From positions 100,644 to 164,643 of the forward strand of contig WSYB01000001.1 of NCBI GenBank assembly GCA_009773645.1: a stretch of DNA of 64,000 nucleotides, in the 5' to 3' direction. This document shows, piece after piece, positions 1 through 64,000 of this stretch. Positions within the stretch are counted from its first letter, which is position 1. Each line of letters opens with the position of its first letter. The stretch comes from Geobacteraceae bacterium. Its GTDB lineage: Bacteria; Desulfobacterota; Desulfuromonadia; Geobacterales; Geobacteraceae. A model generated the notes under the pieces. It was given only the letters and a program-made list of their open reading frames with translations. It was not told the DNA's origin and ran no database searches. The position numbers and the translations under genes are program-made.

Positions 1-1
1 C

Positions 2-3000
2 CTCGATGAAATCCCCCCGGTCTCCGACCTCACCGGCCTCGCCATCGACCCGGAACTCCTCGCCGGTCTCGACCCCCTCTTCCATCTCCTTCTTCACGCC
101 GGAAGACGGGCCTTCGACGACGGTGTCACGGACCCCCTGGACCGCACCCGCATCGGGGTGATCATCGGCAACCTGGCCCTGCCGAGCGAAAAGTCCGCCA
201 TCCTCGCCCGGCACTGGCTGGGACGGACCTTCGAAGAAAAACTCCTCGGCCGCTCCCTTGACCGGACAGCAACTGATCCCCTGAATCGCTACGTTGCCGG
301 CCTTCCCGCCGGCCTTCTTGCCCAGGGGCTGGGAGTAGGAGGAGGGAGCTTCACCCTCGATGCCGCCTGCGCCTCATCCCTCTATGCGATCAAGCTTGCC
401 GCCGACGAACTCCTCGCCGGCCGGGCCGATGCCATGTTGACCGGCGGTCTTTCCCGTCCCGACCCGCTCTATACCCAGATGGGATTCTCCCAACTCCGCG
501 CCTTGTCGCGCCGTGGCATTTGTTCTCCCTTCGACGCCGCCGGCGACGGTCTCGTGGTCGGGGAAGGAGCCGGAATTTTCCTGCTCAAGCGAACCGCGGA
601 CGCTCTGGCCCATGGTGACCGGATTTACGGGATCATCAGGGGAATCGGCCTTGCCAACGATGTGGGGGGAAGTCTCCTCGCCCCCCTTTCCGAGGGGCAG
701 CTCCGCGCCATGCGTGCCGCCTACACCCAGGCAGGATGGGACCCGCAGGATGTGGACCTCATCGAGTGCCACGCCACAGGAACCCCGGTGGGAGATGCGA
801 CGGAGGTCGCAAGCCTGCGGGAACTCTGGGGGGACTGGCGGCCGAAGGGCGAGCGTTGCGTCATCGGATCGGTCAAGTCGAACATCGGCCACCTCCTCAC
901 CGCAGCCGGCGCCGCAGCCCTGACCAAGGTGCTCCTCGCCATGGGCGAGGAAACACTTCCGCCGACCGCCAACTTTACCGCGCCGCCGACCGGGATCGAT
1001 CTTGACAACAGTCCCTTCCGCGTGCTGACTGCCGGCATTCCCTGGCACCGGCGGGACGCCTCCGTTCCGCGTCGGGCGGCAGTAAGCGCCTTCGGCTTCG
1101 GCGGCATCAACGCCCACCTTCTCGTCGAGGAATGGATTCCGACCGGGAGAGGATCTGTCCGCCGGGCTGAACCGGCTGTCGTCACCCCCACCCTGACCCT
1201 AACTGCTCACCCCCAAGACCGCCCCCCCATTGCCGTTGTCGGCATGGACGCCAGTTTCGGCCCCTGGCAATCGCTGCGTGCCTGCCAGGAGCGGATTCTG
1301 GGAGGTGATCCCGCAGCCGCACCCGCCGCGCCCCGCCGCTGGTGGGGCGCGGAAGAGAGTACATGGTTCCGGGATGAAAACCTCCACTGCACCCCCTTCG
1401 CCGGTTTTTACCTGGACGAGGTCGCCGTCGCCGCCGATCAATTCCGAATCCCGCCGCGTGAACTGGAAGAGATGCTCCCCCAGCAGCTCCTCATGCTCCG
1501 GGTGGCTGCCGGGGCCATGACCGATGCCGGCATCGGCCGTGAGGACAACCTCCATGCCGGGGTCTTCATCGGCATTGCACTCGACCTCAACAGCACGAAC
1601 TTCAGCTTCCGCTGGTCGATTGCAGAAAGAGCCGCCGCCTGGGGAAGAGAGCTCGGCCTCGAACTTTCTGCGGAAGAGCTGGCAGACTGGACCGCCTCGC
1701 TCCGGGACGCCGCCGGCCCCCCCCTTACGGCAAACAGGACCATGGGCGCACTCGGGAGCGTTGTAGCGAGCCGCATCGCCCGGGAATTCCGGGTCGGGGG
1801 GCCGAGCTTCACTCTGTCCAACGAGGAAGGCTCCGGCATCCGCGCATTGGAAACGGCGGTCCGGCTTCTTCAGGCAAGGGAGATAGATCGGGCGCTCGTC
1901 GGGGCGGTCGATCTGGCCGGAGACCTGCGGGCGGTCCTCGGGCACCATGCGGGGCGCCCCTTTTCCCGCACCGGCCGGGGACTCCCCTTCGATGTGCAGG
2001 CGGACGGAAGCATCATCGGCGAAGGAGCGGCTGCAGTGGTCCTGAAACGGTTCGACGACGCCGTACGGGACGGTGACCGAATCTACGCCGTAATTCGAGG
2101 CATCGGCAGTGCCGGAGGCGAAACGCTTCTCCCCGGAGACGCCGCCTATTGCCGGGCACTGGAACGGGCCTACGGCGACGCGGAGGTCGATCCGGGCACC
2201 GTCGGTTATCTGGAAGCCCACGGCAGCGCTCATCCCGCTGATGACCGGATGGAAGCGGCGGCCCTGGCCGCATTCTTCGGCCGGCCGCTTCCGGATGAAA
2301 CGGGAAAGGAAACGGCGAACCGGCACTGCGCCGTCGCCAGCGTCAAGGGGGAGATCGGCCATTGCGGCGCCGCTTCCGGTTTCGCTTCCTTTGTCCGGGG
2401 ATGCCTGTCACTCTACCAGGAGATCATCCCTGCGTGCCGTTCGGGAGAGACCCCTCTCCCCGAACTGGCAGAACCAGGACCGTTTTATCTTCCCGGCACC
2501 CCCCGCTACTGGCTCCGCAACCGGGCCGAAGGGCCGCGCCGGGCAGGAATAAGCACATTCAGCGTGGATGGCACTTGCAGTCACGTTGTCCTTGAGGGGT
2601 GGGAAAACGTTCCGCGCCGGGCCGAACCGGAACGGATCGCCCCGGTCGGTCCCGGAACCGAGTTCCTCTTTTCCGTCGCCGGGGAAAATCCGGCAGAACT
2701 CGCCCAGGGGCTCGACCTGCTGCGACGTAAGTCCGGGGAGGGAGTGAAAGACCTGGCGTCCTTCGCCCGGGAATGGCACGCCCATGTGGGAACCGCATCC
2801 GGGAAAATGCTTGCCCTTGCCCTTGTCGCCAGGAACCGGGAGGAAATGAGCGCTCTCCTCGACCACGGAGAGCGTCTTCTTGCCGCCGGTGGAGATGGAA
2901 GCGAGCCACTGCTCCCCCCCCCGCTTCGCGACCGGTTCTTCTACACCCCCACCCCCATAGGCCGTGACGGGAAGATCGCCTTCGTCTTCCCCGGCTCTGG

Positions 3001-6000
3001 CAACCACTATGCAGGCATGGGAAGTGACTTGTCATGTCGCTGGCCGGAAATCTTCCGCCGCCAGGATGCCGAAAATCTCCATCTGCGCAGCCAGTTCCAG
3101 CCGGAGCGGTTCTGGAACGGGGCACCCTCTGCGGAAATCGATGACAACCACCGCGCCGTCATTTTCGGCCAGGTCGCCGCAGGCTGCGCGGTCAGCGATC
3201 TCGTGCGGAGTTTCGGCGTGCATCCCCAGGCAGTGATCGGCTACAGCCTCGGTGAGTCTGCCGGCCTCTTCGCCCTCGGTGCATGGCGCGACCGGGACGG
3301 GATGCTCGCGCGGATGAACGCCTCCACCCTTTTCACCCGGGACCTTGCCGGGGAGTGCCGGGCGGCAATCCGCGCCTGGGGACTCACCGACGGGGAGGGT
3401 GTGGAATGGGGGGTCGGCGTGGTGGACGCCCCCGCTACCGAAGTACGGAAGGCACTCCTTACAACGTCGCGGGTTTATCTCCTCATCATCAACACTCCCG
3501 ACGAGTGCGTGATCGGAGGCGATGCCGAAGGGGTCAAGCGCCTCGTTGCCCTGCTTGGCTGCCGCTTCTTCCCCCTCCACGGGGTAACCACGGTCCACTG
3601 CGAGGTGGCGCGGGAAGTGGCCGAACCGTACCGTGATCTCCATCTCTTTGCGACCACCCCACCACCGGGAGTAACCTTCTACAGCGGTGCTCGGGGAAGC
3701 GCCTACGAGGTGAACCGGGAGAGCGCAGCCGACGCCATTCTTGCCCAGGCGCTCGATGGTATCGACTTCCCGGCCGTGATCGAGACCGCCTATAACGACG
3801 GGGTCCGCCTCTTCCTCGAAATGGGGCCGGGAAGCTCGTGCAGCCGGATGATCGGCCGCATCCTCGCCGGACGCCCCCACCTGGCCAGATCCGCCTGCTA
3901 TCAGGGGCAGGATTCGGCTGCGGCGCTCCTCCGTCTCCTCGGTCAGCTCGTTGCCGAACGGGTGCCCGTTGACCTCTCTCCCCTGTCTGCCGCACCGCCA
4001 ATCTCCATCATGGGCACCCACAAGGAAGCGCCGTGGGGGAACCGGGTGCGGGTCCTGACCGGCGGAATGCCGTTTAACCCCCCCCTTCCTCCCGTACGGG
4101 TAGTTACTCCCACCATACCCCCACTGAACTCCATGTACTCCGGGGACTCTCTGGAACCGGTGATCCGGGAATTTGCGGCCGCGCAGGAGGCACGGTTCAA
4201 GGCCCACGAAGCATACCTGCGCATCGCCGACGGGCTCACCCGCTCCCTGGCGGACACCGTGGCACTCCAATTGTCCATCCAGGAGGCGTTGGCCGGGAAC
4301 CGGGAACCGGGAACCGGGAACCGGGGAACGGGGAACGGGGAACGGGGACCAGTGGCGCCGGGGACGACGCAGCCCCCTCACCCGGCCTTTGACCGGGAGA
4401 TGTGCCTCGAATTCGCCCGCGGACAGGTGGCCCGCATGCTCGGCCCCGCCTTCGCCGAGGCCGACACGTTCCCCAGCCGGGTCCGCCTTCCGGACGAGCC
4501 CCTCATGCTCGTCGACCGGATCGTGTCGGTGGAGGGGATACCAAAATCCATGACCGGCGGCCGGGTGGTGACCGAGCACGACATCCATGGAGGCGCCTGG
4601 TACCTGGACGGGGGGCGCATCCCCACCTGCATCGCCGTGGAGGCGGGGCAGGCCGATCTCTTCCTCTCCGGCTACCTGGGGATCGACTTCATAACCCGTG
4701 GAGTGGCGGTCTATCGCCTCCTTGACGCGGTGGTCACCTTCCACCGGGAGCTCCCCGGCCCGGGGGAGATGATCCGCTACGATATCCGTATCGAGCGCTT
4801 TTTCCGCCACGGGGAGACCCATCTCTTCCGTTTCCGTTTCGATGCCACCTTAAACGGCACGCCGCTTCTCACCATGCGCGACGGCTGTGCCGGTTTCTTT
4901 ACCGCGGCCGAGCTCGATGCCGGAAAAGGGATCGTACGCAGCGGACTCGACCTCCGTCCCCGGCAGGGCAATCTCCCGGCCGACTGGGAAGAGCTTGTGC
5001 CGATGGGGAACGAGTCATACGACGCAGGCCGGCTCGACCGCCTCCGGGAAGGGGATCTGGGGGGATGCTTCGGTTCCGTTTTCACAGGCCTCGGCCTGAC
5101 GCGCCCCCTTACCATCCCGGCAGGCCGGATGCGCCTCGTCCACCGGGTCTGCGAGCTCGACCCCCGCGGCGGCAGTTACGGCCTCGGCTTCATCCGCGCC
5201 GAGGCGGACATCCGCCCCGACGACTGGTTCCTCACCTGTCACTTCGTGGACGACCGGGTCATGCCCGGCACCCTCATGTACGAGTGCTGCCTCCACACCC
5301 TCCGCATCTTCCTCCTCCGCATGGGGTGGGTGACCGAAGCCGGGGAAGGGGCATGGGAGCCGGTGCCGGGGGTGGCAAGCCAGCTCCGCTGCCGCGGTCA
5401 GGTCCTCGAAACGACACGGATCGCCGCTTACGAAGTGAGTATCCGGGAACTGGGCTACCGGCCGGAACCCTATGCCGTGGTGGACGCCCTCATGTACGCC
5501 GACGGCAAGCCGATCGTGGAGATCACCAGCATGTCGGTGCGCCTCACCGGGACGACGAAGGAACGACTCGCCTCGTTGTGGCAAAACGTGGGTATAGCGG
5601 CAACCTCAACTGCCACCCTCCCGCCCGGAGTCAAACAGCCGGCCGTCTATCCCAAGGAAAAGATCCTCGCCTACAGCAACGGCAGGCCGTCCGAGGCGTT
5701 CGGCGAGCCGTACCGGGTCTTCGACGACACGCGGACCATCGCCCGCCTCCCCGGTCCCCCCTTTCAATTCATCGACCGCATCACCAAGGTAACGGGAGAA
5801 CCTTGGCGTATGGTCCCCGGTGCCATGGCCGAAGCCCAGTACGATGTCCCCCCCGATGCCTGGTACTTTGCCGCCGACCGCCAGCCGCGCATGCCTTTCG
5901 CGGTTCTCATCGAGGCAGCCTTACAGCCGTGCGGCTGGCTTGCGGCCTATGTCGGCTCGGCCCTCACCAGCCCAACAGACCTCTCCTTCCGCAACCTGGG

Positions 6001-6718
6001 AGGAAGCGCGGTCCGGCACCGGCCGGTGACACCTTCGAGCGGCACGCTTACCGCCGCCGCCACCCTGAAAAAGGTGGCGACAAGCGGCGGCATGATCATC
6101 CAGGAGTTCGACTTCACGGTGGCGGATCTGCACGGGACCGTCTACGAGGGGGAAACCATGTTCGGCTTCTTCTCCAGGGAGTCCCTCGCCAACCAGGTGG
6201 GGGTCCGGGACGCCGCCCCCTACCGGCCGACGGCGGAGGAAACCGGGCGCGGCCGTAGCCTTCCCTATCCGGAAACTCCGCCCTATCCGGATAAAATGCT
6301 CCGGATGATCGATCTGGTCGAGCTCTTTGTGCCGGACGGAGGCCCCGCCGGACTCGGCTACATTCGGGGAGTGAAAGAGGTGGACCCGGATGAGTGGTTC
6401 TTCAAGGCACACTTCTACCAGGACCCGGTCGTCCCCGGCTCCCTCGGACTGGAATCGCTTATCCAGCTCGTGAAGCTCGCCGCGGTAGAGCGTTGGGGAC
6501 TGCGCGAGGGGAGCTTCATTGCGACGGTTGCCCCGGAACGTCGTCACCGCTGGATATATCGGGGACAGGTCGTTCCGGCAAACCGCCTCGTCACGGTTGA
6601 GGCATGGATCACCGCAGCCGATGACCGCGAACGGCTCCTCGTCGCCGATGGTTTTCTCTCGGTCGACGGACGGACGATCTATCAGATGAACGCATTTACG
6701 GTACGAATGGAAAATTAA
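2..6718 (+). CDS. PUFA-synthase-type megasynthase, PfaC/Pfa3-like (KS-CLF-AT-4x hotdog), 5' partial
   Basis: The frame is open from base 2, so the gene starts upstream of the window; the first in-window GTG/ATG codons are internal. Domains in order: a ketosynthase with intact Cys-His-His (codons 368, 770, 890; motifs DAACASS, ECHATGT, NIGH); a second KS-like domain whose active-site Cys is replaced by Glu (codon 1826, SNEEGSG), i.e. a chain-length-factor type; an acyltransferase (FPGSGN; nucleophile Ser at codon 3245 in GYSLGES); then four FabA-like hotdogs in two pairs, the second and fourth carrying the His motif (CHFVDDRVMPG, AHFYQDPVVPG). No ACP, KR or ER is visible; these would have to be upstream. 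The order KS-CLF-AT-DH-DH matches what I know of myxobacterial Pfa3, here without the C-terminal acylglycerol-phosphate acyltransferase. OleA starts 23 bp downstream, so the products probably feed hydrocarbon synthesis. Confidence 0.88.
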   Translation, partial: LDEIPPVSDLTGLAIDPELLAGLDPLFHLLLHAGRRAFDDGVTDPLDRTRIGVIIGNLALPSEKSAILARHWLGRTFEEKLLGRSLDRTATDPLNRYVAGLPAGLLAQGLGVGGGSFTLDAACASSLYAIKLAADELLAGRADAMLTGGLSRPDPLYTQMGFSQLRALSRRGICSPFDAAGDGLVVGEGAGIFLLKRTADALAHGDRIYGIIRGIGLANDVGGSLLAPLSEGQLRAMRAAYTQAGWDPQDVDLIECHATGTPVGDATEVASLRELWGDWRPKGERCVIGSVKSNIGHLLTAAGAAALTKVLLAMGEETLPPTANFTAPPTGIDLDNSPFRVLTAGIPWHRRDASVPRRAAVSAFGFGGINAHLLVEEWIPTGRGSVRRAEPAVVTPTLTLTAHPQDRPPIAVVGMDASFGPWQSLRACQERILGGDPAAAPAAPRRWWGAEESTWFRDENLHCTPFAGFYLDEVAVAADQFRIPPRELEEMLPQQLLMLRVAAGAMTDAGIGREDNLHAGVFIGIALDLNSTNFSFRWSIAERAAAWGRELGLELSAEELADWTASLRDAAGPPLTANRTMGALGSVVASRIAREFRVGGPSFTLSNEEGSGIRALETAVRLLQAREIDRALVGAVDLAGDLRAVLGHHAGRPFSRTGRGLPFDVQADGSIIGEGAAAVVLKRFDDAVRDGDRIYAVIRGIGSAGGETLLPGDAAYCRALERAYGDAEVDPGTVGYLEAHGSAHPADDRMEAAALAAFFGRPLPDETGKETANRHCAVASVKGEIGHCGAASGFASFVRGCLSLYQEIIPACRSGETPLPELAEPGPFYLPGTPRYWLRNRAEGPRRAGISTFSVDGTCSHVVLEGWENVPRRAEPERIAPVGPGTEFLFSVAGENPAELAQGLDLLRRKSGEGVKDLASFAREWHAHVGTASGKMLALALVARNREEMSALLDHGERLLAAGGDGSEPLLPPPLRDRFFYTPTPIGRDGKIAFVFPGSGNHYAGMGSDLSCRWPEIFRRQDAENLHLRSQFQPERFWNGAPSAEIDDNHRAVIFGQVAAGCAVSDLVRSFGVHPQAVIGYSLGESAGLFALGAWRDRDGMLARMNASTLFTRDLAGECRAAIRAWGLTDGEGVEWGVGVVDAPATEVRKALLTTSRVYLLIINTPDECVIGGDAEGVKRLVALLGCRFFPLHGVTTVHCEVAREVAEPYRDLHLFATTPPPGVTFYSGARGSAYEVNRESAADAILAQALDGIDFPAVIETAYNDGVRLFLEMGPGSSCSRMIGRILAGRPHLARSACYQGQDSAAALLRLLGQLVAERVPVDLSPLSAAPPISIMGTHKEAPWGNRVRVLTGGMPFNPPLPPVRVVTPTIPPLNSMYSGDSLEPVIREFAAAQEARFKAHEAYLRIADGLTRSLADTVALQLSIQEALAGNREPGTGNRGTGNGERGPVAPGTTQPPHPAFDREMCLEFARGQVARMLGPAFAEADTFPSRVRLPDEPLMLVDRIVSVEGIPKSMTGGRVVTEHDIHGGAWYLDGGRIPTCIAVEAGQADLFLSGYLGIDFITRGVAVYRLLDAVVTFHRELPGPGEMIRYDIRIERFFRHGETHLFRFRFDATLNGTPLLTMRDGCAGFFTAAELDAGKGIVRSGLDLRPRQGNLPADWEELVPMGNESYDAGRLDRLREGDLGGCFGSVFTGLGLTRPLTIPAGRMRLVHRVCELDPRGGSYGLGFIRAEADIRPDDWFLTCHFVDDRVMPGTLMYECCLHTLRIFLLRMGWVTEAGEGAWEPVPGVASQLRCRGQVLETTRIAAYEVSIRELGYRPEPYAVVDALMYADGKPIVEITSMSVRLTGTTKERLASLWQNVGIAATSTATLPPGVKQPAVYPKEKILAYSNGRPSEAFGEPYRVFDDTRTIARLPGPPFQFIDRITKVTGEPWRMVPGAMAEAQYDVPPDAWYFAADRQPRMPFAVLIEAALQPCGWLAAYVGSALTSPTDLSFRNLGGSAVRHRPVTPSSGTLTAAATLKKVATSGGMIIQEFDFTVADLHGTVYEGETMFGFFSRESLANQVGVRDAAPYRPTAEETGRGRSLPYPETPPYPDKMLRMIDLVELFVPDGGPAGLGYIRGVKEVDPDEWFFKAHFYQDPVVPGSLGLESLIQLVKLAAVERWGLREGSFIATVAPERRHRWIYRGQVVPANRLVTVEAWITAADDRERLLVADGFLSVDGRTIYQMNAFTVRMEN
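4293..4349 (+). repeat. In-frame heptanucleotide repeat in the AT-DH linker
   Basis: Four copies of CCGGGAA (4293-4320), then CCGGGGAA, then CGGGGAA units, lie inside the megasynthase reading frame and encode a Gly/Asn/Arg/Glu-rich linker between the AT and first hotdog domains. The unit is 7 bp, not a multiple of three, so gain or loss of one copy would shift the frame and remove all dehydratase domains. The repeat looks like intergenic short-repeat DNA rather than domain sequence. Confidence 0.9.
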
Positions 6719-6741
6719 ACGCCTGTCTTACGGAATGTTCA

Positions 6742-7782
6742 ATGAAATACGGTAAAGTCCATATTGAATCCATCGGGTACGAACTGGCGCCGGTGGTCAT
6801 CACGTCCGCCGAACTGGAAACCCGTCTGGAGCCGCTCTACAGGGCGCTCCGCTTTGCACCGGGGCAATTGCAGGCCTTGACCGGAATTCGGGAGCGACGC
6901 TGGTGGGAGCCGGGATACCCCCTCTCCCGGGGGGCGATTGCCGCAGGGAAAAAAGCCCTCTCCGTCGGGATCGATCCCCGTGACATCGGCGTCCTCATCT
7001 ACGCCGGAGTCTGCCGTGAACAGTTCGAGCCCGCCACCGCCTGCCGGGTCGCCGCAGGGCTCGGCATCGGGGGAAACGCGGCGATCTTCGACCTCTCCAA
7101 CGCCTGCCTAGGGGTCTTGAACGGCATCCTTGAGGTGGCGAACAGGATCGAACTCGGCCAGGTCAGGGCCGGTCTCGTCGTCTCCTGCGAAAGCGCCCGG
7201 GAGATCAACGACATCATGATCGCCCGCATGCTGGAAGAGCGGAACATGGAACACTTCGCCGCCTCCCTCGCCACCTTGACCGGCGGCTCCGGCGCCGTGG
7301 CGGTCCTCCTTACCGACGGCTCCCATTCCCCATCCGCGAGACGGCGCCTCCTGGGCGGCATGACCCAGGCCGCCCCCGAGCACCACGGTCTCTGCCTCTG
7401 GGGAGTGACACAGAACGGCAAAGGGGAATTCAGCCAGACCATGAGCACCGACGCGGTGAACGTCATGAATTACGGGGTGGAACTCGGCCGGCGCACCTGG
7501 GCGGCCTTCCTCCCCGAGGTGGGGTGGCGCGCCGACGATGTGGACAGGGTGGTCTGCCACCAAGTGGGCTCAGCGCACCAGAGCGCCATCCTGAAGACCC
7601 TCGGCATTCCCCCTGACAAAGACTTCACCACCTACGAGTTTCTCGGCAACATGGGGACCGTCTCCCTCCCCTTAACCGCCGCCCTTGCGGAAGAGCGGGA
7701 GGTTCTCCTTCCCGGCGACCGGGTCGGACTCCTCGGCATAGGGAGCGGGCTTAACTGCCTCATGCTCGGGGTAGAGTGGTGA
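6742..7782 (+). CDS. oleA: OleA, acyl-CoA (acyl thioester) head-to-head condensing thiolase
   Basis: 346 residues, KASIII/thiolase fold. OleA joins two fatty acyl thioesters by a non-decarboxylative Claisen condensation to a beta-keto acid. The triad is visible as Cys122 (SNACLG), His273 (VCHQVG) and Asn303 (LGNMGT). The ATG at 6742 follows the megasynthase stop by 23 bp, with only a weak GGA-type Shine-Dalgarno, so coupling to the upstream gene is likely. Assignment as OleA rather than a FabH rests mainly on context: oleB, oleC and oleD follow in order on the same strand. The Glu that helps OleA bind two chains was not located with certainty. Alternative: a FabH-like starter enzyme for the megasynthase. 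Confidence 0.9.
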   Translation: MKYGKVHIESIGYELAPVVITSAELETRLEPLYRALRFAPGQLQALTGIRERRWWEPGYPLSRGAIAAGKKALSVGIDPRDIGVLIYAGVCREQFEPATACRVAAGLGIGGNAAIFDLSNACLGVLNGILEVANRIELGQVRAGLVVSCESAREINDIMIARMLEERNMEHFAASLATLTGGSGAVAVLLTDGSHSPSARRRLLGGMTQAAPEHHGLCLWGVTQNGKGEFSQTMSTDAVNVMNYGVELGRRTWAAFLPEVGWRADDVDRVVCHQVGSAHQSAILKTLGIPPDKDFTTYEFLGNMGTVSLPLTAALAEEREVLLPGDRVGLLGIGSGLNCLMLGVEW

Positions 7783-7783
7783 T

Positions 7784-7872
7784 CCCTCACCCCTGCCCCT
7801 CTCCCAGAGGGAGAGGGAAAATAACTACTCTTGCAGCTCCCTCTCCCTCTGGGAGAGGGTTGGGGTGAGGGG
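7784..7872 (+). repeat. GC-rich dispersed inverted repeat forming the oleA-oleB junction
   Basis: Two arms (7784-7805 and 7851-7872) are near-perfect reverse complements of the CCCTCTCCC/GGGAGAGGG type. The same repeat family recurs near 24672, 35101 and 59502. The only Shine-Dalgarno-like run before the oleB ATG (GAGGGG, about 7868-7873) lies in the right arm, so a folded transcript would hide it. No T-tract follows, so this is not a typical intrinsic terminator. Confidence 0.85.
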
Positions 7873-7882
7873 ATTGGACCGT

Positions 7883-8794
7883 ATGAGCCTTGACATAGAT
7901 AAATACTATCCCTTCACCGGTCACTACCTCGACCTGGACGGTCTCCGGTACCATTACCTGGACGAAGGGTGCGGAGAACCGGTGGTGATGCTCCATGGCA
8001 ACCCCTCCTGGTCGTTCTACTATCGCAACCTCGTCATCGCGCTACGCGACCGCTGCCGGTGCATCGTTCCCGACCACATCGGCTGCGGCCTCTCCGACAA
8101 ACCCGGGGACGATCTCTATGACTATACCCTTCCCCGTCGTGTGGCCGACCTGGAACGGCTCCTCGACCATCTGGGCATCACCCGGAAAATCACCCTCGTC
8201 CTCCACGACTGGGGGGGGATGATCGGCATGGCGTACGCAGCCCGACGTCCGGAACGGATCGGACGGCTCGTCATCATGAATACGGCCGCCTTTCATCTGC
8301 CGGAAGGAAAGAGGTTCCCCTTTACCCTGAAACTCTGTCGTGACACACGGCTCGGCGCTTTTCTCGTGCGCGGCTTCAACGCCTTCAGCCTTGCCGCCTC
8401 CTTCGTCGGCTGCAAACGAAACCCGATGCCGGCAGAACTGAGGAAAGCATACCGGATGCCGTACAACTCGTGGCGCAACCGGATCGCCACCCTCCGCTTT
8501 GTCCAGGACATCCCGCTGGCCCCCGGCGACCGGACCTATGATCTGGTAAGCTCCGTGGCGGCGGGGCTTGACCGGTTCAGCGCCCTCCCCATGGCCATTT
8601 TCTGGGGAGAGCTGGACTTCGTCTTCGACGGCTCCTTCCTCGCCGAATGGAAAAGACGCTTTCCGGAGGCGGAGGTGCACCGCTATCCCGACGCCGGCCA
8701 CTATATCCTGGAGGACGCGCGGGAGGAAGTGACCCCCCTCATAGTCAGCTTTCTCAACCGCACCGAAGAAAAGGAAAGAAACGGGACACCATGA
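7883..8794 (+). CDS. oleB: OleB, beta-lactone decarboxylase (haloalkane-dehalogenase-like alpha/beta hydrolase)
   Basis: 303 residues. OleB family members decarboxylate cis-beta-lactones made by OleC to give cis-olefins. The alpha/beta-hydrolase fold shows the oxyanion motif HGNPSWSFYYR, the nucleophile Asp109 (HDWGG) and the catalytic His273 (DAGHYI), as in haloalkane dehalogenases. The ATG at 7883 (MSLDIDKYYPF) is preferred to the in-frame GTG at 7865 because the family starts near this point and the GTG lies inside the dispersed repeat. The stop overlaps the oleC start as ATGA. Without the ole context it would be called a haloalkane dehalogenase. Confidence 0.9.
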   Translation: MSLDIDKYYPFTGHYLDLDGLRYHYLDEGCGEPVVMLHGNPSWSFYYRNLVIALRDRCRCIVPDHIGCGLSDKPGDDLYDYTLPRRVADLERLLDHLGITRKITLVLHDWGGMIGMAYAARRPERIGRLVIMNTAAFHLPEGKRFPFTLKLCRDTRLGAFLVRGFNAFSLAASFVGCKRNPMPAELRKAYRMPYNSWRNRIATLRFVQDIPLAPGDRTYDLVSSVAAGLDRFSALPMAIFWGELDFVFDGSFLAEWKRRFPEAEVHRYPDAGHYILEDAREEVTPLIVSFLNRTEEKERNGTP

Positions 8795-10431
8795 CCGCAG
8801 CCGACTCCGTCAACATCGCCGGCCACCTCCCGGAGATGGCCCGCCGCCAACCGGATGCCCCGGCCATCATCTTTCCCCGGCAAAATCGCCGCCTCACCTT
8901 CCGGGAGCTGGAGGAGATGAGCAACCGCATCGCCCACGGGTTTATCCGTCTCGGCATCGGCCGGGGCACAAGGACGGTCCTCATGGTCACGCCCGGACCG
9001 GAGTTCTTCGCCCTCACCTTCGCCCTCTTCAAGGTCGGGGCGGTGCCGGTCCTGATAGACCCGGGGCTGGGGGTGAAGAATCTCAAGACGTGCATCTCCG
9101 AGGCAGAACCCCGCGCATTCATCGGCATCCCCAAGGCGCATCTCGCCCGCCTCATCTGCGGCTGGGGGAGGGAAACCCTCAACATCTGCGTGACCGTGGG
9201 AATGCGCCTTTTCTGGGGGGGGACAACCATCTCCGATATTCTCAAGGATGTCGAGGAAGGCCTTCCCTTCCCTCTGGCAAGCACGGGACACGACGAGACC
9301 GCGGCGATCCTCTTCACTAGCGGCAGCACCGGCCCCCCGAAGGGGGTGATCTACAGCCATGGCAATTTTGTCGCCCAGGTGGATGCCCTGCGCCGCGTCT
9401 ACGGCATCGAGCCGGGGGAGATCGACCTTCCCACCTTCCCCCTTTTCGCCCTTTTCGCTCCGGCCCTCGGCATGACGGCCGTCATCCCGGAGATGGATTT
9501 CACCCGGCCGGGAGGGGTCAATCCCGAAAAAATCATAACGGCTATCGAAACTTACGGCGTCACCACCATGTTCGGCTCCCCGGCACTCATCAACCGGGTC
9601 GGCCGCTACGGGGCGAAACGCGGCGTGCGGCTTCCCACCCTCAGGCGGGTAATCTCCGCCGGAGCGCCGGTGCCGGCAACCGTCCTCGAACGGTTCGCCG
9701 GAATGCTCAATCCGGGGGCGGAAATTTTCACACCCTACGGGGCGACTGAAGCCCTGCCGGTTTGCTCCATCGGCAGCGGCGAGATCCTTGCAGTGACTCG
9801 GCACATCACCGATGCAGGCGGCGGAGTCTGTATCGGCCGGCCGGTGGAAGGGATGCGGCTCGAAGTAATTGAAATAAGCGACGAGCCGATACCCGTCTGG
9901 AACGACGAGCTCCGCGTGCCGAAAGGGAAGATCGGCGAGCTCGTCGTCCAGGGGGAGCAGGCGACACGAGGGTACTATAACCGTCCCGCAGCCGATCTCC
10001 TCGCAAAGATCGCCGACCCGGCCACCGGCAGCTTCTTACACCGCATGGGGGACCTGGGGGGAATCGATGAGGAAGGACGGGTCTGGTTCTGCGGGAGGAA
10101 ATCGCACCGCGTGGAAACCCCGGAGGGACCGTTGTACACAATTCCCTGCGAGGCGGTCTTCAATACCCATCCCCTCGTCTTTCGTACCGCCCTCGTCGGC
10201 ATCGGAGAGCAGGGCCGACAGCGGCCGGTCCTCTGCGTGGAGCTGGAAAAGCCGGTAAAGGCTGACCGGGAAAAAGTGGGCAAGGAACTTCTCGCCATCG
10301 GCAGCGCCCACATCCATACCCATTCCATTTCCGCCATCCTCTTCCACCCCGCCTTCCCCGTCGACATCCGCCACAACGCGAAGATCTTCCGGGAAAAGCT
10401 CGCCCGCTGGGCGGCGAAGGAGCTCTCATGA
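8791..10431 (+). CDS. oleC: OleC, beta-lactone synthetase (AMP-dependent synthetase superfamily)
   Basis: 546 residues. OleC adenylates the beta-hydroxy acid from OleD and closes it to a beta-lactone. The ANL-superfamily P-loop FTSGSTGPPKG is at about residues 174-185, the PYGATEALP aromatic/Thr-Glu motif near 314 and the hinge-region motif GDLGGIDEEGRVWF near 420. The ATG at 8791 overlaps the oleB TGA (ATGA); longer in-frame extensions into oleB are spurious. The stop likewise overlaps the oleD ATG, so oleB, oleC and oleD are translationally coupled. A plain fatty-acyl-CoA ligase is the alternative, but the position between oleB and oleD argues against it. Confidence 0.9.
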   Translation: MTAADSVNIAGHLPEMARRQPDAPAIIFPRQNRRLTFRELEEMSNRIAHGFIRLGIGRGTRTVLMVTPGPEFFALTFALFKVGAVPVLIDPGLGVKNLKTCISEAEPRAFIGIPKAHLARLICGWGRETLNICVTVGMRLFWGGTTISDILKDVEEGLPFPLASTGHDETAAILFTSGSTGPPKGVIYSHGNFVAQVDALRRVYGIEPGEIDLPTFPLFALFAPALGMTAVIPEMDFTRPGGVNPEKIITAIETYGVTTMFGSPALINRVGRYGAKRGVRLPTLRRVISAGAPVPATVLERFAGMLNPGAEIFTPYGATEALPVCSIGSGEILAVTRHITDAGGGVCIGRPVEGMRLEVIEISDEPIPVWNDELRVPKGKIGELVVQGEQATRGYYNRPAADLLAKIADPATGSFLHRMGDLGGIDEEGRVWFCGRKSHRVETPEGPLYTIPCEAVFNTHPLVFRTALVGIGEQGRQRPVLCVELEKPVKADREKVGKELLAIGSAHIHTHSISAILFHPAFPVDIRHNAKIFREKLARWAAKELS

Positions 10432-11423
10432 AGGCGCTTGTGACCGGTGGCGGCGGCTTTCTCGGCAAGGCGATCACCCGCCTCCTCGTGGAACGGGGGG
10501 ACGTGGTGCGCAGCTTTTCCCGCGGGGCATATCCTGAACTTGCGTCTCTTGGTGTGGAAACGGTGCGCGGCGATCTGGCTGACAGGGAAGCGGTGCTTGC
10601 TGCGGCAAAAGGTTTCGACGTTGTCTTCCACGTGGCAGCCAAAGCGGGGATATGGGGAACTTATGAAGAATTCCATCGTTCGAACGTGACCGGCACGGAG
10701 AACGTTCTCGCCGCCTGCCGCCACCACGGGATCGGCCGCCTCGTCTACACGGGATCGCCGAGCGTGGTCTTCGATGGCCGGGACGTTGAAGGAGAAGACG
10801 AGTCGCTCCCCTACCCTAAGCATTACGAAGCCCACTACCCGCGAACGAAGGCGCTGGCCGAGAAACTCGTCCTCGCCGCCGACTGCTCTGTTCTGGCAAC
10901 CGTTTCGCTGCGGCCCCACCTCATCTGGGGACCGGGGGACAATCACCTCGTCCCCCGCATCGTGGCCAGGGGACGGGCCGGGAAACTGCGGCGGATCGGC
11001 AACCGTCCATGTCTGGTGGATACGGTATATGTGGACAACGCCGCCCGCGCCCATATTCTCGCCGCCGACCGCCTCGCCCCAGGCTCAACCGTGGCCGGCA
11101 AGGCATATTTCATAACTAACGGCGAGCCTCTCCCCCTGTGGGAGATCGTGGATCGTATCCTCGCCGCCGCCGGGCTCCCGCCGGTAAGGCGGCGTGTGTC
11201 GCCGGGAGTGGCATACACCGTCGGCGCCTTCTGCGAAGGACTCTGGAATGTCCTGCGATTGCAGGGAGAGCCCCCCATGACGCGCTTTGTTGCCCGCGAG
11301 CTTGCCACCGCCCACTGGTTCGATATCTCCGCCGCCCGGCGCGATCTCGGATACGCGCCGGAAGTATCCATTGCCGAGGGACTGAAGCGCCTGCAGGAGT
11401 GGCTTGCCGGAGAAAGGCCGTGA
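10428..11423 (+). CDS. oleD: OleD, NADPH-dependent 2-alkyl-3-ketoalkanoate reductase
   Basis: 331 residues, extended short-chain dehydrogenase/3-beta-HSD family. OleD reduces the beta-keto acid from OleA to the beta-hydroxy acid used by OleC. The Rossmann motif GGGGFLG is at residues 7-13 and the catalytic YxxxK is Tyr137/Lys141 (YPRTK). The start overlaps oleC (ATGA) and the stop overlaps the following GTG start, continuing the chain of coupled genes. NAD-dependent epimerases share this fold; the context decides the call. Confidence 0.9.
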   Translation: MKALVTGGGGFLGKAITRLLVERGDVVRSFSRGAYPELASLGVETVRGDLADREAVLAAAKGFDVVFHVAAKAGIWGTYEEFHRSNVTGTENVLAACRHHGIGRLVYTGSPSVVFDGRDVEGEDESLPYPKHYEAHYPRTKALAEKLVLAADCSVLATVSLRPHLIWGPGDNHLVPRIVARGRAGKLRRIGNRPCLVDTVYVDNAARAHILAADRLAPGSTVAGKAYFITNGEPLPLWEIVDRILAAAGLPPVRRRVSPGVAYTVGAFCEGLWNVLRLQGEPPMTRFVARELATAHWFDISAARRDLGYAPEVSIAEGLKRLQEWLAGERP

Positions 11424-12154
11424 ACCGGGTACCGACACCGGCCGCCGGGGAGGTACACATCCGGTTTATCCACCTCGACAGGGAACCCGGTGAACTGGCA
11501 CGGCTCGAACGGTTCCTCTCTCCCGACGAACGAATCAGGGCCGGCCGTCTGCGCGACCGGCAGGCCAGGGACCGTTTTGTGGCCGGGCGCGGTTTTCTCC
11601 GCGAAACCCTGGCGGGCTGCCTGGGTCGTGAGCCGGAGAGGCTTCGGCTTGCCGTGGGAGAGCACGGGAAACCCTCCCTGGCGGGAGAAGAGGGGAGCAA
11701 AGGGCTCAGATTCAGCCTCTCCCATGCAGAAGATCTTGCCATTCTTGCCGTTGCCCGTGACTGTGAAATAGGGGTCGATCTGGAACGGATGAGGGACAAT
11801 GTGCCGTTTCGTCAGATGGCACAGCGTTTCTTTTCCCCCAGGGAAAGGGATGAGCTGTTCACTCTTCCGCCACCGTTGCAGCTGCCGGCCTTCTTCCGCT
11901 GCTGGACCCGCAAGGAAGCCTATTTGAAAGGGTGCGGCACCGGTTTTTCCCAGCCGTCCGACTGCTTCGCGGTTACCCTTCTTCCCGGCCACCCCCCTGC
12001 CCTTATGGAACACCTGACCTCTCCCGGAGAGCCCGCCAGATGGAGGATCGTGGATATTGCCGTTCCGGACGGCTGCTGTGCAGCCCTCGCCGCCGAAGGG
12101 GAAACTCCGGTCATCCGCTGCTTTCCGTGGGATTTATACAGTTCTTCTTCTTGA
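11420..12154 (+). CDS. Sfp-type 4'-phosphopantetheinyl transferase
   Basis: 244 residues. This family moves phosphopantetheine from CoA to the Ser of carrier-protein domains. The signatures GVDLE (Mg/CoA site, about residue 117) and WTRKEAYLK (about residue 167) are present, with FSLSHAE before them. The start is a GTG at 11420 overlapping the oleD stop. Being last in the megasynthase-ole cluster, it most likely activates the ACP array of the PUFA-type synthase, which lies upstream of the window (inference). The stop codon overlaps the -35 of the following regulator promoter. Confidence 0.9.
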   Translation: MNRVPTPAAGEVHIRFIHLDREPGELARLERFLSPDERIRAGRLRDRQARDRFVAGRGFLRETLAGCLGREPERLRLAVGEHGKPSLAGEEGSKGLRFSLSHAEDLAILAVARDCEIGVDLERMRDNVPFRQMAQRFFSPRERDELFTLPPPLQLPAFFRCWTRKEAYLKGCGTGFSQPSDCFAVTLLPGHPPALMEHLTSPGEPARWRIVDIAVPDGCCAALAAEGETPVIRCFPWDLYSSSS

Positions 12155-12178
12155 CAAACTGTAATATTCGCATATAAA
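12151..12178 (+). promoter_or_regulatory. Predicted sigma-70 promoter of the SARP/MalT-like regulator
   Basis: TTGACA at 12151-12156, a 16-bp spacer, TATAAA at 12173-12178. The -35 overlaps the stop of the phosphopantetheinyl transferase. A perfect 7-bp inverted repeat (CGTTCTT 12188-12194 / AAGAACG 12212-12218) just downstream could be an operator. Confidence 0.65.
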
Positions 12179-12280
12179 ATATAACACCGTTCTTAAAAAC
12201 TTCTTCTAACCAAGAACGCCCTCTCTGTATTACTTAATCCAACAGGAAGTGGAGCGATCGAAATGCATCCGTGAGCATTG

Positions 12281-15200
12281 ATGAAGACAAAATACCCTCC
12301 CATAGCTAAAATAAGCCGTCCGACCACGTCAGGCGTTGTGACTCGCACAAGGGTTGTCAGCTTACTTGATGTCGCCCGAAATCAGCCGATTATCTGGGTC
12401 TCGGCCCCTGCCGGTTCCGGGAAGACCACGCTGGTCACCAGTTATCTTGATGAACACAAGCTCCCCTGTCTGTGGTATCAGGTCGATGAAAACGATGCGG
12501 ACATCGCCACGTTCTTTTATTACATGGGACTGGCCGCAAAGAGAGCATCTCCGCGGAACCGCGCATCTCTCCCCCTCTTGACTCCCGAATACCTTCAAGG
12601 AATCACCACTTTTACCCGCCGGTATTTCGACAGCCTTTACGGCAGATTCAGCCAACCCTTCACCCTTGTATTCGATAACTATCAGACTGTTCCGGCCGAC
12701 TCAGATTTTCATGGAATAATTCGTGACGGGCTCTCAGCTATCCCCGATGGGATCAATGTTATCGTAATCAGCCGCGAACCGCCTCCGCCGGTATTTGCTC
12801 GCCTGCGAGCGTCCAACAGGCTGAGTTTTATTGGATGGGATGAAATCAGGTTCGATCTGGAGGAAACCAAGTCACTCATTCTGAGCAAAAGGCAGGATTC
12901 CTTGCCGGATGCCTTCCTGGAAGATCTTCACAAAAAGACCGAAGGCTGGGCCGCCGGTGTCGTGCTGATGCTGGAACGGATGAAGTCGGGAGAAAACGAT
13001 CCGGAGGTACTTCACCATTGTACCCGGGAGGAAGTTTTTCACTATTTTGCGGGAGAACTGTTCGAAAAAGCCGGCAGAGAAACCCAGGATTTTCTGCTTG
13101 CCTCTGCCTTGTTGCCGAGTATGACCGCAGAAGAGGCTCAGGGCCTTACCGGCAACAATGCATCCGCAGCGATCCTGGCTGCGTTGAATCGTAACCACTT
13201 TTTTACCGAAAGACATTTTTCTGCGCACTCCGTCTACCAGTACCACCCGCTGTTTCGAGAATTCTTACTGGCTCGCGCGGAAGATACGCTGCCCCCGGCG
13301 CAGCTGCTTGAACTGCGGCGCAATACGGCCGCCTTGCTCGAAAGAAGCGGCCGTCCTGAACCGGCAGCGGAACTCATGTGCAAGATCGGTGACTGGCCGG
13401 CCCTCACGCGGCTGATCAATACTTGCGCGCAGGCCTTCATCGCCCAGGGGCGGACGCGGACCCTGGAGGGGTGGCTGAGGAGCTTTCCCGAAGGTTACGG
13501 TGAGCACTTCCCCTGGCTGGAATACTGGCTCGGCGCCTGCCGGCTCCCCTTTAGTCCGCTTGAGAGTCAGCACCATTTCGAACGCGCCTTCGAGCTGTTC
13601 GGAAAAGAAAATAATCCTTCCGGCCAGTTCCTTGCGTGGGCAGGAAAAGCCGATTCCATTTACTATGCCTGGTCCGACTTTACTTCTCTAGACCGTTGGT
13701 TTGTCCTGTTCGACGAGCTCCTTCAACGGCAGCCGGTTTTCCCGTCCGTGGAAATCGAAGTCATTGTTTCGAACAGCGTCTTCGGAGCGCTGCTCTACAG
13801 GAATCCCGTGCACGCCAAACTCGTTTTCTGGGAAGCGCGGTTAGACGCACTTCTCCATACGATCACCGACAGCCGCCTGCGTATCACGATGGGGAGCAAT
13901 CTCATCAATTATTATGTCTGGGTCGGCGATTTCGCGAAGGCGGCACGGCTGATCGATACGCTTAGAGCGTCGGTCCATGCCCGTGACATACCGCCTCTCG
14001 TACTCCTGATGTGGAATGGAATGGTGGCGATTTTCCACTGGGAGGTTTGCAATTTCGAGGGTTGCCGTAAGACCGTTGCCGAAAGTCTCAAGACCGCCGA
14101 GACCATGGGTATTCACATTCTTGACATGATCCTGCTCTCCCATGGCACCTACGGTGCTTTGAGCGCCGGAGAGCTTTCCTCCGGAGCAGATCTTCTCGAT
14201 CAGATCAAATCGCTGATGAGCTATGCCCGCTGGGTGGATATCGCGCATTACCACTACCTCGCAGGATGGGAGGCTGCCCTCCGCGAAGATATCCCGCGTG
14301 CTCTTGATCATGCGCAGGTGTCGCTATCGATCACAGAGAAATCAGGGGTCCTGTTTCCACAGGCTCTCAGCCATGCGGCAATGGCGCAGCTCCTGATAAC
14401 GCTCAAGCAATACAACGAGGCTTCACGCAGCATTCTGATGGCGCGTCGTATCGGTCATGGCATGAAGAGCTCGATCATCGAAACGATGTGTCTCCTGGCA
14501 GAAGCCCGGCTGGCTCTTGATCAGAACGATGAGATCAAGTGCCTCGTGACTCTGCGTGAAGCATTCGCGCTGGGAAAAAGTCAGGGCCATGTAAATTACC
14601 CCTGGTGGCAGCCGAAAGTGATGGCGCGCCTCTGCGCCAAGGCCCTGGAGGCGGGAATCGAGGCCGAGTATGTGCAACAGCTTGTGCGCAAACGTCATCT
14701 TTTACCTCCGGCGTCTCAGATGACGCTGGAAAACTGGCCCTGGCCTTTGAAGATCTACACTCTCTCCCGTTTCGAACTGGTCAGAGATGGGGAACCGGTA
14801 CGGTTCTCCGGCAAGGTGCAGCAGAAGCCGCTGGCTCTCCTCAAGGCGTTGATCGCCTTTGGCGGGGCCGATGTGGCCGAGGAGCAGGTCACGGACGTCT
14901 TATGGCCTGACGTTGATGGTGATCTGGCGCATCGGTCCTTCGAGGTGACGGTTCATCGCTTGCGCAAACTGATCGGCCATGAAAAGGCGATTCAGCTTCA
15001 GGACCGGCGCTTGACCCTCGATATCAGCCTTTGCTGGGTAGACGTCCGTGCCCTTGGGATTCTACTCGAAAAGGCAGACGCGGCCTGGAAAAGCATAAAT
15101 GAGTCACCCATCTGCTTGGCAGAGGCTGTGCGGCTGAGCGAAAAGGCTGTTGCTATGTACCGTGGGCATTTTCTGCCGGGCGATTCCGCCCACTCATGGG

Positions 15201-15502
15201 TGCTTTCCACACGCGAACGATTGCGGAGCAAGTTTCTTCGCCTCATTGTCAAGCTGGGCACCCACCGGGAACAGGCCAAGCAGTGGGAAAGCGCCGCGGA
15301 GGTGTTTCAGAAAGGGCTGGAGGTGGATGGGCTTGCCGAGGAATTCTACCAGCATCTCATGGTCTGCTATCAGCAAGTCGGCCGCAGGTCCGAGGCTATA
15401 GCCGTTTACAACCGCTGCCGTTCGCTTCTGTCATCTACGCTCGGAATCGTCCCTTCCACCGAGACCGAGAATCTCTATCAATCCCTTAAAAACGGCCGGT
15501 AG
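12281..15502 (+). CDS. MalT-like STAND ATPase with C-terminal SARP/BTAD DNA-binding module
   Basis: 1073 residues. The N-terminus resembles MalT-type NTPases: Walker A (SAPAGSGKTT, about residues 41-50), then a Walker B-like FTLVFDNYQ (about residue 128). The centre is helical, TPR-like repeats. The C-terminus has an OmpR/SARP-type winged helix (about 822-903, ending TVHRLRKLIG) followed by a BTAD domain with TPRs (about 907-1070). The DNA-binding domain is therefore the SARP kind, not the LuxR HTH of MalT. The ATG at 12281 is favoured over the adjacent TTG; the SD is weak. The ligand cannot be told from sequence. It lies between the lipid cluster and a set of surface/transport genes that share SARP-like direct repeats upstream (15984, 18216, 24833); these are its candidate targets. 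Confidence 0.85.
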   Translation: MKTKYPPIAKISRPTTSGVVTRTRVVSLLDVARNQPIIWVSAPAGSGKTTLVTSYLDEHKLPCLWYQVDENDADIATFFYYMGLAAKRASPRNRASLPLLTPEYLQGITTFTRRYFDSLYGRFSQPFTLVFDNYQTVPADSDFHGIIRDGLSAIPDGINVIVISREPPPPVFARLRASNRLSFIGWDEIRFDLEETKSLILSKRQDSLPDAFLEDLHKKTEGWAAGVVLMLERMKSGENDPEVLHHCTREEVFHYFAGELFEKAGRETQDFLLASALLPSMTAEEAQGLTGNNASAAILAALNRNHFFTERHFSAHSVYQYHPLFREFLLARAEDTLPPAQLLELRRNTAALLERSGRPEPAAELMCKIGDWPALTRLINTCAQAFIAQGRTRTLEGWLRSFPEGYGEHFPWLEYWLGACRLPFSPLESQHHFERAFELFGKENNPSGQFLAWAGKADSIYYAWSDFTSLDRWFVLFDELLQRQPVFPSVEIEVIVSNSVFGALLYRNPVHAKLVFWEARLDALLHTITDSRLRITMGSNLINYYVWVGDFAKAARLIDTLRASVHARDIPPLVLLMWNGMVAIFHWEVCNFEGCRKTVAESLKTAETMGIHILDMILLSHGTYGALSAGELSSGADLLDQIKSLMSYARWVDIAHYHYLAGWEAALREDIPRALDHAQVSLSITEKSGVLFPQALSHAAMAQLLITLKQYNEASRSILMARRIGHGMKSSIIETMCLLAEARLALDQNDEIKCLVTLREAFALGKSQGHVNYPWWQPKVMARLCAKALEAGIEAEYVQQLVRKRHLLPPASQMTLENWPWPLKIYTLSRFELVRDGEPVRFSGKVQQKPLALLKALIAFGGADVAEEQVTDVLWPDVDGDLAHRSFEVTVHRLRKLIGHEKAIQLQDRRLTLDISLCWVDVRALGILLEKADAAWKSINESPICLAEAVRLSEKAVAMYRGHFLPGDSAHSWVLSTRERLRSKFLRLIVKLGTHREQAKQWESAAEVFQKGLEVDGLAEEFYQHLMVCYQQVGRRSEAIAVYNRCRSLLSSTLGIVPSTETENLYQSLKNGR

Positions 15503-15561
15503 GGCGTTAGCCTCCTCCCAAGAGGAAATGTTTAAAAAAACGCCGGAACGGCATAGCCTTT

Positions 15562-15620
15562 TGTAGGGGCGGCCCCGTGTGGCCGCCCTTGTTGGGCAAC
15601 CACATGGGGTTGCCCCTACA
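15562..15620 (+). repeat. GTAGGGGC-family dispersed inverted repeat
   Basis: Outer arms TGTAGGGGC/GCCCCTACA enclose smaller palindromes with CCACATGGGG-like cores. Related copies are at 56509-56569 and 58551-58600. It lies between the regulator stop and the FadL remnant and has no coding role. Confidence 0.85.
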
Positions 15621-15633
15621 TGATAAATTCCGA

Positions 15634-15867
15634 ATAAGAACCAATATTCAATCCATTCGCGCCACAGATAGTTGGGAAGACCAGACCGCACTGGGAGCCG
15701 ACGCCGGCAAGATGGTCATGGACGGTGACGGAGACGGCTGGGGGTATAATCTGGGCGCGCTGCTGGACGTCAACGAAAGCGTTAGCCTGGGCTTCGCCTA
15801 CCGGAGCAGTTCCACCGTAAATATCCACGGCACGGCCACTCTGAGCGGCATCGCGGCCTGCGCAGCA
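15634..15867 (+). pseudogene. Remnant of a FadL/OMPP1-type outer-membrane transport protein
   Basis: About 75 residues resemble the interior of long-chain fatty-acid/hydrocarbon outer-membrane channels of the FadL family. The pattern visible is a DGDGWGYNLGALLDV stretch followed by SVSLGFAYRSS and a HGTATLSG end, typical of two neighbouring barrel strands. There is no signal peptide, no N-terminal hatch and no remaining barrel; the frame ends in unrelated sequence and a stop at 15901. The 5' edge abuts a dispersed repeat, suggesting the gene was broken by rearrangement. A FadL homologue would fit the adjacent lipid cluster, but this copy cannot work. Confidence 0.6.
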
Positions 15868-15983
15868 GCTATGTTTACCTGCCTTTTCCCCTGTTTTTTC
15901 TAACACTTTCCCCTAGTTGAGCCTCCTACTCAGCAGACGGTTACCCTCCAGCAAAAAATACAAAAAGAAAAATAAAAAAGAAT

Positions 15984-16018
15984 CCGTAAGTAATCCGTGG
16001 GTATCCTCCTGGTACGGT
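15984..16018 (+). promoter_or_regulatory. SARP-like direct-repeat site 1, upstream of the first YVVRIYR gene
   Basis: Heptamers CCGTAAG (15984-15990) and CCGTGGG (15995-16001) are separated by TAAT, an 11-bp period. Eleven bases later is TACGGT (16013-16018), at the place of a -10 box. Heptamer-4 bp-heptamer spacing matches known SARP binding sites. It is the most degenerate of the three copies in this window. Confidence 0.5.
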
Positions 16019-16058
16019 AGCTCCATAAATAAGCAGAGTTCTAAAATTATGGGGTCCT

Positions 16059-16253
16059 ATGGACAGCTACGTCGTGCGGATCTACCGGAGAGACAGCGGC
16101 AGCCCTCAGAAAATTGTGGGCCTGGTAGAGCTCGTGGATTGCGAGGAAGAGAAGGCCTTCACCAGTTTTGAAGAGCTTCGGGCGATCCTGAACGCCAGGC
16201 AAGGGCATTCGGCTGGCAAAAAATCGAATGGAAACGTGGAACTGAACAGATAG
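16059..16253 (+). CDS. Small conserved protein, YVVRIYR family, copy 1
   Basis: 64 residues, no signal peptide or membrane segment, function unknown. It is clearly paralogous to the 69-residue protein at 18304. Shared elements are a start MDSYVVRIYRR / METYIVRIYRK, a central G-x-V-E and an AFTSFEELRAIL / GFSTPAELCRIL helix near the end. A GGGG run 4-8 bp before the ATG can serve as SD. It lies about 40 bp downstream of a SARP-like site and 67 bp before the broken RCC1-repeat gene. The two copies, each following such a site, suggest a regulon-linked small protein. I do not recognise a biochemical role. Confidence 0.7.
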   Translation: MDSYVVRIYRRDSGSPQKIVGLVELVDCEEEKAFTSFEELRAILNARQGHSAGKKSNGNVELNR

Positions 16254-16320
16254 TTCAGGGGTAATTCAGGGGCCATACAGAAAAGCTGTCACCATTACTC
16301 AAGCACGGCAGGAGGCAATC

Positions 16321-17032
16321 ATGGAAAGGTTACTTATGGCGTTCATTCTTCTCACAGGGCTTTTGTGCGCAAGCGTTTCTGCGCAGGCATCGCCCTACTA
16401 CACGTCAAGCGTGCAGGACCTCGGCTCAGGCAGATGGCAGTATGACTACACGGTGACGAACGCCGGCCAGCACCTTCACCCAGCTGAGCGCTGGGCACTA
16501 TCATACCTGCGGGGTGAAAAGCGACGGCAGTGTGGCCTGCTGGGGATCCAATAATTATGGCCGTAGCACTCCGCCGGCTGGCGCCTTCACCCAGGTAGGC
16601 GCGGGGAGCACTCATACCTGCGGCGTGAAGACCGACAGCGTCGTGGCGTGCTGGGGAGACAACTATTACGGCCAGAGTACTCCGCCGGTCGGCTCCTTCA
16701 CCCAGCTGAGCGCGGGGAACTATCATACCTGCGGGGTGAAAAGCGACGGCAGCGTGGCCTGCTGGGGATACAATTCTTTTGGCCAAAGCACTCCGCCAGC
16801 CGGCTCCTTCACCCAGGTGAGTGCGGGGAGCGTTCATACCTGCGGGGTGAAAAGCGACGGCAATGTGGCGTGCTGGGGAAACAACGATTACGGCCAGAGC
16901 ACTCCGCCGGCCGGCACCTTCACCCAGGTAGGCGCGGAGAGCGTTCATACCTGCGGGGTGAAGACCGACGGCGTTGTGGCCTGCTGGGGATTAAATGGTC
17001 CCGGCCTGAGCCCCGGAATCGTGCTGCCGTAA
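16321..17032 (+). pseudogene. RCC1-repeat secreted protein, frame-disrupted
   Basis: Frame 1 gives a signal peptide and a short N-terminal segment (SPYYTSSVQDLGSGRWQYDY...) of the kind seen on PEP-CTERM-family exported proteins, then shifts near 16465. In the next frame about five RCC1-like repeats of 37 residues (111 bp) follow, each with HTCGVKSDGSVACWG and TPPAGSFTQVSAG, to the stop at 17032. In that second frame the repeat can be followed back to about 16466, right at the junction, so a deletion or recombination that joined the N-terminus to the repeats out of frame is likely. No sorting signal remains at the C-terminus. A good SD (GGAGG) precedes the ATG at 16321. A sequencing error is the alternative to a true frameshift. 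Confidence 0.75.
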
Positions 17033-17304
17033 GAATAGGTGGTGTTGGTATTTGTAGAGGGCGCAATTGCGGGGGCAATACCGAATAAGGGAATTTATAT
17101 ATTTCCAGGGATATTCCCTTCTCTGCCGATAACGGCAGGCAACCTCAACGTGGGGGATTCGGACACGCTTTGATGTTCCGACGACGGTAATACGCTTCTC
17201 CGTACCGGGAACGGTACATTGCATAACGTGCTGGGGACGATTTTCAACTGCTCGGTCGGCGGGCGGTAAGGTCTTAAACAGAAACAAAACCAAAGGAGTG
17301 ATCT

Positions 17305-17889
17305 ATGAAAAAGACGATTATTGCCACAAGTATTGCCGTGTTAATGTTTGTGTCTCAAGCCTTTGCTATCTTAATTGATCAAGAAAGTCCATATGTTAGT
17401 CCAGTAATTGTACTTAACCCTGATTTGAATTGGCAGCAAACTGTTACTGTTGGCAAATCTGGGCATCTTATGGGAATAGATCTATACGGTACAGGTGAAT
17501 CAACTGACTTAATTCTATATATTAATAATGGGGCTGGGTGGCAGTACGACACAAGCGACTATTCTGCAACAGTAAATTTTAGCACGGCTCTAGGATGGCA
17601 ATATTTTGATGTATCGAATGCTGGTTTGAATTATTCGATTGGCGACCAATTTGTAATTGGACTTATGGGGACAGATCCTACTTCTGTAAGGATTGGTGGC
17701 TCTGCTCTTCCACCGCTAAATGCTTATGTATCAAATACATATGTAGGTGGACCTATAGAATCTGACTATAATATTGCATTTCGAACATATGTAGATGCGG
17801 GGAGTCCAGTACCCGAACCGTCCACGATTGTCCTTCTTGTCGCAGGTCTTGCCGGTCTTGGATTGCTGAGAAAAAGAACGGAACTATAA
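17305..17889 (+). CDS. PEP-CTERM sorting-signal exported protein
   Basis: 194 residues. A signal peptide (about residues 1-21, ending SQAFA) is followed by a beta-rich extracellular domain and a canonical PEP-CTERM tail: PVPEPST, a hydrophobic helix, then RKR near the end. Such proteins are processed by an exosortase, which is not in this window. The SD AAAGGAG sits at proper spacing before the ATG at 17305. The gene is visibly richer in A+T than every neighbour, which suggests later acquisition. The middle domain is not recognised; choice-of-anchor-like domains are possible. It lies among other exported repeat proteins and remnants. Confidence 0.85.
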   Translation: MKKTIIATSIAVLMFVSQAFAILIDQESPYVSPVIVLNPDLNWQQTVTVGKSGHLMGIDLYGTGESTDLILYINNGAGWQYDTSDYSATVNFSTALGWQYFDVSNAGLNYSIGDQFVIGLMGTDPTSVRIGGSALPPLNAYVSNTYVGGPIESDYNIAFRTYVDAGSPVPEPSTIVLLVAGLAGLGLLRKRTEL

Positions 17890-17910
17890 CCAAAACAAAG
17901 GTACGATTTT

Positions 17911-17999
17911 TCCTCCCCCTTTCGTAAAGGGGGATCGAGGGGGATTTAGCTCAGCCGGTTTCTAAATCCTCCCCTGCCCCCCCTTTACAAAAGGGGGGA
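17911..17999 (+). repeat. CCCCCTTT/AAAGGGGG dispersed repeat
   Basis: Two arms of the type CCCCCTTTCGTAAAGGGGG and CCCCCCTTTACAAAAGGGGGG surround a TTTAG...TAAAT core. It is non-coding, downstream of the PEP-CTERM gene, and could act as a stem-loop at the transcript end. Confidence 0.75.
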
Positions 18000-18067
18000 A
18001 ATAGGATCAACCTTTTTTTGGGTTATAGGTCCGAAAAAGAATCACTTACGAGGGAAAGAACTAAAGA

Positions 18068-18120
18068 GTCAAGTCTCAACTCTATACATAACTTGAAGAT
18101 GTCGGTGGTTGAGACTTGAC
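18068..18120 (+). repeat. Perfect 13-bp inverted repeat
   Basis: GTCAAGTCTCAAC (18068-18080) is the exact reverse complement of GTTGAGACTTGAC (18108-18120), with a 27-bp loop. There is no gene in it. It is followed directly by the tandem repeats at 18117-18162. Confidence 0.9.
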
Positions 18121-18162
18121 CCTTGAGAGTGTGACCCTTGAGAGTGATGACCCTTGAGAGTG
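18117..18162 (+). repeat. Three tandem 15-bp repeats
   Basis: TGACCCTTGAGAGTG occurs at 18117-18131, 18132-18146 and 18148-18162. The first copy overlaps the right arm of the inverted repeat. The block lies 54 bp before the SARP-like site at 18216. Confidence 0.9.
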
Positions 18163-18215
18163 ACCGGGGAAAACCGCTAACCAAGGTTGTTATATGTCTG
18201 CATTTTTTCCGGAAT

Positions 18216-18250
18216 ATGTAAGCAATCTGTAACCGCTTTCATATTACCAT
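18216..18250 (+). promoter_or_regulatory. SARP-like direct-repeat site 2, upstream of the CNB-transporter operon
   Basis: Heptamers ATGTAAG (18216-18222) and CTGTAAC (18227-18233) separated by CAAT; 11 bp later TACCAT (18245-18250). The arrangement is identical to sites at 15984 and 24833. It would drive the six-gene operon starting at 18304. Confidence 0.6.
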
Positions 18251-18303
18251 TCATCCCTCAAAGCATTTCATCCGGCATATCCGATGTTTCGCAGGAGGTG
18301 ATC

Positions 18304-18513
18304 ATGGAAACCTACATTGTGCGCATTTACCGCAAGGGAGCTACGGCTTCAGACGGTATCGCAGGCATGGTGGAAGACGTGGCCCGGCAAAAGGAAAAGG
18401 GATTCAGCACTCCGGCAGAGCTTTGCCGGATTCTCGATCTCCGGATGGGCAACGGGTCAAACGGCAACCGCGAAAATGAAACACCCGGCAACGGGAAGGA
18501 AGCCGAAACTTGA
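18304..18513 (+). CDS. Small conserved protein, YVVRIYR family, copy 2
   Basis: 69 residues, paralogue of the protein at 16059; soluble, function unknown. The N-terminus METYIVRIYRKG is predicted strand-like, the middle has GIAGMVEDVARQKEKGF, and the tail is Asn/Gly/Glu-rich and probably disordered. A strong SD (GCAGGAGGTG) precedes the ATG at 18304. Its stop overlaps the TTG start of the first transporter (TTGA), so it is the lead gene of the operon and may be needed for translation of the transporter. It could be a small regulator or accessory subunit; nothing in the sequence decides. Confidence 0.75.
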   Translation: METYIVRIYRKGATASDGIAGMVEDVARQKEKGFSTPAELCRILDLRMGNGSNGNRENETPGNGKEAET

Positions 18514-20408
18514 AGCAGATAAACTTCAGCGCATTGCCCCTTTTCAAGGGGCTTGACAGGATTGAGATCGCCAAGCTGATCCCCAGCCTGATCACCGAGC
18601 ATGTTCACGCCGGAGCCGATCTGTTCAGGCAGGGTGATCCCGGCGACTCCCTGTTAATCATCGTCAAGGGAAAGGTCAGCGTTTTTCTCGAAACCGGCAT
18701 CGAAGGCGTTCGCGAGCTCGCAACGCTCGGCCACGGAGAATGCTTCGGGGAAATGGCGCTTCTGACGGGAGCGCCGAGATCGGCCACAGTCCGGACCCTC
18801 ACCGATGCAACCCTTCTCAGGCTCCCGAAGGAAAACTTCGACGAGCTGCTGAAAAAACACCATTCCCTCTCGGTCCACTTTGCCGGCGTCCTCGCCGGCC
18901 GGCTCTCGTCGGTCAATGCCGTGCCGGGTCCCGATGCCGTTGCCGATGAACCCGGAGCTTATTTCCACATCGACGGGGATGCGGTCGCGAAGGGAAAGGG
19001 GGCAGGTCTCGAACTTCTCAAGAACCGCAAGATCATCACCTTCATCCTCCTGGTGACCCTCTGCTCTCTTTCCACCCTCTTTATGCAGCATGCCGGTTTC
19101 TCTTTTTCGCACATCGTCCTCCTGGAGCTGATCCTCGCCGCCACCATCATCTGGAGCTTCGACATCATCCCGTACCACGCCGTCTCCATCGCGCTCCCCA
19201 TGTTCGCCGTCCTGTTCGGCATCAGCACTACCGAGCGGGCATTTTCCGGCTTCTCCAGGCCTTACTGGTTCCTGGCCCTCGGAGTTTTCGCCCTGTCGGC
19301 GGCCATCTTCCGCACCGGTCTCCTTTACCGGCTGGCGCTCCTGATCATGCTGCGCTTCCCCGGCAACTACTTCGGGCAGACCTTTGCGCTAGCTCTCGCG
19401 GGATTCATTCTCACCCCCCTGATCCCTTCCGCCTACGGCCGCTCCATCCTTGCGAGCCCCATCGCCGTCACCATGAGCGAAACGATGCGGCTGAAGAAGG
19501 ACAGCCCCGGCACCATCGGCATCGCCATGGCATGCCTGCTCGGCTTCGGGCACATGAGCTTCATGTTCATGAACGGGTCGGCAACCTGCGCCTTCGTGAT
19601 GGGGCTCATTCCCGGGGGCGGGAAAGCGGTGTCGTGGGGGGGATGGCTGGAGGCGGCGCTTCCCCTGGGGATTTCCTTCTTCCTCATGTCGTACGCCGCC
19701 ATCATCCTCCTCTACCGGCCGGACAAGCCGACGCGGCTTCCGCCTGAGACGGTTGAAGCCCAACTGAAGGCGCTGGGGCCGTGGACCGGGAAGGAGAAGG
19801 TGGCGCTCGCCACCGTCATTGCCTCCATCGCCGCCTTCGCCACCGAACCGCTCCACCATCTGAACGAGGCGTGGATCGCCATGTTCGGCTTTCTCTTCGT
19901 CTTCGCCACCGGCACGCTGGAGGAAAAATCGATCCGCTCCGACATGGACTGGAGCTTCCTCATCGCCCTCGGCGCCATGGTGGGATTCGGCGACGTCCTG
20001 GCCGAAAGCGGGCTGGTGAACCTGCTGGTCTCCGCCATAAACCCGTACCTCCAGCTCTTCAGCGGCAGCAAGACCCTCTTCCTCATGGCGTTCAGCCTGG
20101 CGGTCCACCTGGTACGCTGCGCACTCCCCCTCACGCCTGGGCTCTTGGTGAGCATGCTGGCCGCGATTCCGGTCCTCTCCAGCATCGGTATCGACCCGTT
20201 CGTGACGGGGCTGGTGGCGCTAGCCTCCGGCAATCCGTGGATACTTAAACAGCAGAACAGCATATATCGCAACGTCTGGAAGGCGACCGAAGGAAAGCTC
20301 TTCCACCACGAAGACACGATGAAGATCGCCCTCCTGCACGTCGCCATCGTTACGGCCGCCGTGGGGATTTCGGTGCCGTACTGGGAACATCTGGGGCTCA
20401 TACGGTGA
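18510..20408 (+). CDS. cNMP-binding domain fused to SLC13/DASS-type anion transporter, copy 1
   Basis: 632 residues. Residues about 8-120 form a cyclic-nucleotide-binding domain with the phosphate-binding cassette intact (CFGEMALLTGAPRSATV: the Glu and the Arg that contact ribose and phosphate in CRP-like domains). From about 170 to the end there are roughly a dozen hydrophobic segments of the sodium:sulfate/dicarboxylate symporter type, with the conserved FGHMSFMFMNGSATCAF stretch. The start is a TTG at 18510 overlapping the preceding stop. The substrate cannot be told. A cytosolic cNMP-gated carboxylate or anion carrier is the simplest reading. A second copy follows after 3 bp. Confidence 0.85.
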   Translation: MKQINFSALPLFKGLDRIEIAKLIPSLITEHVHAGADLFRQGDPGDSLLIIVKGKVSVFLETGIEGVRELATLGHGECFGEMALLTGAPRSATVRTLTDATLLRLPKENFDELLKKHHSLSVHFAGVLAGRLSSVNAVPGPDAVADEPGAYFHIDGDAVAKGKGAGLELLKNRKIITFILLVTLCSLSTLFMQHAGFSFSHIVLLELILAATIIWSFDIIPYHAVSIALPMFAVLFGISTTERAFSGFSRPYWFLALGVFALSAAIFRTGLLYRLALLIMLRFPGNYFGQTFALALAGFILTPLIPSAYGRSILASPIAVTMSETMRLKKDSPGTIGIAMACLLGFGHMSFMFMNGSATCAFVMGLIPGGGKAVSWGGWLEAALPLGISFFLMSYAAIILLYRPDKPTRLPPETVEAQLKALGPWTGKEKVALATVIASIAAFATEPLHHLNEAWIAMFGFLFVFATGTLEEKSIRSDMDWSFLIALGAMVGFGDVLAESGLVNLLVSAINPYLQLFSGSKTLFLMAFSLAVHLVRCALPLTPGLLVSMLAAIPVLSSIGIDPFVTGLVALASGNPWILKQQNSIYRNVWKATEGKLFHHEDTMKIALLHVAIVTAAVGISVPYWEHLGLIR

Positions 20409-20411
20409 TGC

Positions 20412-22301
20412 ATGCAGAACATTGATTTCCGCAATATTCCGCTCTTCAGCGGCCTGGACCGTATCAGCCTCGCCAGGCTGATTCCGCGCCTCGTGAAACG
20501 CGAGGCGCCGGAGGCGACCCTCCTCGTGGCGGAGGGTGACCCGGGAGACTGCCTCTACGTCATCGTCAGCGGGCTGGCAAAGGTCTACCGGTTGGATGGC
20601 GGCGAGGAACGGGAGCTGGCGATCCTGGGGGCGGGAGACTGCTTCGGGGAAATGTCGCTTTTGCGGGGGGAGCCCCGTTCCGCCAGCGTTAGCGCCCACA
20701 CCGACCTGGTGCTGTTCCAGCTCACCCGGGAGAACTTCGACGACCTCCTCCGCAGACACCACTCCCTGGGGGTGCACCTTGCGGAAGTGCTGGCGGGGAG
20801 GTTGGCGCAGGCCTATACGGAATCCTCCTCACTCCCGCATCCAGCGGCGACCCTTGCCGGGGATACCCCCGTTCCCCCGTCATCCTCCGGCTTTGCGGCA
20901 GCGCTTCTGCAGCGACGCGAGATGCGTGCCGTGCTGCTGACCCTCGTCGGGGTGCTCCTCGCCTACCCCTTCCTTTCCCGCAGCGGTCTTCCGTGGCGCG
21001 ACCTGGTGCTGCTGGAACTCCTCCTGGGGGCCACCATCGCCTGGGGCTGTAATGCCTTTTCGTACCACGCGGTGGCGGTATCGCTGCCAGTGCTCACGGT
21101 GCTCTGCGGCGCGGCCGGGGCGGAAAAGGCGTTTGCCGGGTTCTCCAGCCCCTCATGGTTCCTGGTGCTTGGGGTCTTCGCCGTTTCCGCCGCCATCTCC
21201 CGCACGGGCCTTCTTTACCGCCTGGTGCTCCTGATGGTCCACCGCTTCCCCCGCCGCTACGGCGCCCAGACATTTGCCCTCGCCCTGGCCGGGCTCCTGC
21301 TGACGCCGGTCATCCCCTCTTCCAACGGCCGGGCGGTGCTGTCGGGGCCGCTGGTCCTCAACATCTGCGAAGCGCTCGGCTTTTCCAAGGATTCCCCCGG
21401 CGCCGTCGGGATGGGGATGGCGACGCTGCTGGGCTTCGGACACATGAGCTTCATGTTCATGAACGGCACGGCCACCTGTTTCCTGGCTCTGGGACTTTTG
21501 CCGAAAGAGGCGGCGGCGAGCATCTCCTGGGGTAGCTGGGCGTTCTACGCCCTGCCGCTCGGGATTGCCTACTTCGCCGTCTCGATCCTTCTCCTCCTCT
21601 TCATGTACCGGCCGGTGGAGACGAAGGCGCTCCCCCCCGAGGTGATCGAGGCACAGCTGAAGGCGCTCGGGAAGATGACCCGAAAAGAAAAGATCTCCCT
21701 CTGGGTGGTGGTCTTCTCGCTTCTGGGATTCGTCACCGAGCCGCTCCACGGGATCAACGGCGCCTGGGTGGCGATGGTGAGCTTCCTCCTCCTCTTCGTC
21801 ACGTCGGTCCTGGACGAGGGGGCGGTCCGGCGGGACATCGACTGGAACTTCCTCATCTCTTTCGGCGCCCTCATCGGCTTCGGCGGGGTCATCTCCGCAA
21901 GCTCCATCCCCGGCGCCGCGGCCGCCTCCATTGGGGGGATCATCGGAAGCATCACCACCAGCGGCTGGCTTTTCCTCCCGCTTGTGGCGCTGACGGTGTA
22001 CGTCCTGCGGCTCTCGCTCCCCCTGCCGGCGGGGCTGCTGGTTTCCATCCTCGTCTTCACCCCCATCGCAGGCACCTTGGGGATCCACCCCTTCGTCATC
22101 GCCCTGGTGGCACTGGTGGCAAGCAACCCCTTCTTCGTGCCGTTCCAGAACGCGGTCTACCAAAATTTCCTGGAGAGCACAGAGGGAAAGCTCTTTTCCC
22201 ATGTGCAGGCGCGGAGATACTCGTGGGCGCAACTGGCGGCCGTGCTGACGGCGGTGGTGCTGAGCATCCCGGTCTGGCGGCTCATGGGACTCATACAGTG
22301 A
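20412..22301 (+). CDS. cNMP-binding domain fused to SLC13/DASS-type anion transporter, copy 2
   Basis: 629 residues, tandem paralogue of the preceding gene, aligned along its whole length (NIPLFSGLDRISLARLIPRL; CFGEMSLLRGEPRSASV; FGHMSFMFMNGTATCF). The cNMP contact Glu and Arg are kept. The linker between sensor and transporter is Pro/Ser-rich. The ATG at 20412 follows the previous stop by 3 bp; the gene ends on a TGA that overlaps the kinase ATG by one base. Divergence between the copies indicates an old duplication, perhaps giving different substrates or a heterodimer. The transport domain belongs to the same fold as citrate/dicarboxylate carriers. Confidence 0.85.
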   Translation: MQNIDFRNIPLFSGLDRISLARLIPRLVKREAPEATLLVAEGDPGDCLYVIVSGLAKVYRLDGGEERELAILGAGDCFGEMSLLRGEPRSASVSAHTDLVLFQLTRENFDDLLRRHHSLGVHLAEVLAGRLAQAYTESSSLPHPAATLAGDTPVPPSSSGFAAALLQRREMRAVLLTLVGVLLAYPFLSRSGLPWRDLVLLELLLGATIAWGCNAFSYHAVAVSLPVLTVLCGAAGAEKAFAGFSSPSWFLVLGVFAVSAAISRTGLLYRLVLLMVHRFPRRYGAQTFALALAGLLLTPVIPSSNGRAVLSGPLVLNICEALGFSKDSPGAVGMGMATLLGFGHMSFMFMNGTATCFLALGLLPKEAAASISWGSWAFYALPLGIAYFAVSILLLLFMYRPVETKALPPEVIEAQLKALGKMTRKEKISLWVVVFSLLGFVTEPLHGINGAWVAMVSFLLLFVTSVLDEGAVRRDIDWNFLISFGALIGFGGVISASSIPGAAAASIGGIIGSITTSGWLFLPLVALTVYVLRLSLPLPAGLLVSILVFTPIAGTLGIHPFVIALVALVASNPFFVPFQNAVYQNFLESTEGKLFSHVQARRYSWAQLAAVLTAVVLSIPVWRLMGLIQ

Positions 22302-23506
22302 TGCAAAAGACCATTGAAAAACAGCTGGCCGCCCTGGTCGAGATGGCGACCCTGATCGGCTCCAGCATGGATCCGCTGGAGATAACCGAACGGGCGACAG
22401 CCTCGGCCATGGAACTGGTCAATGCCGAGGCGGGGAGCCTGATGCTGCTCGATGAAAAGCGTTGGGAGCTCTTCTTTCAGGTGGCCCTTGGAGAAAAAGG
22501 GGCTCTCATCAAGGACATAAGACTGAAAAAGGGGGAAGGGATCGCCGGTTGGGTGGTGGAAAACCGGGTGCCGGTCCTGGTGAACGATGTGCAGCGCGAC
22601 CCCCGCTTCAACCGGACGGTGGACAGAATCAGCAGGTTTCAGACCTTGGCCATGCTCTGCGTGCCGTTGATAACCCCCAAGGGTAGAGTTCTCGGGGTGC
22701 TGCAGGCGATCAACAAGCATCGTGGAAAGTTCTCCGAAGAAGACCTTGCGATGCTCCGGACGCTGGCAGCTCCTGTTGCCGTGGCGCTGGAAAACGCCTT
22801 CCTCTATGAGCAGAACTCCCGGCAGATGCAGGCCATCATCTCCCAGGAGCGGCAGCACCGCCAGGAAAAGGAAAAGCTCATCAGGGACCTGCACGATGGA
22901 ATCGGCGGTCTTGCCGCCAACGTCAGCATTCTGGCCGAGGTGGGACGGCGTGCCGATAGCAGAGCCGACATGGACTCCTGTCTGGCAACTATCGCCGACC
23001 TCTCCCGTGAGGCCGTTGCCGAGATTCGGGCCTTCATGAATACCGTCGAAGAGGGGACCCTGACCTGGCAGGCCCTGGCAGGGGAACTGCGCCATTTCGG
23101 CAGTACACTGCTGGCACCGCACGGCATCAACTGCCACTGCTCCGCCGACATTGCCGGCCGGCAGCCTTCTCCCGGCCTTTTTTTTTATCAATCGGTCTGT
23201 CGCATTGCACGGGAAGCCCTTACCAATGTAGTGAAGCATGCGGCGGCCGGAAATGTAGCGATCGGCCTCTCGGTCCGGCGGCGGCGACTCTCCCTTACCA
23301 TCGCCGATGACGGACGAGGGGTTTCCGGCGCTGAACCACCCGGACGGGGGCTGGCCAACATGCGGAAACGTGCCGAGGAGTTGGGAGGTTCATACACGAT
23401 CATCGTTGCCGGAGGAACCACCATCAGCATCGATATCCCCTTGCCCGGCAAGAGCGCCACGCCATCGACAACCAGCCGCCGTCTTCCTTGGAGGCCCGTC
23501 CAATGA
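22301..23506 (+). CDS. GAF-domain sensor histidine kinase, NarL/DesK-type (HisKA_3)
   Basis: 401 residues, no membrane segment. A GAF domain (about 20-165) is followed by a HisKA_3 dimerisation helix with the phospho-acceptor His198 in RDLHDGIGG, and a HATPase (N box REALTNVVKHA, G1 ADDGRG, G2 GRGLANM). The ATG at 22301 shares a base with the preceding TGA, and the stop overlaps the regulator ATG (ATGA). A signal from the cytosol, perhaps a small molecule bound by GAF, is likely. Its partner is surely the next gene. The co-operonic transporters suggest sensing of the transported substrate or of the energy state. Confidence 0.9.
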   Translation: MQKTIEKQLAALVEMATLIGSSMDPLEITERATASAMELVNAEAGSLMLLDEKRWELFFQVALGEKGALIKDIRLKKGEGIAGWVVENRVPVLVNDVQRDPRFNRTVDRISRFQTLAMLCVPLITPKGRVLGVLQAINKHRGKFSEEDLAMLRTLAAPVAVALENAFLYEQNSRQMQAIISQERQHRQEKEKLIRDLHDGIGGLAANVSILAEVGRRADSRADMDSCLATIADLSREAVAEIRAFMNTVEEGTLTWQALAGELRHFGSTLLAPHGINCHCSADIAGRQPSPGLFFYQSVCRIAREALTNVVKHAAAGNVAIGLSVRRRRLSLTIADDGRGVSGAEPPGRGLANMRKRAEELGGSYTIIVAGGTTISIDIPLPGKSATPSTTSRRLPWRPVQ

Positions 23507-24132
23507 GAATTGTAATTGTCGAGGACAACCGGCTGCTTCGGGAAAACCTCAGCATTCTCCTGGCCGGGGAGCCCGGAATCACCGTTGCCGGAGCTTTCGG
23601 CTCGGCCGAGGATACCCTTGCAGGTCTCGGCGTGATAGAGTTCGACATTGTGCTCGTCGATCTTGATCTGCCGGGGATGAACGGCGTCGAACTGATCCGC
23701 CGGATCAGGCGATTTCATCCCGACTCCGACATCATGGTGCACACCATCTTCGAAGACCGCGACACGGTCTTCTCCGCCCTGAAAGCCGGCGCCACCGGCT
23801 ACATCCTCAAGGGGAGCACGCCGCGGATACTGGTGGAATCACTCGAGAGCCTTCACAATGGCGGTGCCCCCATGAGCCCGAAGATCGCCCGCAAAGTCAT
23901 CCACGAGTTTCAGTCCCGGGAACAGGGAAGCCCTGAAGATCGCATCCTCTCCTCGCGGGAAAAAAGCGTCGTCAAAGGCCTGGAGCATGGGATGTCCTAC
24001 AAGGAAATTGCCGACCGGCTTTGCATCAGCCCCCACACCGTCCATACCCACATCAAGAATATTTACGAAAAGCTTCAGGCCAAAGACCGGCCAAGCGCCC
24101 TCCTGACGGCCCGCAAAAGGGGGTTGATATGA
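23503..24132 (+). CDS. NarL/FixJ-family response regulator
   Basis: 209 residues. The receiver domain has the acidic pair EDN near the N-terminus and the phospho-acceptor Asp53 (VDLDLPG). The C-terminal LuxR-type HTH is complete (LSSREKSVVKGL, SYKEIADRL, SPHTVHTHIKNIYEKL). The ATG at 23503 overlaps the kinase stop; the in-frame codons upstream lie inside the kinase. It is the cognate regulator of the GAF kinase. NarL-type proteins bind short inverted heptamers; I did not find a convincing one at the operon start. Confidence 0.92.
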   Translation: MRIVIVEDNRLLRENLSILLAGEPGITVAGAFGSAEDTLAGLGVIEFDIVLVDLDLPGMNGVELIRRIRRFHPDSDIMVHTIFEDRDTVFSALKAGATGYILKGSTPRILVESLESLHNGGAPMSPKIARKVIHEFQSREQGSPEDRILSSREKSVVKGLEHGMSYKEIADRLCISPHTVHTHIKNIYEKLQAKDRPSALLTARKRGLI

Positions 24133-24242
24133 ACTACCCCGAAAATACCCTCTGCCGGGTATTGTTAGTCACCAACCTTACCGCTTTAATGATCACAAAG
24201 CAGAATCCGGCATTTTTCGCTGTTCGGGAAAGGGAGGGGAAC

Positions 24243-24482
24243 ATGAAACGTTCAACAAAGGGGTGGTGCCGGCTTGCAGCATCGGTGACATCTGCGCTTG
24301 CCTGGCAGATTGCATCTTGGGGAACCGCTGCGGGCATTGAAAACCAAGGTGTGTTGGATGCCATGCTGAACGATGACGTGTGGAGGGGGTGGGACATCAT
24401 CTTCGGCGTAATTCTGCTTGCCGTCATGCTGACTCTGAAAAAACGCTTCATGGGAAATGAGAGGAATGGTGAAGAAGGTTGA
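24243..24482 (+). CDS. Small membrane protein at the end of the two-component operon
   Basis: 79 residues, not recognised. The N-terminus (MKRSTKGW then a hydrophobic stretch to about residue 29) looks like a signal peptide or first membrane segment; a second hydrophobic segment, GWDIIFGVILLAVML, is followed by KKRF, giving a cytosolic tail. The ATG at 24243 has a strong SD (GGGAGGGG). An in-frame ATG at 24129 overlapping the regulator stop would give 117 residues but has no SD and an unlikely N-terminus. It may be an accessory subunit of the transporters or the kinase. Confidence 0.6.
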   Translation: MKRSTKGWCRLAASVTSALAWQIASWGTAAGIENQGVLDAMLNDDVWRGWDIIFGVILLAVMLTLKKRFMGNERNGEEG

Positions 24483-24706
24483 TGCTCTCGCAAATTGTCA
24501 TTCCCGAAGCGATTTTGATCGGGAATCCAGACTGTAACCCATTGAAATCATGGATGCCCGATAGAGCCATTCCGGCATGACAAATCGCAAAGAAGCTAAG
24601 ACGCAAAGGAAAAGAAATCAAGACATTACCTGAGTAGAACTAATCTCCCGCTTTTGGCGGCTACTGAATCCCCTCTCCATGAGGGAGAGGGCTAGGGTGA
24701 GGGGGG
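24480..24706 (+). repeat. Intergenic mosaic of dispersed repeats
   Basis: This part of the 480-bp gap before the giant surface gene has no ORF. It starts with TGATGCTCTCGCAAATT, identical to the left end of the element at 35071. A degraded TGTCATTCCCG...CGGGAATCCAG repeat (about 24497-24592) follows, then a CCCTCTCC/GGGAGAGGG repeat (24672-24706). Confidence 0.75.
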
Positions 24707-24832
24707 TAGAGTTGATAAATGTGGCGCTGCTGCCCCCCTTTGCGACTCTGCGTCATTGCGTCATTGCGTTACGGCTTGCAGTTGCCGTTAGATTTCCAAT
24801 TAAAATACGAAAGACCCAAAATAATCTCGAAT

Positions 24833-24867
24833 ATGTAATCAATCTGTAAGTTGGTCTGCCGTATATT
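24833..24867 (+). promoter_or_regulatory. SARP-like direct-repeat site 3, upstream of the giant dockerin protein
   Basis: Heptamers ATGTAAT (24833-24839) and CTGTAAG (24844-24850) separated by CAAT; 11 bp later TATATT (24862-24867). With site 2 it shares GAATATGTAA-N-CAATCTGTAA. The 5' UTR to the ATG at 24964 would be about 90 nt. Confidence 0.6.
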
Positions 24868-24963
24868 AATTAAACGAAAAACAGTGTTTTGGAATTTGGC
24901 TGCGCATCATGGCGGTGTTGGTGAGCTGGCTTGAAGCCCTTAACGCATGACGGAGGTAGATAT

Positions 24964-27900
24964 ATGAATCAATTATTTTTGGCGCCGAAGCAATTTGTCC
25001 TTCCATATGCACTGCTCACATCCCTGCTCCTGCTCCTGGCGATGCCTCCTGCGGTGCAGGCGGCCACAGTGGCAGTTGGGACATGGCCACAGGCTATCGC
25101 GGTGAACCCTGCCACTAACAAGTTCTACGTGGCAAACTATGGCTTTGGCAACAACGTTACGGTAATCGACGGGGCCACCAATGCTACCATCACCGTGGCC
25201 GCAGGCACTGAGCCGCGGGCCGTAGCGGTGAACCCGGTCACCAACAGGATATACGTGGCGAACTATGGAAGTCACAACGTCACGGTAGTCGACGGAGCCA
25301 CCAATTCTACCACAACCATAGCCACAGGGGCATCTCCCGTGAGCATTGCGGTGAACCCGGTCACCAACAGGATCTACGTGGTTAATTCTGGCAGCTACGA
25401 TGTCACGGTGATCGACGGGGCCACCAACGCCACCAGCACCGTGGCAGCTGGGACAGCTCCATCTGCCGTGGCGGTGAACCCGGTTACCAACAAGATCTAC
25501 GTGGCAAATTTCAGCAACGACCTCACGGTGATTGACGGAGCGAGCAACACCACCAGCAACGTTGCAATAGGGGCATCACAAAGGCTCCTAGCGGTGAACC
25601 CGATTACCAACAAGATTTATGTAACGAACCAAAGCAACAACGTTACGGTGATCGACGGAGCGAGCAACGCTACCAGCACGGTAGCCGCAGGGGCGGGATC
25701 TTTTGCCGTAGCGGTGAACCCGGTCACTAACAGGGTCTACGTGTCCAACCAAACCAGCAATGACGTAACGATAATCGACGGAGCCACCAACACTACCAGC
25801 ACCGTGGCTGTAGGGACATCCCCGCGGGGGCTAGCGGTCAACCCGACCACAAATACGATTTACGTGACGAACGGCGGCAGCGCAAACGTCACGGTGATCG
25901 ATGGGGCCACCAATGCCACCAGCACGGTAGCTGCAGGGACAATACCTATTGCCGTGGCGGTGAACCCGGTCACCAACAAGATCCACGTGGCGAACTATGG
26001 CAGCAACACCGTCACGGTGCTCGACGGGGCCGCCAACACCACCAGCACGGTGGCCGCTGGGACATTGCCCTATGCCGTGGCGGTGAACCCGGTCACCAAC
26101 AAGATCTACGTGACGAACTACAACAGCAACAACGTCACGGTGATCGACGGGGCTACCAATGCCACCAGCACAGTGGCTGCGGGGACAAATCCCAGGGCCG
26201 TAGCGGTGAACCCCGCCACCAACAAGATCTACGTAGCGAACTTTAGCAGCGCCAATGTCACGGTGATCGACGGGGCCACCAATGCTACCAGCACCGTGGC
26301 TGCGGGGACAAAACCCTATGCCGTAGCGGTGAACCCGGTCACCGACAAGATCTACGTGGCGAACTTTGGCAGCAACAACATCACATTGATCGACGGGGCC
26401 ACCAATGCTACCAGCACCGTGGCTGCGGGGACAAGTCCCTTTGCTGTAGCGGTGAACCCGGTCACCAACAAGATCTACGTGGCGAACGAAGGCAGCAACA
26501 ATGTCACGGTGATCGATGGCGTCACCAATGCCACCAGCACCGTGGCCGCGGGAGGGGGGGCAGCCGTAGCTGTGAACCCTGTTACCAACAGGATATATGT
26601 GGCGAAGTATGGCACCGGCGAATGCACGGTGATCGACGGGGCCACCAACGCCACCAGTACCGTGGTTGTGGGGATAAATCCACAGGCCATAACGGTGAAC
26701 CCGGTCACCAACAAGATCTACGTGGCGAATTATGGCAGCGCCAATGTCACGGTGATCGACGGCGCCAGCAACGCCACCACCACCGTGGCCGTGGGGACAA
26801 ATCCAACTGTCATAGCGGTTAACCCGGCCACCAACAGGATCTACGTGGCAACCAGCGGTATCGTCACGTTTATCGACGGGGTCACCAACGCCACCAGTCA
26901 CATGTTTGCCGACACAAATAATCCGCGGGACGTGGCGGTGAACCCGGTCACCAACAGGGTCTACATAACAAACCAAACCAGCAACGATGTCACGGTGATC
27001 GACGAGCAGGCGGCACAGCCCATCCCGCTGTCGGTGGTCATCGCACCGCTCAGCAATAACGTGTCCTCGTCCCCGACCCCAACCTTCTCCCTGACGGCAG
27101 CGAGCACCTTTACACCGCCGACCATTTTGCAGAATGTCTACTACCAGTACGACACCTGGCAGGGGGAATGGAAATCGGCGACTACGTTTAATGGAACCAG
27201 CGGCACGGTGAATGACGCGACACCGCTCCTGAAGGGGGGCCATGTCCTCTACATGTTCGCCACGGATGGCCAGGAGGCGACGTCGACCAACACCGGCTAC
27301 CAGGGGAGCCCGCTGATCGGCTCCATCGCCGCCTATGCCTTTACCGTTACCGGCCCCATTCCAACTCCGCCATCGGCCACTTCCGGTGCTGCGACCAGCA
27401 TCACCCAGACCGGCGCGACCCTGAACGGCACCGTGAACGACAACGGGGCCGACACCACGATCACCTTCGAGTACGGATTGACTACGGCTCACGGCAGCAG
27501 CGCCTCCGGGGGGACAGTGGCTAGCGGGGCGGGGAGCACGGCGGTATCGGCCGCCATAAGCGGCCTTGCCTGCGGCACGACCTATCACTTCCGGGTCAAT
27601 GCTGTCAATAGCGGTGGCACGACCAACGGCTCCGACCAGACCTTCACGACCGCCGCGTGCACCTACACCATCAGTGCCGCCGTGATCGGCGGTAACGGCA
27701 GCATCTCCTGCACGAGCCCCGTCAACCAGGGGAACAGCAGCACCTGCACCATCACCCCGGCTGGGGAGTATCACCTGGCCACCTTCACCGACGACACCGT
27801 GGACAAACTGGCCTCGGTGTCGTCGGGCAGCTACACCATCAGCAGCGTCACCGCCAATCACGCAATTGTCGGCACCTTCGCCCCCGATCCGGGCACCGCA

Positions 27901-30900
27901 AACAGTGGTCTGCCTGCCGGGCCGGGAGATATCATAACCGTGGCCGGGGGGGGAGTCGGAGACGGGGTGACAGCCACTTCGGCAAGCCTCTATTATCCCC
28001 GCGACGTAACCGTCGACGGCGCCGGGAACTACTATATCGCGGATTATGATAACAATCGCATCCGGAAGGTCGACGGGGCAACCGGGGTGATCACCACGGT
28101 GGCGGGGAACGGGAACTACGCCTATTCCGGCGACAACGGTCCGGCCATCGCGGCGGCGCTCGCTCGGCCAACCGGCGTTGCCGTGGACGGCGCCGGGAAC
28201 CTCTACATCGCCGATAGCGGCAACCATCGCATCCGCAGGGTCGACGCTGCGACCGGAATCATCACCACCGTGGCGGGAACCGGGGCTCAAGGATATTCAG
28301 GCGACGGCGGGGCAGCCACCGCAGCGGCGCTCAATCGGCCAATCGGTGTGGTCGTGGACGGCGCGGGGAATGTCTACCTTGCGGATACCAATAACAGTCG
28401 CATCCGGAAGATCGACGGTGCTACCGGGATAATCACCACGGTGGCGGGGAACGGGACTTTCGGCTACTCCGGCGACGGCGGGGCGGCCACTGCCGCCACC
28501 CTGCGACTCAGCGACTTCGTGAACACAGACAGAAGCGGTATCGCCTTGGACGGCGCCGGAAACCTCCACATTGCCGACACCTTCAACCATCGCATCCGCA
28601 AGGTGGACCTTGCTACCGGGATAATCACCACGGTGGCGGGGAACGGGATCTACGACAATACCGGCGATGGCGGGACGGCCACTTCTGCGGCCATATCGTA
28701 CCCGTCCGACATCGCCTTCGACGGCGCGGGAAACCTTTACCTGGTGGGGTACCACCGCATCCGCAAGGTGGACGCTGCCACAGGGATAATAAGCACCTTC
28801 GCCGGGAACGGGCAGTTCAGCTATTCCGGCGACGGCGGGGCGGCCACCGCAGCGGCGCTCGGTAACCCCTACGGCATCGCCGCGGACGGCGCGGGGAATC
28901 TCTACATTGCGGACACCTCCAACCACCGCATCCGGAGGGTAGACGGTGCGACGGGGGTGATCAGCACCATCGCAGGGACCGGGCAGTACCAATTCGGCGG
29001 TGACGGCGTGGCGGCCACTGAGGCCCGGCTCGGCATCAACCTCAGAGCCGTCGCCTTTGACGGCGCCGGGAACTACTACATTACGGATTCTGATAACAAT
29101 CGCATCAGGAAGGTGGACGGCGTAACAGGGGTGATCGGCACCGTGGCTGGAAACGGGGTTGCCGGCTATTCAGGCGACAATGGGCCGGCCACTGCGGCGG
29201 CACTCTATTCCCCGCGCGGCGTTGCCTTCGACAGCGCCGAGAACCTCTATATTCCGGATACCGCCAACAATCGCATCCGCAAGGTGGACGTTGCTACAGG
29301 GATAATCAGTACCGTGGCGGGGAATGGGGTTTTCGGCTATTCAGGCGACGGCGGCGCGGCTACTTCAGCGGCGATTAAACAGCCTGCCGGCATCGCCTTC
29401 GACGGCGCCGGGAATTTGTACATTGTGGACAACTATAACCAGCGCATCCGAAAGGTGGACGGTGCGACAGGAACGATCAGCACCGTGGCAGGGAACGGAG
29501 TTGCCGGTTATGCCGGTGACGGTGGAGCGGCAATTGCGGCCGCTGTTCAGCTCGACCACACCAGCGGCATCGCCTTCGACGGCACCGGGAACCTCTACAT
29601 CGCGGACACCACCAACAACCGTATACGCAAGGTGGACGGCACGACCGGGATAATCACCACCGTGGCAGGTGATGGAAGCTACAACTACTACGGTGACGGC
29701 AATTTGGCCACCTCGGCGGCGCTCAAATACCCTGCCGGTGTTGCCTTTGACGGCGCCGGGAACCTTTACATCGGGGATGCGGGCAACCAGCGTATCCGGA
29801 AGGTGACCAGCACGACGGGGGTGATCACCACCGTGGCGGGAAATGGGGGCAACGGGTATTCCGGCGACGGTGGACCGGCCACCGCGGCGAAATTATCGTG
29901 GCCCTATGGCGTTACCGTCTATGGCAACGGAAACATCTACATAGCAGATTCGACTAACGGCCGCATCAGGAAGGTGCTCGGCGGCCCCAACCCGCCCACG
30001 ACCACAACCGGCTCTGCGGCCAGCATCACCCAGACCGGCGCGACCCTGAACGGCACCGTGAACGACAACGGAGGTGATACCGCCGTCACCTTCGAGTTCG
30101 GATTGACAACGGCATACGGCAGCAGCGCCTCCGGGGGGACAGTGGCCGCCGGGGCGGGGAGCACGGCGGTATCGGCCGCCGTCACCGGCCTTGCCTGCGG
30201 CGCCAGCTATCACTTCCGGGTCAACGGCGCCAGCAGCGGAGGCACTGCCAACGGCAGCGACCAGACCTTCAGCACGGCGGCATGTCCTGAAACAACCCCT
30301 CCTACAGTGACAGGTGCAATACCGACCGGGCCGACTGTTCGGCTTAACAGCAATGTAACAATTACATGGAATGAAAACATAGACTGCACGACGGTCAACA
30401 CCACGAACATCACAATCAGCGGCGGCGGGTGGACTTTATCAGGCTGTTCAGGCAACCAGGCGGTGTTCACAACAAGCGGGCAGTCAAGTTCAACTCCTTA
30501 CACCGTGACAGTATTGACCGCAGTCAAGGACCTTGCCGGCAATGCCATGGCTGCTGATTACACATGGACTTTCACTACGGGTTCAACACAAGTCTACGGG
30601 CATATACTCGACGACAACACTGTTGCATTATGGCGTCTGAACGAAGCCTCTGCTTCTTCCAACGCCGTTAATGAAACCGGTGTTTACCATCTCACTCAAT
30701 TTGGCAACCCGGATGCAATTCCCGGCAAGATCGATAACGGGCGTCTGCTGGGCGGGACCTCCAAGTATTTCCAGAGTCCCGGAGATGCCAGTCTCGGAGC
30801 GGCTCTCAATGGCGACTGGACCTATGAAGGGTGGGTCTACCTTGATCCATCCTTCAACACGGGGGCCAACCTCTTTATCTACAATGGTCTGGCTTTTTCA

Positions 30901-32298
30901 TTCAATCAGCCGGACACGATTCTTGCCGAAGTCGGGATCCTGGCGGACAGGAAGATCTATTGGCATCAATGGCAGTCCACCAGCAGCTATACCGAGATTG
31001 CTTCCAATGCCACCCTCCAGACCGGGCAATACTATCATCTTGCCGTATCAAGAACTGCTCAGGGCGGCAACCTCTACACGTACCGTATTTATGTGAACGG
31101 CATCCTCGACAAAACTACAACCGGCGTCGCCGGACTTTCGTACCCTGTGTCCGGAGCTTCGCATTATATCGGCCTGGGTAATTTCACTTCCATTGTAGGT
31201 TTTGGGATAGGAGGTAACGTACTCAATGGCAGCCTCGATGATACGCGCATCAGCAAGGTAGCCCGCACCGATGCAGAGATTCTAGAGTCCTCTCAGCGAG
31301 TAGCGCCGGCTTATACCGTAAACTTTGTTGTCTCCCCACTTGGGACAGGAACACTTACCGGTACAACAAGCCAGAGCGGGATAGCCAGCGGCGGTAGCAC
31401 CACGGCAGTCACTCCTGCTCCCAACGCCGGTTACAGCTTCGTCAACTGGACCGGCACAGGCGGCTTTGCGACCAGTACCAGCAATCCTCTGACGGTGACG
31501 AATGTCACGGCGAATATGACAGTCACGGCGAACTTTGCTGACAGCCAGGTCCCCACCGATGGCACCCTCACCGCCACCCCCGGCAACGGCCAGGTCTCTC
31601 TTTCCTGGACAGCCGCCGCGGATAACGTGGGAGTAACCGGCTACAAACTGGTCATCTCAACCACGGCCACACCCGCCGACTGCACCGGCACTGCCATTTA
31701 CAGCGGCACCGGACTCTCCTTTACCGACACCGGCCTCACCAACGGGACGACGTACTTCTACCGCGTCTGCGCCACGGACAATACCGGGAACACTTCCGGC
31801 GGCGTCACGGCCAGCGCCGCTCCCTTGCCTTCCCAGGTCGAGATGCCGCTGCAATACAATATTACCGCCTCGGCGGACAGCGACGGCACAATTTCGCAGC
31901 CCGGTGCAGTATCGGTCAACACCGGTGCCAGCCAGACCTTTACCTTTACGCCAAGATTCGGATATCACATCAAGGACGTCATCGTGGACGGGGCTTCAGT
32001 GGGGGCGATCTCCAGCTATACATTCACCAATGTCACGGCAAACCATGCCATCGAAGTCAGCTTTGCGGCTCCCGACGGCCGTTTGGCCTCTTCAGGCGGG
32101 ACTGCCGGCAGCGTATCCGTTGTTGATGCCATGGTAGCCCTGAGAATCGCCATTGGCGGCTTACCCCCGACTCCCGAACACTTTGTCCATGGCGACGTAG
32201 CTCCCCTGATAAATGGCAAACCGGTGCCGGACGGCAAGATCGACCTGGGGGACGCGATTGTGCTCCTCCGGAGGGTAGTGGGGCTGGTCAACTGGTAG
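24964..32298 (+). CDS. Giant secreted YVTN/NHL beta-propeller protein with C-terminal dockerin-like module
   Basis: 2444 residues with an N-terminal signal peptide (ends PAVQA). Modules in order: 16 YVTN repeats of about 41 residues (39-680; core AVNPVTNKIYVANYGSNNVT), an Ig-like piece, an FN3-like domain (about 800-895), an InlB-type repeat (900-975), about 12 NHL repeats of 56 residues (1012-1674; core DGAGNLYIADTNNNRIRKVD), a second FN3-like copy, a Big_5-type Ig domain (1779-1872), a LamG-like domain (1878-2112), InlB and FN3 modules, and a dockerin-like end (2383-2444) with DGKIDLGDAIVLLRRVVG. Only its second F-hand loop looks canonical. The ATG at 24964 has SD GGAGGT. The next gene encodes a cohesin-like lipoprotein, the obvious anchor. 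Likely a cell-surface adhesion or binding protein. Confidence 0.88.
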   Translation: MNQLFLAPKQFVLPYALLTSLLLLLAMPPAVQAATVAVGTWPQAIAVNPATNKFYVANYGFGNNVTVIDGATNATITVAAGTEPRAVAVNPVTNRIYVANYGSHNVTVVDGATNSTTTIATGASPVSIAVNPVTNRIYVVNSGSYDVTVIDGATNATSTVAAGTAPSAVAVNPVTNKIYVANFSNDLTVIDGASNTTSNVAIGASQRLLAVNPITNKIYVTNQSNNVTVIDGASNATSTVAAGAGSFAVAVNPVTNRVYVSNQTSNDVTIIDGATNTTSTVAVGTSPRGLAVNPTTNTIYVTNGGSANVTVIDGATNATSTVAAGTIPIAVAVNPVTNKIHVANYGSNTVTVLDGAANTTSTVAAGTLPYAVAVNPVTNKIYVTNYNSNNVTVIDGATNATSTVAAGTNPRAVAVNPATNKIYVANFSSANVTVIDGATNATSTVAAGTKPYAVAVNPVTDKIYVANFGSNNITLIDGATNATSTVAAGTSPFAVAVNPVTNKIYVANEGSNNVTVIDGVTNATSTVAAGGGAAVAVNPVTNRIYVAKYGTGECTVIDGATNATSTVVVGINPQAITVNPVTNKIYVANYGSANVTVIDGASNATTTVAVGTNPTVIAVNPATNRIYVATSGIVTFIDGVTNATSHMFADTNNPRDVAVNPVTNRVYITNQTSNDVTVIDEQAAQPIPLSVVIAPLSNNVSSSPTPTFSLTAASTFTPPTILQNVYYQYDTWQGEWKSATTFNGTSGTVNDATPLLKGGHVLYMFATDGQEATSTNTGYQGSPLIGSIAAYAFTVTGPIPTPPSATSGAATSITQTGATLNGTVNDNGADTTITFEYGLTTAHGSSASGGTVASGAGSTAVSAAISGLACGTTYHFRVNAVNSGGTTNGSDQTFTTAACTYTISAAVIGGNGSISCTSPVNQGNSSTCTITPAGEYHLATFTDDTVDKLASVSSGSYTISSVTANHAIVGTFAPDPGTANSGLPAGPGDIITVAGGGVGDGVTATSASLYYPRDVTVDGAGNYYIADYDNNRIRKVDGATGVITTVAGNGNYAYSGDNGPAIAAALARPTGVAVDGAGNLYIADSGNHRIRRVDAATGIITTVAGTGAQGYSGDGGAATAAALNRPIGVVVDGAGNVYLADTNNSRIRKIDGATGIITTVAGNGTFGYSGDGGAATAATLRLSDFVNTDRSGIALDGAGNLHIADTFNHRIRKVDLATGIITTVAGNGIYDNTGDGGTATSAAISYPSDIAFDGAGNLYLVGYHRIRKVDAATGIISTFAGNGQFSYSGDGGAATAAALGNPYGIAADGAGNLYIADTSNHRIRRVDGATGVISTIAGTGQYQFGGDGVAATEARLGINLRAVAFDGAGNYYITDSDNNRIRKVDGVTGVIGTVAGNGVAGYSGDNGPATAAALYSPRGVAFDSAENLYIPDTANNRIRKVDVATGIISTVAGNGVFGYSGDGGAATSAAIKQPAGIAFDGAGNLYIVDNYNQRIRKVDGATGTISTVAGNGVAGYAGDGGAAIAAAVQLDHTSGIAFDGTGNLYIADTTNNRIRKVDGTTGIITTVAGDGSYNYYGDGNLATSAALKYPAGVAFDGAGNLYIGDAGNQRIRKVTSTTGVITTVAGNGGNGYSGDGGPATAAKLSWPYGVTVYGNGNIYIADSTNGRIRKVLGGPNPPTTTTGSAASITQTGATLNGTVNDNGGDTAVTFEFGLTTAYGSSASGGTVAAGAGSTAVSAAVTGLACGASYHFRVNGASSGGTANGSDQTFSTAACPETTPPTVTGAIPTGPTVRLNSNVTITWNENIDCTTVNTTNITISGGGWTLSGCSGNQAVFTTSGQSSSTPYTVTVLTAVKDLAGNAMAADYTWTFTTGSTQVYGHILDDNTVALWRLNEASASSNAVNETGVYHLTQFGNPDAIPGKIDNGRLLGGTSKYFQSPGDASLGAALNGDWTYEGWVYLDPSFNTGANLFIYNGLAFSFNQPDTILAEVGILADRKIYWHQWQSTSSYTEIASNATLQTGQYYHLAVSRTAQGGNLYTYRIYVNGILDKTTTGVAGLSYPVSGASHYIGLGNFTSIVGFGIGGNVLNGSLDDTRISKVARTDAEILESSQRVAPAYTVNFVVSPLGTGTLTGTTSQSGIASGGSTTAVTPAPNAGYSFVNWTGTGGFATSTSNPLTVTNVTANMTVTANFADSQVPTDGTLTATPGNGQVSLSWTAAADNVGVTGYKLVISTTATPADCTGTAIYSGTGLSFTDTGLTNGTTYFYRVCATDNTGNTSGGVTASAAPLPSQVEMPLQYNITASADSDGTISQPGAVSVNTGASQTFTFTPRFGYHIKDVIVDGASVGAISSYTFTNVTANHAIEVSFAAPDGRLASSGGTAGSVSVVDAMVALRIAIGGLPPTPEHFVHGDVAPLINGKPVPDGKIDLGDAIVLLRRVVGLVNW

Positions 32299-32351
32299 AT
32301 AAATTGTAATCCAACGTCATTGATATCAGTTCATTCATGCGAGGTAGAGAT

Positions 32352-32852
32352 ATGCGAAAAAGAATTCCGTGGGCTCTGTTATTGGTATTCGTGGCGGCGT
32401 GCTTTACCGGTTGCGGCGGCGGCACAACAGGCGGCACCGCCGGCCGGCAGGCCGTGGCAACCATGAAGGCCGTTGCCCTGCCGGCAGGTAGTGCGATCGG
32501 CGGCATCAGCCTGACGCTGAACTTCCCCAAGGGGGTCACTTTCGCCACCGACTCGGGCGGTAAGGTCGCCGGGTCGGTAGTGCAGATAACCGGCGTGCCG
32601 GACCCCGCCATGACCCAGGTCATGGCGGAGTATACACCGGCCGGCGAAGCGGCAGACGGGAAACTGAAAATAATCGTCCTGAATGCGGTGGGTTTCGGAC
32701 CGGGGGAGACGGTCACCATCAAGGGGGACATCACGCCCGGCTACTTCCCCAAGGGGGGCGACTTCACCCTGACCGATTTCGACGCCAGGGACTTAAACGG
32801 CATTTCCATCACAGACATTCTGACTTATAGCTTCACTGCCGATATAAGCTAA
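32352..32852 (+). CDS. Cohesin-like lipoprotein
   Basis: 166 residues. A lipoprotein signal with Cys21 in FTGC (Cys17 in VAAC is an alternative) is followed by a Gly/Thr linker. The single beta-sandwich domain reads like a cohesin: GGISLTLNFPKGVTF near the start, GKLKIIVLNAVGFGPGETVT later, and a final DFDARDLNG segment. Cohesins bind dockerins; the gene directly upstream ends in a dockerin-like module, so a surface-anchoring pair is inferred. The ATG at 32352 with GAGGTAGAGAT upstream is preferred to the ATG at 32337. The fold call rests on pattern only. Confidence 0.65.
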   Translation: MRKRIPWALLLVFVAACFTGCGGGTTGGTAGRQAVATMKAVALPAGSAIGGISLTLNFPKGVTFATDSGGKVAGSVVQITGVPDPAMTQVMAEYTPAGEAADGKLKIIVLNAVGFGPGETVTIKGDITPGYFPKGGDFTLTDFDARDLNGISITDILTYSFTADIS

Positions 32853-32870
32853 TGCAAACGGGGTAACCTC

Positions 32871-34160
32871 ATGAAACCATTCAGCAGCGCGCTATTCTAC
32901 CTGATGATCACTGCAACAGCCGCCTTCGCCTCCGAAGCGTCCTTTGAAAAAAACATCGCCAGGGGAATAGCCGCAATCGAAAGCGCCGACTATCCGGCGG
33001 CTGTCCAGGAATTCCAGGCCGCGGTCAATGAGCGGCCGGACGACCCGGAAGCAACCCTCTATCTGGGCATAGCGCTGAACCGGGCCCGGGACAAAGATGC
33101 CGAAACGGTCCTGAAGAAGGCCCTGGCAATGGCGCCCGACAACCCCAGGACGAACATGGAACTGGGCATCCTCTACTTTAACCGCCAAATTTACGCGGAA
33201 GCGGCGGACTACTTTGACAACGCCATGAGGATAGCGCCGGGGAGTGAACTGTCGGCAGCAGCGGAAGAGTATCTGCGCCTCTTAAGGGGCGCTGACGGCG
33301 AGAAACGCTGGTGGTTGAAATTCATGACCGGCATGCAATACGACAGCAACGTCGTGCTGAATGCCGATGGCACTCCCCTTCCCCAGGGGATTTCACGTAA
33401 ATCGGACTGGCGGGGGATCATCAACCTGCGCGGGAATTACAGCATTGCCAAAAACGATCAGGGAGAAGCCACTGTCGGATACAGCCTGTACCAGAGTCTT
33501 CATACCAGGCTTGACGATTTCAACATCACCCAGAACCTGGTGGACGTAACGGGACGATACGACCTTTCACCCCTTTTCAGTGTCAAGGCCGCCTACACCT
33601 TCGAATACCTGCTCCTCGGCGGGGACACGTACGATTACGCCCATTCAGCCGGGCCTTCTTTCCTAATTTCAGAGGGAGAAGGCTTCAGCACGGTGATTGA
33701 TTATCGGTTCAGGGACATCTCGTTTAGAAACACCCCACTGTTTACCGACAACACCGACCGGACGGGGACCAACCACCAAGTCGGCATAACCCAGAATCTT
33801 TCCTTAGCCACCTCCGCCGCAGCACGGGTTGGTTACTATCATGATGAGGACAGGACCCGGAGAGAATTCTGGGATTACAGCGGCGATAAAGGGCTTGCCG
33901 GACTCACGTTCGTGCTCCCGCTCAAATTGGTGGGCGACCTGTATGGGGAGATCTACAACAAGCGGTATCGGGGAACAGATCCGTCGTCGGGCGTGAAAAG
34001 GGATGACACGACCTATACCGGGGCGGTTTCCGCCTCGAAATTCTTTGCCGAACGTTACAGCCTGACCCTCGGTTTTCTGTATACGCGTAACCGGTCAAAC
34101 AGTGCGCCTTTTGACTATTCAAGAAACATAACCAGCCTGTTTTTCAACGCGAGGTTCTAA
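32871..34160 (+). CDS. TPR plus outer-membrane beta-barrel protein, SLAM/DUF560-like
   Basis: 429 residues. A signal peptide (to about 20) is followed by three to four TPR units (about 25-140; PDDPEATLYLGIALNRA, PDNPRTNMELGILYF). The remainder is alternating amphipathic strands ending in Phe, as outer-membrane barrels do. This two-part plan is that of the surface lipoprotein assembly modulators, which move lipoproteins to the cell surface. The gene upstream encodes a lipoprotein whose partner is secreted, so export of that lipoprotein is a sensible job (inference). The start lies 18 bp after the lipoprotein stop. Plain porin or uncharacterised barrel is the alternative. Confidence 0.65.
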   Translation: MKPFSSALFYLMITATAAFASEASFEKNIARGIAAIESADYPAAVQEFQAAVNERPDDPEATLYLGIALNRARDKDAETVLKKALAMAPDNPRTNMELGILYFNRQIYAEAADYFDNAMRIAPGSELSAAAEEYLRLLRGADGEKRWWLKFMTGMQYDSNVVLNADGTPLPQGISRKSDWRGIINLRGNYSIAKNDQGEATVGYSLYQSLHTRLDDFNITQNLVDVTGRYDLSPLFSVKAAYTFEYLLLGGDTYDYAHSAGPSFLISEGEGFSTVIDYRFRDISFRNTPLFTDNTDRTGTNHQVGITQNLSLATSAAARVGYYHDEDRTRREFWDYSGDKGLAGLTFVLPLKLVGDLYGEIYNKRYRGTDPSSGVKRDDTTYTGAVSASKFFAERYSLTLGFLYTRNRSNSAPFDYSRNITSLFFNARF

Positions 34161-35039
34161 ATGAGACATTTAGCGTTTATCTCACTGTGCATCATGGTCC
34201 TGGCAGCATCAACTTCTGCCGCCCAGGCGGCCAAAGACGAAGTCGGCACCGTCGTTGCCCTGCGCGGCAGGTCAACCATCGAGAGGGACCGGGGAAGCGT
34301 CGAAGCAAAGGTCAAAAACGGCATCCTCCTCCATGACGCCATCACTACCGGCGAGGCATCGCGGGTCAAACTCCTCTTCATCGATGACAGCGTCCTTACC
34401 CTGGGGGAAAAATCCAGGATGGTGATAGAAGAGTTCATTCACAGCAAGGAAAACCGGGGCAAATCCATATTCAACCTGCTGGACGGGAAAATGCGTTCCG
34501 TGGTCGGCAAAACGAAATTCGAGGTGCACACCCCGACCGCGGTAGCCGCTGCCAGGGGGACGGTCATTTTATTTGAAGTGGGAATCATGAACGGAAAAAT
34601 ATATACGAAAATAGTCTGCCGGGAAGGGATAGTGGACGTCCGGAGCAATGTACCCGCAATCAGCGGCACCATCACCCTTACCGCCGGCATGACGGTGACC
34701 ATAGTGGAGGGTGAACCCCTCCCCCTCCCGAACACCGCGCCCGCGCCCGAGGTGGAGAAACTGAAGAAGGAGACGTCCTTGACGGGGAGCGAAATCACCT
34801 TGCCTAAACCGGAGATATCGTCGATCAATACCAGCCTGCTCAAGACGGACAAGCGGAAGCAGGACAAAAGTTCTGCGAAAGCAGTCGCCGGTGCTGCCGG
34901 TGCTGCTTCCAATGCGGACCTGCTGACCGCTGCCGGCATGATGTTAAGCAGCGACGTGCTCCTCATGGCAGCCCCGATTCAGCAGCAACCGGCAGTAAAA
35001 CAGCCGAACTCGGTCACGATAAATATTAACGTGAGGTGA
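34161..35039 (+). CDS. FecR-domain periplasmic protein
   Basis: 292 residues. A signal peptide (to about residue 23, ending AQAA) leads to a FecR domain: VGTVVALRGRSTIERD, then LLHDAITTGEASRVKLLFIDDS and TPTAVAAARGT. There is no membrane segment, so unlike iron-dicitrate FecR it acts in the periplasm and is not an anti-sigma factor. The C-terminal third is low-complexity (Pro/Lys/Ala). The ATG follows the barrel gene stop with no gap. FecR-type proteins are often found beside CHASE2 cyclases, as here (cyclase 257 bp downstream). It could be the ligand-binding partner of the CHASE2 domain. Confidence 0.85.
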   Translation: MRHLAFISLCIMVLAASTSAAQAAKDEVGTVVALRGRSTIERDRGSVEAKVKNGILLHDAITTGEASRVKLLFIDDSVLTLGEKSRMVIEEFIHSKENRGKSIFNLLDGKMRSVVGKTKFEVHTPTAVAAARGTVILFEVGIMNGKIYTKIVCREGIVDVRSNVPAISGTITLTAGMTVTIVEGEPLPLPNTAPAPEVEKLKKETSLTGSEITLPKPEISSINTSLLKTDKRKQDKSSAKAVAGAAGAASNADLLTAAGMMLSSDVLLMAAPIQQQPAVKQPNSVTININVR

Positions 35040-35070
35040 AACATCATCGGTAAGGATGCAGTGCCTTACA

Positions 35071-35229
35071 TGATGCTCTCGCAAATTCTCAAAAATAGTC
35101 CCCTCCCCCCTGGCGGGGGAGGGTCAGGGTGGGGGGGGAGTTGCCACTATTTCAGCAGGTTGCAGCTTCACCCACCCCCTGACCCCCTCCCGTCGAGGGA
35201 GGGGGAAAAGGCTTTTTGCGAATGCATCA
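35071..35229 (+). repeat. MITE-like element with 15-bp imperfect terminal inverted repeats
   Basis: TGATGCTCTCGCAAA (35071-35085) matches the complement of TTTGCGAATGCATCA (35215-35229) at 13 of 15 positions. The inside carries two CCCTCCCCC/GGGGGAGGG blocks. No coding capacity. The left end is repeated at 24480. No target-site duplication is clear. Confidence 0.65.
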
Positions 35230-35296
35230 AATTTTAAAGCTTAGGTGTTGATGCACTTCGAGATGGCTACAGAGATGGCTACGTTTTAGGAACCCT

Positions 35297-37237
35297 ATGA
35301 AGAAAAACTTTCGCTTTTATATAATTTCTCTCCTGTCTTTTTCATTTTTCGCACTGCTCCAGATTCTTGACCCGCCATTAATTCGTGAACACATTGAAAG
35401 CAAAACCTACGATCTTCGCCTGCAACTGAGAAATCTGCTGCAGCCCCAACCTCCGGCAGACAGCATCGTTATCGTCACCGTCGATGAAAAGAGCCTGGCC
35501 CGGATCGGCCGGTGGCCATGGAGCCGGAGCATCATGGCCCTTCTGGTCGATAAAATTGCGGCAGGGATGCCCAGAGTCATCGGCTTGGATATCATGTTCA
35601 ACGAAAAGGAGGACGATAAATCAGATGACCGGCTGGCCGCCGCCATCAGGGATTCAGGCAATGTAGTCCTGGCAACCGCTTTTATGATCCCAAAGGAAGG
35701 AGCGCCAAAGAAAGCGCAGGGAAATATTCCCGATTTCCTCTGGGACTCGGCATTCATGCAGGTGAAAACCGTTCCGGGCATTGCCTGGAAGAAATGGGCG
35801 GTTAAGCCGGTGGAGGTTATCCCTCCCATCGAGAAACTGGCGAGAGCGGCAACTCTCGGTCATGTCGCCACCCTTCCAGATATGGACGGTGAACTGCGAT
35901 GGGAGATCCTTTCCGTAAATCTGGGGGATGACAGTTACCCCTCATTTTCACTCCAGGTTGCCAGGATCGCCGAGGGTGTACCGATGAAGGATATGATACT
36001 GCATGGCGGGTCGGGGATAAAGCTGGGTAACCGGCTGATTCCCACCGATCTGAGCGGGAGGGCTCTCATCAATTACCTGGGTGGAGAGCACAGCTTTGCA
36101 TATTTTTCGGCATCTGAAGTGCTTGACGGAAACGTCGGCGCAGATGTTTTCCTGGACAGGATCGTTCTTGTGGGGACTTCGGCGCTGGGCACATATGACC
36201 AGAAGGTTACCCCCTTCTCCGCAAACATGCCCGGTGTCGAAAAGAACGCCAACGTAGTCCGGAATATTCTACGGAATAACTTCATCAGGAAAAGTCCGGG
36301 GATAATCGAACTGGTGACGACGGTAATAACCAGCCTGCTCCTGATTCTTGCCCTACCGCGTCTGAAGGCGACTTATGGCGTAATCCTCGGTTTCGGCCTC
36401 ATGGGCTTTTACACCGCGCTTTCCTGCTATCTGCTGTTCTCCCATTCCGTATGGGCCAACCTTGTCGCCCCGGTCTCCAACATGGCCGTCATTCTCACCG
36501 TCGAGACCATCACGAAGCTGTTTTTCGAAGAAAAGAGGGCGCGGGAGATACGGGCCATGTTCTCCAGCTATGTTTCGCCCAAGATCGTCGAGGCCCTTAT
36601 CAGCAATCCGGAAAAAACCGCCCTGGGGGGGGAGCGGCGCACCGTGACCATCCTCTTCTCGGACATCATCGGCTTTACAACCCTCTCGGAAAAAATGCCG
36701 CCGGAAGAAGTCGTCACCATGCTGAACGAGTATTACAAGGAGATGGCCGAGATCATCTTCTACTGGGACGGCACCCTCGACAAATTCGTCGGCGACGAAA
36801 TCATGGCGATCTGGGGGGCTCCGACGGACCAGCCGGACCATGCCGAGCGGGCACTGCGCTGCGCCTTTCATATGTCGGACCGGCTGGACCAGATGCAGGA
36901 GAAATGGCGGGCCGGGGGAAACCGTAACATTGACTGCGGGATCGGCATCAACACCGGCGAGGTCGTAATCGGCAATATCGGCATCCAGGGGAAGAAGATG
37001 GATTACACCGCCATCGGGAACCATGTCAACATCGCGGCACGGGTTGAAAAGCTGAACAGGGAGTATGGCAGCAGGATTCTCACCACCGGCAACACCTATG
37101 AAAACCTTAAGCCGGTCTTAAGCAGGGGCGCCTTCGGCCATGTGACGTTCACGGAGCACGAGCCGGTAAAGGTCAGAGGGAAAGAAGAAGATGTCCGGAT
37201 ATTCGCCGTGAAGCCCTTAAAGGTTGACGATCTGTGA
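35297..37237 (+). CDS. CHASE2-domain class III adenylate cyclase
   Basis: 646 residues. One N-terminal membrane helix, an extracytoplasmic CHASE2 sensor (about 30-325; DSIVIVTVDEKSLARIGRWPW, GLDIMF), three closely spaced helices (about 335-410), then the cyclase domain. Metal ligands are Asp456 (FSDIIGF) and Asp500 (GDE); Lys496 and Thr571 (DYTAIG) occupy the base-specifying positions, the Lys/Thr pair of class IIIb adenylate cyclases; Asn578 and Arg582 are the transition-state residues. All catalytic residues are present, so the enzyme should be active as a dimer. A convergent phosphodiesterase gene ends 4 bp away. SD is weak (AGGAA). A 12-bp direct repeat (GAGATGGCTAC twice, 35260-35282) lies just upstream. 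Confidence 0.9.
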   Translation: MKKNFRFYIISLLSFSFFALLQILDPPLIREHIESKTYDLRLQLRNLLQPQPPADSIVIVTVDEKSLARIGRWPWSRSIMALLVDKIAAGMPRVIGLDIMFNEKEDDKSDDRLAAAIRDSGNVVLATAFMIPKEGAPKKAQGNIPDFLWDSAFMQVKTVPGIAWKKWAVKPVEVIPPIEKLARAATLGHVATLPDMDGELRWEILSVNLGDDSYPSFSLQVARIAEGVPMKDMILHGGSGIKLGNRLIPTDLSGRALINYLGGEHSFAYFSASEVLDGNVGADVFLDRIVLVGTSALGTYDQKVTPFSANMPGVEKNANVVRNILRNNFIRKSPGIIELVTTVITSLLLILALPRLKATYGVILGFGLMGFYTALSCYLLFSHSVWANLVAPVSNMAVILTVETITKLFFEEKRAREIRAMFSSYVSPKIVEALISNPEKTALGGERRTVTILFSDIIGFTTLSEKMPPEEVVTMLNEYYKEMAEIIFYWDGTLDKFVGDEIMAIWGAPTDQPDHAERALRCAFHMSDRLDQMQEKWRAGGNRNIDCGIGINTGEVVIGNIGIQGKKMDYTAIGNHVNIAARVEKLNREYGSRILTTGNTYENLKPVLSRGAFGHVTFTEHEPVKVRGKEEDVRIFAVKPLKVDDL

Positions 37238-37241
37238 TGCG

Positions 37242-38000
37242 TCAAAGGTCGTAGATGTTCCCCTCGCGAAGAAATTCCACTCCTTCAATTCCCAATTCTC
37301 TTACTTCCGTGTTTATGCTTTCGAAAAACTGGGGCTTTGTATGTGAGATGAGGATGCGGGGGGGAAGCTTTCTCATTTTGCCGATCTGTTTTGCAAAGAG
37401 CCTCGGCGTCAGATGTCCCGTCTGCAGGGCAAATTCTTCCATCCGGTTGGGAAAAGAAACTTCAATGATCATGGCGGAAAGTTTCCCGGCTTGTTCCCAG
37501 ATCCCGGTCGTAGGGCCGGTGTCACCCGTGTAAAGAATCCCTTTATCCCCCCTCCGGACTACGAATCCGACTGCCGGAACCGAATGATCCACCCTGATTG
37601 CCGTCACGGAGTATGCGCCAAAAGTGTGTTCCCTGTCAGTTCTGATCTCCGTGCAGGCAAGCACGGGTGAATCCGGGGAAGGAATCACCGTGAAGTCGGG
37701 CCAGATGATATTGTTCAATAAATGCCGGCGGATCGTCTGCAGGTTCTCCTTTATACTCACGATCCTGATGGTATGGTCGATTTTATTGAAGTTTACGGTG
37801 TCCGCAAGAAGCGGTATCCCCTTGATATGATCAAGATGAGTATGGGTGACGAAGATATATTGCAGCAAAGACTGTTCAGTTTCATTGAGAACCGCTCCGA
37901 TTGTTCCTGCATCGAGAAGCAACGAATCGTCGATGAGAAATGCGGAAGTATGGTGACCCGGAAGTTCAGCACCTGAGCAGCCAAGGACTCTTAATCTCAT
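37242..38000 (-). CDS. Metallo-beta-lactamase-fold class II cyclic-nucleotide phosphodiesterase-like protein
   Basis: 252 residues. The zinc motif THTHLDHIKGIPLLAD resembles the class II cAMP phosphodiesterase signature (HxHLDH followed by a small residue and G). Further ligands are the Asp in YTGDTGPT and the His in SHTKPQF. The ATG at 38000 follows a strong SD (GGGAGGAAAT); upstream in-frame codons lack one. Ribonuclease Z relatives share the fold, but the HLDHIKG form and the adjacent adenylate cyclase favour cyclic-nucleotide hydrolysis. The gene converges on the cyclase with 4 bp between stops, so their transcripts must overlap. Confidence 0.75.
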   Translation of the reverse strand: MRLRVLGCSGAELPGHHTSAFLIDDSLLLDAGTIGAVLNETEQSLLQYIFVTHTHLDHIKGIPLLADTVNFNKIDHTIRIVSIKENLQTIRRHLLNNIIWPDFTVIPSPDSPVLACTEIRTDREHTFGAYSVTAIRVDHSVPAVGFVVRRGDKGILYTGDTGPTTGIWEQAGKLSAMIIEVSFPNRMEEFALQTGHLTPRLFAKQIGKMRKLPPRILISHTKPQFFESINTEVRELGIEGVEFLREGNIYDL

Positions 38001-38072
38001 ATTTCCTCCCGGCCCGATTCTATACCCATTGAAAGTAGTATGAAAGAATTTTCTCACCGCGCATCAGGCGAT

Positions 38073-38101
38073 TTGACTTTGCAAGGTTCAGGGCTTATTA
38101 T
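38073..38101 (+). promoter_or_regulatory. Predicted sigma-70 promoter of slp
   Basis: TTGACT at 38073-38078, a 17-bp spacer, TATTAT at 38096-38101, 45 bp before the ATG at 38147. Confidence 0.65.
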
Positions 38102-38146
38102 TTGAGTTGATTGAAATTCATCGGAAATGAACTGCGGGGGCAGAAC

Positions 38147-38707
38147 ATGAAGAGATTGCTATTGATGCCGTTCCTGGCGCTGTTGCTGCTATCAGGATGC
38201 GCCCATGTGATCAGCGAGGAAGCCAGGAGACTGGTGGACCCGACCGTCAACTTCGACAGGCTGCGGGATAATCCCGATGCCTATATTGGCAAATATGCCA
38301 TGCTGGGAGGGATGATCGCCGGCGCTAAAAATACCAAGGAGGGAGGGCAGCTTGAGGTTGTGCAGCTGGACCTCGAGAGTGACGGCATCCCGGAGGACAC
38401 CTTCCGGTCAGGCGGACGCTTTCTGGCGACCACCCCCAACTTCCTCGATATAATGATCTACAAGCCGGGCCGGCTGGTGACCATCGTTGGAGAGGTAAAG
38501 GGGAAGAAGACCCTTCCTCTCGACGAGATCGACTATACGTATCCGGTCATTTCCATCAGAGAGATCCATGCCTTGAAAACCTATGACACAGACCAGGGTT
38601 ATCCCTATCCCACTCCGGGTCCCTACCTCTATGATCCTTACTACTACGGTTACTGGCCCGGGCCGTACTGGTACCGTCCTTTGGGGCCGGCTTTCAAACG
38701 CTGGTAA
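38147..38707 (+). CDS. slp: Slp-family outer-membrane lipoprotein
   Basis: 186 residues. The lipoprotein signal ends at LLSGC (Cys18). The body follows the Slp pattern (PTVNFDRLRDNPDAYIGK, GRLVTIVGEVKG) and the C-terminus is very rich in Tyr and Pro. Slp proteins are starvation- and stationary-phase-associated outer-membrane lipoproteins of unknown mechanism. The ATG at 38147 has GGGGG upstream; an earlier in-frame TTG is not needed. It is a single-gene unit with its own promoter, divergent from the phosphodiesterase. Confidence 0.88.
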   Translation: MKRLLLMPFLALLLLSGCAHVISEEARRLVDPTVNFDRLRDNPDAYIGKYAMLGGMIAGAKNTKEGGQLEVVQLDLESDGIPEDTFRSGGRFLATTPNFLDIMIYKPGRLVTIVGEVKGKKTLPLDEIDYTYPVISIREIHALKTYDTDQGYPYPTPGPYLYDPYYYGYWPGPYWYRPLGPAFKRW

Positions 38708-38825
38708 AATTCATATCGGCAACACACGCGGGTGCGCCCCTACCCGACAAATGATATTTTAAATGCTCTTTGGAATCAGCCGCGGAAATCGGCAATAATC
38801 GGAACGGGTATGTACCGAAGCATGA

Positions 38826-38861
38826 TTGACAGCGCATGCAATTTGCATTACAATATGTAAT
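38826..38861 (+). promoter_or_regulatory. Toxin-antitoxin promoter with overlapping operator palindrome
   Basis: TTGACA (38826-38831), 17-bp spacer, TACAAT (38849-38854). The -10 lies inside the inverted repeat ATTACA-ATA-TGTAAT (38847-38861). A palindrome over the -10 is the usual autoregulation site of ribbon-helix-helix antitoxins. Confidence 0.7.
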
Positions 38862-38887
38862 ACAAACTGTAAGCAAAGGAGGCCCTT

Positions 38888-39205
38888 ATGCCTGCTCTCA
38901 GCCTGCGCCTGCCGGAAGACCTGGAGCATCGTCTTGAAGAAGAAGCCCATCGTGAAGGTCTGCCCCGCTCCGAGGTGGCCCGCAACGCCATAAGCGACTA
39001 CCTTTCCCGCCGCGAACGCGAGCGTTTCATGGCCGAACTGGTGACCGCAGCCAAAGCCATGGCGCAAAATCCCGAGGCTGTGCGTGAAGCCCGCGAACTG
39101 GCCGAGGAATTCCTCCCCTTGGACAATGAGGCCCTCGACATCGCCGAAGGGCGCAAACCTGGCGAACCGGTGCCCGAAGAAACGGTAAAGGGGTGGTGGA
39201 AATGA
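38888..39205 (+). CDS. Ribbon-helix-helix antitoxin (CopG/MazE-like)
   Basis: 105 residues. The N-terminus MPALSLRLPEDLEHRLEEEA followed by GLPRSEVARNAISDYL is a typical RHH DNA-binding fold. The acidic C-terminal part (EELAEEF..., ending WWK) would wrap the toxin. SD AAAGGAGG precedes the ATG. The stop overlaps the toxin ATG (ATGA). The protein should bind the palindrome over its own promoter together with the toxin. Confidence 0.88.
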   Translation: MPALSLRLPEDLEHRLEEEAHREGLPRSEVARNAISDYLSRRERERFMAELVTAAKAMAQNPEAVREARELAEEFLPLDNEALDIAEGRKPGEPVPEETVKGWWK

Positions 39206-39546
39206 TCCGACGGGGAGAGATATGGGTCGCCAACCTAAACCCCAACAAGGGGAGCGAGGTTGGCAAAATTCGACCAGTGGTCGTCCTTCAAGTTGACGAG
39301 TTAACCGTCACCGGCCTGGGGACTATTATAGCGGCTCCCCTTACCACCCAACTTCGGCCCGCCTTTGAACCGTTGCGCGTCAAAATCAGCGCACGCGACC
39401 GGCTTGAAAAAGAGTGCCATATCATGGTTGAACAGACACGGGCTTTCGACCGCTCCCGCTTCGGCGAAGGCCCCCTCACGAGCCTCACCCCCCATGAGAT
39501 GGCCGCCGTGGAACACAGTCTGAAGGGGGTGCTGGGGCTGTTGTGA
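39202..39546 (+). CDS. mazF: MazF/PemK-family mRNA-interferase toxin
   Basis: 114 residues, full family length. Motifs are RGEIWVANLNPNKGSEVGKIRPVVVLQ (Arg and Pro of the substrate pocket), then TIIAAPLTT and the VEQTRAFD strand with its catalytic-region Thr/Arg. It cleaves RNA at short sequences when the antitoxin is lost. The ATG at 39202 overlaps the antitoxin stop; the in-frame GTG at 39193 is less likely. It converges with apgM, 16 bp away. Confidence 0.92.
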   Translation: MIRRGEIWVANLNPNKGSEVGKIRPVVVLQVDELTVTGLGTIIAAPLTTQLRPAFEPLRVKISARDRLEKECHIMVEQTRAFDRSRFGEGPLTSLTPHEMAAVEHSLKGVLGLL

Positions 39547-39562
39547 GCACGGTAAAGGCATC

Positions 39563-40762
39563 TCACCCTTTCATCATCATCTCCATCATCCGGAATCCAT
39601 CCTCCAGATAGAGGCCGGTCGCTTTGGCCGCATCCTCATCGTACCCCGCCACGGCCTCGTTCACCTTCTCCTCCCCGCCATACAGGATAAACGGCACCGG
39701 ATCGGAGGTATGGGTCATGAGCCGCATCGGCGTAGGATGGTCGGGGGTGCAGAGTATCCGGTACGCGCCGAACTTTTTGATCCCCTCCATGACAGGACCT
39801 ACCACCAGGGCGTCAAAGTCCTCAATGGCCCTGATCTTATGTTCAAGGTTGCCCGAATGGGAAGCCTCATCCGGCGCTTCCACATGGAGATAGACGTAGT
39901 CCTTGTTCGTGAGGGCCTGCAGTGCGGCTTGCGCCTTCCCCCGGTAGTTTGTGTCGATATAGCCGGTGGCCCCCTCGACCTTTATGACCTCCAGCCCCGC
40001 GTAGATGCCGATCCCGCGGATCAAGTCCACGGCGGAAATAACCGCGCCGCTCAAGCCGAACTTTTCATGGAAGTTCTCTATCCGCGGCGACTTGCCATGC
40101 CCCCAGAGCCAGATGGAGTTGGCCGGAAGCTCGTCGTTCTCCAACCGCTTTTTGTTGAGCGGATGGTTGCTGAAGAGCATTTGCGAGGCGTTCATGAGGT
40201 AGATGAGCCGCTCGGAACCGTCACCACTGGGAAAGTATTCGGTAACGCACTTGCCGGTAATATCGTGGGGCGGAGTGACGGTCAGCTTATCCTTTCCCTT
40301 TCTCCAGACCATGAGATGCCGGTAGCCGACCCCGGGAAAGAACTGAAACTCTTCATCCCCGAACTGGCGCTGGAGCTCTTCTATCAGCTCTCTCCCCTCT
40401 TCGGTGGAGATATGCCCGGCCGAATAATCCTGCATAAGAAGCTTGCCCCTTGCAGGATGCAGGGTTACAAGATTGACGCGAAAGGCCACATCGTCCGGCC
40501 CCAGCTCTACCCCCATGCTGACGGCCTCCAGGGGAGAGCGGCCGGTGTAGCAGGTGCGGGGGTCATAGCCGAATACCGACAGATTTGCCACGTCGCTCCC
40601 CGGCGGCAGACCTTCCGGCACCGTGCTGGCAAGGCCGAAGCGCCCTCTCCGGGCCATGAAATCCATATTGGGAGTTTTTGCCGCCTGAAGCGGTGTCTTT
40701 CCGCCGAGCTGTTCCAGTTTCTCGTCGGACATCCCGTCGCCGAGCAGTACAATGTACTTCAT
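39563..40762 (-). CDS. apgM: Cofactor-independent phosphoglycerate mutase, archaeal type (apgM family)
   Basis: 399 residues, alkaline-phosphatase superfamily. Metal site GDGMSD at the N-terminus, nucleophile Ser in PPGSDVANLS, later metal ligands in EAPDEASHSGN and CTPDHPTP. It interconverts 2- and 3-phosphoglycerate. Some family members in this lineage are annotated as proposed homoserine kinases, so that role cannot be excluded. The ATG at 40762 with SD AAAGGAAA is chosen over an in-frame start 13 codons upstream. It follows xerD on the same strand with 63 bp between them. Confidence 0.87.
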   Translation of the reverse strand: MKYIVLLGDGMSDEKLEQLGGKTPLQAAKTPNMDFMARRGRFGLASTVPEGLPPGSDVANLSVFGYDPRTCYTGRSPLEAVSMGVELGPDDVAFRVNLVTLHPARGKLLMQDYSAGHISTEEGRELIEELQRQFGDEEFQFFPGVGYRHLMVWRKGKDKLTVTPPHDITGKCVTEYFPSGDGSERLIYLMNASQMLFSNHPLNKKRLENDELPANSIWLWGHGKSPRIENFHEKFGLSGAVISAVDLIRGIGIYAGLEVIKVEGATGYIDTNYRGKAQAALQALTNKDYVYLHVEAPDEASHSGNLEHKIRAIEDFDALVVGPVMEGIKKFGAYRILCTPDHPTPMRLMTHTSDPVPFILYGGEEKVNEAVAGYDEDAAKATGLYLEDGFRMMEMMMKG

Positions 40763-40825
40763 CAATATTTCCTTTCGTTGCAATGTATTTACCAGTCCCA
40801 AATCCCCAGTCCCGAGTCCCGGCCT

Positions 40826-41713
40826 TTACCCTCGCGGGTGAAACTCCTCGTGGAGCCTCTTCAGACGTTCGCGGGTGATATGGGTGTAAATCTGGGTAGT
40901 CGACAAATCCGCGTGGCCGAGCATGATCTGCACGCTGCGCAGGTCTGCTCCGTTCTCCAGCAGATGGGTGGCAAAAGAATGCCTGAGGGTATGAGGGGAA
41001 ATATTTTTGGCTATCCCCGCCCCTGATGCCCTTTTTTTGATGATATTCCAGAAGGCCTGCCGGGTCATCCTGTCGCCCAGTCTGCTCAGGAAGAGATACC
41101 GGTTGTCGCTCCACTTATCGCCCTTTAAACGGACGGTGGAGACATATTCAGCCAGGACGCTGCGGGCCGACTCCCCCATCGGAACCAGCCGCTCCTTGCC
41201 GCCTTTTCCCATGGTCAGCACATACCCTGCATCCATGTTTACATCCCGAACCTTCAGCGATACCAGTTCAGATACCCGCAGACCTGTAGCGTACAAAAGC
41301 TCAAGCATGGCCCGGTCTCTCACTTCTGCCGAACCATCCCCCATGGGCGCCGCCAACAGCCGCTCGACCTCCCGCGCGGTAAGAATCGACGGAAGCTTGC
41401 TCAGACTTTTCGGCGCCTCTACGATGGAGGTGGGGTTGGCAGCGCAATAGTTTTCAGTGACCAGAAACCGGTGGAACATCCGCACTGCTGAAAGTGCCCG
41501 GGCCCGGCTGCGCGGTGAAAGGCCGGCATCCTTCAGGTTGGCTATAAAAGCCGCCACGTCGAGGGGCCGGACACTGTCGATCGATCCGCACCCCCGGCTG
41601 TCGAGGAAACCGAGATACGTTCCTATGTCACGGCTGTAGGCTTCAAGGGTGTTTGCGGCCAGCCCCTTCTCCACCAGGAGGTAATTGAGAAACAAGTCAA
41701 GGTAATCATTCAT
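40826..41713 (-). CDS. xerD: Tyrosine site-specific recombinase XerD
   Basis: 295 residues, standard XerD length. N-terminal SAM-like core-binding domain (LVEKGLAANTLEAYSRDI), then the catalytic set Arg (ATGLRVSEL), Lys (GKGGKERLVP), His-x-x-Arg (PHTLRHSFATHLL), His (LGHADLSTTQ) and the nucleophile Tyr (IYTHI). It resolves chromosome dimers at dif with XerC. It sits in a housekeeping run with no phage or integron genes, so a mobile-element integrase is unlikely. Confidence 0.92.
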   Translation of the reverse strand: MNDYLDLFLNYLLVEKGLAANTLEAYSRDIGTYLGFLDSRGCGSIDSVRPLDVAAFIANLKDAGLSPRSRARALSAVRMFHRFLVTENYCAANPTSIVEAPKSLSKLPSILTAREVERLLAAPMGDGSAEVRDRAMLELLYATGLRVSELVSLKVRDVNMDAGYVLTMGKGGKERLVPMGESARSVLAEYVSTVRLKGDKWSDNRYLFLSRLGDRMTRQAFWNIIKKRASGAGIAKNISPHTLRHSFATHLLENGADLRSVQIMLGHADLSTTQIYTHITRERLKRLHEEFHPRG

Positions 41714-41804
41714 AAATGACGGGCTAAGGGCAAGGGGCTCATGGCGAAAGGAAAACCTTAAGTCATAAACCTTTTGCCTTTCGCCCTAAGCCTTTCGCCC
41801 TTAG
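41714..41804 (-). repeat. CTAAGGGC/GCCCTTAG dispersed repeat between glnD and xerD
   Basis: The gap holds several copies of a GGCGAAAGG/CCTTTCGCC and CTAAGGGC/GCCCTTAG motif that can fold on itself. A related hairpin lies at 50583-50631. No gene or terminator T-tract is seen. Confidence 0.7.
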
Positions 41805-44507
41805 TTAATCTTCTATCGCCTTCAAGAGGCGGTTTTTGATCTCCTCCAGCTTCTCCTCGCTCGTCACCTTGTGGCCGAAAATATCCTTTACGTAAAAAAC
41901 GTCCGCTACCTGGTCAACCTTTGTCGATATCTTGGAGACGCCGATGTAGAGACCCAATTCCGTCAGCGTACTGGTGATCCTGTACAAGAGCCCTACCTTG
42001 TCATGGGTATAGATGTCTATGACGGAGTAGTCGGCAGAAACCTCGTTATCGATTTCCACGCGGGAAGGAAATCGCGGTTTCGGTTTCTCGGTCAGAAGGG
42101 TCGGACGTTGCCGCTTCTCCACCAGGGTCCTCACATGGATTTTCCCCTCCAGGACCAGACGCATATCCTCTTCCAGCCGTTTCCAGCGGCTCTCATCGGT
42201 AATGACAAACCCTTGCGGAGAATTGACCTGCAAAATATCCAGCGCCTTGCCGTTGCCGCTGGTGTGGATCTGCGCACCGAGGATGTTCATGCCGTTGGCG
42301 GCCATGACACCGGTTATCATGGAAAAGAGGCCGGGGACATCAACGGTGCAGATGGTGAAGGAGGAATAACCCCGTTCCAACTCGTGCTCGACCCTTGTGA
42401 TAAAGGTTGCGTTCCCCAGCGCCAGCAGTATCTTGACATGATCCGCCAATACACGTGAAGGATTGGAAAGGATATGGCGGGTGCTAATGGCCCGGAGTTC
42501 CTCTTTAACTAGTGCCTGCGGGTATTCATCCCCTAAGAGTTCCAATACCTTGCGCTTGACCTTCTTCACCCTTTCGCTTCTCGCCTCGAGCTTGAAGTCG
42601 CCACGCTCCAGCACCTGGAAAGCCTTTTCATAGAGCTCCTGCAGAAGGAGCGCCTTCCATTCGGTCCAGACATCGGGGCCGACCGCCTTGATGTCCGCAT
42701 AGGTCAGCAGATAGAGCATCTTGAGGTTCTCGCTCGTCCCCATCTGCCGGGCAAACTGGATGATCATCTTTTCATCGTGGAGATCGCGTCGCTGGGCGAT
42801 ATGGGCCAACAGCAGGTGGTTTCTGACCAGAAACTCGAGCCTTTCGGTGTCCTCTTTGGAAAGCCCCATGCGGCGGGCTATGGTGGGCATCAAGTCGGCG
42901 CCTTTATCGGCATGCCCCCCCCCTTCCCCCTTGCCGATATCATGAAACAGCACTGCCAGCAGCAAAAGCTCCCGCTTGTCCACCTCACGGGCAAGCTGGG
43001 TGAGAAGCGGCAGGTCTTCATCATGCTCACCCCTCCAGAGCTTCACTATCTCTTCTACGGCAAAGAGGGAATGGGTGTCCACGGTATAGATATGGTAGAG
43101 GTCGTGCTGCACTTTGCAGAAAAGATTGCCGAATTCCGGGATAAAGCGGTTCAGAAACTCCAGGTGATGCATCATCTGCAGCGTCTCCGCCACCCCCTTT
43201 TCCGAGCGGAGGATATTGAAAAATGAGTGGTTCACCTCCTTGTTCCGGCGGAACTTGTCGTTTACCAGGTGAAGGCTCCGCCGGACAAGCCCTTTCACGT
43301 TTATGTGGAGCGCAACACCCTGCTTCTGGGCGTATTCAAAGATTTTCATCAGCCGTGCCGGCTCTTTTTCGATTACGGACTCATCGGGAATCACCAGCTC
43401 GCCGCGGAGAACATAGAAACCCTCCCCCACCGGCCTCCGGACGAAGTACCCGAGAATTTTGAACGCGCCCTCTTCGCGCCGCACGCATTTTGAGAGAAGG
43501 AGGGAGGAGAAATGCTCCACTTTGTTGGCGTGCAGGTAGTAATCCCGCATGAATTCCTCTACGGCAAGGACCTTCCCGTTGTCCGCATACCCCAGAAAAG
43601 CGGCCAGTTTGCCCTGGGCGTCAAAGGTGATCTGATCATTCTTGCGACCGGCCAGATAATGCATCTCATTCCTGATGCGCCACAGGTAGGAGAGCGCATC
43701 GCAGTAAGCGGCCAGTTCCTCCTCAGACAGCACACCCTTCATGATGAGCTCACGGGGGTCGGTTATCTTATACTTGATCTTTGCTACCCACAGGGCCGAA
43801 TGGAGGTCCCGAAGCCCTCCTTCGCTCTCCTTTATGTTCGGTTCCAGAATGTAGACAGACGAGCCGTATTTCTCGCGCCGTTTCTTCAGTTCAACCAGCT
43901 TTTCCCTGATGAACGCATCACTCCTCTTCCCCACGATCTGTGTCAGCATCACCTTCTGGAAATCCTTATATAAAAGGCGGCTTCCGATCAAAAAACGGCT
44001 GTCCAGAAGGGCTGTCTTGACGGTCATATCGGAGTTGGCCATCTCCACGCAATCCTGCATAGTGCGCACGGAATAGCCTACATCCAGCCGCATATCCCAG
44101 AAAAAATAGAGAAGCTTCTGGGCTATGTCTTCAACCCCTTGCGCATCCTTGCCGTTATGGAGAAACATCAGGTCAATATCTGAATAGGGGTTCAACTCCC
44201 CGCGGCCGTACCCCCCGATCGCCACCAGCGTAAGCTGCTCCCTGCTTTGCCTTCCGTTGGTCAGATCTCTGGTAATGGAACGGTAGAGCTTTTTAACAAG
44301 GGTGTCGATCATTGCGGTGACGGCCTTCACGCCCCACTCGCCACTGGCGCCGGCGCGATGCCTGGTTTTGATCTCCTCCCGGTAGTGGTTGAGGAAGTGC
44401 TTACAGGCGGCCAGATAAAGCGGTCTTTTCTCCCCAAACGAGGCCCTGCCGGCGTCCCCTGCATCCTGGGTTTCGTCCGGGAAATATCTGTTGATGTCGA
44501 ATTCCAT
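41805..44507 (-). CDS. glnD: [Protein-PII] uridylyltransferase/uridylyl-removing enzyme GlnD
   Basis: 900 residues, full length. The nucleotidyltransferase domain shows IGGYGRGELNPYSDIDLMFLH (about 92-112); the HD domain has LFHDIGKGEGGGHADKGA (about 518-535); two ACT domains follow (about 712-790 and 822-900). It adds or removes UMP on PII proteins according to glutamine and so controls nitrogen assimilation. All catalytic motifs are intact. No PII or glnA gene lies in the window. It follows the amidase gene by 80 bp on the same strand. Confidence 0.95.
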   Translation of the reverse strand: MEFDINRYFPDETQDAGDAGRASFGEKRPLYLAACKHFLNHYREEIKTRHRAGASGEWGVKAVTAMIDTLVKKLYRSITRDLTNGRQSREQLTLVAIGGYGRGELNPYSDIDLMFLHNGKDAQGVEDIAQKLLYFFWDMRLDVGYSVRTMQDCVEMANSDMTVKTALLDSRFLIGSRLLYKDFQKVMLTQIVGKRSDAFIREKLVELKKRREKYGSSVYILEPNIKESEGGLRDLHSALWVAKIKYKITDPRELIMKGVLSEEELAAYCDALSYLWRIRNEMHYLAGRKNDQITFDAQGKLAAFLGYADNGKVLAVEEFMRDYYLHANKVEHFSSLLLSKCVRREEGAFKILGYFVRRPVGEGFYVLRGELVIPDESVIEKEPARLMKIFEYAQKQGVALHINVKGLVRRSLHLVNDKFRRNKEVNHSFFNILRSEKGVAETLQMMHHLEFLNRFIPEFGNLFCKVQHDLYHIYTVDTHSLFAVEEIVKLWRGEHDEDLPLLTQLAREVDKRELLLLAVLFHDIGKGEGGGHADKGADLMPTIARRMGLSKEDTERLEFLVRNHLLLAHIAQRRDLHDEKMIIQFARQMGTSENLKMLYLLTYADIKAVGPDVWTEWKALLLQELYEKAFQVLERGDFKLEARSERVKKVKRKVLELLGDEYPQALVKEELRAISTRHILSNPSRVLADHVKILLALGNATFITRVEHELERGYSSFTICTVDVPGLFSMITGVMAANGMNILGAQIHTSGNGKALDILQVNSPQGFVITDESRWKRLEEDMRLVLEGKIHVRTLVEKRQRPTLLTEKPKPRFPSRVEIDNEVSADYSVIDIYTHDKVGLLYRITSTLTELGLYIGVSKISTKVDQVADVFYVKDIFGHKVTSEEKLEEIKNRLLKAIED

Positions 44508-44530
44508 AAATCCTCTAAAGGCGGTTTTAC

Positions 44531-44558
44531 GTTCTATGTTCTATGTTCTATGTTCTAC
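44531..44558 (+). repeat. Tandem 7-bp repeat GTTCTAT x4
   Basis: GTTCTAT three times, then GTTCTAC, in the 80-bp gap between the amidase gene and glnD, 24-51 bp upstream of the glnD start codon. Like the repeat in the megasynthase gene the unit is 7 bp, but this one is non-coding. Confidence 0.9.
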
Positions 44559-44587
44559 GTCAAAACCTCGAACCACTAACCTCGAAC

Positions 44588-45964
44588 CTATTTAAGCGAA
44601 GCGATGTACCCCTTGATTCCTTCGAGAATCCCGTCAGCCGTCGTCTCCTGATACTGCGCATCCTTAAGCCGCTCCTCCTCCCGCTCATTGCTCAAAAACG
44701 CGGTTTCCACGAGGATGCTCGGCATGGTTGCCCCGACCAGTACGTAAAACGGTCCCTGCTTCACCCCCAGGTTCTTTACGCCGGAGTATTGCCCCCCCGC
44801 CTTGCGGTAAAGGGCCTTCTGTACCTCTTCTGCCAGGTGTGCGGAGTCGTTTATCTTGTAATTGGCCATGAGATCAAAGAGGACCGCTTGCAGCAGACTC
44901 ACCTTTTCCAGAGAGGTGCCGTTTTCCTTGGCAGCGAGCTGGGCGGCTTTTTCGGTCTTGGCAAGATTGAGGTAATACGTCTCAATTCCTGAGATGGTAC
45001 GGCTAAGTGCTGCATTGGCATGAATGGAGACAAAAAGGTCGGCGCCGACCTGGTTGGCGATGGCCGTTCTTTCCTGCAGTTCCAGGAAGACATCGGTCGA
45101 TCTCGTCATCACCACGTCGAGACCGAGACCCTCCCGCAGCTTTTTAGCCAGCTTGAGGCCGATCTGAAGGACCACATCCTTTTCCCTGGCCCCCCCGCCC
45201 CCTACAGCACCCGGATCGTGGCCGCCATGGCCGGGATCGACGACGATACGCCTGATTTTGCCGATTGCCGTCTTTTGGATCCCTTTTGTTTTCTCATCGA
45301 GAGGCTCAACCTTGGCGGCCGGCACAACCGGAAGGGGAGCCAGGATATTTTCCTTCGGCCGGGAGAACTCTTCCCGGCGCTCCCCCCTGACATCGATGAT
45401 GATGCGGAAGGGGTCGGAAAACGTGAATATCTTGTAGTCCCTGATACTCCCCATGTCCAGCACGACACGGACGGTATCGGGGCGATACTGGCCGATCCGG
45501 GCAGTTTTCAGAAGGCCGTCGCCAATGGGTATATCCTTTACCCCCTGCGCGATCCGTGCGTCCCCAATGTCGATATAAAGGCGCGGCGGGGCGCCGGTCT
45601 CCCGATTCTCGGGCAACTGGTGTGATTCGAACTTTACCTCCCGGTCAAGATTGACGGCAATGCGCGTATAGTCAGGATTTGACCAGTGTCGCATCTCCGT
45701 GACAACGGCGGGCAGTGTGCTGGCAGTGCCGGCCGGCTCTGCAGCAGGAGGCGCGGCCTTGCTCTTTACGGCAGCGGCAGCCTTCTTTCTTTTTACCTTC
45801 ACGGTCCCCTTTCCCTTTACCGACCCGGCCTTTTTCTTCTTTTTCCCGGAGACTTCCTTTTTTATCGGCTTCTTTTTCGGTTGGGACTCTTCGGCATGGG
45901 ATAGCGTCGGCAAATAAACCGTAATCATAATCATGCAGATACATAGGAGCAAGATACGTCGCAT
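44588..45964 (-). CDS. N-acetylmuramoyl-L-alanine amidase (AMIN + Amidase_3)
   Basis: 458 residues, AmiC-like. A signal peptide (to about 24), a strongly basic Lys-rich linker (about 28-70), an AMIN domain (about 90-190) that targets peptidoglycan or septa, and a zinc-dependent Amidase_3 domain (about 238-455; VVDPGHGGHDPGAVG, SIHANA, VETAFLSN). It splits septal murein for cell separation. It lies 4 bp after mutS, with a likely SD inside the mutS end. The Lys-rich linker is longer than in the E. coli enzyme. Confidence 0.92.
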   Translation of the reverse strand: MRRILLLCICMIMITVYLPTLSHAEESQPKKKPIKKEVSGKKKKKAGSVKGKGTVKVKRKKAAAAVKSKAAPPAAEPAGTASTLPAVVTEMRHWSNPDYTRIAVNLDREVKFESHQLPENRETGAPPRLYIDIGDARIAQGVKDIPIGDGLLKTARIGQYRPDTVRVVLDMGSIRDYKIFTFSDPFRIIIDVRGERREEFSRPKENILAPLPVVPAAKVEPLDEKTKGIQKTAIGKIRRIVVDPGHGGHDPGAVGGGGAREKDVVLQIGLKLAKKLREGLGLDVVMTRSTDVFLELQERTAIANQVGADLFVSIHANAALSRTISGIETYYLNLAKTEKAAQLAAKENGTSLEKVSLLQAVLFDLMANYKINDSAHLAEEVQKALYRKAGGQYSGVKNLGVKQGPFYVLVGATMPSILVETAFLSNEREEERLKDAQYQETTADGILEGIKGYIASLK

Positions 45965-45968
45965 CGCT

Positions 45969-48587
45969 TCAAACCATCCTTTTCAACTCATCCAGGATAT
46001 TCAGTGCCTCAAGGGGGGTGATGGTCGCCACATTAATCCCCCCAAGCCGCTTGCGGAGGGTATCCTCTCCCCCATCAAACAGCGAGAGCTGGGGAGAAAC
46101 TTTAGGAGGGGACGCCCTCCTGCCGGTGGCTATCCTTGGGACTCCTCCCTCGGTATATTCCCCTTTTTCGAGGTTTAGAAGGATTTCTCTGGACCGTTCG
46201 ATTACCTCGATGGGGAGACCTGCCAATCTGGCGACCTGTATGCCGTATGAATGGGACGTCCCCCCCGCCACGATCTTTCGCAGAAAGATGATCTGGTCGT
46301 TCCACTCCTTGACCGCAATGTTGCAGTTCTTAATCCTGTTCCGGGTAACAGCCAGTTCGGTAAGTTCGTGGTAATGGGTGGCAAAGAGGGTCCGGGCGGC
46401 GTGGGCCTCGTTATCGTGGAGAAATTCCGCAACCGCCCAGGCGATGGATACCCCGTCAAAGGTCGAGGTCCCACGGCCGATCTCGTCGAGGATCACCAGG
46501 CTTTTAGGTGTGGCATTACGGAGAATATTGGCAGTCTCCGTCATTTCCACCATAAAGGTGGATTGGCCGCGGGCCAGATTATCCGAGGCGCCTACCCTGG
46601 TAAATATCCGGTCGACCAGACCGATTCTCGCCTCAGTGGCCGGAACGAAACTCCCCATCTGCGCCATGAGGGCGATGAGCGCCACCTGACGCATGAAGGT
46701 GGACTTTCCGGCCATGTTCGGACCGGTAATGATGATAAGCTGGTTTTCCCGGTTATCCAACAGCGTGTCATTGGGGACAAAGCGCTCGCCCAGGCTCAGA
46801 GCCTCTATGACCGGATGCCGTCCTTCAACAACGGATATGGTATCACCGTCATCCACCAGAGGGCGGCAGTATCTCCGCTCATGGGCGAGGAGAGCAAGAG
46901 AAACCAGTACATCCAGTGTCGCCAGATGGTCGGCTGTCCGCGCAATCCTCTCACCTTGAGCCGCCACCCGCTCACGGATCTCCTGGAAAAGGGCGTATTC
47001 CAGTTCCGCAATCCGCTCTTCCGCCCCCAGCACCTTCTCCTCATACTCCTTCAATTCCGGCGTAATATAGCGCTCGGCATTGGCCAGGGTCTGTTTGCGG
47101 ACGTAGTCGGCGGGGATCCCGGCCAGATTCGCCCTGGTGACCTCGATATAATAGCCGAACACCTTATTGTAGCGGATTTTAAGAGAACCTATGCCTGTGC
47201 GGGCCTTTTCCTGCGCTTCCAAACGGGCTATAAAACCCTTCCCCTCACGGCTTATTGCCCGCAGCTCATCAAGTTCCGAATTGTATCCCTCTGCAATGAT
47301 TCCCCCCTCTCGCAGGACAAAAGGGGGATTTTGCACGATTCCCTCACCGATGAGCCGGGCAAGATCATCCAGAGGGTCGATCCCCGTATTGACTCTTTGC
47401 ATGAGGGGAGCCGAAGAAGTTGCGAGAAGTTCCAGAACGGCGGGAAGCCGCAGAAGTGACTCCTTGAGCGCAACCAGGTCCTTGGCGGAAGCGGAAGCGA
47501 GGCTGATTCGTCCATTCAGCCGCTCCAGGTCGTAAACTCCATCCAGGTGGGCGATGAGTTCCCCACGCCTCGCGTGGTCGTGCAAAAGCTCTTCAACGGC
47601 ATCCTGCCGTTCCCTTATATTGTCGATATTTGACAGTGGATAGTTTATCCACTGCTTGAGCTTTCGACCTCCCATGGCCGTAACCGTATGGTCCATAAGA
47701 CCCAACAGTGAACCTTTGCGCTTCCCCTCAACAAGAGTAGTCGTCAGTTCGAGGTTTTTCCGGGTGGGCTCGTCAAGAACCAGATATTCCCTGGTTTTGT
47801 AGGGTGTAATCCCTGTGACATGGCTCACCTTTCCCTTCTGGGTTTCCTGAAGATAGTGGAGCACGGCGCTGGCCGCCAGCATCCCCTCTCTCAACCCTTT
47901 GCATCCCAAAGCCTCCGGTGATGCGACTCCAAAGTGGTTATGAAAGACCCGCCGGCAGTAATCGGAGTCGTAGACCCAGTCATCCACAAAGGTGATGATC
48001 CGTTCAGCGACAACAGCGCCCAGTTCCTTCATCCGGCCGTTATCACGAAAGGAAGCCGGCACGATAATTTCCCGCGGGTTCACGCACGCCGCCTCGGCTG
48101 CCGCAGCATCCGTCCCGGCGAGTTCCGTAACCCTGAACTCGCCGGTGGAGATATCCAGGTAGGAGACCCCCCAGCATGAACCGCTCCCCGCAAACAGGGA
48201 AAGGAGGTAGTTGTTTTCCTTGGGCGACAGGCTTTCGTTATCAACAACCAGACCGGGAGTGATTACCTTCACCACCTCGCGGCGGACGATTCCTTTGGCG
48301 CTCTTGGGGTCTTCCACCTGCTCGCAGATGGCAACCTTTTCGCCTGCCTCGATCAGTTTCGCAATATAAGGGTTGACAGAATGATAGGGAACTCCGCACA
48401 GGGGAACGTCTGCCCCATCGGAGTTTTTGTTGCGGGAAGTGAGCGCTATGTCGAGGATGCGGGAAGCCTTGACCGCATCGTCAAGAAACATCTCGTAAAA
48501 ATCTCCCAAGCGGAAAAAAAGGATTGTGTCTGGATAACCAGCCTTTATTTCGAGGTACTGCCGCATCATGGGGGTAAGTTCGGACAT
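45969..48587 (-). CDS. mutS: DNA mismatch repair protein MutS
   Basis: 872 residues, full length. N-terminal mismatch-binding domain with [11 protein letters not shown] (the Phe-x-Glu is inside DFYEMF), a clamp/lever region, and the ATPase: Walker [16 protein letters not shown], Walker [16 protein letters not shown], and the signature TFMVEMTE. The start ATG at 48587 has AAAGGG at proper spacing. It leads the mutS-amidase-glnD group on the - strand behind a predicted promoter and downstream of the beta-oxidation operon terminator. Confidence 0.96.
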
Positions 48588-48619
48588 AAAAACCCTTTAC
48601 TGCTCGTTTTAGCGGACTT

Positions 48620-48648
48620 ATCCTAACAAAATCGGCCGCCCTTGTAAA
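48620..48648 (-). promoter_or_regulatory. Predicted sigma-70 promoter of mutS
   Basis: Read on the - strand: TTTACA (48648-48643), 17-bp spacer, TAGGAT (48625-48620), 33 bp before the mutS ATG. Confidence 0.5.
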
Positions 48649-48712
48649 ACAAAAACCGGCTGAATAGGCTTCAACACAAAATCTGCACAACATCGCGCGT
48701 AGAAACAAAAAA

Positions 48713-48736
48713 AAGCCGATCCTTTCGGATCGGCTT
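48713..48736 (-). terminator. Intrinsic terminator of the beta-oxidation operon
   Basis: A perfect 10-bp stem (AAGCCGATCC / GGATCGGCTT) with a TTTC/GAAA tetraloop is followed, on the - strand, by a run of eight or more T residues. It lies 27 bp after the last CoA-transferase stop. Confidence 0.93.
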
Positions 48737-48762
48737 CTGAACGTTTGGCTTTTTCGTCCTGC

Positions 48763-49584
48763 CTACGGTTTTTTCACCCGGGGAATGAAGATCTGCTCCG
48801 GGTCGAGGACCTCGTGGATGAGGCGGAGCTCCTCCCTGGTCGGGGGGAGAGTTTCGCCGGAAACGCGGGAGATGTCAAGGTCGAAGTGGCACATCTCCCT
48901 GATCTCCTCCGGGCTCTTGCCCGGATGACAGGTGTCGAGGTAGATCCGGCCGCTCTCGGTATCGAAGCGGAAGACCCCGGCCGTGCTGATCACCGCCGCC
49001 GGGCCGCCGCGGAAGGCGGCGCCGTAGAGCTCCCTGCGGTGGACGATCTCCCCGCCGGGCCACCGCTTCACCCGCCAGCCGGGACTCGTGATGTAGCTGA
49101 CGTTGGGGGTGAAGCGCCGCTTCTCGTGCACCATGATAAAGACGGTCCTCCTGGCGAACGAGTTGATGTCCGGGTTACCCCCGCTGCCGGTGAGGCGCAG
49201 CTCGGGTGCCAGGTAGTCGCCGATGCAGGTGGTGTTCACGTTGCCATACTCATCCACCTCGGCGCCGCCGAGAAAACCTAGGTCCACGTAGCCCCGCTGG
49301 GCGATACTGAAGGCGTCGTAGAGCCCCGAAGCACGGGAGGCTCCCATCTCGCAGCGGGCGTCCCCGACGGAGGTGGGGATCTCGGGGGGGCGGCCATCCA
49401 GCGTCCCTGCCTCGAAAATCAGCTTCAGGTTGGGGGCATGGGTCTTCTGGGCGAGCATGATCGCCACCATGGGGAGGCCTGTGCCGGCGAAGACGATCTC
49501 GTTATTCTGTACCTCACGGGAGGCAGCGCAGCAGAGCAGGTCGGCCAGGCCAAATTCTTCCGGATTCGCGTAGTTGCTGGTCAT
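48763..49584 (-). CDS. CoA-transferase family I, beta subunit (GctB-like)
   Basis: 273 residues. Family I CoA-transferase subunit with GTGLPMVAIMLA near the N-terminus, FEAGTLDG (probable catalytic Glu region) and LGFLGGAEVDEYGNVN. With the A subunit it would move CoA between an acyl-CoA and a free acid. The closest named relatives by pattern are glutaconate CoA-transferases, but the acid cannot be told. It is the last gene of the operon, 1 bp after the A subunit. Confidence 0.85.
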   Translation of the reverse strand: MTSNYANPEEFGLADLLCCAASREVQNNEIVFAGTGLPMVAIMLAQKTHAPNLKLIFEAGTLDGRPPEIPTSVGDARCEMGASRASGLYDAFSIAQRGYVDLGFLGGAEVDEYGNVNTTCIGDYLAPELRLTGSGGNPDINSFARRTVFIMVHEKRRFTPNVSYITSPGWRVKRWPGGEIVHRRELYGAAFRGGPAAVISTAGVFRFDTESGRIYLDTCHPGKSPEEIREMCHFDLDISRVSGETLPPTREELRLIHEVLDPEQIFIPRVKKP

Positions 49585-49585
49585 G

Positions 49586-50551
49586 TCATTGCCCCCTTTT
49601 CACACCGGTACTGTAGTTGAGCGCGGTGTTTGCCTTGAGTGAAAGCATCCGTGGCCACCCCAGCTTCTCCAGATAGCCCATATGATCGAGGCCAAAAATC
49701 CACTCCCTGGCAAACTCGTCATAGCCTTCCTGGGTCCTGGTCCGACCGTAAAAGTCCTTGAGAAAAGCGCCGTCCACATCATAACGGCCGAACATGCCGG
49801 TCGGATGCGCGCCGAAGGGGCACTCCAGGATATGGTCCACCTCAAAGCTGGTGATGGTGTTCCGGTCGCTCTCCCGGCGCAGGTACTCCTCGGGAACGAT
49901 CTCCTCGGCCATGACGATGGTGAGGTCGGCTGCCCGGGCCGCTTCCGGGTCCGAGTAGTACTGGCCGTTGACCCGCACGGTTCCTTCTTCCCCCACCTGC
50001 TGGACGCACATGAGGGCCACGTCCACCTTGGCGGCCGGCACCAGCACCTGGGCGCCGGCCCCATAGAACGGGTCATCGGTGAACTGGTACTTGTGCCTGG
50101 CGATCCGCTGGCCATCCCGTAGGCCGGCCCGGCCCAACGTATCGTACTCCGGATTATGAATGTCGGTCCCCAGAGAGGTCTGGGTCACCGCGTAGGGAGC
50201 GCCGCTAGCCGCCGCGGCGAAGCGGAACAGCATCTCCGCATGACTGTAATCCTCAACCAGAATCTCCTTGTTACCCACCTTGCGGGAGAGGTTGGCGCCG
50301 TACTTGCCGTACAGCTCGTGGCCTACCCAGCACGACTCCCAGATATCGACGCAGCCGGCACCGACGAGGAACTCGGTCTGTGGGCCGCCGTTCACCTCGA
50401 TGAGGTGCAGCCCCTTGCGCTTCTGCCGGATCAGCTCATAGACCAGGGCCATGGGCCGGCGCCAGATGGTGAACCCGGAGAAGGTGAGACTGGAGCCGTT
50501 CGTGACGATCTCGGCCGCCTGTTGCAGGGTGATCCGCTTGCTGTTGCTCAT
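49586..50551 (-). CDS. CoA-transferase family I, alpha subunit (GctA-like)
   Basis: 321 residues. Shows the Gly-rich SSLTFSGFTIWRRPMAL region and GAGCVDIWESCWVGHE of CoA-transferase alpha subunits. Works with the next gene. A good SD (AAGGAGGAACGG) precedes the ATG at 50551. In the operon it could activate incoming short-chain acids with acetyl-CoA or succinyl-CoA as donor. Confidence 0.85.
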   Translation of the reverse strand: MSNSKRITLQQAAEIVTNGSSLTFSGFTIWRRPMALVYELIRQKRKGLHLIEVNGGPQTEFLVGAGCVDIWESCWVGHELYGKYGANLSRKVGNKEILVEDYSHAEMLFRFAAAASGAPYAVTQTSLGTDIHNPEYDTLGRAGLRDGQRIARHKYQFTDDPFYGAGAQVLVPAAKVDVALMCVQQVGEEGTVRVNGQYYSDPEAARAADLTIVMAEEIVPEEYLRRESDRNTITSFEVDHILECPFGAHPTGMFGRYDVDGAFLKDFYGRTRTQEGYDEFAREWIFGLDHMGYLEKLGWPRMLSLKANTALNYSTGVKRGQ

Positions 50552-50582
50552 CCGTTCCTCCTTAAAAATGCTGGCGAAAGGC

Positions 50583-50631
50583 TAAGGGCTAAAGGCACAA
50601 GGACCTTAAAACCTTTAGCCTTTAGCCCTTA
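50583..50631 (-). repeat. Perfect 14-bp inverted repeat between the second acyl-CoA dehydrogenase and the CoA-transferase genes
   Basis: TAAGGGCTAAAGGC (50583-50596) and GCCTTTAGCCCTTA (50618-50631) are exact complements. No T-tract follows, so termination is unlikely. Belongs to the same family as 41714-41804. Confidence 0.85.
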
Positions 50632-51786
50632 ACCGAAATTCTTCAGAATTTCTCTTGAGATGATCACCCGCTGGATCTCGTTGGTCCCCTCGTAGATGGC
50701 GGTGATACGGGCATCACGGGCATAGCGTTCCACCGGGAAATCCTGGGTGTAGCCGTAGCCGCCCAGCATCTGCAACGCTGCGTAGCAGGCCCGATTGGCC
50801 GCTTCGGTGGCATACAGCTTGGCCATGGAGGCCTCTTTGGCAAACGTCCTGCCACTGTCCTTCCTGAAGGCCGCATTCAGCAGCAGCAAGCGGGCCGCCT
50901 CCAGCTCCGTGTAGCCGTCGGCGATCATCCACTGGATCGCCTGGAAGTTGCTGATCCGCTGGCCGAACTGAGACCGCTCGGTCGCATAGTGGGTGGCATA
51001 GTCCATGGCCGCCAGCCCTATCCCCAGCCCCAGGGAGCCGATGCCGATCCGGCCGCCGGCCAGTTCGCCCACGGCCGTGCGGAAGCCGTCGTTCAGTTTC
51101 CCCATGAGGGCGCTTTTGGGGATACGGCAGTCGTCGAAGAGCACCTCGTTGGTGGCCGAGGCGTGTTGTCCCATCTTCTTCTCTTCCTTGCCGATGATCA
51201 GCCCCTTGGTCCCGGCCTCCACCAGGAAGCAGCTGATCCCCTTTCCCTTGGGCGCCTCCTTGTCGGTGACCGCCCAGACCACGAAGACCCCGGCATAGGG
51301 GGCGCTGGTGATGAAGATCTTGGCGCCGTTGAGCACGTAGCTGTCGCCGTCGGCCACGGCCTGGGTGGTCATGCCGGACGGATCGGAGCCGGCGCCGGTC
51401 TCGGTAAGGGCGAAGCTGCCGGCGGCAAACTCGCCGGAGCAGATCCGCGGAATATAGGCCTGTTTCTGCTCCTCGGTGCCGACCGCCTGGATCACCTCGC
51501 AGACCATGTTGTTGACCGACACGGTCACCGCCGTGGAGGCGCAGGCCCGGGCGATTTCGGTCATGGCCAGGCTGAAGGCGATGGTGCCGGCCTCGGCCCC
51601 ACCGAACTCCTCCCGGATATTCAATCCCATGAAGCCCAGTTCGGCCAGTTTTTTCAGGTTGGCCAGGAGCGGACCCCGGTCATGTTCCTGGTCGAGCTGG
51701 GCCGCCACCGGCTCCAGCTCGACCCTGGCGAACTCCCGGGCGGTCTCCTGAATCAGTTTCTGCTCTTCGGTCAGTTCGAGAAACAT
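50629..51786 (-). CDS. Acyl-CoA dehydrogenase (second of two)
   Basis: 385 residues. FAD-dependent alpha,beta-dehydrogenation of an acyl-CoA, electrons passing to ETF. Motifs: FALTETGAGSDPSGM (flavin/substrate), ERSQFGQRISNFQAIQW, GGYGYTQDFPVERYARDARI, and the catalytic Glu in AIYEGTNEIQR. The ATG at 51786 has a strong SD (GAGGAGG); longer in-frame starts lie beyond it. It differs clearly from the other acyl-CoA dehydrogenase (56584), so a different chain length or branched/aromatic substrate is likely. Confidence 0.92.
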   Translation of the reverse strand: MFLELTEEQKLIQETAREFARVELEPVAAQLDQEHDRGPLLANLKKLAELGFMGLNIREEFGGAEAGTIAFSLAMTEIARACASTAVTVSVNNMVCEVIQAVGTEEQKQAYIPRICSGEFAAGSFALTETGAGSDPSGMTTQAVADGDSYVLNGAKIFITSAPYAGVFVVWAVTDKEAPKGKGISCFLVEAGTKGLIIGKEEKKMGQHASATNEVLFDDCRIPKSALMGKLNDGFRTAVGELAGGRIGIGSLGLGIGLAAMDYATHYATERSQFGQRISNFQAIQWMIADGYTELEAARLLLLNAAFRKDSGRTFAKEASMAKLYATEAANRACYAALQMLGGYGYTQDFPVERYARDARITAIYEGTNEIQRVIISREILKNFG

Positions 51787-51831
51787 CGTCTCCTCCTCTT
51801 TATTCACTCAGTAGAGCTGTGGACCGAAACT

Positions 51832-52659
51832 TTAGGCCAACTGGACCGAGACAATGGGAAGGTCCAGTTCCCGGCCCAACTGCTGCCATTCGCCGGCGCT
51901 CCTGGTCAGGAAAACGGCTTGATACTCTTCCCTGCTGCTCACTGCCAGCGTTTCTTCCAGGCGCGTCTTGAAATGCGGTTCCAGGGCGGCCACGGCAACC
52001 CAACCATCGCTGGCCTGGTAGATGTTGTATTCGGGGATGCCGCCCCCCAGCAAGGCACCCGGACTGGTGGTCCGGTAGCGGAGCGGCTCGGCCATGAATG
52101 AGGCCGCCGTGGAGAGGGCAACTTCGGCGTAGCCGCTCCCCTGCCCCCGTTCCCGGGCCAGGAGCAAGGTCAGGGCTGCGGAAACGGTCAACTCCGCCCC
52201 TGCCATGTCGGCGAGGAGGGTACGCGGCATATGGGGAGGGGTGAGCAGGCCAAGGGAGGCCTGATAGGTCAGGTCATGGCCGGCTTCGTTTTCACGGGGG
52301 GCGGGATAACCGACAATGGCGACCTGGCACAGCCCGGGGCAGGTTTGCTGTAGGGTCGGCCAGTCAAGCCCCAGTCGTGTCAGAGCAGCCGGCCGGCTGG
52401 CGGTAATGAGGAGGTCGGTTTCCTTCAATAGTTCAGCCAGGCAGGCGCGCCCTTCGGCAGATTTCAGGTCGATTCTGACCACCCCGTGCCCGGCAGCCAT
52501 GGATCGGTACCAATCGCCATGATAAAGCACCATCGGATCGCCGGTCGGTGGTTCCACCTTTACGACAGATGCCCCCAGCTGGTGCAGACGCTGGGCCGCT
52601 GCCGGTCCGGGAAGATTCACCGCCAGGTTGAGGATCCGTATTCCATCAAGGGCTTTCAT
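51832..52659 (-). CDS. Short CaiB/BaiF-type (family III) CoA-transferase-like protein
   Basis: 275 residues, well below the 380-450 usual for family III CoA-transferases. It keeps the N-terminal GIRILNLAVNLPGPAAAQRL and GASVVKVEPPTGD motifs and the Asp that forms the aspartyl-CoA anhydride in this family (LLADMAGAELTVSAAL). The C-terminal part is shortened but still ends with the usual EWQQLGRELDLPIVSVQ segment, so it looks like a compact form rather than a simple truncation. Activity is uncertain. It lies between etfA and the second acyl-CoA dehydrogenase. Confidence 0.75.
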   Translation of the reverse strand: MKALDGIRILNLAVNLPGPAAAQRLHQLGASVVKVEPPTGDPMVLYHGDWYRSMAAGHGVVRIDLKSAEGRACLAELLKETDLLITASRPAALTRLGLDWPTLQQTCPGLCQVAIVGYPAPRENEAGHDLTYQASLGLLTPPHMPRTLLADMAGAELTVSAALTLLLARERGQGSGYAEVALSTAASFMAEPLRYRTTSPGALLGGGIPEYNIYQASDGWVAVAALEPHFKTRLEETLAVSSREEYQAVFLTRSAGEWQQLGRELDLPIVSVQLA

Positions 52660-52720
52660 GGCTTCCTCCCGTTCGTGTTTTTCTCCAGAGGCAGACCTTG
52701 TTGCAGATACCTCTCCAGAC

Positions 52721-53632
52721 TCATCGGGCGACCTTGGCCGTCAGGGCCGGCACGAACTGAAGGACGTCAGCCACCACCAGCACATCGGCGATCTCGCCGA
52801 TGGGGGCATCCTTGTCCTTGTTGATGGCCACGATGAAGTCGGCCTTCTTCATGCCGGCCAGGTGCTGGATAGCCCCACTGATGCCGCAAGCCACATAGAG
52901 CTTGGGGCTGACCGTCTGGCCGGTGGTTCCCACTTGGTGGCTGTGCTCCACCCAACCGGCGTCGACTACCGGCCGACTGGCCCCCAGTTCCCCCCCCAGG
53001 GCTCTGGCCAGGGCAGCGATGACCGGTACATTCTCCTTTTTCCCCACCCCTCGGCCGGCGCTGACGATCACTTCGGCCCGGGTCAGGTCCACGTCCTTGG
53101 CTTCGGCCGGCTCATAGCCGACGAACTCCATGCCGTTACCACCTTCCGCCACCAGCCGCTGAATCTGAGGAGTGCCGCCCGGCTGCTGGGCTGGGAAGGC
53201 GCCGGCCTGAATAGTGAGGACCGCTTGGGCTGTGGTCGGCTTGACAGTGCGCCGCATTTTGGCGTTGCAGCACCCCACCTCGAAGCCGCCGTCTGTGAGG
53301 CCGATGACTTCCGAGACCTGGGCCGCCTTCAGCCGGGCCGCCACCCGGGGGGCCAGGTCCCAACCGTAGGAGGAGTGGACAAAGACGATGTAGTCGGGAT
53401 TCTCCTTGGCCACGGCCTGGAGGATGAGCTGTTTGTGCAGGTCCGGGTTGTACTCGCCGCATTCGGCCGCGTCGGCCAGATAGAGGGGGCCGCCATAGGC
53501 GGGGAGCTGAGCCTCGGCGCCGACCAGCAGGAGGGCGGTCTCCCCTCCCAGTTGAGCGGCAAAGCCGAACAGTTCAAAGCTGGAATCGAGGAGTTTCCCT
53601 TCCCGGTATTCGCAGATGAGTAAAGCTTTCAT
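52721..53632 (-). CDS. etfA: Electron transfer flavoprotein, alpha subunit
   Basis: 303 residues. The C-terminal FAD domain shows VIVSAGRGVG, PVVDAGWVEHSHQVGTTGQTV and LYVACGISGAIQHLAGM, the standard ETF-alpha signatures. It carries electrons from both acyl-CoA dehydrogenases to the membrane oxidoreductase encoded upstream in the operon. The ATG at 53632 with GGAGG upstream is chosen over a start 4 codons earlier. No ferredoxin domain, so electron bifurcation is not suggested by this subunit alone. Confidence 0.94.
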   Translation of the reverse strand: MKALLICEYREGKLLDSSFELFGFAAQLGGETALLLVGAEAQLPAYGGPLYLADAAECGEYNPDLHKQLILQAVAKENPDYIVFVHSSYGWDLAPRVAARLKAAQVSEVIGLTDGGFEVGCCNAKMRRTVKPTTAQAVLTIQAGAFPAQQPGGTPQIQRLVAEGGNGMEFVGYEPAEAKDVDLTRAEVIVSAGRGVGKKENVPVIAALARALGGELGASRPVVDAGWVEHSHQVGTTGQTVSPKLYVACGISGAIQHLAGMKKADFIVAINKDKDAPIGEIADVLVVADVLQFVPALTAKVAR

Positions 53633-53690
53633 AGAAGCCTCCATAAGTACGGAAGTGCGGAAACTCGAGCTTCCGACTTCCGCTCTTTAA

Positions 53691-54467
53691 TTACCGCAGT
53701 ACGTTGGTTTTCTCTTTGAGGATGGCGATCAGCTTTTCGGCCATGTCTCCGACGTCCCCTTCGAGGACGATACCCCCCCCCTTCTTCGCCGGCGGGTAGA
53801 ATCGCGCCGTCACCGCCAGTGCCTCCTCATGCAGCAGGTCAGCCACCGGAATGGTGACAAGTTCCTTCTTCTTCGACTTCATGATATTGGGGAGAGTGGG
53901 GTAGCGGGGAACATTGAGCCCCAGCTGACAGGTAACCAGCGCCGGCGTCCGCAGTTTGACGACCCCTTTGACGCCCCCTTCCAGCTCCCGCTTGGCGGTT
54001 ATTACGCCATCGGCGAAGGCAAAACCCACCAGGGTGGTGGTGCATGCAAATCCCAACCGTTCGGCCACGGTCACCCCCACCTGCGCTGAGCCACGGTCCT
54101 GGGACTGCAAGCCGGTGAAGATCAGGTCGAACCCCTTGTCTTTTGCAAAGGCGGCGATGATCGCGGCGATCTGCCATGGGTCTTTCAGGGCAGCGGCCGG
54201 GTCCTGTATATGCACCGCCCGGTCGCACCCCATGGCCAGCGCCTTCTTGAGGGCCTCCACGATCCGGTCGGGGCCTATGGAGAGAACCGTCAGATCAGCC
54301 GCATCGCCAAGCTGCTCCCGAAGCTGCACCGCCTGCTCCACTGCGTACTCATCATATTCGTTCATCCGGAACGCCAGGTCGGTGTCACTGAACCATACGC
54401 CTGCGTTATCCGGCTTGAACCGGGACTCCATGTCGGGAACCTGCTTCACGCATATCAGTATTTTCAT
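53691..54467 (-). CDS. etfB: Electron transfer flavoprotein, beta subunit
   Basis: 258 residues. MKILICVKQVPDMES at the N-terminus, then ALAMGCDRAVHI and DLIFTGLQSQDRGSAQVG, the usual ETF-beta motifs. Pairs with EtfA. The ATG at 54467 follows a very good SD (AGGAGGT). Located directly after the membrane oxidoreductase gene, the typical arrangement for ETF-linked quinone reduction in this group. Confidence 0.94.
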   Translation of the reverse strand: MKILICVKQVPDMESRFKPDNAGVWFSDTDLAFRMNEYDEYAVEQAVQLREQLGDAADLTVLSIGPDRIVEALKKALAMGCDRAVHIQDPAAALKDPWQIAAIIAAFAKDKGFDLIFTGLQSQDRGSAQVGVTVAERLGFACTTTLVGFAFADGVITAKRELEGGVKGVVKLRTPALVTCQLGLNVPRYPTLPNIMKSKKKELVTIPVADLLHEEALAVTARFYPPAKKGGGIVLEGDVGDMAEKLIAILKEKTNVLR

Positions 54468-54510
54468 AAGACCTCCTGTCACATGCTATCGCTGCTGGGA
54501 AGAATCTTTT

Positions 54511-56496
54511 TCAGATGGTTAGCCGTTCAGCCACGATCTCCGCCAGGTCCCGCACCCGCAGTTCCCCCTCGCAGCCGCCGGTCTTGATCCCGTCCTCGAA
54601 CATGGTGAGGCAGAAGGGGCAGTTGGAGACCAACAGCGGCGCTCCGGTCGCGTGGGCCATCCCCACCCGCGCCACATTGATCCGGCTCCCCAGCTTCTCC
54701 TCGGCCAGGATGCGACCGCCGCCGGCGCTGCAGCAGAAACTGTCGTAGCCCGACTTGTCCATCTCGGTGAGCCGCCCGCCGGCAGCCTGCAGCACTTTGC
54801 GCGGCTCCTCGAAAATGTCGAGGTAGCGACCGACATAGCAGGAGTCGTGGTAGGTGAACTCGAACTGCTCCGGTTTGAGGGTGAGCCTTTTCTCCGCCAG
54901 CAGCCGGTCGATATAGGTGGTGTAGTGCTCCACCGGAACGTCGAACCCCAGGTCCTGGTAATCCCGCCCCAGGGTGTTGCAGCAGTGGGGGCAGCTGGTG
55001 ACGATCTTCTTTACCCCGTAGCCCTTGATGATCTTGATGTTCTCCTGAGCCATCTGCTGGTAGAGGTATTCGTTCCCCAGTTTGCGCGGCGGCTCGCCGC
55101 AGCACTTCTCTTCCTTGCCGAGGATGCCGACCCGGATGCCGGCAGCGCTGCAGATCCTGACGAAATTTTTGGCCACATCCTGGTTGCGCTTGTCGAAGGA
55201 GGCGTAGCAGCCGACGAAATAGAGGATGTCGACGTCCGGGTCCTGTGCCATGAGCTGCACCGGCAGGCCGTCGCTCCAGTCCCCCCGGGCGGCATAGGCC
55301 AGCCCGAACGGGTTGCCGTTGACCTCGAAGTTGTTGATGGCGGTCCGCACCTCGTCCCCCGGGAAAGCTCCCTCCATCAGGGTGAGGTTACGGCGCATTT
55401 CGATGATCTTGTTGACATGTTCGATATCGGCCGGGCAGATCTCCTGACAGGCCCGGCAGGTGGTGCAGGCCCAGAGGACATCCTCGGTCACCGTTTCGCA
55501 GAGGCTCGCGTCTGGTCTGCCGAAGGCAACCTCGCCGATCTGCTGCACGACCTTCATTGGGGAGAGCGGCTTTTCGGTGTTCCAAGCCGGGCAACGATCC
55601 TGGCAACGCTTGCAACTGGTGCAGGCGTCGGCGTCGAAGATGTCCTTCCATGTCAGATCGGCGACTTTCGCCGCGCCGAACTGCTCGATGCTCTCGTCCT
55701 CCAGGTTGATGGTGACGATGCCCCCCTTGGGGCCCAGGTCGGCAAACAGGTAATTGGCGCTGGTGGCAAAAATGTGGCGCAGCTTGGTGAAGGGAATGGC
55801 GGCGATGAACCCCATGGCAAGGATGAAGTGGACCCACCAGAGGAGCTTGTGGGCCAGGGAAAGTTCGGCAGCCGACAGGCCGAGGAAAAGCTGCCCGACC
55901 AGCTTGCCGACGGGGGAGAACCGAGCCAGCTCCGGATTCAGCGCCAGTTCGCTGGCGGACATCCGCACCCCTTCGGCTACGAAGCCGGTCATCAGGATCG
56001 CAAACAGCAGCGCATGCACCACGTAATCATCGCGGATCGTCTCCAGCCCCGCCGGCTTGCCGAAGAAGCGTCGTACCAGCAGCCCCCCCAGCATGAGTAA
56101 AGCTGCAAGGCCGGCCACGTCGAGCACCAGAGAATAGAGCTCATAGAAGGCTCCCTTGAGAAAGACCACCCCTAACAACGGCTGGCTGAAATCGGCCTGG
56201 GCCATGATCAGCAGGGTACCGACAAACAAAAGGCCGAATCCCCAGAAAAAGAGGGCATGGAGGCAGCCGGGTTCGAGTACCCGGAGCACCTGGCTCTGGG
56301 AGAGCATGGTGCGCACCATGAGAGCGACACGGCGGGGGAGCTGGTCGAGCCGGTTAAGGGGCTTTCCCAGCCGGTAGACCGGTAGCCTTAGCCAGAATCC
56401 CCAGGCGCAGATGCCGATGGCGACGATGGCGAACAGGTACATGGGCCAGACGACCCCGTGGCCGACATTCCAGTAGATTTCGCGGGTTGCTTCCAT
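54511..56496 (-). CDS. ETF:(methyl)menaquinone oxidoreductase-type membrane Fe-S protein (EMO-like)
   Basis: 661 residues. The N-terminal third has about five to six membrane helices (nitrate-reductase-gamma-like, with His residues that may bind heme). It is followed by a 4Fe-4S ferredoxin pair (CTSCKRCQDRCP about 291-302; CTTCRACQEICP about 346-357) and two CCG cysteine-rich domains (EKCCGEPP, CPHCCNT; CCSAGGG, CPFCLTMF). This build is that of the EMO proteins that pass electrons from ETF to menaquinone during fatty-acid oxidation. The adjacent etfBA genes support this. Heterodisulfide-reductase-like enzymes share the CCG domains but not this context. Confidence 0.88.
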   Translation of the reverse strand: MEATREIYWNVGHGVVWPMYLFAIVAIGICAWGFWLRLPVYRLGKPLNRLDQLPRRVALMVRTMLSQSQVLRVLEPGCLHALFFWGFGLLFVGTLLIMAQADFSQPLLGVVFLKGAFYELYSLVLDVAGLAALLMLGGLLVRRFFGKPAGLETIRDDYVVHALLFAILMTGFVAEGVRMSASELALNPELARFSPVGKLVGQLFLGLSAAELSLAHKLLWWVHFILAMGFIAAIPFTKLRHIFATSANYLFADLGPKGGIVTINLEDESIEQFGAAKVADLTWKDIFDADACTSCKRCQDRCPAWNTEKPLSPMKVVQQIGEVAFGRPDASLCETVTEDVLWACTTCRACQEICPADIEHVNKIIEMRRNLTLMEGAFPGDEVRTAINNFEVNGNPFGLAYAARGDWSDGLPVQLMAQDPDVDILYFVGCYASFDKRNQDVAKNFVRICSAAGIRVGILGKEEKCCGEPPRKLGNEYLYQQMAQENIKIIKGYGVKKIVTSCPHCCNTLGRDYQDLGFDVPVEHYTTYIDRLLAEKRLTLKPEQFEFTYHDSCYVGRYLDIFEEPRKVLQAAGGRLTEMDKSGYDSFCCSAGGGRILAEEKLGSRINVARVGMAHATGAPLLVSNCPFCLTMFEDGIKTGGCEGELRVRDLAEIVAERLTI

Positions 56497-56508
56497 GTAT
56501 CGAATCCT

Positions 56509-56569
56509 TGTAGGGGCACCCCTATGTGGGTGCCCTGGATTTGGGCGGCCACATGGGGCCGCCCCTACG
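56509..56569 (-). repeat. GTAGGGGC-family dispersed inverted repeat
   Basis: TGTAGGGGCACCC... and ...GCCGCCCCTACG arms with CCACATGGGG inside; same family as 15562-15620 and 58551-58600. It fills most of the gap between the acyl-CoA dehydrogenase stop and the EMO start. Confidence 0.85.
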
Positions 56570-56583
56570 AAAAAACCGATTTC

Positions 56584-57723
56584 CTACGCCAGCAACATCT
56601 TCGAGATGACCACCCGCTGCACCTCATTGGTCCCTTCGTATATCTCGGTTATCTTGGCGTCGCGGTACATCCGCTCCACCTCGTAGTCGCTGATATATCC
56701 GTAACCGCCGTGGATCTGCACCGCTTCCTTAGTGACGTAGGTGGCGGTCTCCGAAGCGCACATCTTGCACATGGCCGATTCCATGGCGTAGTTCATCTTG
56801 CTGTCCTTCATCCAGGCCGCCTTGTAGACCAGCAGCTTGCTCATCTCGATCCGGGAATACATGTCGGCCAGCTTGAACTGGATCGCCTGCAGATCGCAGA
56901 TGGGGGCGCCGAACTGCTTACGCTCCTTGGAGTAGGCCAGCGCCCGCTCAAAGGCCCCCTCGGCAATCCCCAGGGCCTGGGAAGCGATGCCGATCCGGCC
57001 GCCGTTCAGGGTCTCCATGGCAATCTTGAATCCCTGCCCCTCCTGGCCCAACATGTTGGCAACCGGCACCCGCAGGTCGTCAAAAGCGAAGGCGGTGGTG
57101 TAGCTGCCGCGGATACCCATTTTCTTTTCGTTTTTAAGAATCGTTACGCCCGGCGATTTCAGATCGACGATAAATGCTGAGATCCCCTTGTGCTTCAGGC
57201 TCTTGTCGTGGGTGGCGAACAGAATGCCGGTCCCGAGGCAAGCGCCGTTGGTAATGAAGGTCTTGCCGCCGTTGATGACGAATTCATCACCTTCCCGTCG
57301 GTACATGGTCGCCATGCCGGACACATCGCTCCCCACGTCCGGCTCGGTTAGCAGGATGCAGCCGATCTTGCGGCCGGTCGCCAGGTCGGGGAGATACTTT
57401 GACTTCTGCTCCGCGGTGCCGAACCGGTAGATCGGGTCACAGGCGAGGGAGGTATGCGCGGAAATCAGCACTCCGCTCGACCCGCACGCCTTGGATACCT
57501 CTTCCACCACGATGGCATAGGAGAGCATGTCGAGACCGGCCCCCTCGTACTCCTCCGGGACGTAGCTCCCCATCAACCCCATGGCGCTCATCTTCCCGAT
57601 GAGCTCTTCCGGGATCTTGTGATCCTCGTCGATCTTTATGGCCAACGGCTTGATCTCCTTCTCGACGAAGTCGCGCACCGAGTCGCGCAACACTTTATGG
57701 TCCTGGCTCAGCTCGAAATTCAT
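56584..57723 (-). CDS. Short-chain (butyryl-CoA-type) acyl-CoA dehydrogenase
   Basis: 379 residues. Motifs: CILLTEPDVGSDVSGM, ERKQFGAPICDLQAIQFKLAD, QIHGGYGYISDYEVERMYRDAKI and the catalytic Glu in EIYEGTNEVQR. The sequence style is closest to butyryl-CoA dehydrogenases. It follows the enoyl-CoA hydratase by 34 bp and passes electrons to EtfBA. Substrate assignment is by family resemblance only. Confidence 0.92.
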   Translation of the reverse strand: MNFELSQDHKVLRDSVRDFVEKEIKPLAIKIDEDHKIPEELIGKMSAMGLMGSYVPEEYEGAGLDMLSYAIVVEEVSKACGSSGVLISAHTSLACDPIYRFGTAEQKSKYLPDLATGRKIGCILLTEPDVGSDVSGMATMYRREGDEFVINGGKTFITNGACLGTGILFATHDKSLKHKGISAFIVDLKSPGVTILKNEKKMGIRGSYTTAFAFDDLRVPVANMLGQEGQGFKIAMETLNGGRIGIASQALGIAEGAFERALAYSKERKQFGAPICDLQAIQFKLADMYSRIEMSKLLVYKAAWMKDSKMNYAMESAMCKMCASETATYVTKEAVQIHGGYGYISDYEVERMYRDAKITEIYEGTNEVQRVVISKMLLA

Positions 57724-57757
57724 GGTGTCCTCCGAATGGTTGTGTACACAATAACCG

Positions 57758-58540
57758 TTATTTCCCCTGGAACACGGCCTTGCGCTTTACGACGAACGCC
57801 TCCATCCCTTCCTTCTGGTCCGCGGTGGCAAAGAGCACACCGAAGAGGGAGGCCTCATAGCGGAAGCCGTCTTCCTTGGTCATGTTGAGGCCGTTGGCGA
57901 TGGCGTCCTTGGCGTAGCCGACGCCGAGAGTACCCACGCCAGCGATGGCCGCAGCGGTCTCCCTTGCCTTGGCCAGGAGTTCCTCCGGTGCGAACACCTC
58001 GTTGACGATCCCCCAGGCAAGGGCCTTCTCCGCCGTGATCACTTTGCCGGTGAAGATCATCTCGTTGGCCCTGTTGGGGCCGATGAGCCGGGAGAGGTTC
58101 TGGGTGCCGCCGAAGCCGGGCATGATGCCGAGGGTCACTTCGGGGAAGCCGAGCTTGGCCTTGGCTGAGGCGTAGATGAAGTCGCAGCCGAGCGCCAGTT
58201 CCAGGCCGCCGCCGAGGGCAAAACCGTTGACCGCGGCGATGACCGGGGTGTGCATCTTTTCCATGAAGAGCATCACCCGTTGCCCCTTGAGGGCGAACTG
58301 ATGCCCCTCGTAAGAGGTCATGGCCGCCATCTCCTTGATGTCGGCGCCGGCCACGAAGGCCTTTTCACCAGCGCCGGTGATGACCACCGTTTTTGCGCCG
58401 GCGTCCTGCTCCAGACCGTAGAGGGCGCACTCCAGCTCGGTCAGGACCTCGCTGTTGAGAGCGTTGAGGGCCTGGGGACGATTGACGGTGAGGGTGGCAA
58501 CGCCGTCGCTCATTTCGATGAGCAGGTTTTTGAATTCCAT
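57758..58540 (-). CDS. Enoyl-CoA hydratase (crotonase family)
   Basis: 260 residues. Oxyanion-hole motifs AFVAGADIKEM and NGFALGGGLELALGCD are followed by the catalytic Glu pair region (FPEVTLGIMPGFGGTQNLSRLIG). Hydrates 2-enoyl-CoA to 3-hydroxyacyl-CoA. The ATG at 58540 has SD GGAGGAAAA; the longer in-frame start lies inside a dispersed repeat. Sits between the 3-hydroxyacyl-CoA dehydrogenase and the acyl-CoA dehydrogenase, as expected for a beta-oxidation operon. Confidence 0.93.
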   Translation of the reverse strand: MEFKNLLIEMSDGVATLTVNRPQALNALNSEVLTELECALYGLEQDAGAKTVVITGAGEKAFVAGADIKEMAAMTSYEGHQFALKGQRVMLFMEKMHTPVIAAVNGFALGGGLELALGCDFIYASAKAKLGFPEVTLGIMPGFGGTQNLSRLIGPNRANEMIFTGKVITAEKALAWGIVNEVFAPEELLAKARETAAAIAGVGTLGVGYAKDAIANGLNMTKEDGFRYEASLFGVLFATADQKEGMEAFVVKRKAVFQGK

Positions 58541-58550
58541 GTTTTCCTCC

Positions 58551-58600
58551 CGTAGGGGCGCATGGCATGCGCCCAAGGGCGGACGCCGTCCGCCTCTACA
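58551..58600 (-). repeat. GTAGGGGC-family dispersed repeat
   Basis: CGTAGGGGCGCATGGC...GGACGCCGTCCGCCTCTACA, a looser member of the same family as 15562 and 56509, between the dehydrogenase stop and the hydratase start. Confidence 0.7.
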
Positions 58601-58618
58601 CAATGATCTGCACCCTGG

Positions 58619-59464
<846 letters not shown>

Positions 59465-59501
59465 GTGTTCCTCCTGGGAAAAAATCTCTCGTACAAATCT
59501 T

Positions 59502-59587
59502 CTCCCTCCCCCTTGCCCCCTCCCATCAAGGGAGGGGGTTCAAAATCTCCCTCTCCCCTGGTGGGAGAGGGCTGGGGTGAGGGGGGA
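59502..59587 (-). repeat. CCCTCTCCC/GGGAGAGGG dispersed repeat
   Basis: Two blocks of the family also seen at 7784, 24672 and 35101 fill the gap between the thiolase stop and the hbd start. They could form stem-loops within the operon transcript. Confidence 0.8.
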
Positions 59588-59590
59588 AAG

Positions 59591-60766
59591 TTACATTCTT
59601 TCGAAGACAACCGCTACCGCCTCGCCGCCGCCGATACAGAGCGTGGCAAGACCGTAACGGGCCTTCCTGCGGTGCAGTTCGCGGATGATGGTGGCCGCGA
59701 GCCGGGCGCCGCTGGCGCCGATGGGATGGCCGATGGCGCAGGCGCCGCCGTTGACGTTCACCTTCTCCAGCGGAAGCTTGAGGGACTTGATCGCTATCAG
59801 CGCCACCGAGGCGAAGGCCTCGTTGATCTCGAACAGGTCGATGTCGCCGACACTGAGACCCGCCTTGGCGCAGACCCGCTCGATGGCTCCCACCGGGGCC
59901 TCGGGGAAGTAATCGGGGTGCAGACTGTTGGTGGCGCTGGCAACGATCCGCGCCTTCGGGGTGAGGTTGTGCTTTTTCAGCCCGGCTGAGTCGGTGAGGA
60001 GCGCCATGGCCGCCCCGTCGTTGATACTGGAGGCGTTGCCGGCGGTGATGGTGCCCTCCTTGCGGAACACTGCCCGGAGCTGGGGGAGCTTGGCACTGTC
60101 CACCTTGAATGGTTCCTCGTCCAGTGCGAAGGTTTCATCCCCCTTCTGCCCCTTCTTCACGACCGGCACGATCTCGTCCGCGAACACCCCCCCCGTAACC
60201 GCCTCCTGGGCCAGCCGGTAGGAGCGCAGGGCGTAGTCGTCCTGCACAGCGCGGGAGATGTCGTTGCGGGCGGCGCTATCCTCGCCGATCTCCCCCATGT
60301 GCCGGCCGGTATAGGGGTCCTGGAGACCGTCGTAAATCATCAGGTCGAACAGCTCGCCATGCCCCATGCGGTAACCTTTGCGTGCCTTTTTCAGGATGAA
60401 GGGGGCAAGGGTCATGTTTTCCATGCCGCCGGCGAGCACCACCTGCGCGTTGCCGAGGCGGATCGAGTCGGCCCCGAGCATGATCGCCTTGAGACCGCTG
60501 CCGCAGACCTTGTTGATCGTAAGGGCAGGAACACCATCGGGAATGCCGGCTTCGCGCATCGCCTGCCGCGCCGGCGCCTGGCCGCACCCTCCGGAAAGCA
60601 CCTGGCCGACGATCACCTCGTCCACCGCCGCGGGTGCAAGCCCCGACTTCTCCAACAGCGCCCCCATGACCCTGGCGCCGAGCAGCGGTGCTGCAACGTC
60701 GGCCAGCGCGCCACCAAAGGAGCCAAATGGTGTTCTCAAGCCGTCGACAACAAATACCTCATTCAT
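59591..60766 (-). CDS. Acetyl-CoA acetyltransferase (thiolase)
   Basis: 391 residues. The nucleophile Cys is in [10 protein letters not shown] (about residue 87), the His in NEAFASV...[16 protein letters not shown] and the second Cys in [11 protein letters not shown]. Cleaves 3-ketoacyl-CoA to acetyl-CoA. First gene of the operon, 31 bp downstream of the predicted -10; SD GGGAGGG before the ATG. Confidence 0.95.
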
Positions 60767-60797
60767 GACACCCTCCCTGCCGCTTAATGTTACGCCG

Positions 60798-60826
60798 ATT
60801 ATAGTAGACGTTTACGTGCATGTCAA
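60798..60826 (-). promoter_or_regulatory. Consensus sigma-70 promoter of the beta-oxidation operon
   Basis: Read on the - strand: TTGACA (60826-60821), exactly 17 bp, TATAAT (60803-60798). The spacer contains ACGT-AA-ACGT, a small palindrome that a TetR- or FadR-type repressor could use. A perfect consensus usually means control by a repressor. Confidence 0.85.
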
Positions 60827-60999
60827 GTGTTTTTAAAACATGTTTCTACCTTTGAGCATATTTATCAGCATTAATATTTTATCTGACTGATTTTTATGAA
60901 TTTATTATCATAAAAGGCGTTTTCTTTCGACGAACAATCTACGGCTTTTACAACAATATATACCTTACGTAAATACAGGCGCGCTGCAAGCCAGTGGCA

Positions 61000-62166
61000 T
61001 CAGAGATAGACAACGTCATCGGCCAGGAGAGTGATCTTCTCTCCCCCCTGCTCACTGACGCTGAAGGTGTTTTCGATGCCGATGACCCCGAGACCGGGGA
61101 GAACGAACTTCGGCTCGATGGCGACGGTCTGGCCGATCTGGAGCGGCACCTTGAACCCTTGGGCAAGAACGGGAAATTCATCGAGCTCAAGACCGACCCC
61201 ATGGCCGACAAACTTGGCGTTTTCCCCCGGGGCGCCCATGAAGTTCTGGCCGAGCCCGGCCGCATCCGCCATCTCCGCCGCCTTGAAGAACAGCTCTTCG
61301 CAGACAACCCCCGGTTTGAGGTTAATCGCCACATAGTCCTGGATGGCCCGGGCAGTGGCAAAGGCCTGCTCCAGTTCGGGAGCAAGCGTGCCGACGACGA
61401 ACATCCGCGTCATGTCCACGATGTAGCCGTCGAATACGCCGGTGTAGTCGACAAGGACCGGCGCATTGGTGACGATTTCCTCGGTGGAGGCCCCATGGGG
61501 TGAGGCTGCGGAGAGCCCCCTGCCGGTGACCGGGCCGTCGAAGAAACCGGGATGGCACGCGGTGGCGGAGACGGCCAGTCCCTGGAACAGTTCCTGATTG
61601 AAGGCCCGCATCCGCACGTACCCTTCCCCGCCCGCCTTGCGCAGCCGGTACTCGAACTCCGCGGCGAGATCCACTTCGCGCATGCCGGTTTTCAGGAACC
61701 CCGGCACCTGCTCGAAGACCGCGCTGAGGGCGGCGCCGCTGGCGCGCATCCGGTCCAGCTCCCACGCTGACTTAACCGAGCGGAGTTCCCGGTTGATCCC
61801 GGCAATATCAACGAATTCCCGCCCCGGCAGGAGTTTGGCGTAGTAGTTGTACTGCTGCACCGGCAACACGTCGAAGGTAATGCCGATCGTGCGGATTTCC
61901 TCGCCGAAGAGGTTTGGAAACTCCTTGCTTGCGGGAAATGGTCCGGTAGCCTCGATGAGGCTCTCTTCCTTTGCGCGGGAGAGGCTTTTGCGCACCAGGA
62001 GACGGGGATTCCCCTCCGCCGGTACCCAGAGGGTCGCGTTCTGGCGGGTGCCGCTGAAGTAGTAGACGTCGATGGGGTAGATGAGGAGCGCCCCGTCGAT
62101 CCCCTTGGTCCGCAATGCGTGCTGCAGACGGATGATGCGCTGTTCCACTTCCATTTTTGTCAGCAT
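61000..62166 (-). CDS. M24-family metallopeptidase (Xaa-Pro aminopeptidase-like)
   Basis: 388 residues. N-terminal creatinase-like domain (LRTKGIDGALLIYPIDVYYF) and C-terminal pita-bread domain. The metal ligands appear as Asp in VDYTGVFDGYIVDMTR (two Asp), His in GHGVGLELDE and Glu in VAIEPKFV and GIENTF. The ATG at 62166 overlaps the nitroreductase end by 7 bp and has GGGGA upstream; the far longer open frame above it is not coding. Dimetal aminopeptidase acting on X-Pro dipeptides is the usual role. Confidence 0.88.
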   Translation of the reverse strand: MLTKMEVEQRIIRLQHALRTKGIDGALLIYPIDVYYFSGTRQNATLWVPAEGNPRLLVRKSLSRAKEESLIEATGPFPASKEFPNLFGEEIRTIGITFDVLPVQQYNYYAKLLPGREFVDIAGINRELRSVKSAWELDRMRASGAALSAVFEQVPGFLKTGMREVDLAAEFEYRLRKAGGEGYVRMRAFNQELFQGLAVSATACHPGFFDGPVTGRGLSAASPHGASTEEIVTNAPVLVDYTGVFDGYIVDMTRMFVVGTLAPELEQAFATARAIQDYVAINLKPGVVCEELFFKAAEMADAAGLGQNFMGAPGENAKFVGHGVGLELDEFPVLAQGFKVPLQIGQTVAIEPKFVLPGLGVIGIENTFSVSEQGGEKITLLADDVVYL

Positions 62167-62696
62167 TGACTGGTCCCCCATTCGTTGAAGTAGGCGATGT
62201 CCGCCAGTGCCTTGCGCGGCCGTGGATTCGGCTCCTGGTCCGGATAGCCTAGCGGGGTTATCCCCACGACCCTGAATCCGGCAGGGACGCCAACGGCTGC
62301 CTTGACCAGCACCTCGTCGTACCATCCCATCCAGCAGCTGCCGAGACCGAGGGATTGGGCCGCGAGGCAGAGATGCTCGAACGCGATGGCCGCATCGGCG
62401 ATGAAGTACTCGATGCCGTTCTCTACCCCTGATTCGGCCGGGTCGGCGCAGACGACAACCACCACCGGCGCCGAGGCAATCGCCTTTTTCCCCGGGTTGT
62501 CATCGGGAAAAGCGGTCAGCAGCGCCTCGCGCTTCTCCGCCGCGGTAAGAACGAGAAAACGCCAGCACTGCATGTTTTTCCACGAGGGGGCGAGCCGTGC
62601 GGCGTCGAGCAGTTGCTTGATCTTTTCCCACTCCACCGGGGTGTCCTTATATTTGCGGATGCTCCGCCGGTCTCTGATGACCTGAAAAATGTCCAT
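62160..62696 (-). CDS. Nitroreductase-family flavoprotein
   Basis: 178 residues. FMN-binding RDRRSIRKYKDTPV at the N-terminus, then LLDAARLAPSWKNMQCWRF and GLGSCWMGWYDE; PLGYPDQEPNPRPRK near the end is typical of the family. NAD(P)H-dependent reduction of an unknown substrate. SD GGAGGAAA precedes the ATG. Overlaps the M24 gene start. Confidence 0.88.
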   Translation of the reverse strand: MDIFQVIRDRRSIRKYKDTPVEWEKIKQLLDAARLAPSWKNMQCWRFLVLTAAEKREALLTAFPDDNPGKKAIASAPVVVVVCADPAESGVENGIEYFIADAAIAFEHLCLAAQSLGLGSCWMGWYDEVLVKAAVGVPAGFRVVGITPLGYPDQEPNPRPRKALADIAYFNEWGTSQC

Positions 62697-62729
62697 GTTT
62701 CCTCCGGAAAAAGAATAACACCTTTACAA

Positions 62730-62822
62730 TGGGACGCGGATCAAGACGAAAAAATCGGATAAAATTCAACAAGCAATTATCTTATGGGGTGATCCGCCTT
62801 TTTCGCTTTTATCCGCGTCCCA
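62730..62822 (-). repeat. Perfect 12-bp inverted repeat with a large loop
   Basis: TGGGACGCGGAT (62730-62741) and ATCCGCGTCCCA (62811-62822) are exact complements; inner GACGAAAAA/TTTTTCGC pieces extend the symmetry. It fills the gap between the thioesterase stop and the nitroreductase start and is probably another dispersed repeat. Confidence 0.85.
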
Positions 62823-62849
62823 ATAAGGTTTTTTGATTTTACCAACCTC

Positions 62850-63896
62850 TCAAATGATGCTGTGGTGCCCCACGACCGACTGGGAGCTGCGGTGCGCCGC
62901 CAGGTAGCGAGCGTCCTCGGCGTAGGTGGACGGGTAGATGGCCGGCACCGGGAGATGGTTCAGTTCTCCGTCCACGTTGACGAAGGTGAAGAGACACGAG
63001 TTGGAAAGCGCCTTTGTGGTCCGGTCGCGACTGATCCGCTCGATGCTCGCCTCCACGCAGACGAAGCTGCCGTTTGTATGGACGACCCGAGAGGTGAAAT
63101 GGAGCTTGTCTCCCATCCGGACGGGGGAAAAGAAGTTGATCCGGTTGACGACCGCGATGATGGAGCGGCTGGGAGCCACCAGCTCCGAGCAGATAGCGGA
63201 GAGCTCGTAGGCCCGGCGGATGAGGTAGCCGCCAAAGATCTTCTGCGGCACGTTTTCCTGCTCCGGGTACATCCGCTCCCAGGCGTCGGTGACGAGCCGA
63301 CCGGCCAGGAGTCCGGTGAACCCCTGCTCCTCCTGGGTGTCGTGGAGGGAGGCGAGCATCTCATACTCCTGCCGGCTAGGCGGCTCATGGAGAGCGGTCT
63401 GCTGCTGCCGGTACTCCTCACGCCCTGCTATCGCCTTCTGCGCCCGGGCCTTTTCCTGGTCATCCAGGTACTCCAGTGGCGGCAGCGCCACGCTCACCGC
63501 CCCCTCTCCCATGCCGGAGCGGGCCACCATGGTGAAGTAACACGAAGCGATATGATTGGTCGGCTCCCCCGGCTGTTCCACCCGGATGCCGATCACCAAC
63601 GACGAACGCCCAACATGGTTGATCCGGGCGTGGAAGACGATGTCGCGTTTCACATCGGCCGCATGACGGACGAAGATATTGTCGATGGCCGCCGTCACCA
63701 CCCGTGCCTCCGGGTGGAAACGGGTCACATAGTTCAAGGCCGTCCTTTCGGCCACCAGGTCGAGGATTTCCAGCAGCAGGCCGAAGCGGAGGTTCCCCTG
63801 CAGCTCTTCGTCCACCACCATGAAACGGCGCCGCAGCGCTGGGTCGCTCTCCAGCGGAAGGGTTTCGTAGTACGAGGTTTCGTTCGGGCGGGTCAT
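62850..63896 (-). CDS. Double-hotdog acyl-CoA thioesterase
   Basis: 348 residues with two hotdog domains (about 25-155 and 200-330), each with an acyl-CoA hydrolase look: GLLLEILDLVAERTALNYVTR in the first and FGGYLIRRAYELSAICSEL in the second; HVGRSSLVIGIRVEQP and VHTNGSFVCVEASIER are the matching strands. It resembles eukaryotic-type ACOT9/BACH fusions. It hydrolyses acyl-CoA to acid and CoA. The ATG at 63896 has AGGAG upstream. Its place near the fatty-acid operon suggests control of the acyl-CoA pool. Confidence 0.85.
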   Translation of the reverse strand: MTRPNETSYYETLPLESDPALRRRFMVVDEELQGNLRFGLLLEILDLVAERTALNYVTRFHPEARVVTAAIDNIFVRHAADVKRDIVFHARINHVGRSSLVIGIRVEQPGEPTNHIASCYFTMVARSGMGEGAVSVALPPLEYLDDQEKARAQKAIAGREEYRQQQTALHEPPSRQEYEMLASLHDTQEEQGFTGLLAGRLVTDAWERMYPEQENVPQKIFGGYLIRRAYELSAICSELVAPSRSIIAVVNRINFFSPVRMGDKLHFTSRVVHTNGSFVCVEASIERISRDRTTKALSNSCLFTFVNVDGELNHLPVPAIYPSTYAEDARYLAAHRSSQSVVGHHSII

Positions 63897-64000
63897 CAAA
63901 AAGCTCCTGTGAAACGGTATTTCTGTTGAGTATAGCCGCAATCCGAGTAAAGGAAAGAACCCTGGGACGTTCGATTTTTCGGCAAGGTCAAGGCGCCCAA

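Follow-up and report, generated by a model that had tools for sequence, protein, structure and literature searches.

SARP regulators are best known from Actinobacteria, where they act as antibiotic switches. In AfsR, one of the closest described systems, two 11-bp repeats overlap the -35 region, and the helix that aligns with the one predicted below in our regulator contacts DNA, with T88 and R92 making base contacts (PMC10936776). Here we analyze a 64,000-nucleotide stretch of a Geobacteraceae genome, called the window, in which a preliminary description from sequence had linked a SARP gene to three direct-repeat boxes.

The regulator gene and the three boxes

The preliminary description placed a SARP/BTAD regulator at 12281, and this assignment holds: the protein matches PF03704 with 83 bits (cut-off 22.1) and its predicted fold is closest to AfsR and EmbR. 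The BTAD domain occupies residues 946-1069 and directly follows an OmpR-type winged helix, which is the arrangement of the SARP family. The winged-helix model PF00486 scores 16.6, below its cut-off of 26.2, and the model of the C-terminal domain (pLDDT 95.7) gave AfsR (8k60/8hvr) and EmbR as its best Foldseek matches, with E values of 4e-9 to 8e-8 over about 240-255 columns. Residues 9-403 match the MalT model NF003420 in part (2e-56, 191.5 bits, below the cut-off of 537). The protein falls outside the MalT (LAL) type, as the Pfam search listed no GerE/LuxR-type HTH and the full-model score is not reached, and it also falls outside the large SARPs of AfsR type, in which an N-terminal SARP domain precedes the ATPase and TPR regions, since its order is reversed. 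The features concerned are:

12281..15502, + strand: large SARP regulator of 1073 aa, with a MalT-like ATPase at about residues 9-403, a middle part without a confident family, and a C-terminal OmpR-type winged helix plus BTAD
14918..14974, + strand: residues 880-898, predicted to form the recognition helix (positions 55-73 in the model of the 248-aa SARP domain, residues 826-1073), with covarying residues 885, 888, 889 and 892
15984..16018, + strand: predicted operator/promoter 1, CCGTAAG-TAAT-CCGTGGG-11-TACGGT, laid out as in the regulator-to-small-gene intervals of other loci
18216..18250, + strand: predicted operator/promoter 2, ATGTAAG-CAAT-CTGTAAC-11-TACCAT
24833..24867, + strand: predicted operator/promoter 3, ATGTAAT-CAAT-CTGTAAG-11-TATATT

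A letter-by-letter check confirmed the layout first described at 15984, 18216 and 24833 (heptamer, 4 bp, heptamer, 11 bp, TANNNT) as exact, with the gap of 11 bp in 3/3. The heptamers of each pair are identical at just 5/7 positions, most relatives having 6 or 7. Sites 2 and 3 carry AA in both half-sites, and G at position 5 or 6 of the second half-site occurs only in site 1 (CCGTGGG). A sigma-70 consensus scan listed no promoter at sites 1, 2 or 3. The form of the three boxes supports the view that they are SARP operators.

The three-box pattern is not due to chance. The core YGTAANYAATCYGT has four exact matches in the 4.74-Mb genome, three of which are the window sites, and the reversed pattern has none; when one mismatch is permitted there are 31 matches vs 6 for the control. 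Of the 30 matches that were readable, 21 fall within a frame that is free of stops over 150 codons or more. TANNNT at +11 occurs in 3/30, namely the three window sites. A generic pattern (GT cores, a purine at both position 5 and position 6 of the heptamer, repeat identity of at least 5/7, TANNNT at +11) likewise finds exactly three matches on both strands of the window, which are sites 1, 2 and 3. The bare core with up to two mismatches has no unusual frequency in the window (6 matches vs 3.6 expected, with 13/100 shuffles reaching 6), and the signal is therefore carried by the spacing and the downstream hexamer.

Other matches in the genome were sorted separately. The fourth exact core match, C43:236706, is without TANNNT at +11 and was not counted as an operator. 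The pattern CYGTRRGNNATCYGTRGG with one mismatch gave 7 matches vs 1 for the control, and these were not taken as operators, 5/7 being identical copies of one repeat. With CYGTAAGNNATCYGTAAG and one mismatch, only the two sites on contig C38 are recovered. At C38:76026 the C38 promoter is nearly duplicated, and no small gene was found behind this copy. An unproven candidate operator lies at C42:3360 (ACGTAAT-CTAT-CTGTAAT-11-TATAAA), ahead of a kinase-like gene of 337 aa (label by eye).

Small genes, downstream genes and relatives

The genes behind the boxes are as follows:

16059..16253, + strand: YVVRIYR small protein 1, 64 aa, predicted to form three strands and one helix, with no Pfam or NCBIfam match over cut-off
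16321..17032, + strand: RCC1-like-repeat secreted protein (label by eye) following small gene 1, probably degraded or frameshifted (frames 16321-16554 and 16514-17032)
17305..17889, + strand: PEP-CTERM protein, 194 aa (PF07589 25.7 bits, cut-off 20.7; TIGR02595 over cut-off)
18304..18513, + strand: YVVRIYR small protein 2, 69 aa, overlapping the start of the next gene
18510..24132, + strand: two cNMP-binding/anion-symporter proteins, a GAF histidine kinase and a NarL-type response regulator (Pfam)
24964..32298, + strand: giant repeat protein read from the ATG at 24964, with an N-terminal signal sequence (by eye)

Both YVVRIYR genes had been proposed as targets, and this is likely because genes of the family are preceded by operators of the same kind in many genomes. 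The genes at 18510..24132 likely form one operon behind site 2, since they are closely spaced, and the giant repeat protein is the probable target of site 3. The N-terminus of the 16321..17032 protein resembles that of the protein behind the C38 small gene. By a simple heuristic, the first genes behind a small gene are secreted in 22/30 cases vs 38/260 in the control.

What, then, is the small protein? We found no described family for it. Among 39 members searched against Pfam, each weak family was matched by one member only (best E 0.0048), two members searched against NCBIfam gave no match, and comparison with the PDB returned no known fold or family (best E 1 by sequence, 0.45 by Foldseek). 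The family alignment (A3) was made without L070, L077, L080, L092 and L093 for reasons of length, gaps or truncation. One copy carries a fused PilZ domain, and the YVVRIYR protein might accordingly serve as a dedicated partner in feedback or one linked to c-di-GMP, a putative role. That it acts on nothing but the ATPase domain is made less plausible by six loci that pair a YVVRIYR gene with SARP genes of only 294-321 aa.

Loci from other genomes strongly support the SARP reading of the boxes. In counts that are not independent (L072 and L073 are from one assembly, L058 and L071 near relatives), a SARP-domain gene is present in 34/42 loci, and in 27/42 it has the same orientation and lies fewer than 800 bp upstream. 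The eight loci without one comprise L073, L093 and L094, which have just 0.7-1.3 kb of upstream sequence, L080 with 4.8 kb, and L066, L083, L088 and L096, where no SARP gene is seen despite 6.8-10 kb. An 11-bp direct repeat is found upstream of YVVRIYR genes in 47/49 regions, vs 7-21 regions for other periods, and 26/49 combine the repeat with an exact TANNNT at +11, where a Markov null gave a mean of 0.28 and a maximum of 2 in 300 runs. L083, with a 4/7 repeat, was left out of counts at 5/7 or better, and L069 and L093 have no site with GT cores within 250 bp upstream. A stricter pattern (at least 6/7 identity) has 22 matches on both strands of 617 kb (window plus 42 loci), and 20 of these lie 65-183 bp before a small gene on its strand; the window's own sites, at 5/7, are not among the 22. 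The operators thus have direct repeats near the -10 at one of the spacings (11 or 22 bp) that mark SARP sites, and conservation in the relatives' sites falls mainly on the heptamers and the -10.

Covariation, predicted cognate regulators and alternative readings

At heptamer positions 5-7 the two half-sites agree with an identity of 0.91-0.96, vs 0.45-0.61 when shuffled. Ranking of the regulator columns (n = 235, with the partial regulators of L059 and L043 dropped) places residue 888 first for each of heptamer positions 5, 6 and 7. For the combined operator state, the predicted helix supplies four of the five best-ranked residues (888, 892, 889 and 885); residue 930 takes the remaining place, and such columns outside the helix also score highly. 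Overlapping helix windows rank 1, 2 and 4 of 58 as operator predictors, and nearest neighbors by helix predict the operator at 0.79 vs 0.76 for the rest of the domain, a slight gain only. Asp, Glu or Asn at 888 is matched by G at position 7 of the heptamer in 35/36 pairs and in 7/7 loci scored later, under a rule that was worded after both sets were known, only the column-888 ranking having come before. In 7/36 pairs the regulator is either over 700 bp distant from the small gene or located downstream of it. Among the 17 later loci with a regulator match, six are without the helix and L107, L108, L113 and L123 are unscored, the site being absent or poor; L113 has a poor 4/7 candidate site with last base G and Ala at 888, which would break the rule if real, and the seven scored include L129, whose small gene is doubtful. 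One parsimony reconstruction places 5/7 changes of each trait on shared branches (p 1.4e-5), under one tie resolution and with two coincident branches nested. The covariation is confounded by relatedness. On balance we lean towards reading the co-divergence of operator and helix as a partial DNA-recognition code for SARP proteins, as one part of the module proposed below.

Which regulator serves which site? The preliminary description gave all three sites to the 12281 regulator, and this stands in part: site 1 fits, and sites 2 and 3 look nearer the type expected for its paralogues. The genome encodes four full-length regulators of this kind, besides three weaker BTAD matches, with Glu at residue 888 in the 12281 protein and Asn in the other three (contigs C38, C12 and C25). 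Each of these paralogues carries Asn-Thr at 888-889 together with His at 892, and the 17 Asp/Asn regulators among the first 36 pairs go with AAG sites in 15 cases and TAG in 2; the two C38 sites are also of AA type. Glu regulators have G at position 5 or 6 of the second half-site in 10/10 (window site 1 included), which sites 2 and 3 are without. Site 1 thus fits as the predicted cognate site of the 12281 regulator. We give roughly even chances to the hypothesis that the SARP protein binding sites 2 and 3 is a paralogue (C38, C12 or C25) and not 12281, in which case the window would hold targets of two regulators. However, the 12281 gene is no more than 10 kb away from either site, the upstream heptamer of site 1 is itself CCGTAAG, and another Glu-Val regulator (L122) likewise shows a mixed site, AAG/GGG; given these mixed sites, the 12281 regulator may accept AA half-sites. 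Sites 2 and 3 would share the operator class of site 1 and may be served by paralogues.

In our reading the boxes are very probably SARP operators joined to promoters. PhoB/OmpR-type regulators share the winged-helix class of SARPs and bind 11-bp direct repeats, with a similar Pho box (CTGTCAT), which favors an alternative hypothesis that such a response regulator binds the boxes. We rejected this as improbable since the repeats accompany SARP genes in 34/42 loci and covary with the SARP helix, and since the response regulator at 23488, the sole one examined at the locus, is of NarL type (GerE). Even less credible is the notion that the repeats are a conserved leader or mobile repeat travelling with the small gene and not protein sites, as might be thought from their position before it in 47/49 cases; site 3 and two L069 sites precede other genes with no small gene between, the conserved parts are mainly heptamers and -10, and covariation links the half-sites to a protein helix.

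Proposed mechanism and comparison with known systems

Computation establishes the operator structure, the linkage to SARP genes, the helix covariation and the downstream enrichment of secretion signals; binding, activation, gating and any small-protein role are inferred. We hypothesize that a dimer of SARP domains would bind both heptamers, with its subunits next to each other along one DNA face at the -35 location, and would recruit RNA polymerase to a -10 hexamer that is a bare TANNNT, with the MalT-like ATPase ahead of the SARP domain probably gating activity. The activated transcript would usually encode a small YVVRIYR protein first and then secreted or surface proteins, and site 3 would drive the giant surface protein directly. 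We judge it slightly more probable than its opposite that this is a widespread module, made up of a SARP activator (often with a MalT-like ATPase ahead), its own diverging operator, the small protein first and surface proteins after. The module was not found described in openly licensed PMC papers, as judged from titles and abstract starts. Its SARP regulators and their matched operators would form a natural series across Nitrospirae, Desulfuromonadota, Beta- and Gammaproteobacteria, which makes a DNA code of the SARP family testable, and it would offer a predicted control site for surface-protein operons of mostly uncultured bacteria. It also brings to notice an unnamed family of small proteins that accompanies SARP regulators.

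How does this compare with known regulators? MalT/LAL proteins share, in part, the N-terminal ATPase region of 12281 and differ at the C-terminus, which is here a SARP domain with no LuxR-type HTH found. DnrS of Thermus is likewise a large regulator with a C-terminal BTAD outside Actinobacteria, but it has an N-terminal GAF domain and controls denitrification, and no SARP operator is described in the excerpted text (PMC5748679). PimR and the SARP-LAL regulators have heptamers with 4-bp spacers and an ATPase-bearing regulator in common with our locus, and the PimR consensus CGGCAAG resembles CGGTAAG/CTGTAAG here; its main operator, however, has three repeats upstream of the -35, and its SARP domain is N-terminal (PMC5930380). 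AfsR/SARP of Streptomyces (AfsR-afsS) shares the OmpR-type winged helix plus BTAD, 11-bp repeats over the -35, poor -35 and -10 elements and a large form with ATPase and TPR domains (PMC10936776). The SARP domain is N-terminal in AfsR and C-terminal in the 12281 regulator, and the module here occurs mostly in Nitrospirae and proteobacterial groups, with other heptamers. The second heptamer lies 11 bp from the -10, compared with 8 bp under the repeat definition of that study (PMC10936776), and a small protein and secreted proteins lie downstream where AfsR/SARP of Streptomyces has an antibiotic cluster.

The regulator gene and three candidate boxes

The 12281 regulator and the candidate SARP operator boxes (sites 1, 2 and 3) are arranged as follows.

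12281-15502: SARP regulator, 1073 aa, MalT-like ATPase region and C-terminal BTAD domain
15984 (+): site 1, between the regulator gene and the first YVVRIYR gene
16059..16253 (+): first YVVRIYR small-protein gene
18216 (+): site 2, ahead of the second YVVRIYR gene
18304..18513 (+): second YVVRIYR gene, overlapping the start of the likely operon
After site 2: likely operon of two cNMP-binding symporters, a histidine kinase and a NarL-type regulator
24833 (+): site 3, ahead of a repeat-protein reading frame of 2455 aa (signal sequence judged by eye)

The SARP/BTAD regulator named in the preliminary description is present; the model of its last 248 residues has high confidence (pLDDT 95.7), with AfsR (in a transcription complex) and EmbR as top structural matches. 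The description of the boxes was likewise exact: each is a heptamer pair at an 11-bp period followed after 11 bp by TA-N3-T. A generic operator pattern run on both strands of the window finds the three sites only, and the core YGTAANYAATCYGT has four exact matches in the 4.74-Mb genome, three of them within the window, vs none for a reversed-control core. At one mismatch the core matches 31 times genome-wide vs six for the control, and 21 of the 30 readable sites lie inside long stop-free frames. In this genome-wide scan TANNNT at +11, the candidate -10 hexamer, occurs in 3 of these 30 sites, which are the window's three. If two mismatches are allowed, core matches by themselves reach no unusual number in the window.

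Several neighboring features were also observed. The region 158-12154 holds a 2186-aa reading frame and further genes, the last of which, directly before the SARP gene, encodes a 4'-phosphopantetheinyl transferase (PF01648). A secreted gene with RCC1-like repeats at 16321-17032 appears frameshifted, and a protein with a similar start sits behind a third small gene, on contig C38. At C38:76026 (L044), a near-copy of the C38 SARP promoter adjoins collagen-like and RCC1-like coding sequence (by eye); a small gene behind it was not found. An operator-like ACGTAAT-CTAT-CTGTAAT-11-TATAAA at C42:3360 (L046) precedes a 337-aa kinase-like gene and is possibly a distant regulon member. An identical 18-bp sequence at C23:6, C32:6, C48:8, C29:77232 and C63:54191, three of them at the very contig start, probably marks an element at which the assembly broke.

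The small-protein family and its candidate operator

The two YVVRIYR proteins of the window share 43% identity, and the C38 copy lies immediately after another SARP gene of the same genome. With the window genome included in both figures, the family is represented in 8 of 97 near relatives and in 25 of 395 genomes across the phylum. Scanning genome contigs turned up 42 loci; their labels are chiefly Nitrospirae, Desulfuromonadota/Deltaproteobacteria and Beta- and Gammaproteobacteria, and one reads Actinomycetota. A SARP-domain reading frame is present in 34 of the 42, and in 27 a same-strand SARP gene ends less than 800 bp ahead of the small gene; apparently complete regulators span about 300 to 1160 aa. 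Among the eight SARP-less loci, the upstream sequence covers 0.7-1.3 kb in three and 4.8 kb in L080, while L066, L083, L088 and L096 show no SARP gene in 6.8-10 kb upstream and are real exceptions.

Upstream regions were compared for 49 genes (the 42 loci, the two window genes and L033, L037, L041, L042 and L043). An 11-bp repeat at 6/7 identity or better is found in 47, vs 7 to 21 for other periods, and the repeat with TANNNT at +11 in 26, vs a Markov mean of 0.28 and maximum of 2. The aligned sites yield the consensus CTGTRRG-NNAT-CTGTRRG-N11-TANNNT, and a stricter pattern matched 22 times in 617 kb, 20 of them 65-183 bp ahead of a small gene. Of 23 further regions from the phylum search, 19 carry the period-11 repeat (other periods, 3-15), and many of the 23 differ in the -10 sequence. 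In several loci from other families of the phylum (L107-L135), the direct repeats are the same but the -10 region departs from TANNNT, as in TGTGA-TAAAAA.

No convincing relative of the small protein was found in Pfam, NCBIfam or PDB; its predicted structure has three strands and one helix at moderate confidence (pLDDT 74). In six loci it accompanies SARP genes that, at 294-321 aa, have no room for the ATPase, so an action on the ATPase alone is unlikely. One member is fused to a PilZ domain (L070:1618-2055; 26 bits, cut-off 22.5), a possible link to c-di-GMP signalling. Our best guess is that the protein is a feedback or envelope-linked partner.

Probable operator recognition and assignment of the sites

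Half-site positions 5-7, within each heptamer, agree in 91-96% of sites vs 45-61% when shuffled. When 235 variable columns were ranked over 36 regulator-operator pairs, residue 888 (12281 numbering) came first for positions 5, 6 and 7 alike. For the combined operator state, four of the five highest columns (888, 892, 889 and 885) lie inside the predicted recognition helix (880-898); the fifth, 930, lies outside it. By alignment with AfsR, 888 corresponds to R87 (phosphate), 889 to T88 (base) and 892 to S91 (phosphate). Of the 36 pairs, 35 fit a rule linking Asp, Glu or Asn at 888 to G at position 7, all except L079; so do 7 of 7 later scored loci, including L129 with its doubtful small gene; four more later loci with an absent or poor site were left out of scoring. 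On a helix-free tree, one reconstruction has five of seven changes of each trait coincide on the same branch (p = 1.4e-5). However, helix similarity is only a slightly better predictor of the operator than similarity over the remainder of the domain (0.79 vs 0.76), which indicates that shared ancestry accounts for a good part of the covariation.

The preliminary description assigned all three sites to the 12281 regulator. Four SARP regulators of full length are encoded in the window genome, besides three weaker BTAD matches. At 888, 889 and 892 the 12281 protein carries Glu-Val-His, and its C38, C12 and C25 counterparts carry Asn-Thr-His; the 700 bp behind the C12 and C25 genes showed neither small gene nor operator. 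Site 1 combines AAG with GGG half-sites, a mixed type that another Glu-Val regulator (L122) also has, which favors 12281 there, but sites 2 and 3 are of the AA type expected for Asn regulators. Sites 2 and 3 may thus be served by a paralogue, so that one regulator need not control all three.

Candidate downstream targets and known SARP systems

The candidate target at each locus was the first gene on the + strand with 100 aa or more that lies no more than 1.2 kb behind the small gene; 12 of 42 loci have none. By a simple heuristic, 22 of 30 such genes carry a signal peptide, lipobox or PEP-CTERM-like tail, vs 38 of 260 other locus genes. In a Pfam search of nine longer downstream proteins, four were without match and five had PKD, Ig-like, cadherin-like, NHL, fibronectin or Lcl_C domains. 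In L069 one operator separates the regulator from an 846-aa lipoprotein-like gene and a second stands ahead of a 303-aa secreted-looking protein, a placement like that of site 3.

The geometry is AfsR-like, with two 11-bp repeats in the place of the -35 and no consensus -35. Two SARP domains would bind side by side on the repeats, and sigma region 4 would dock. SARP operators, and likewise their heptamer-4-heptamer form, are already known (PMC5930380); as far as literature searches reach, reversed-domain regulators with a defined operator, the YVVRIYR small-protein family and a partial SARP recognition rule are new.
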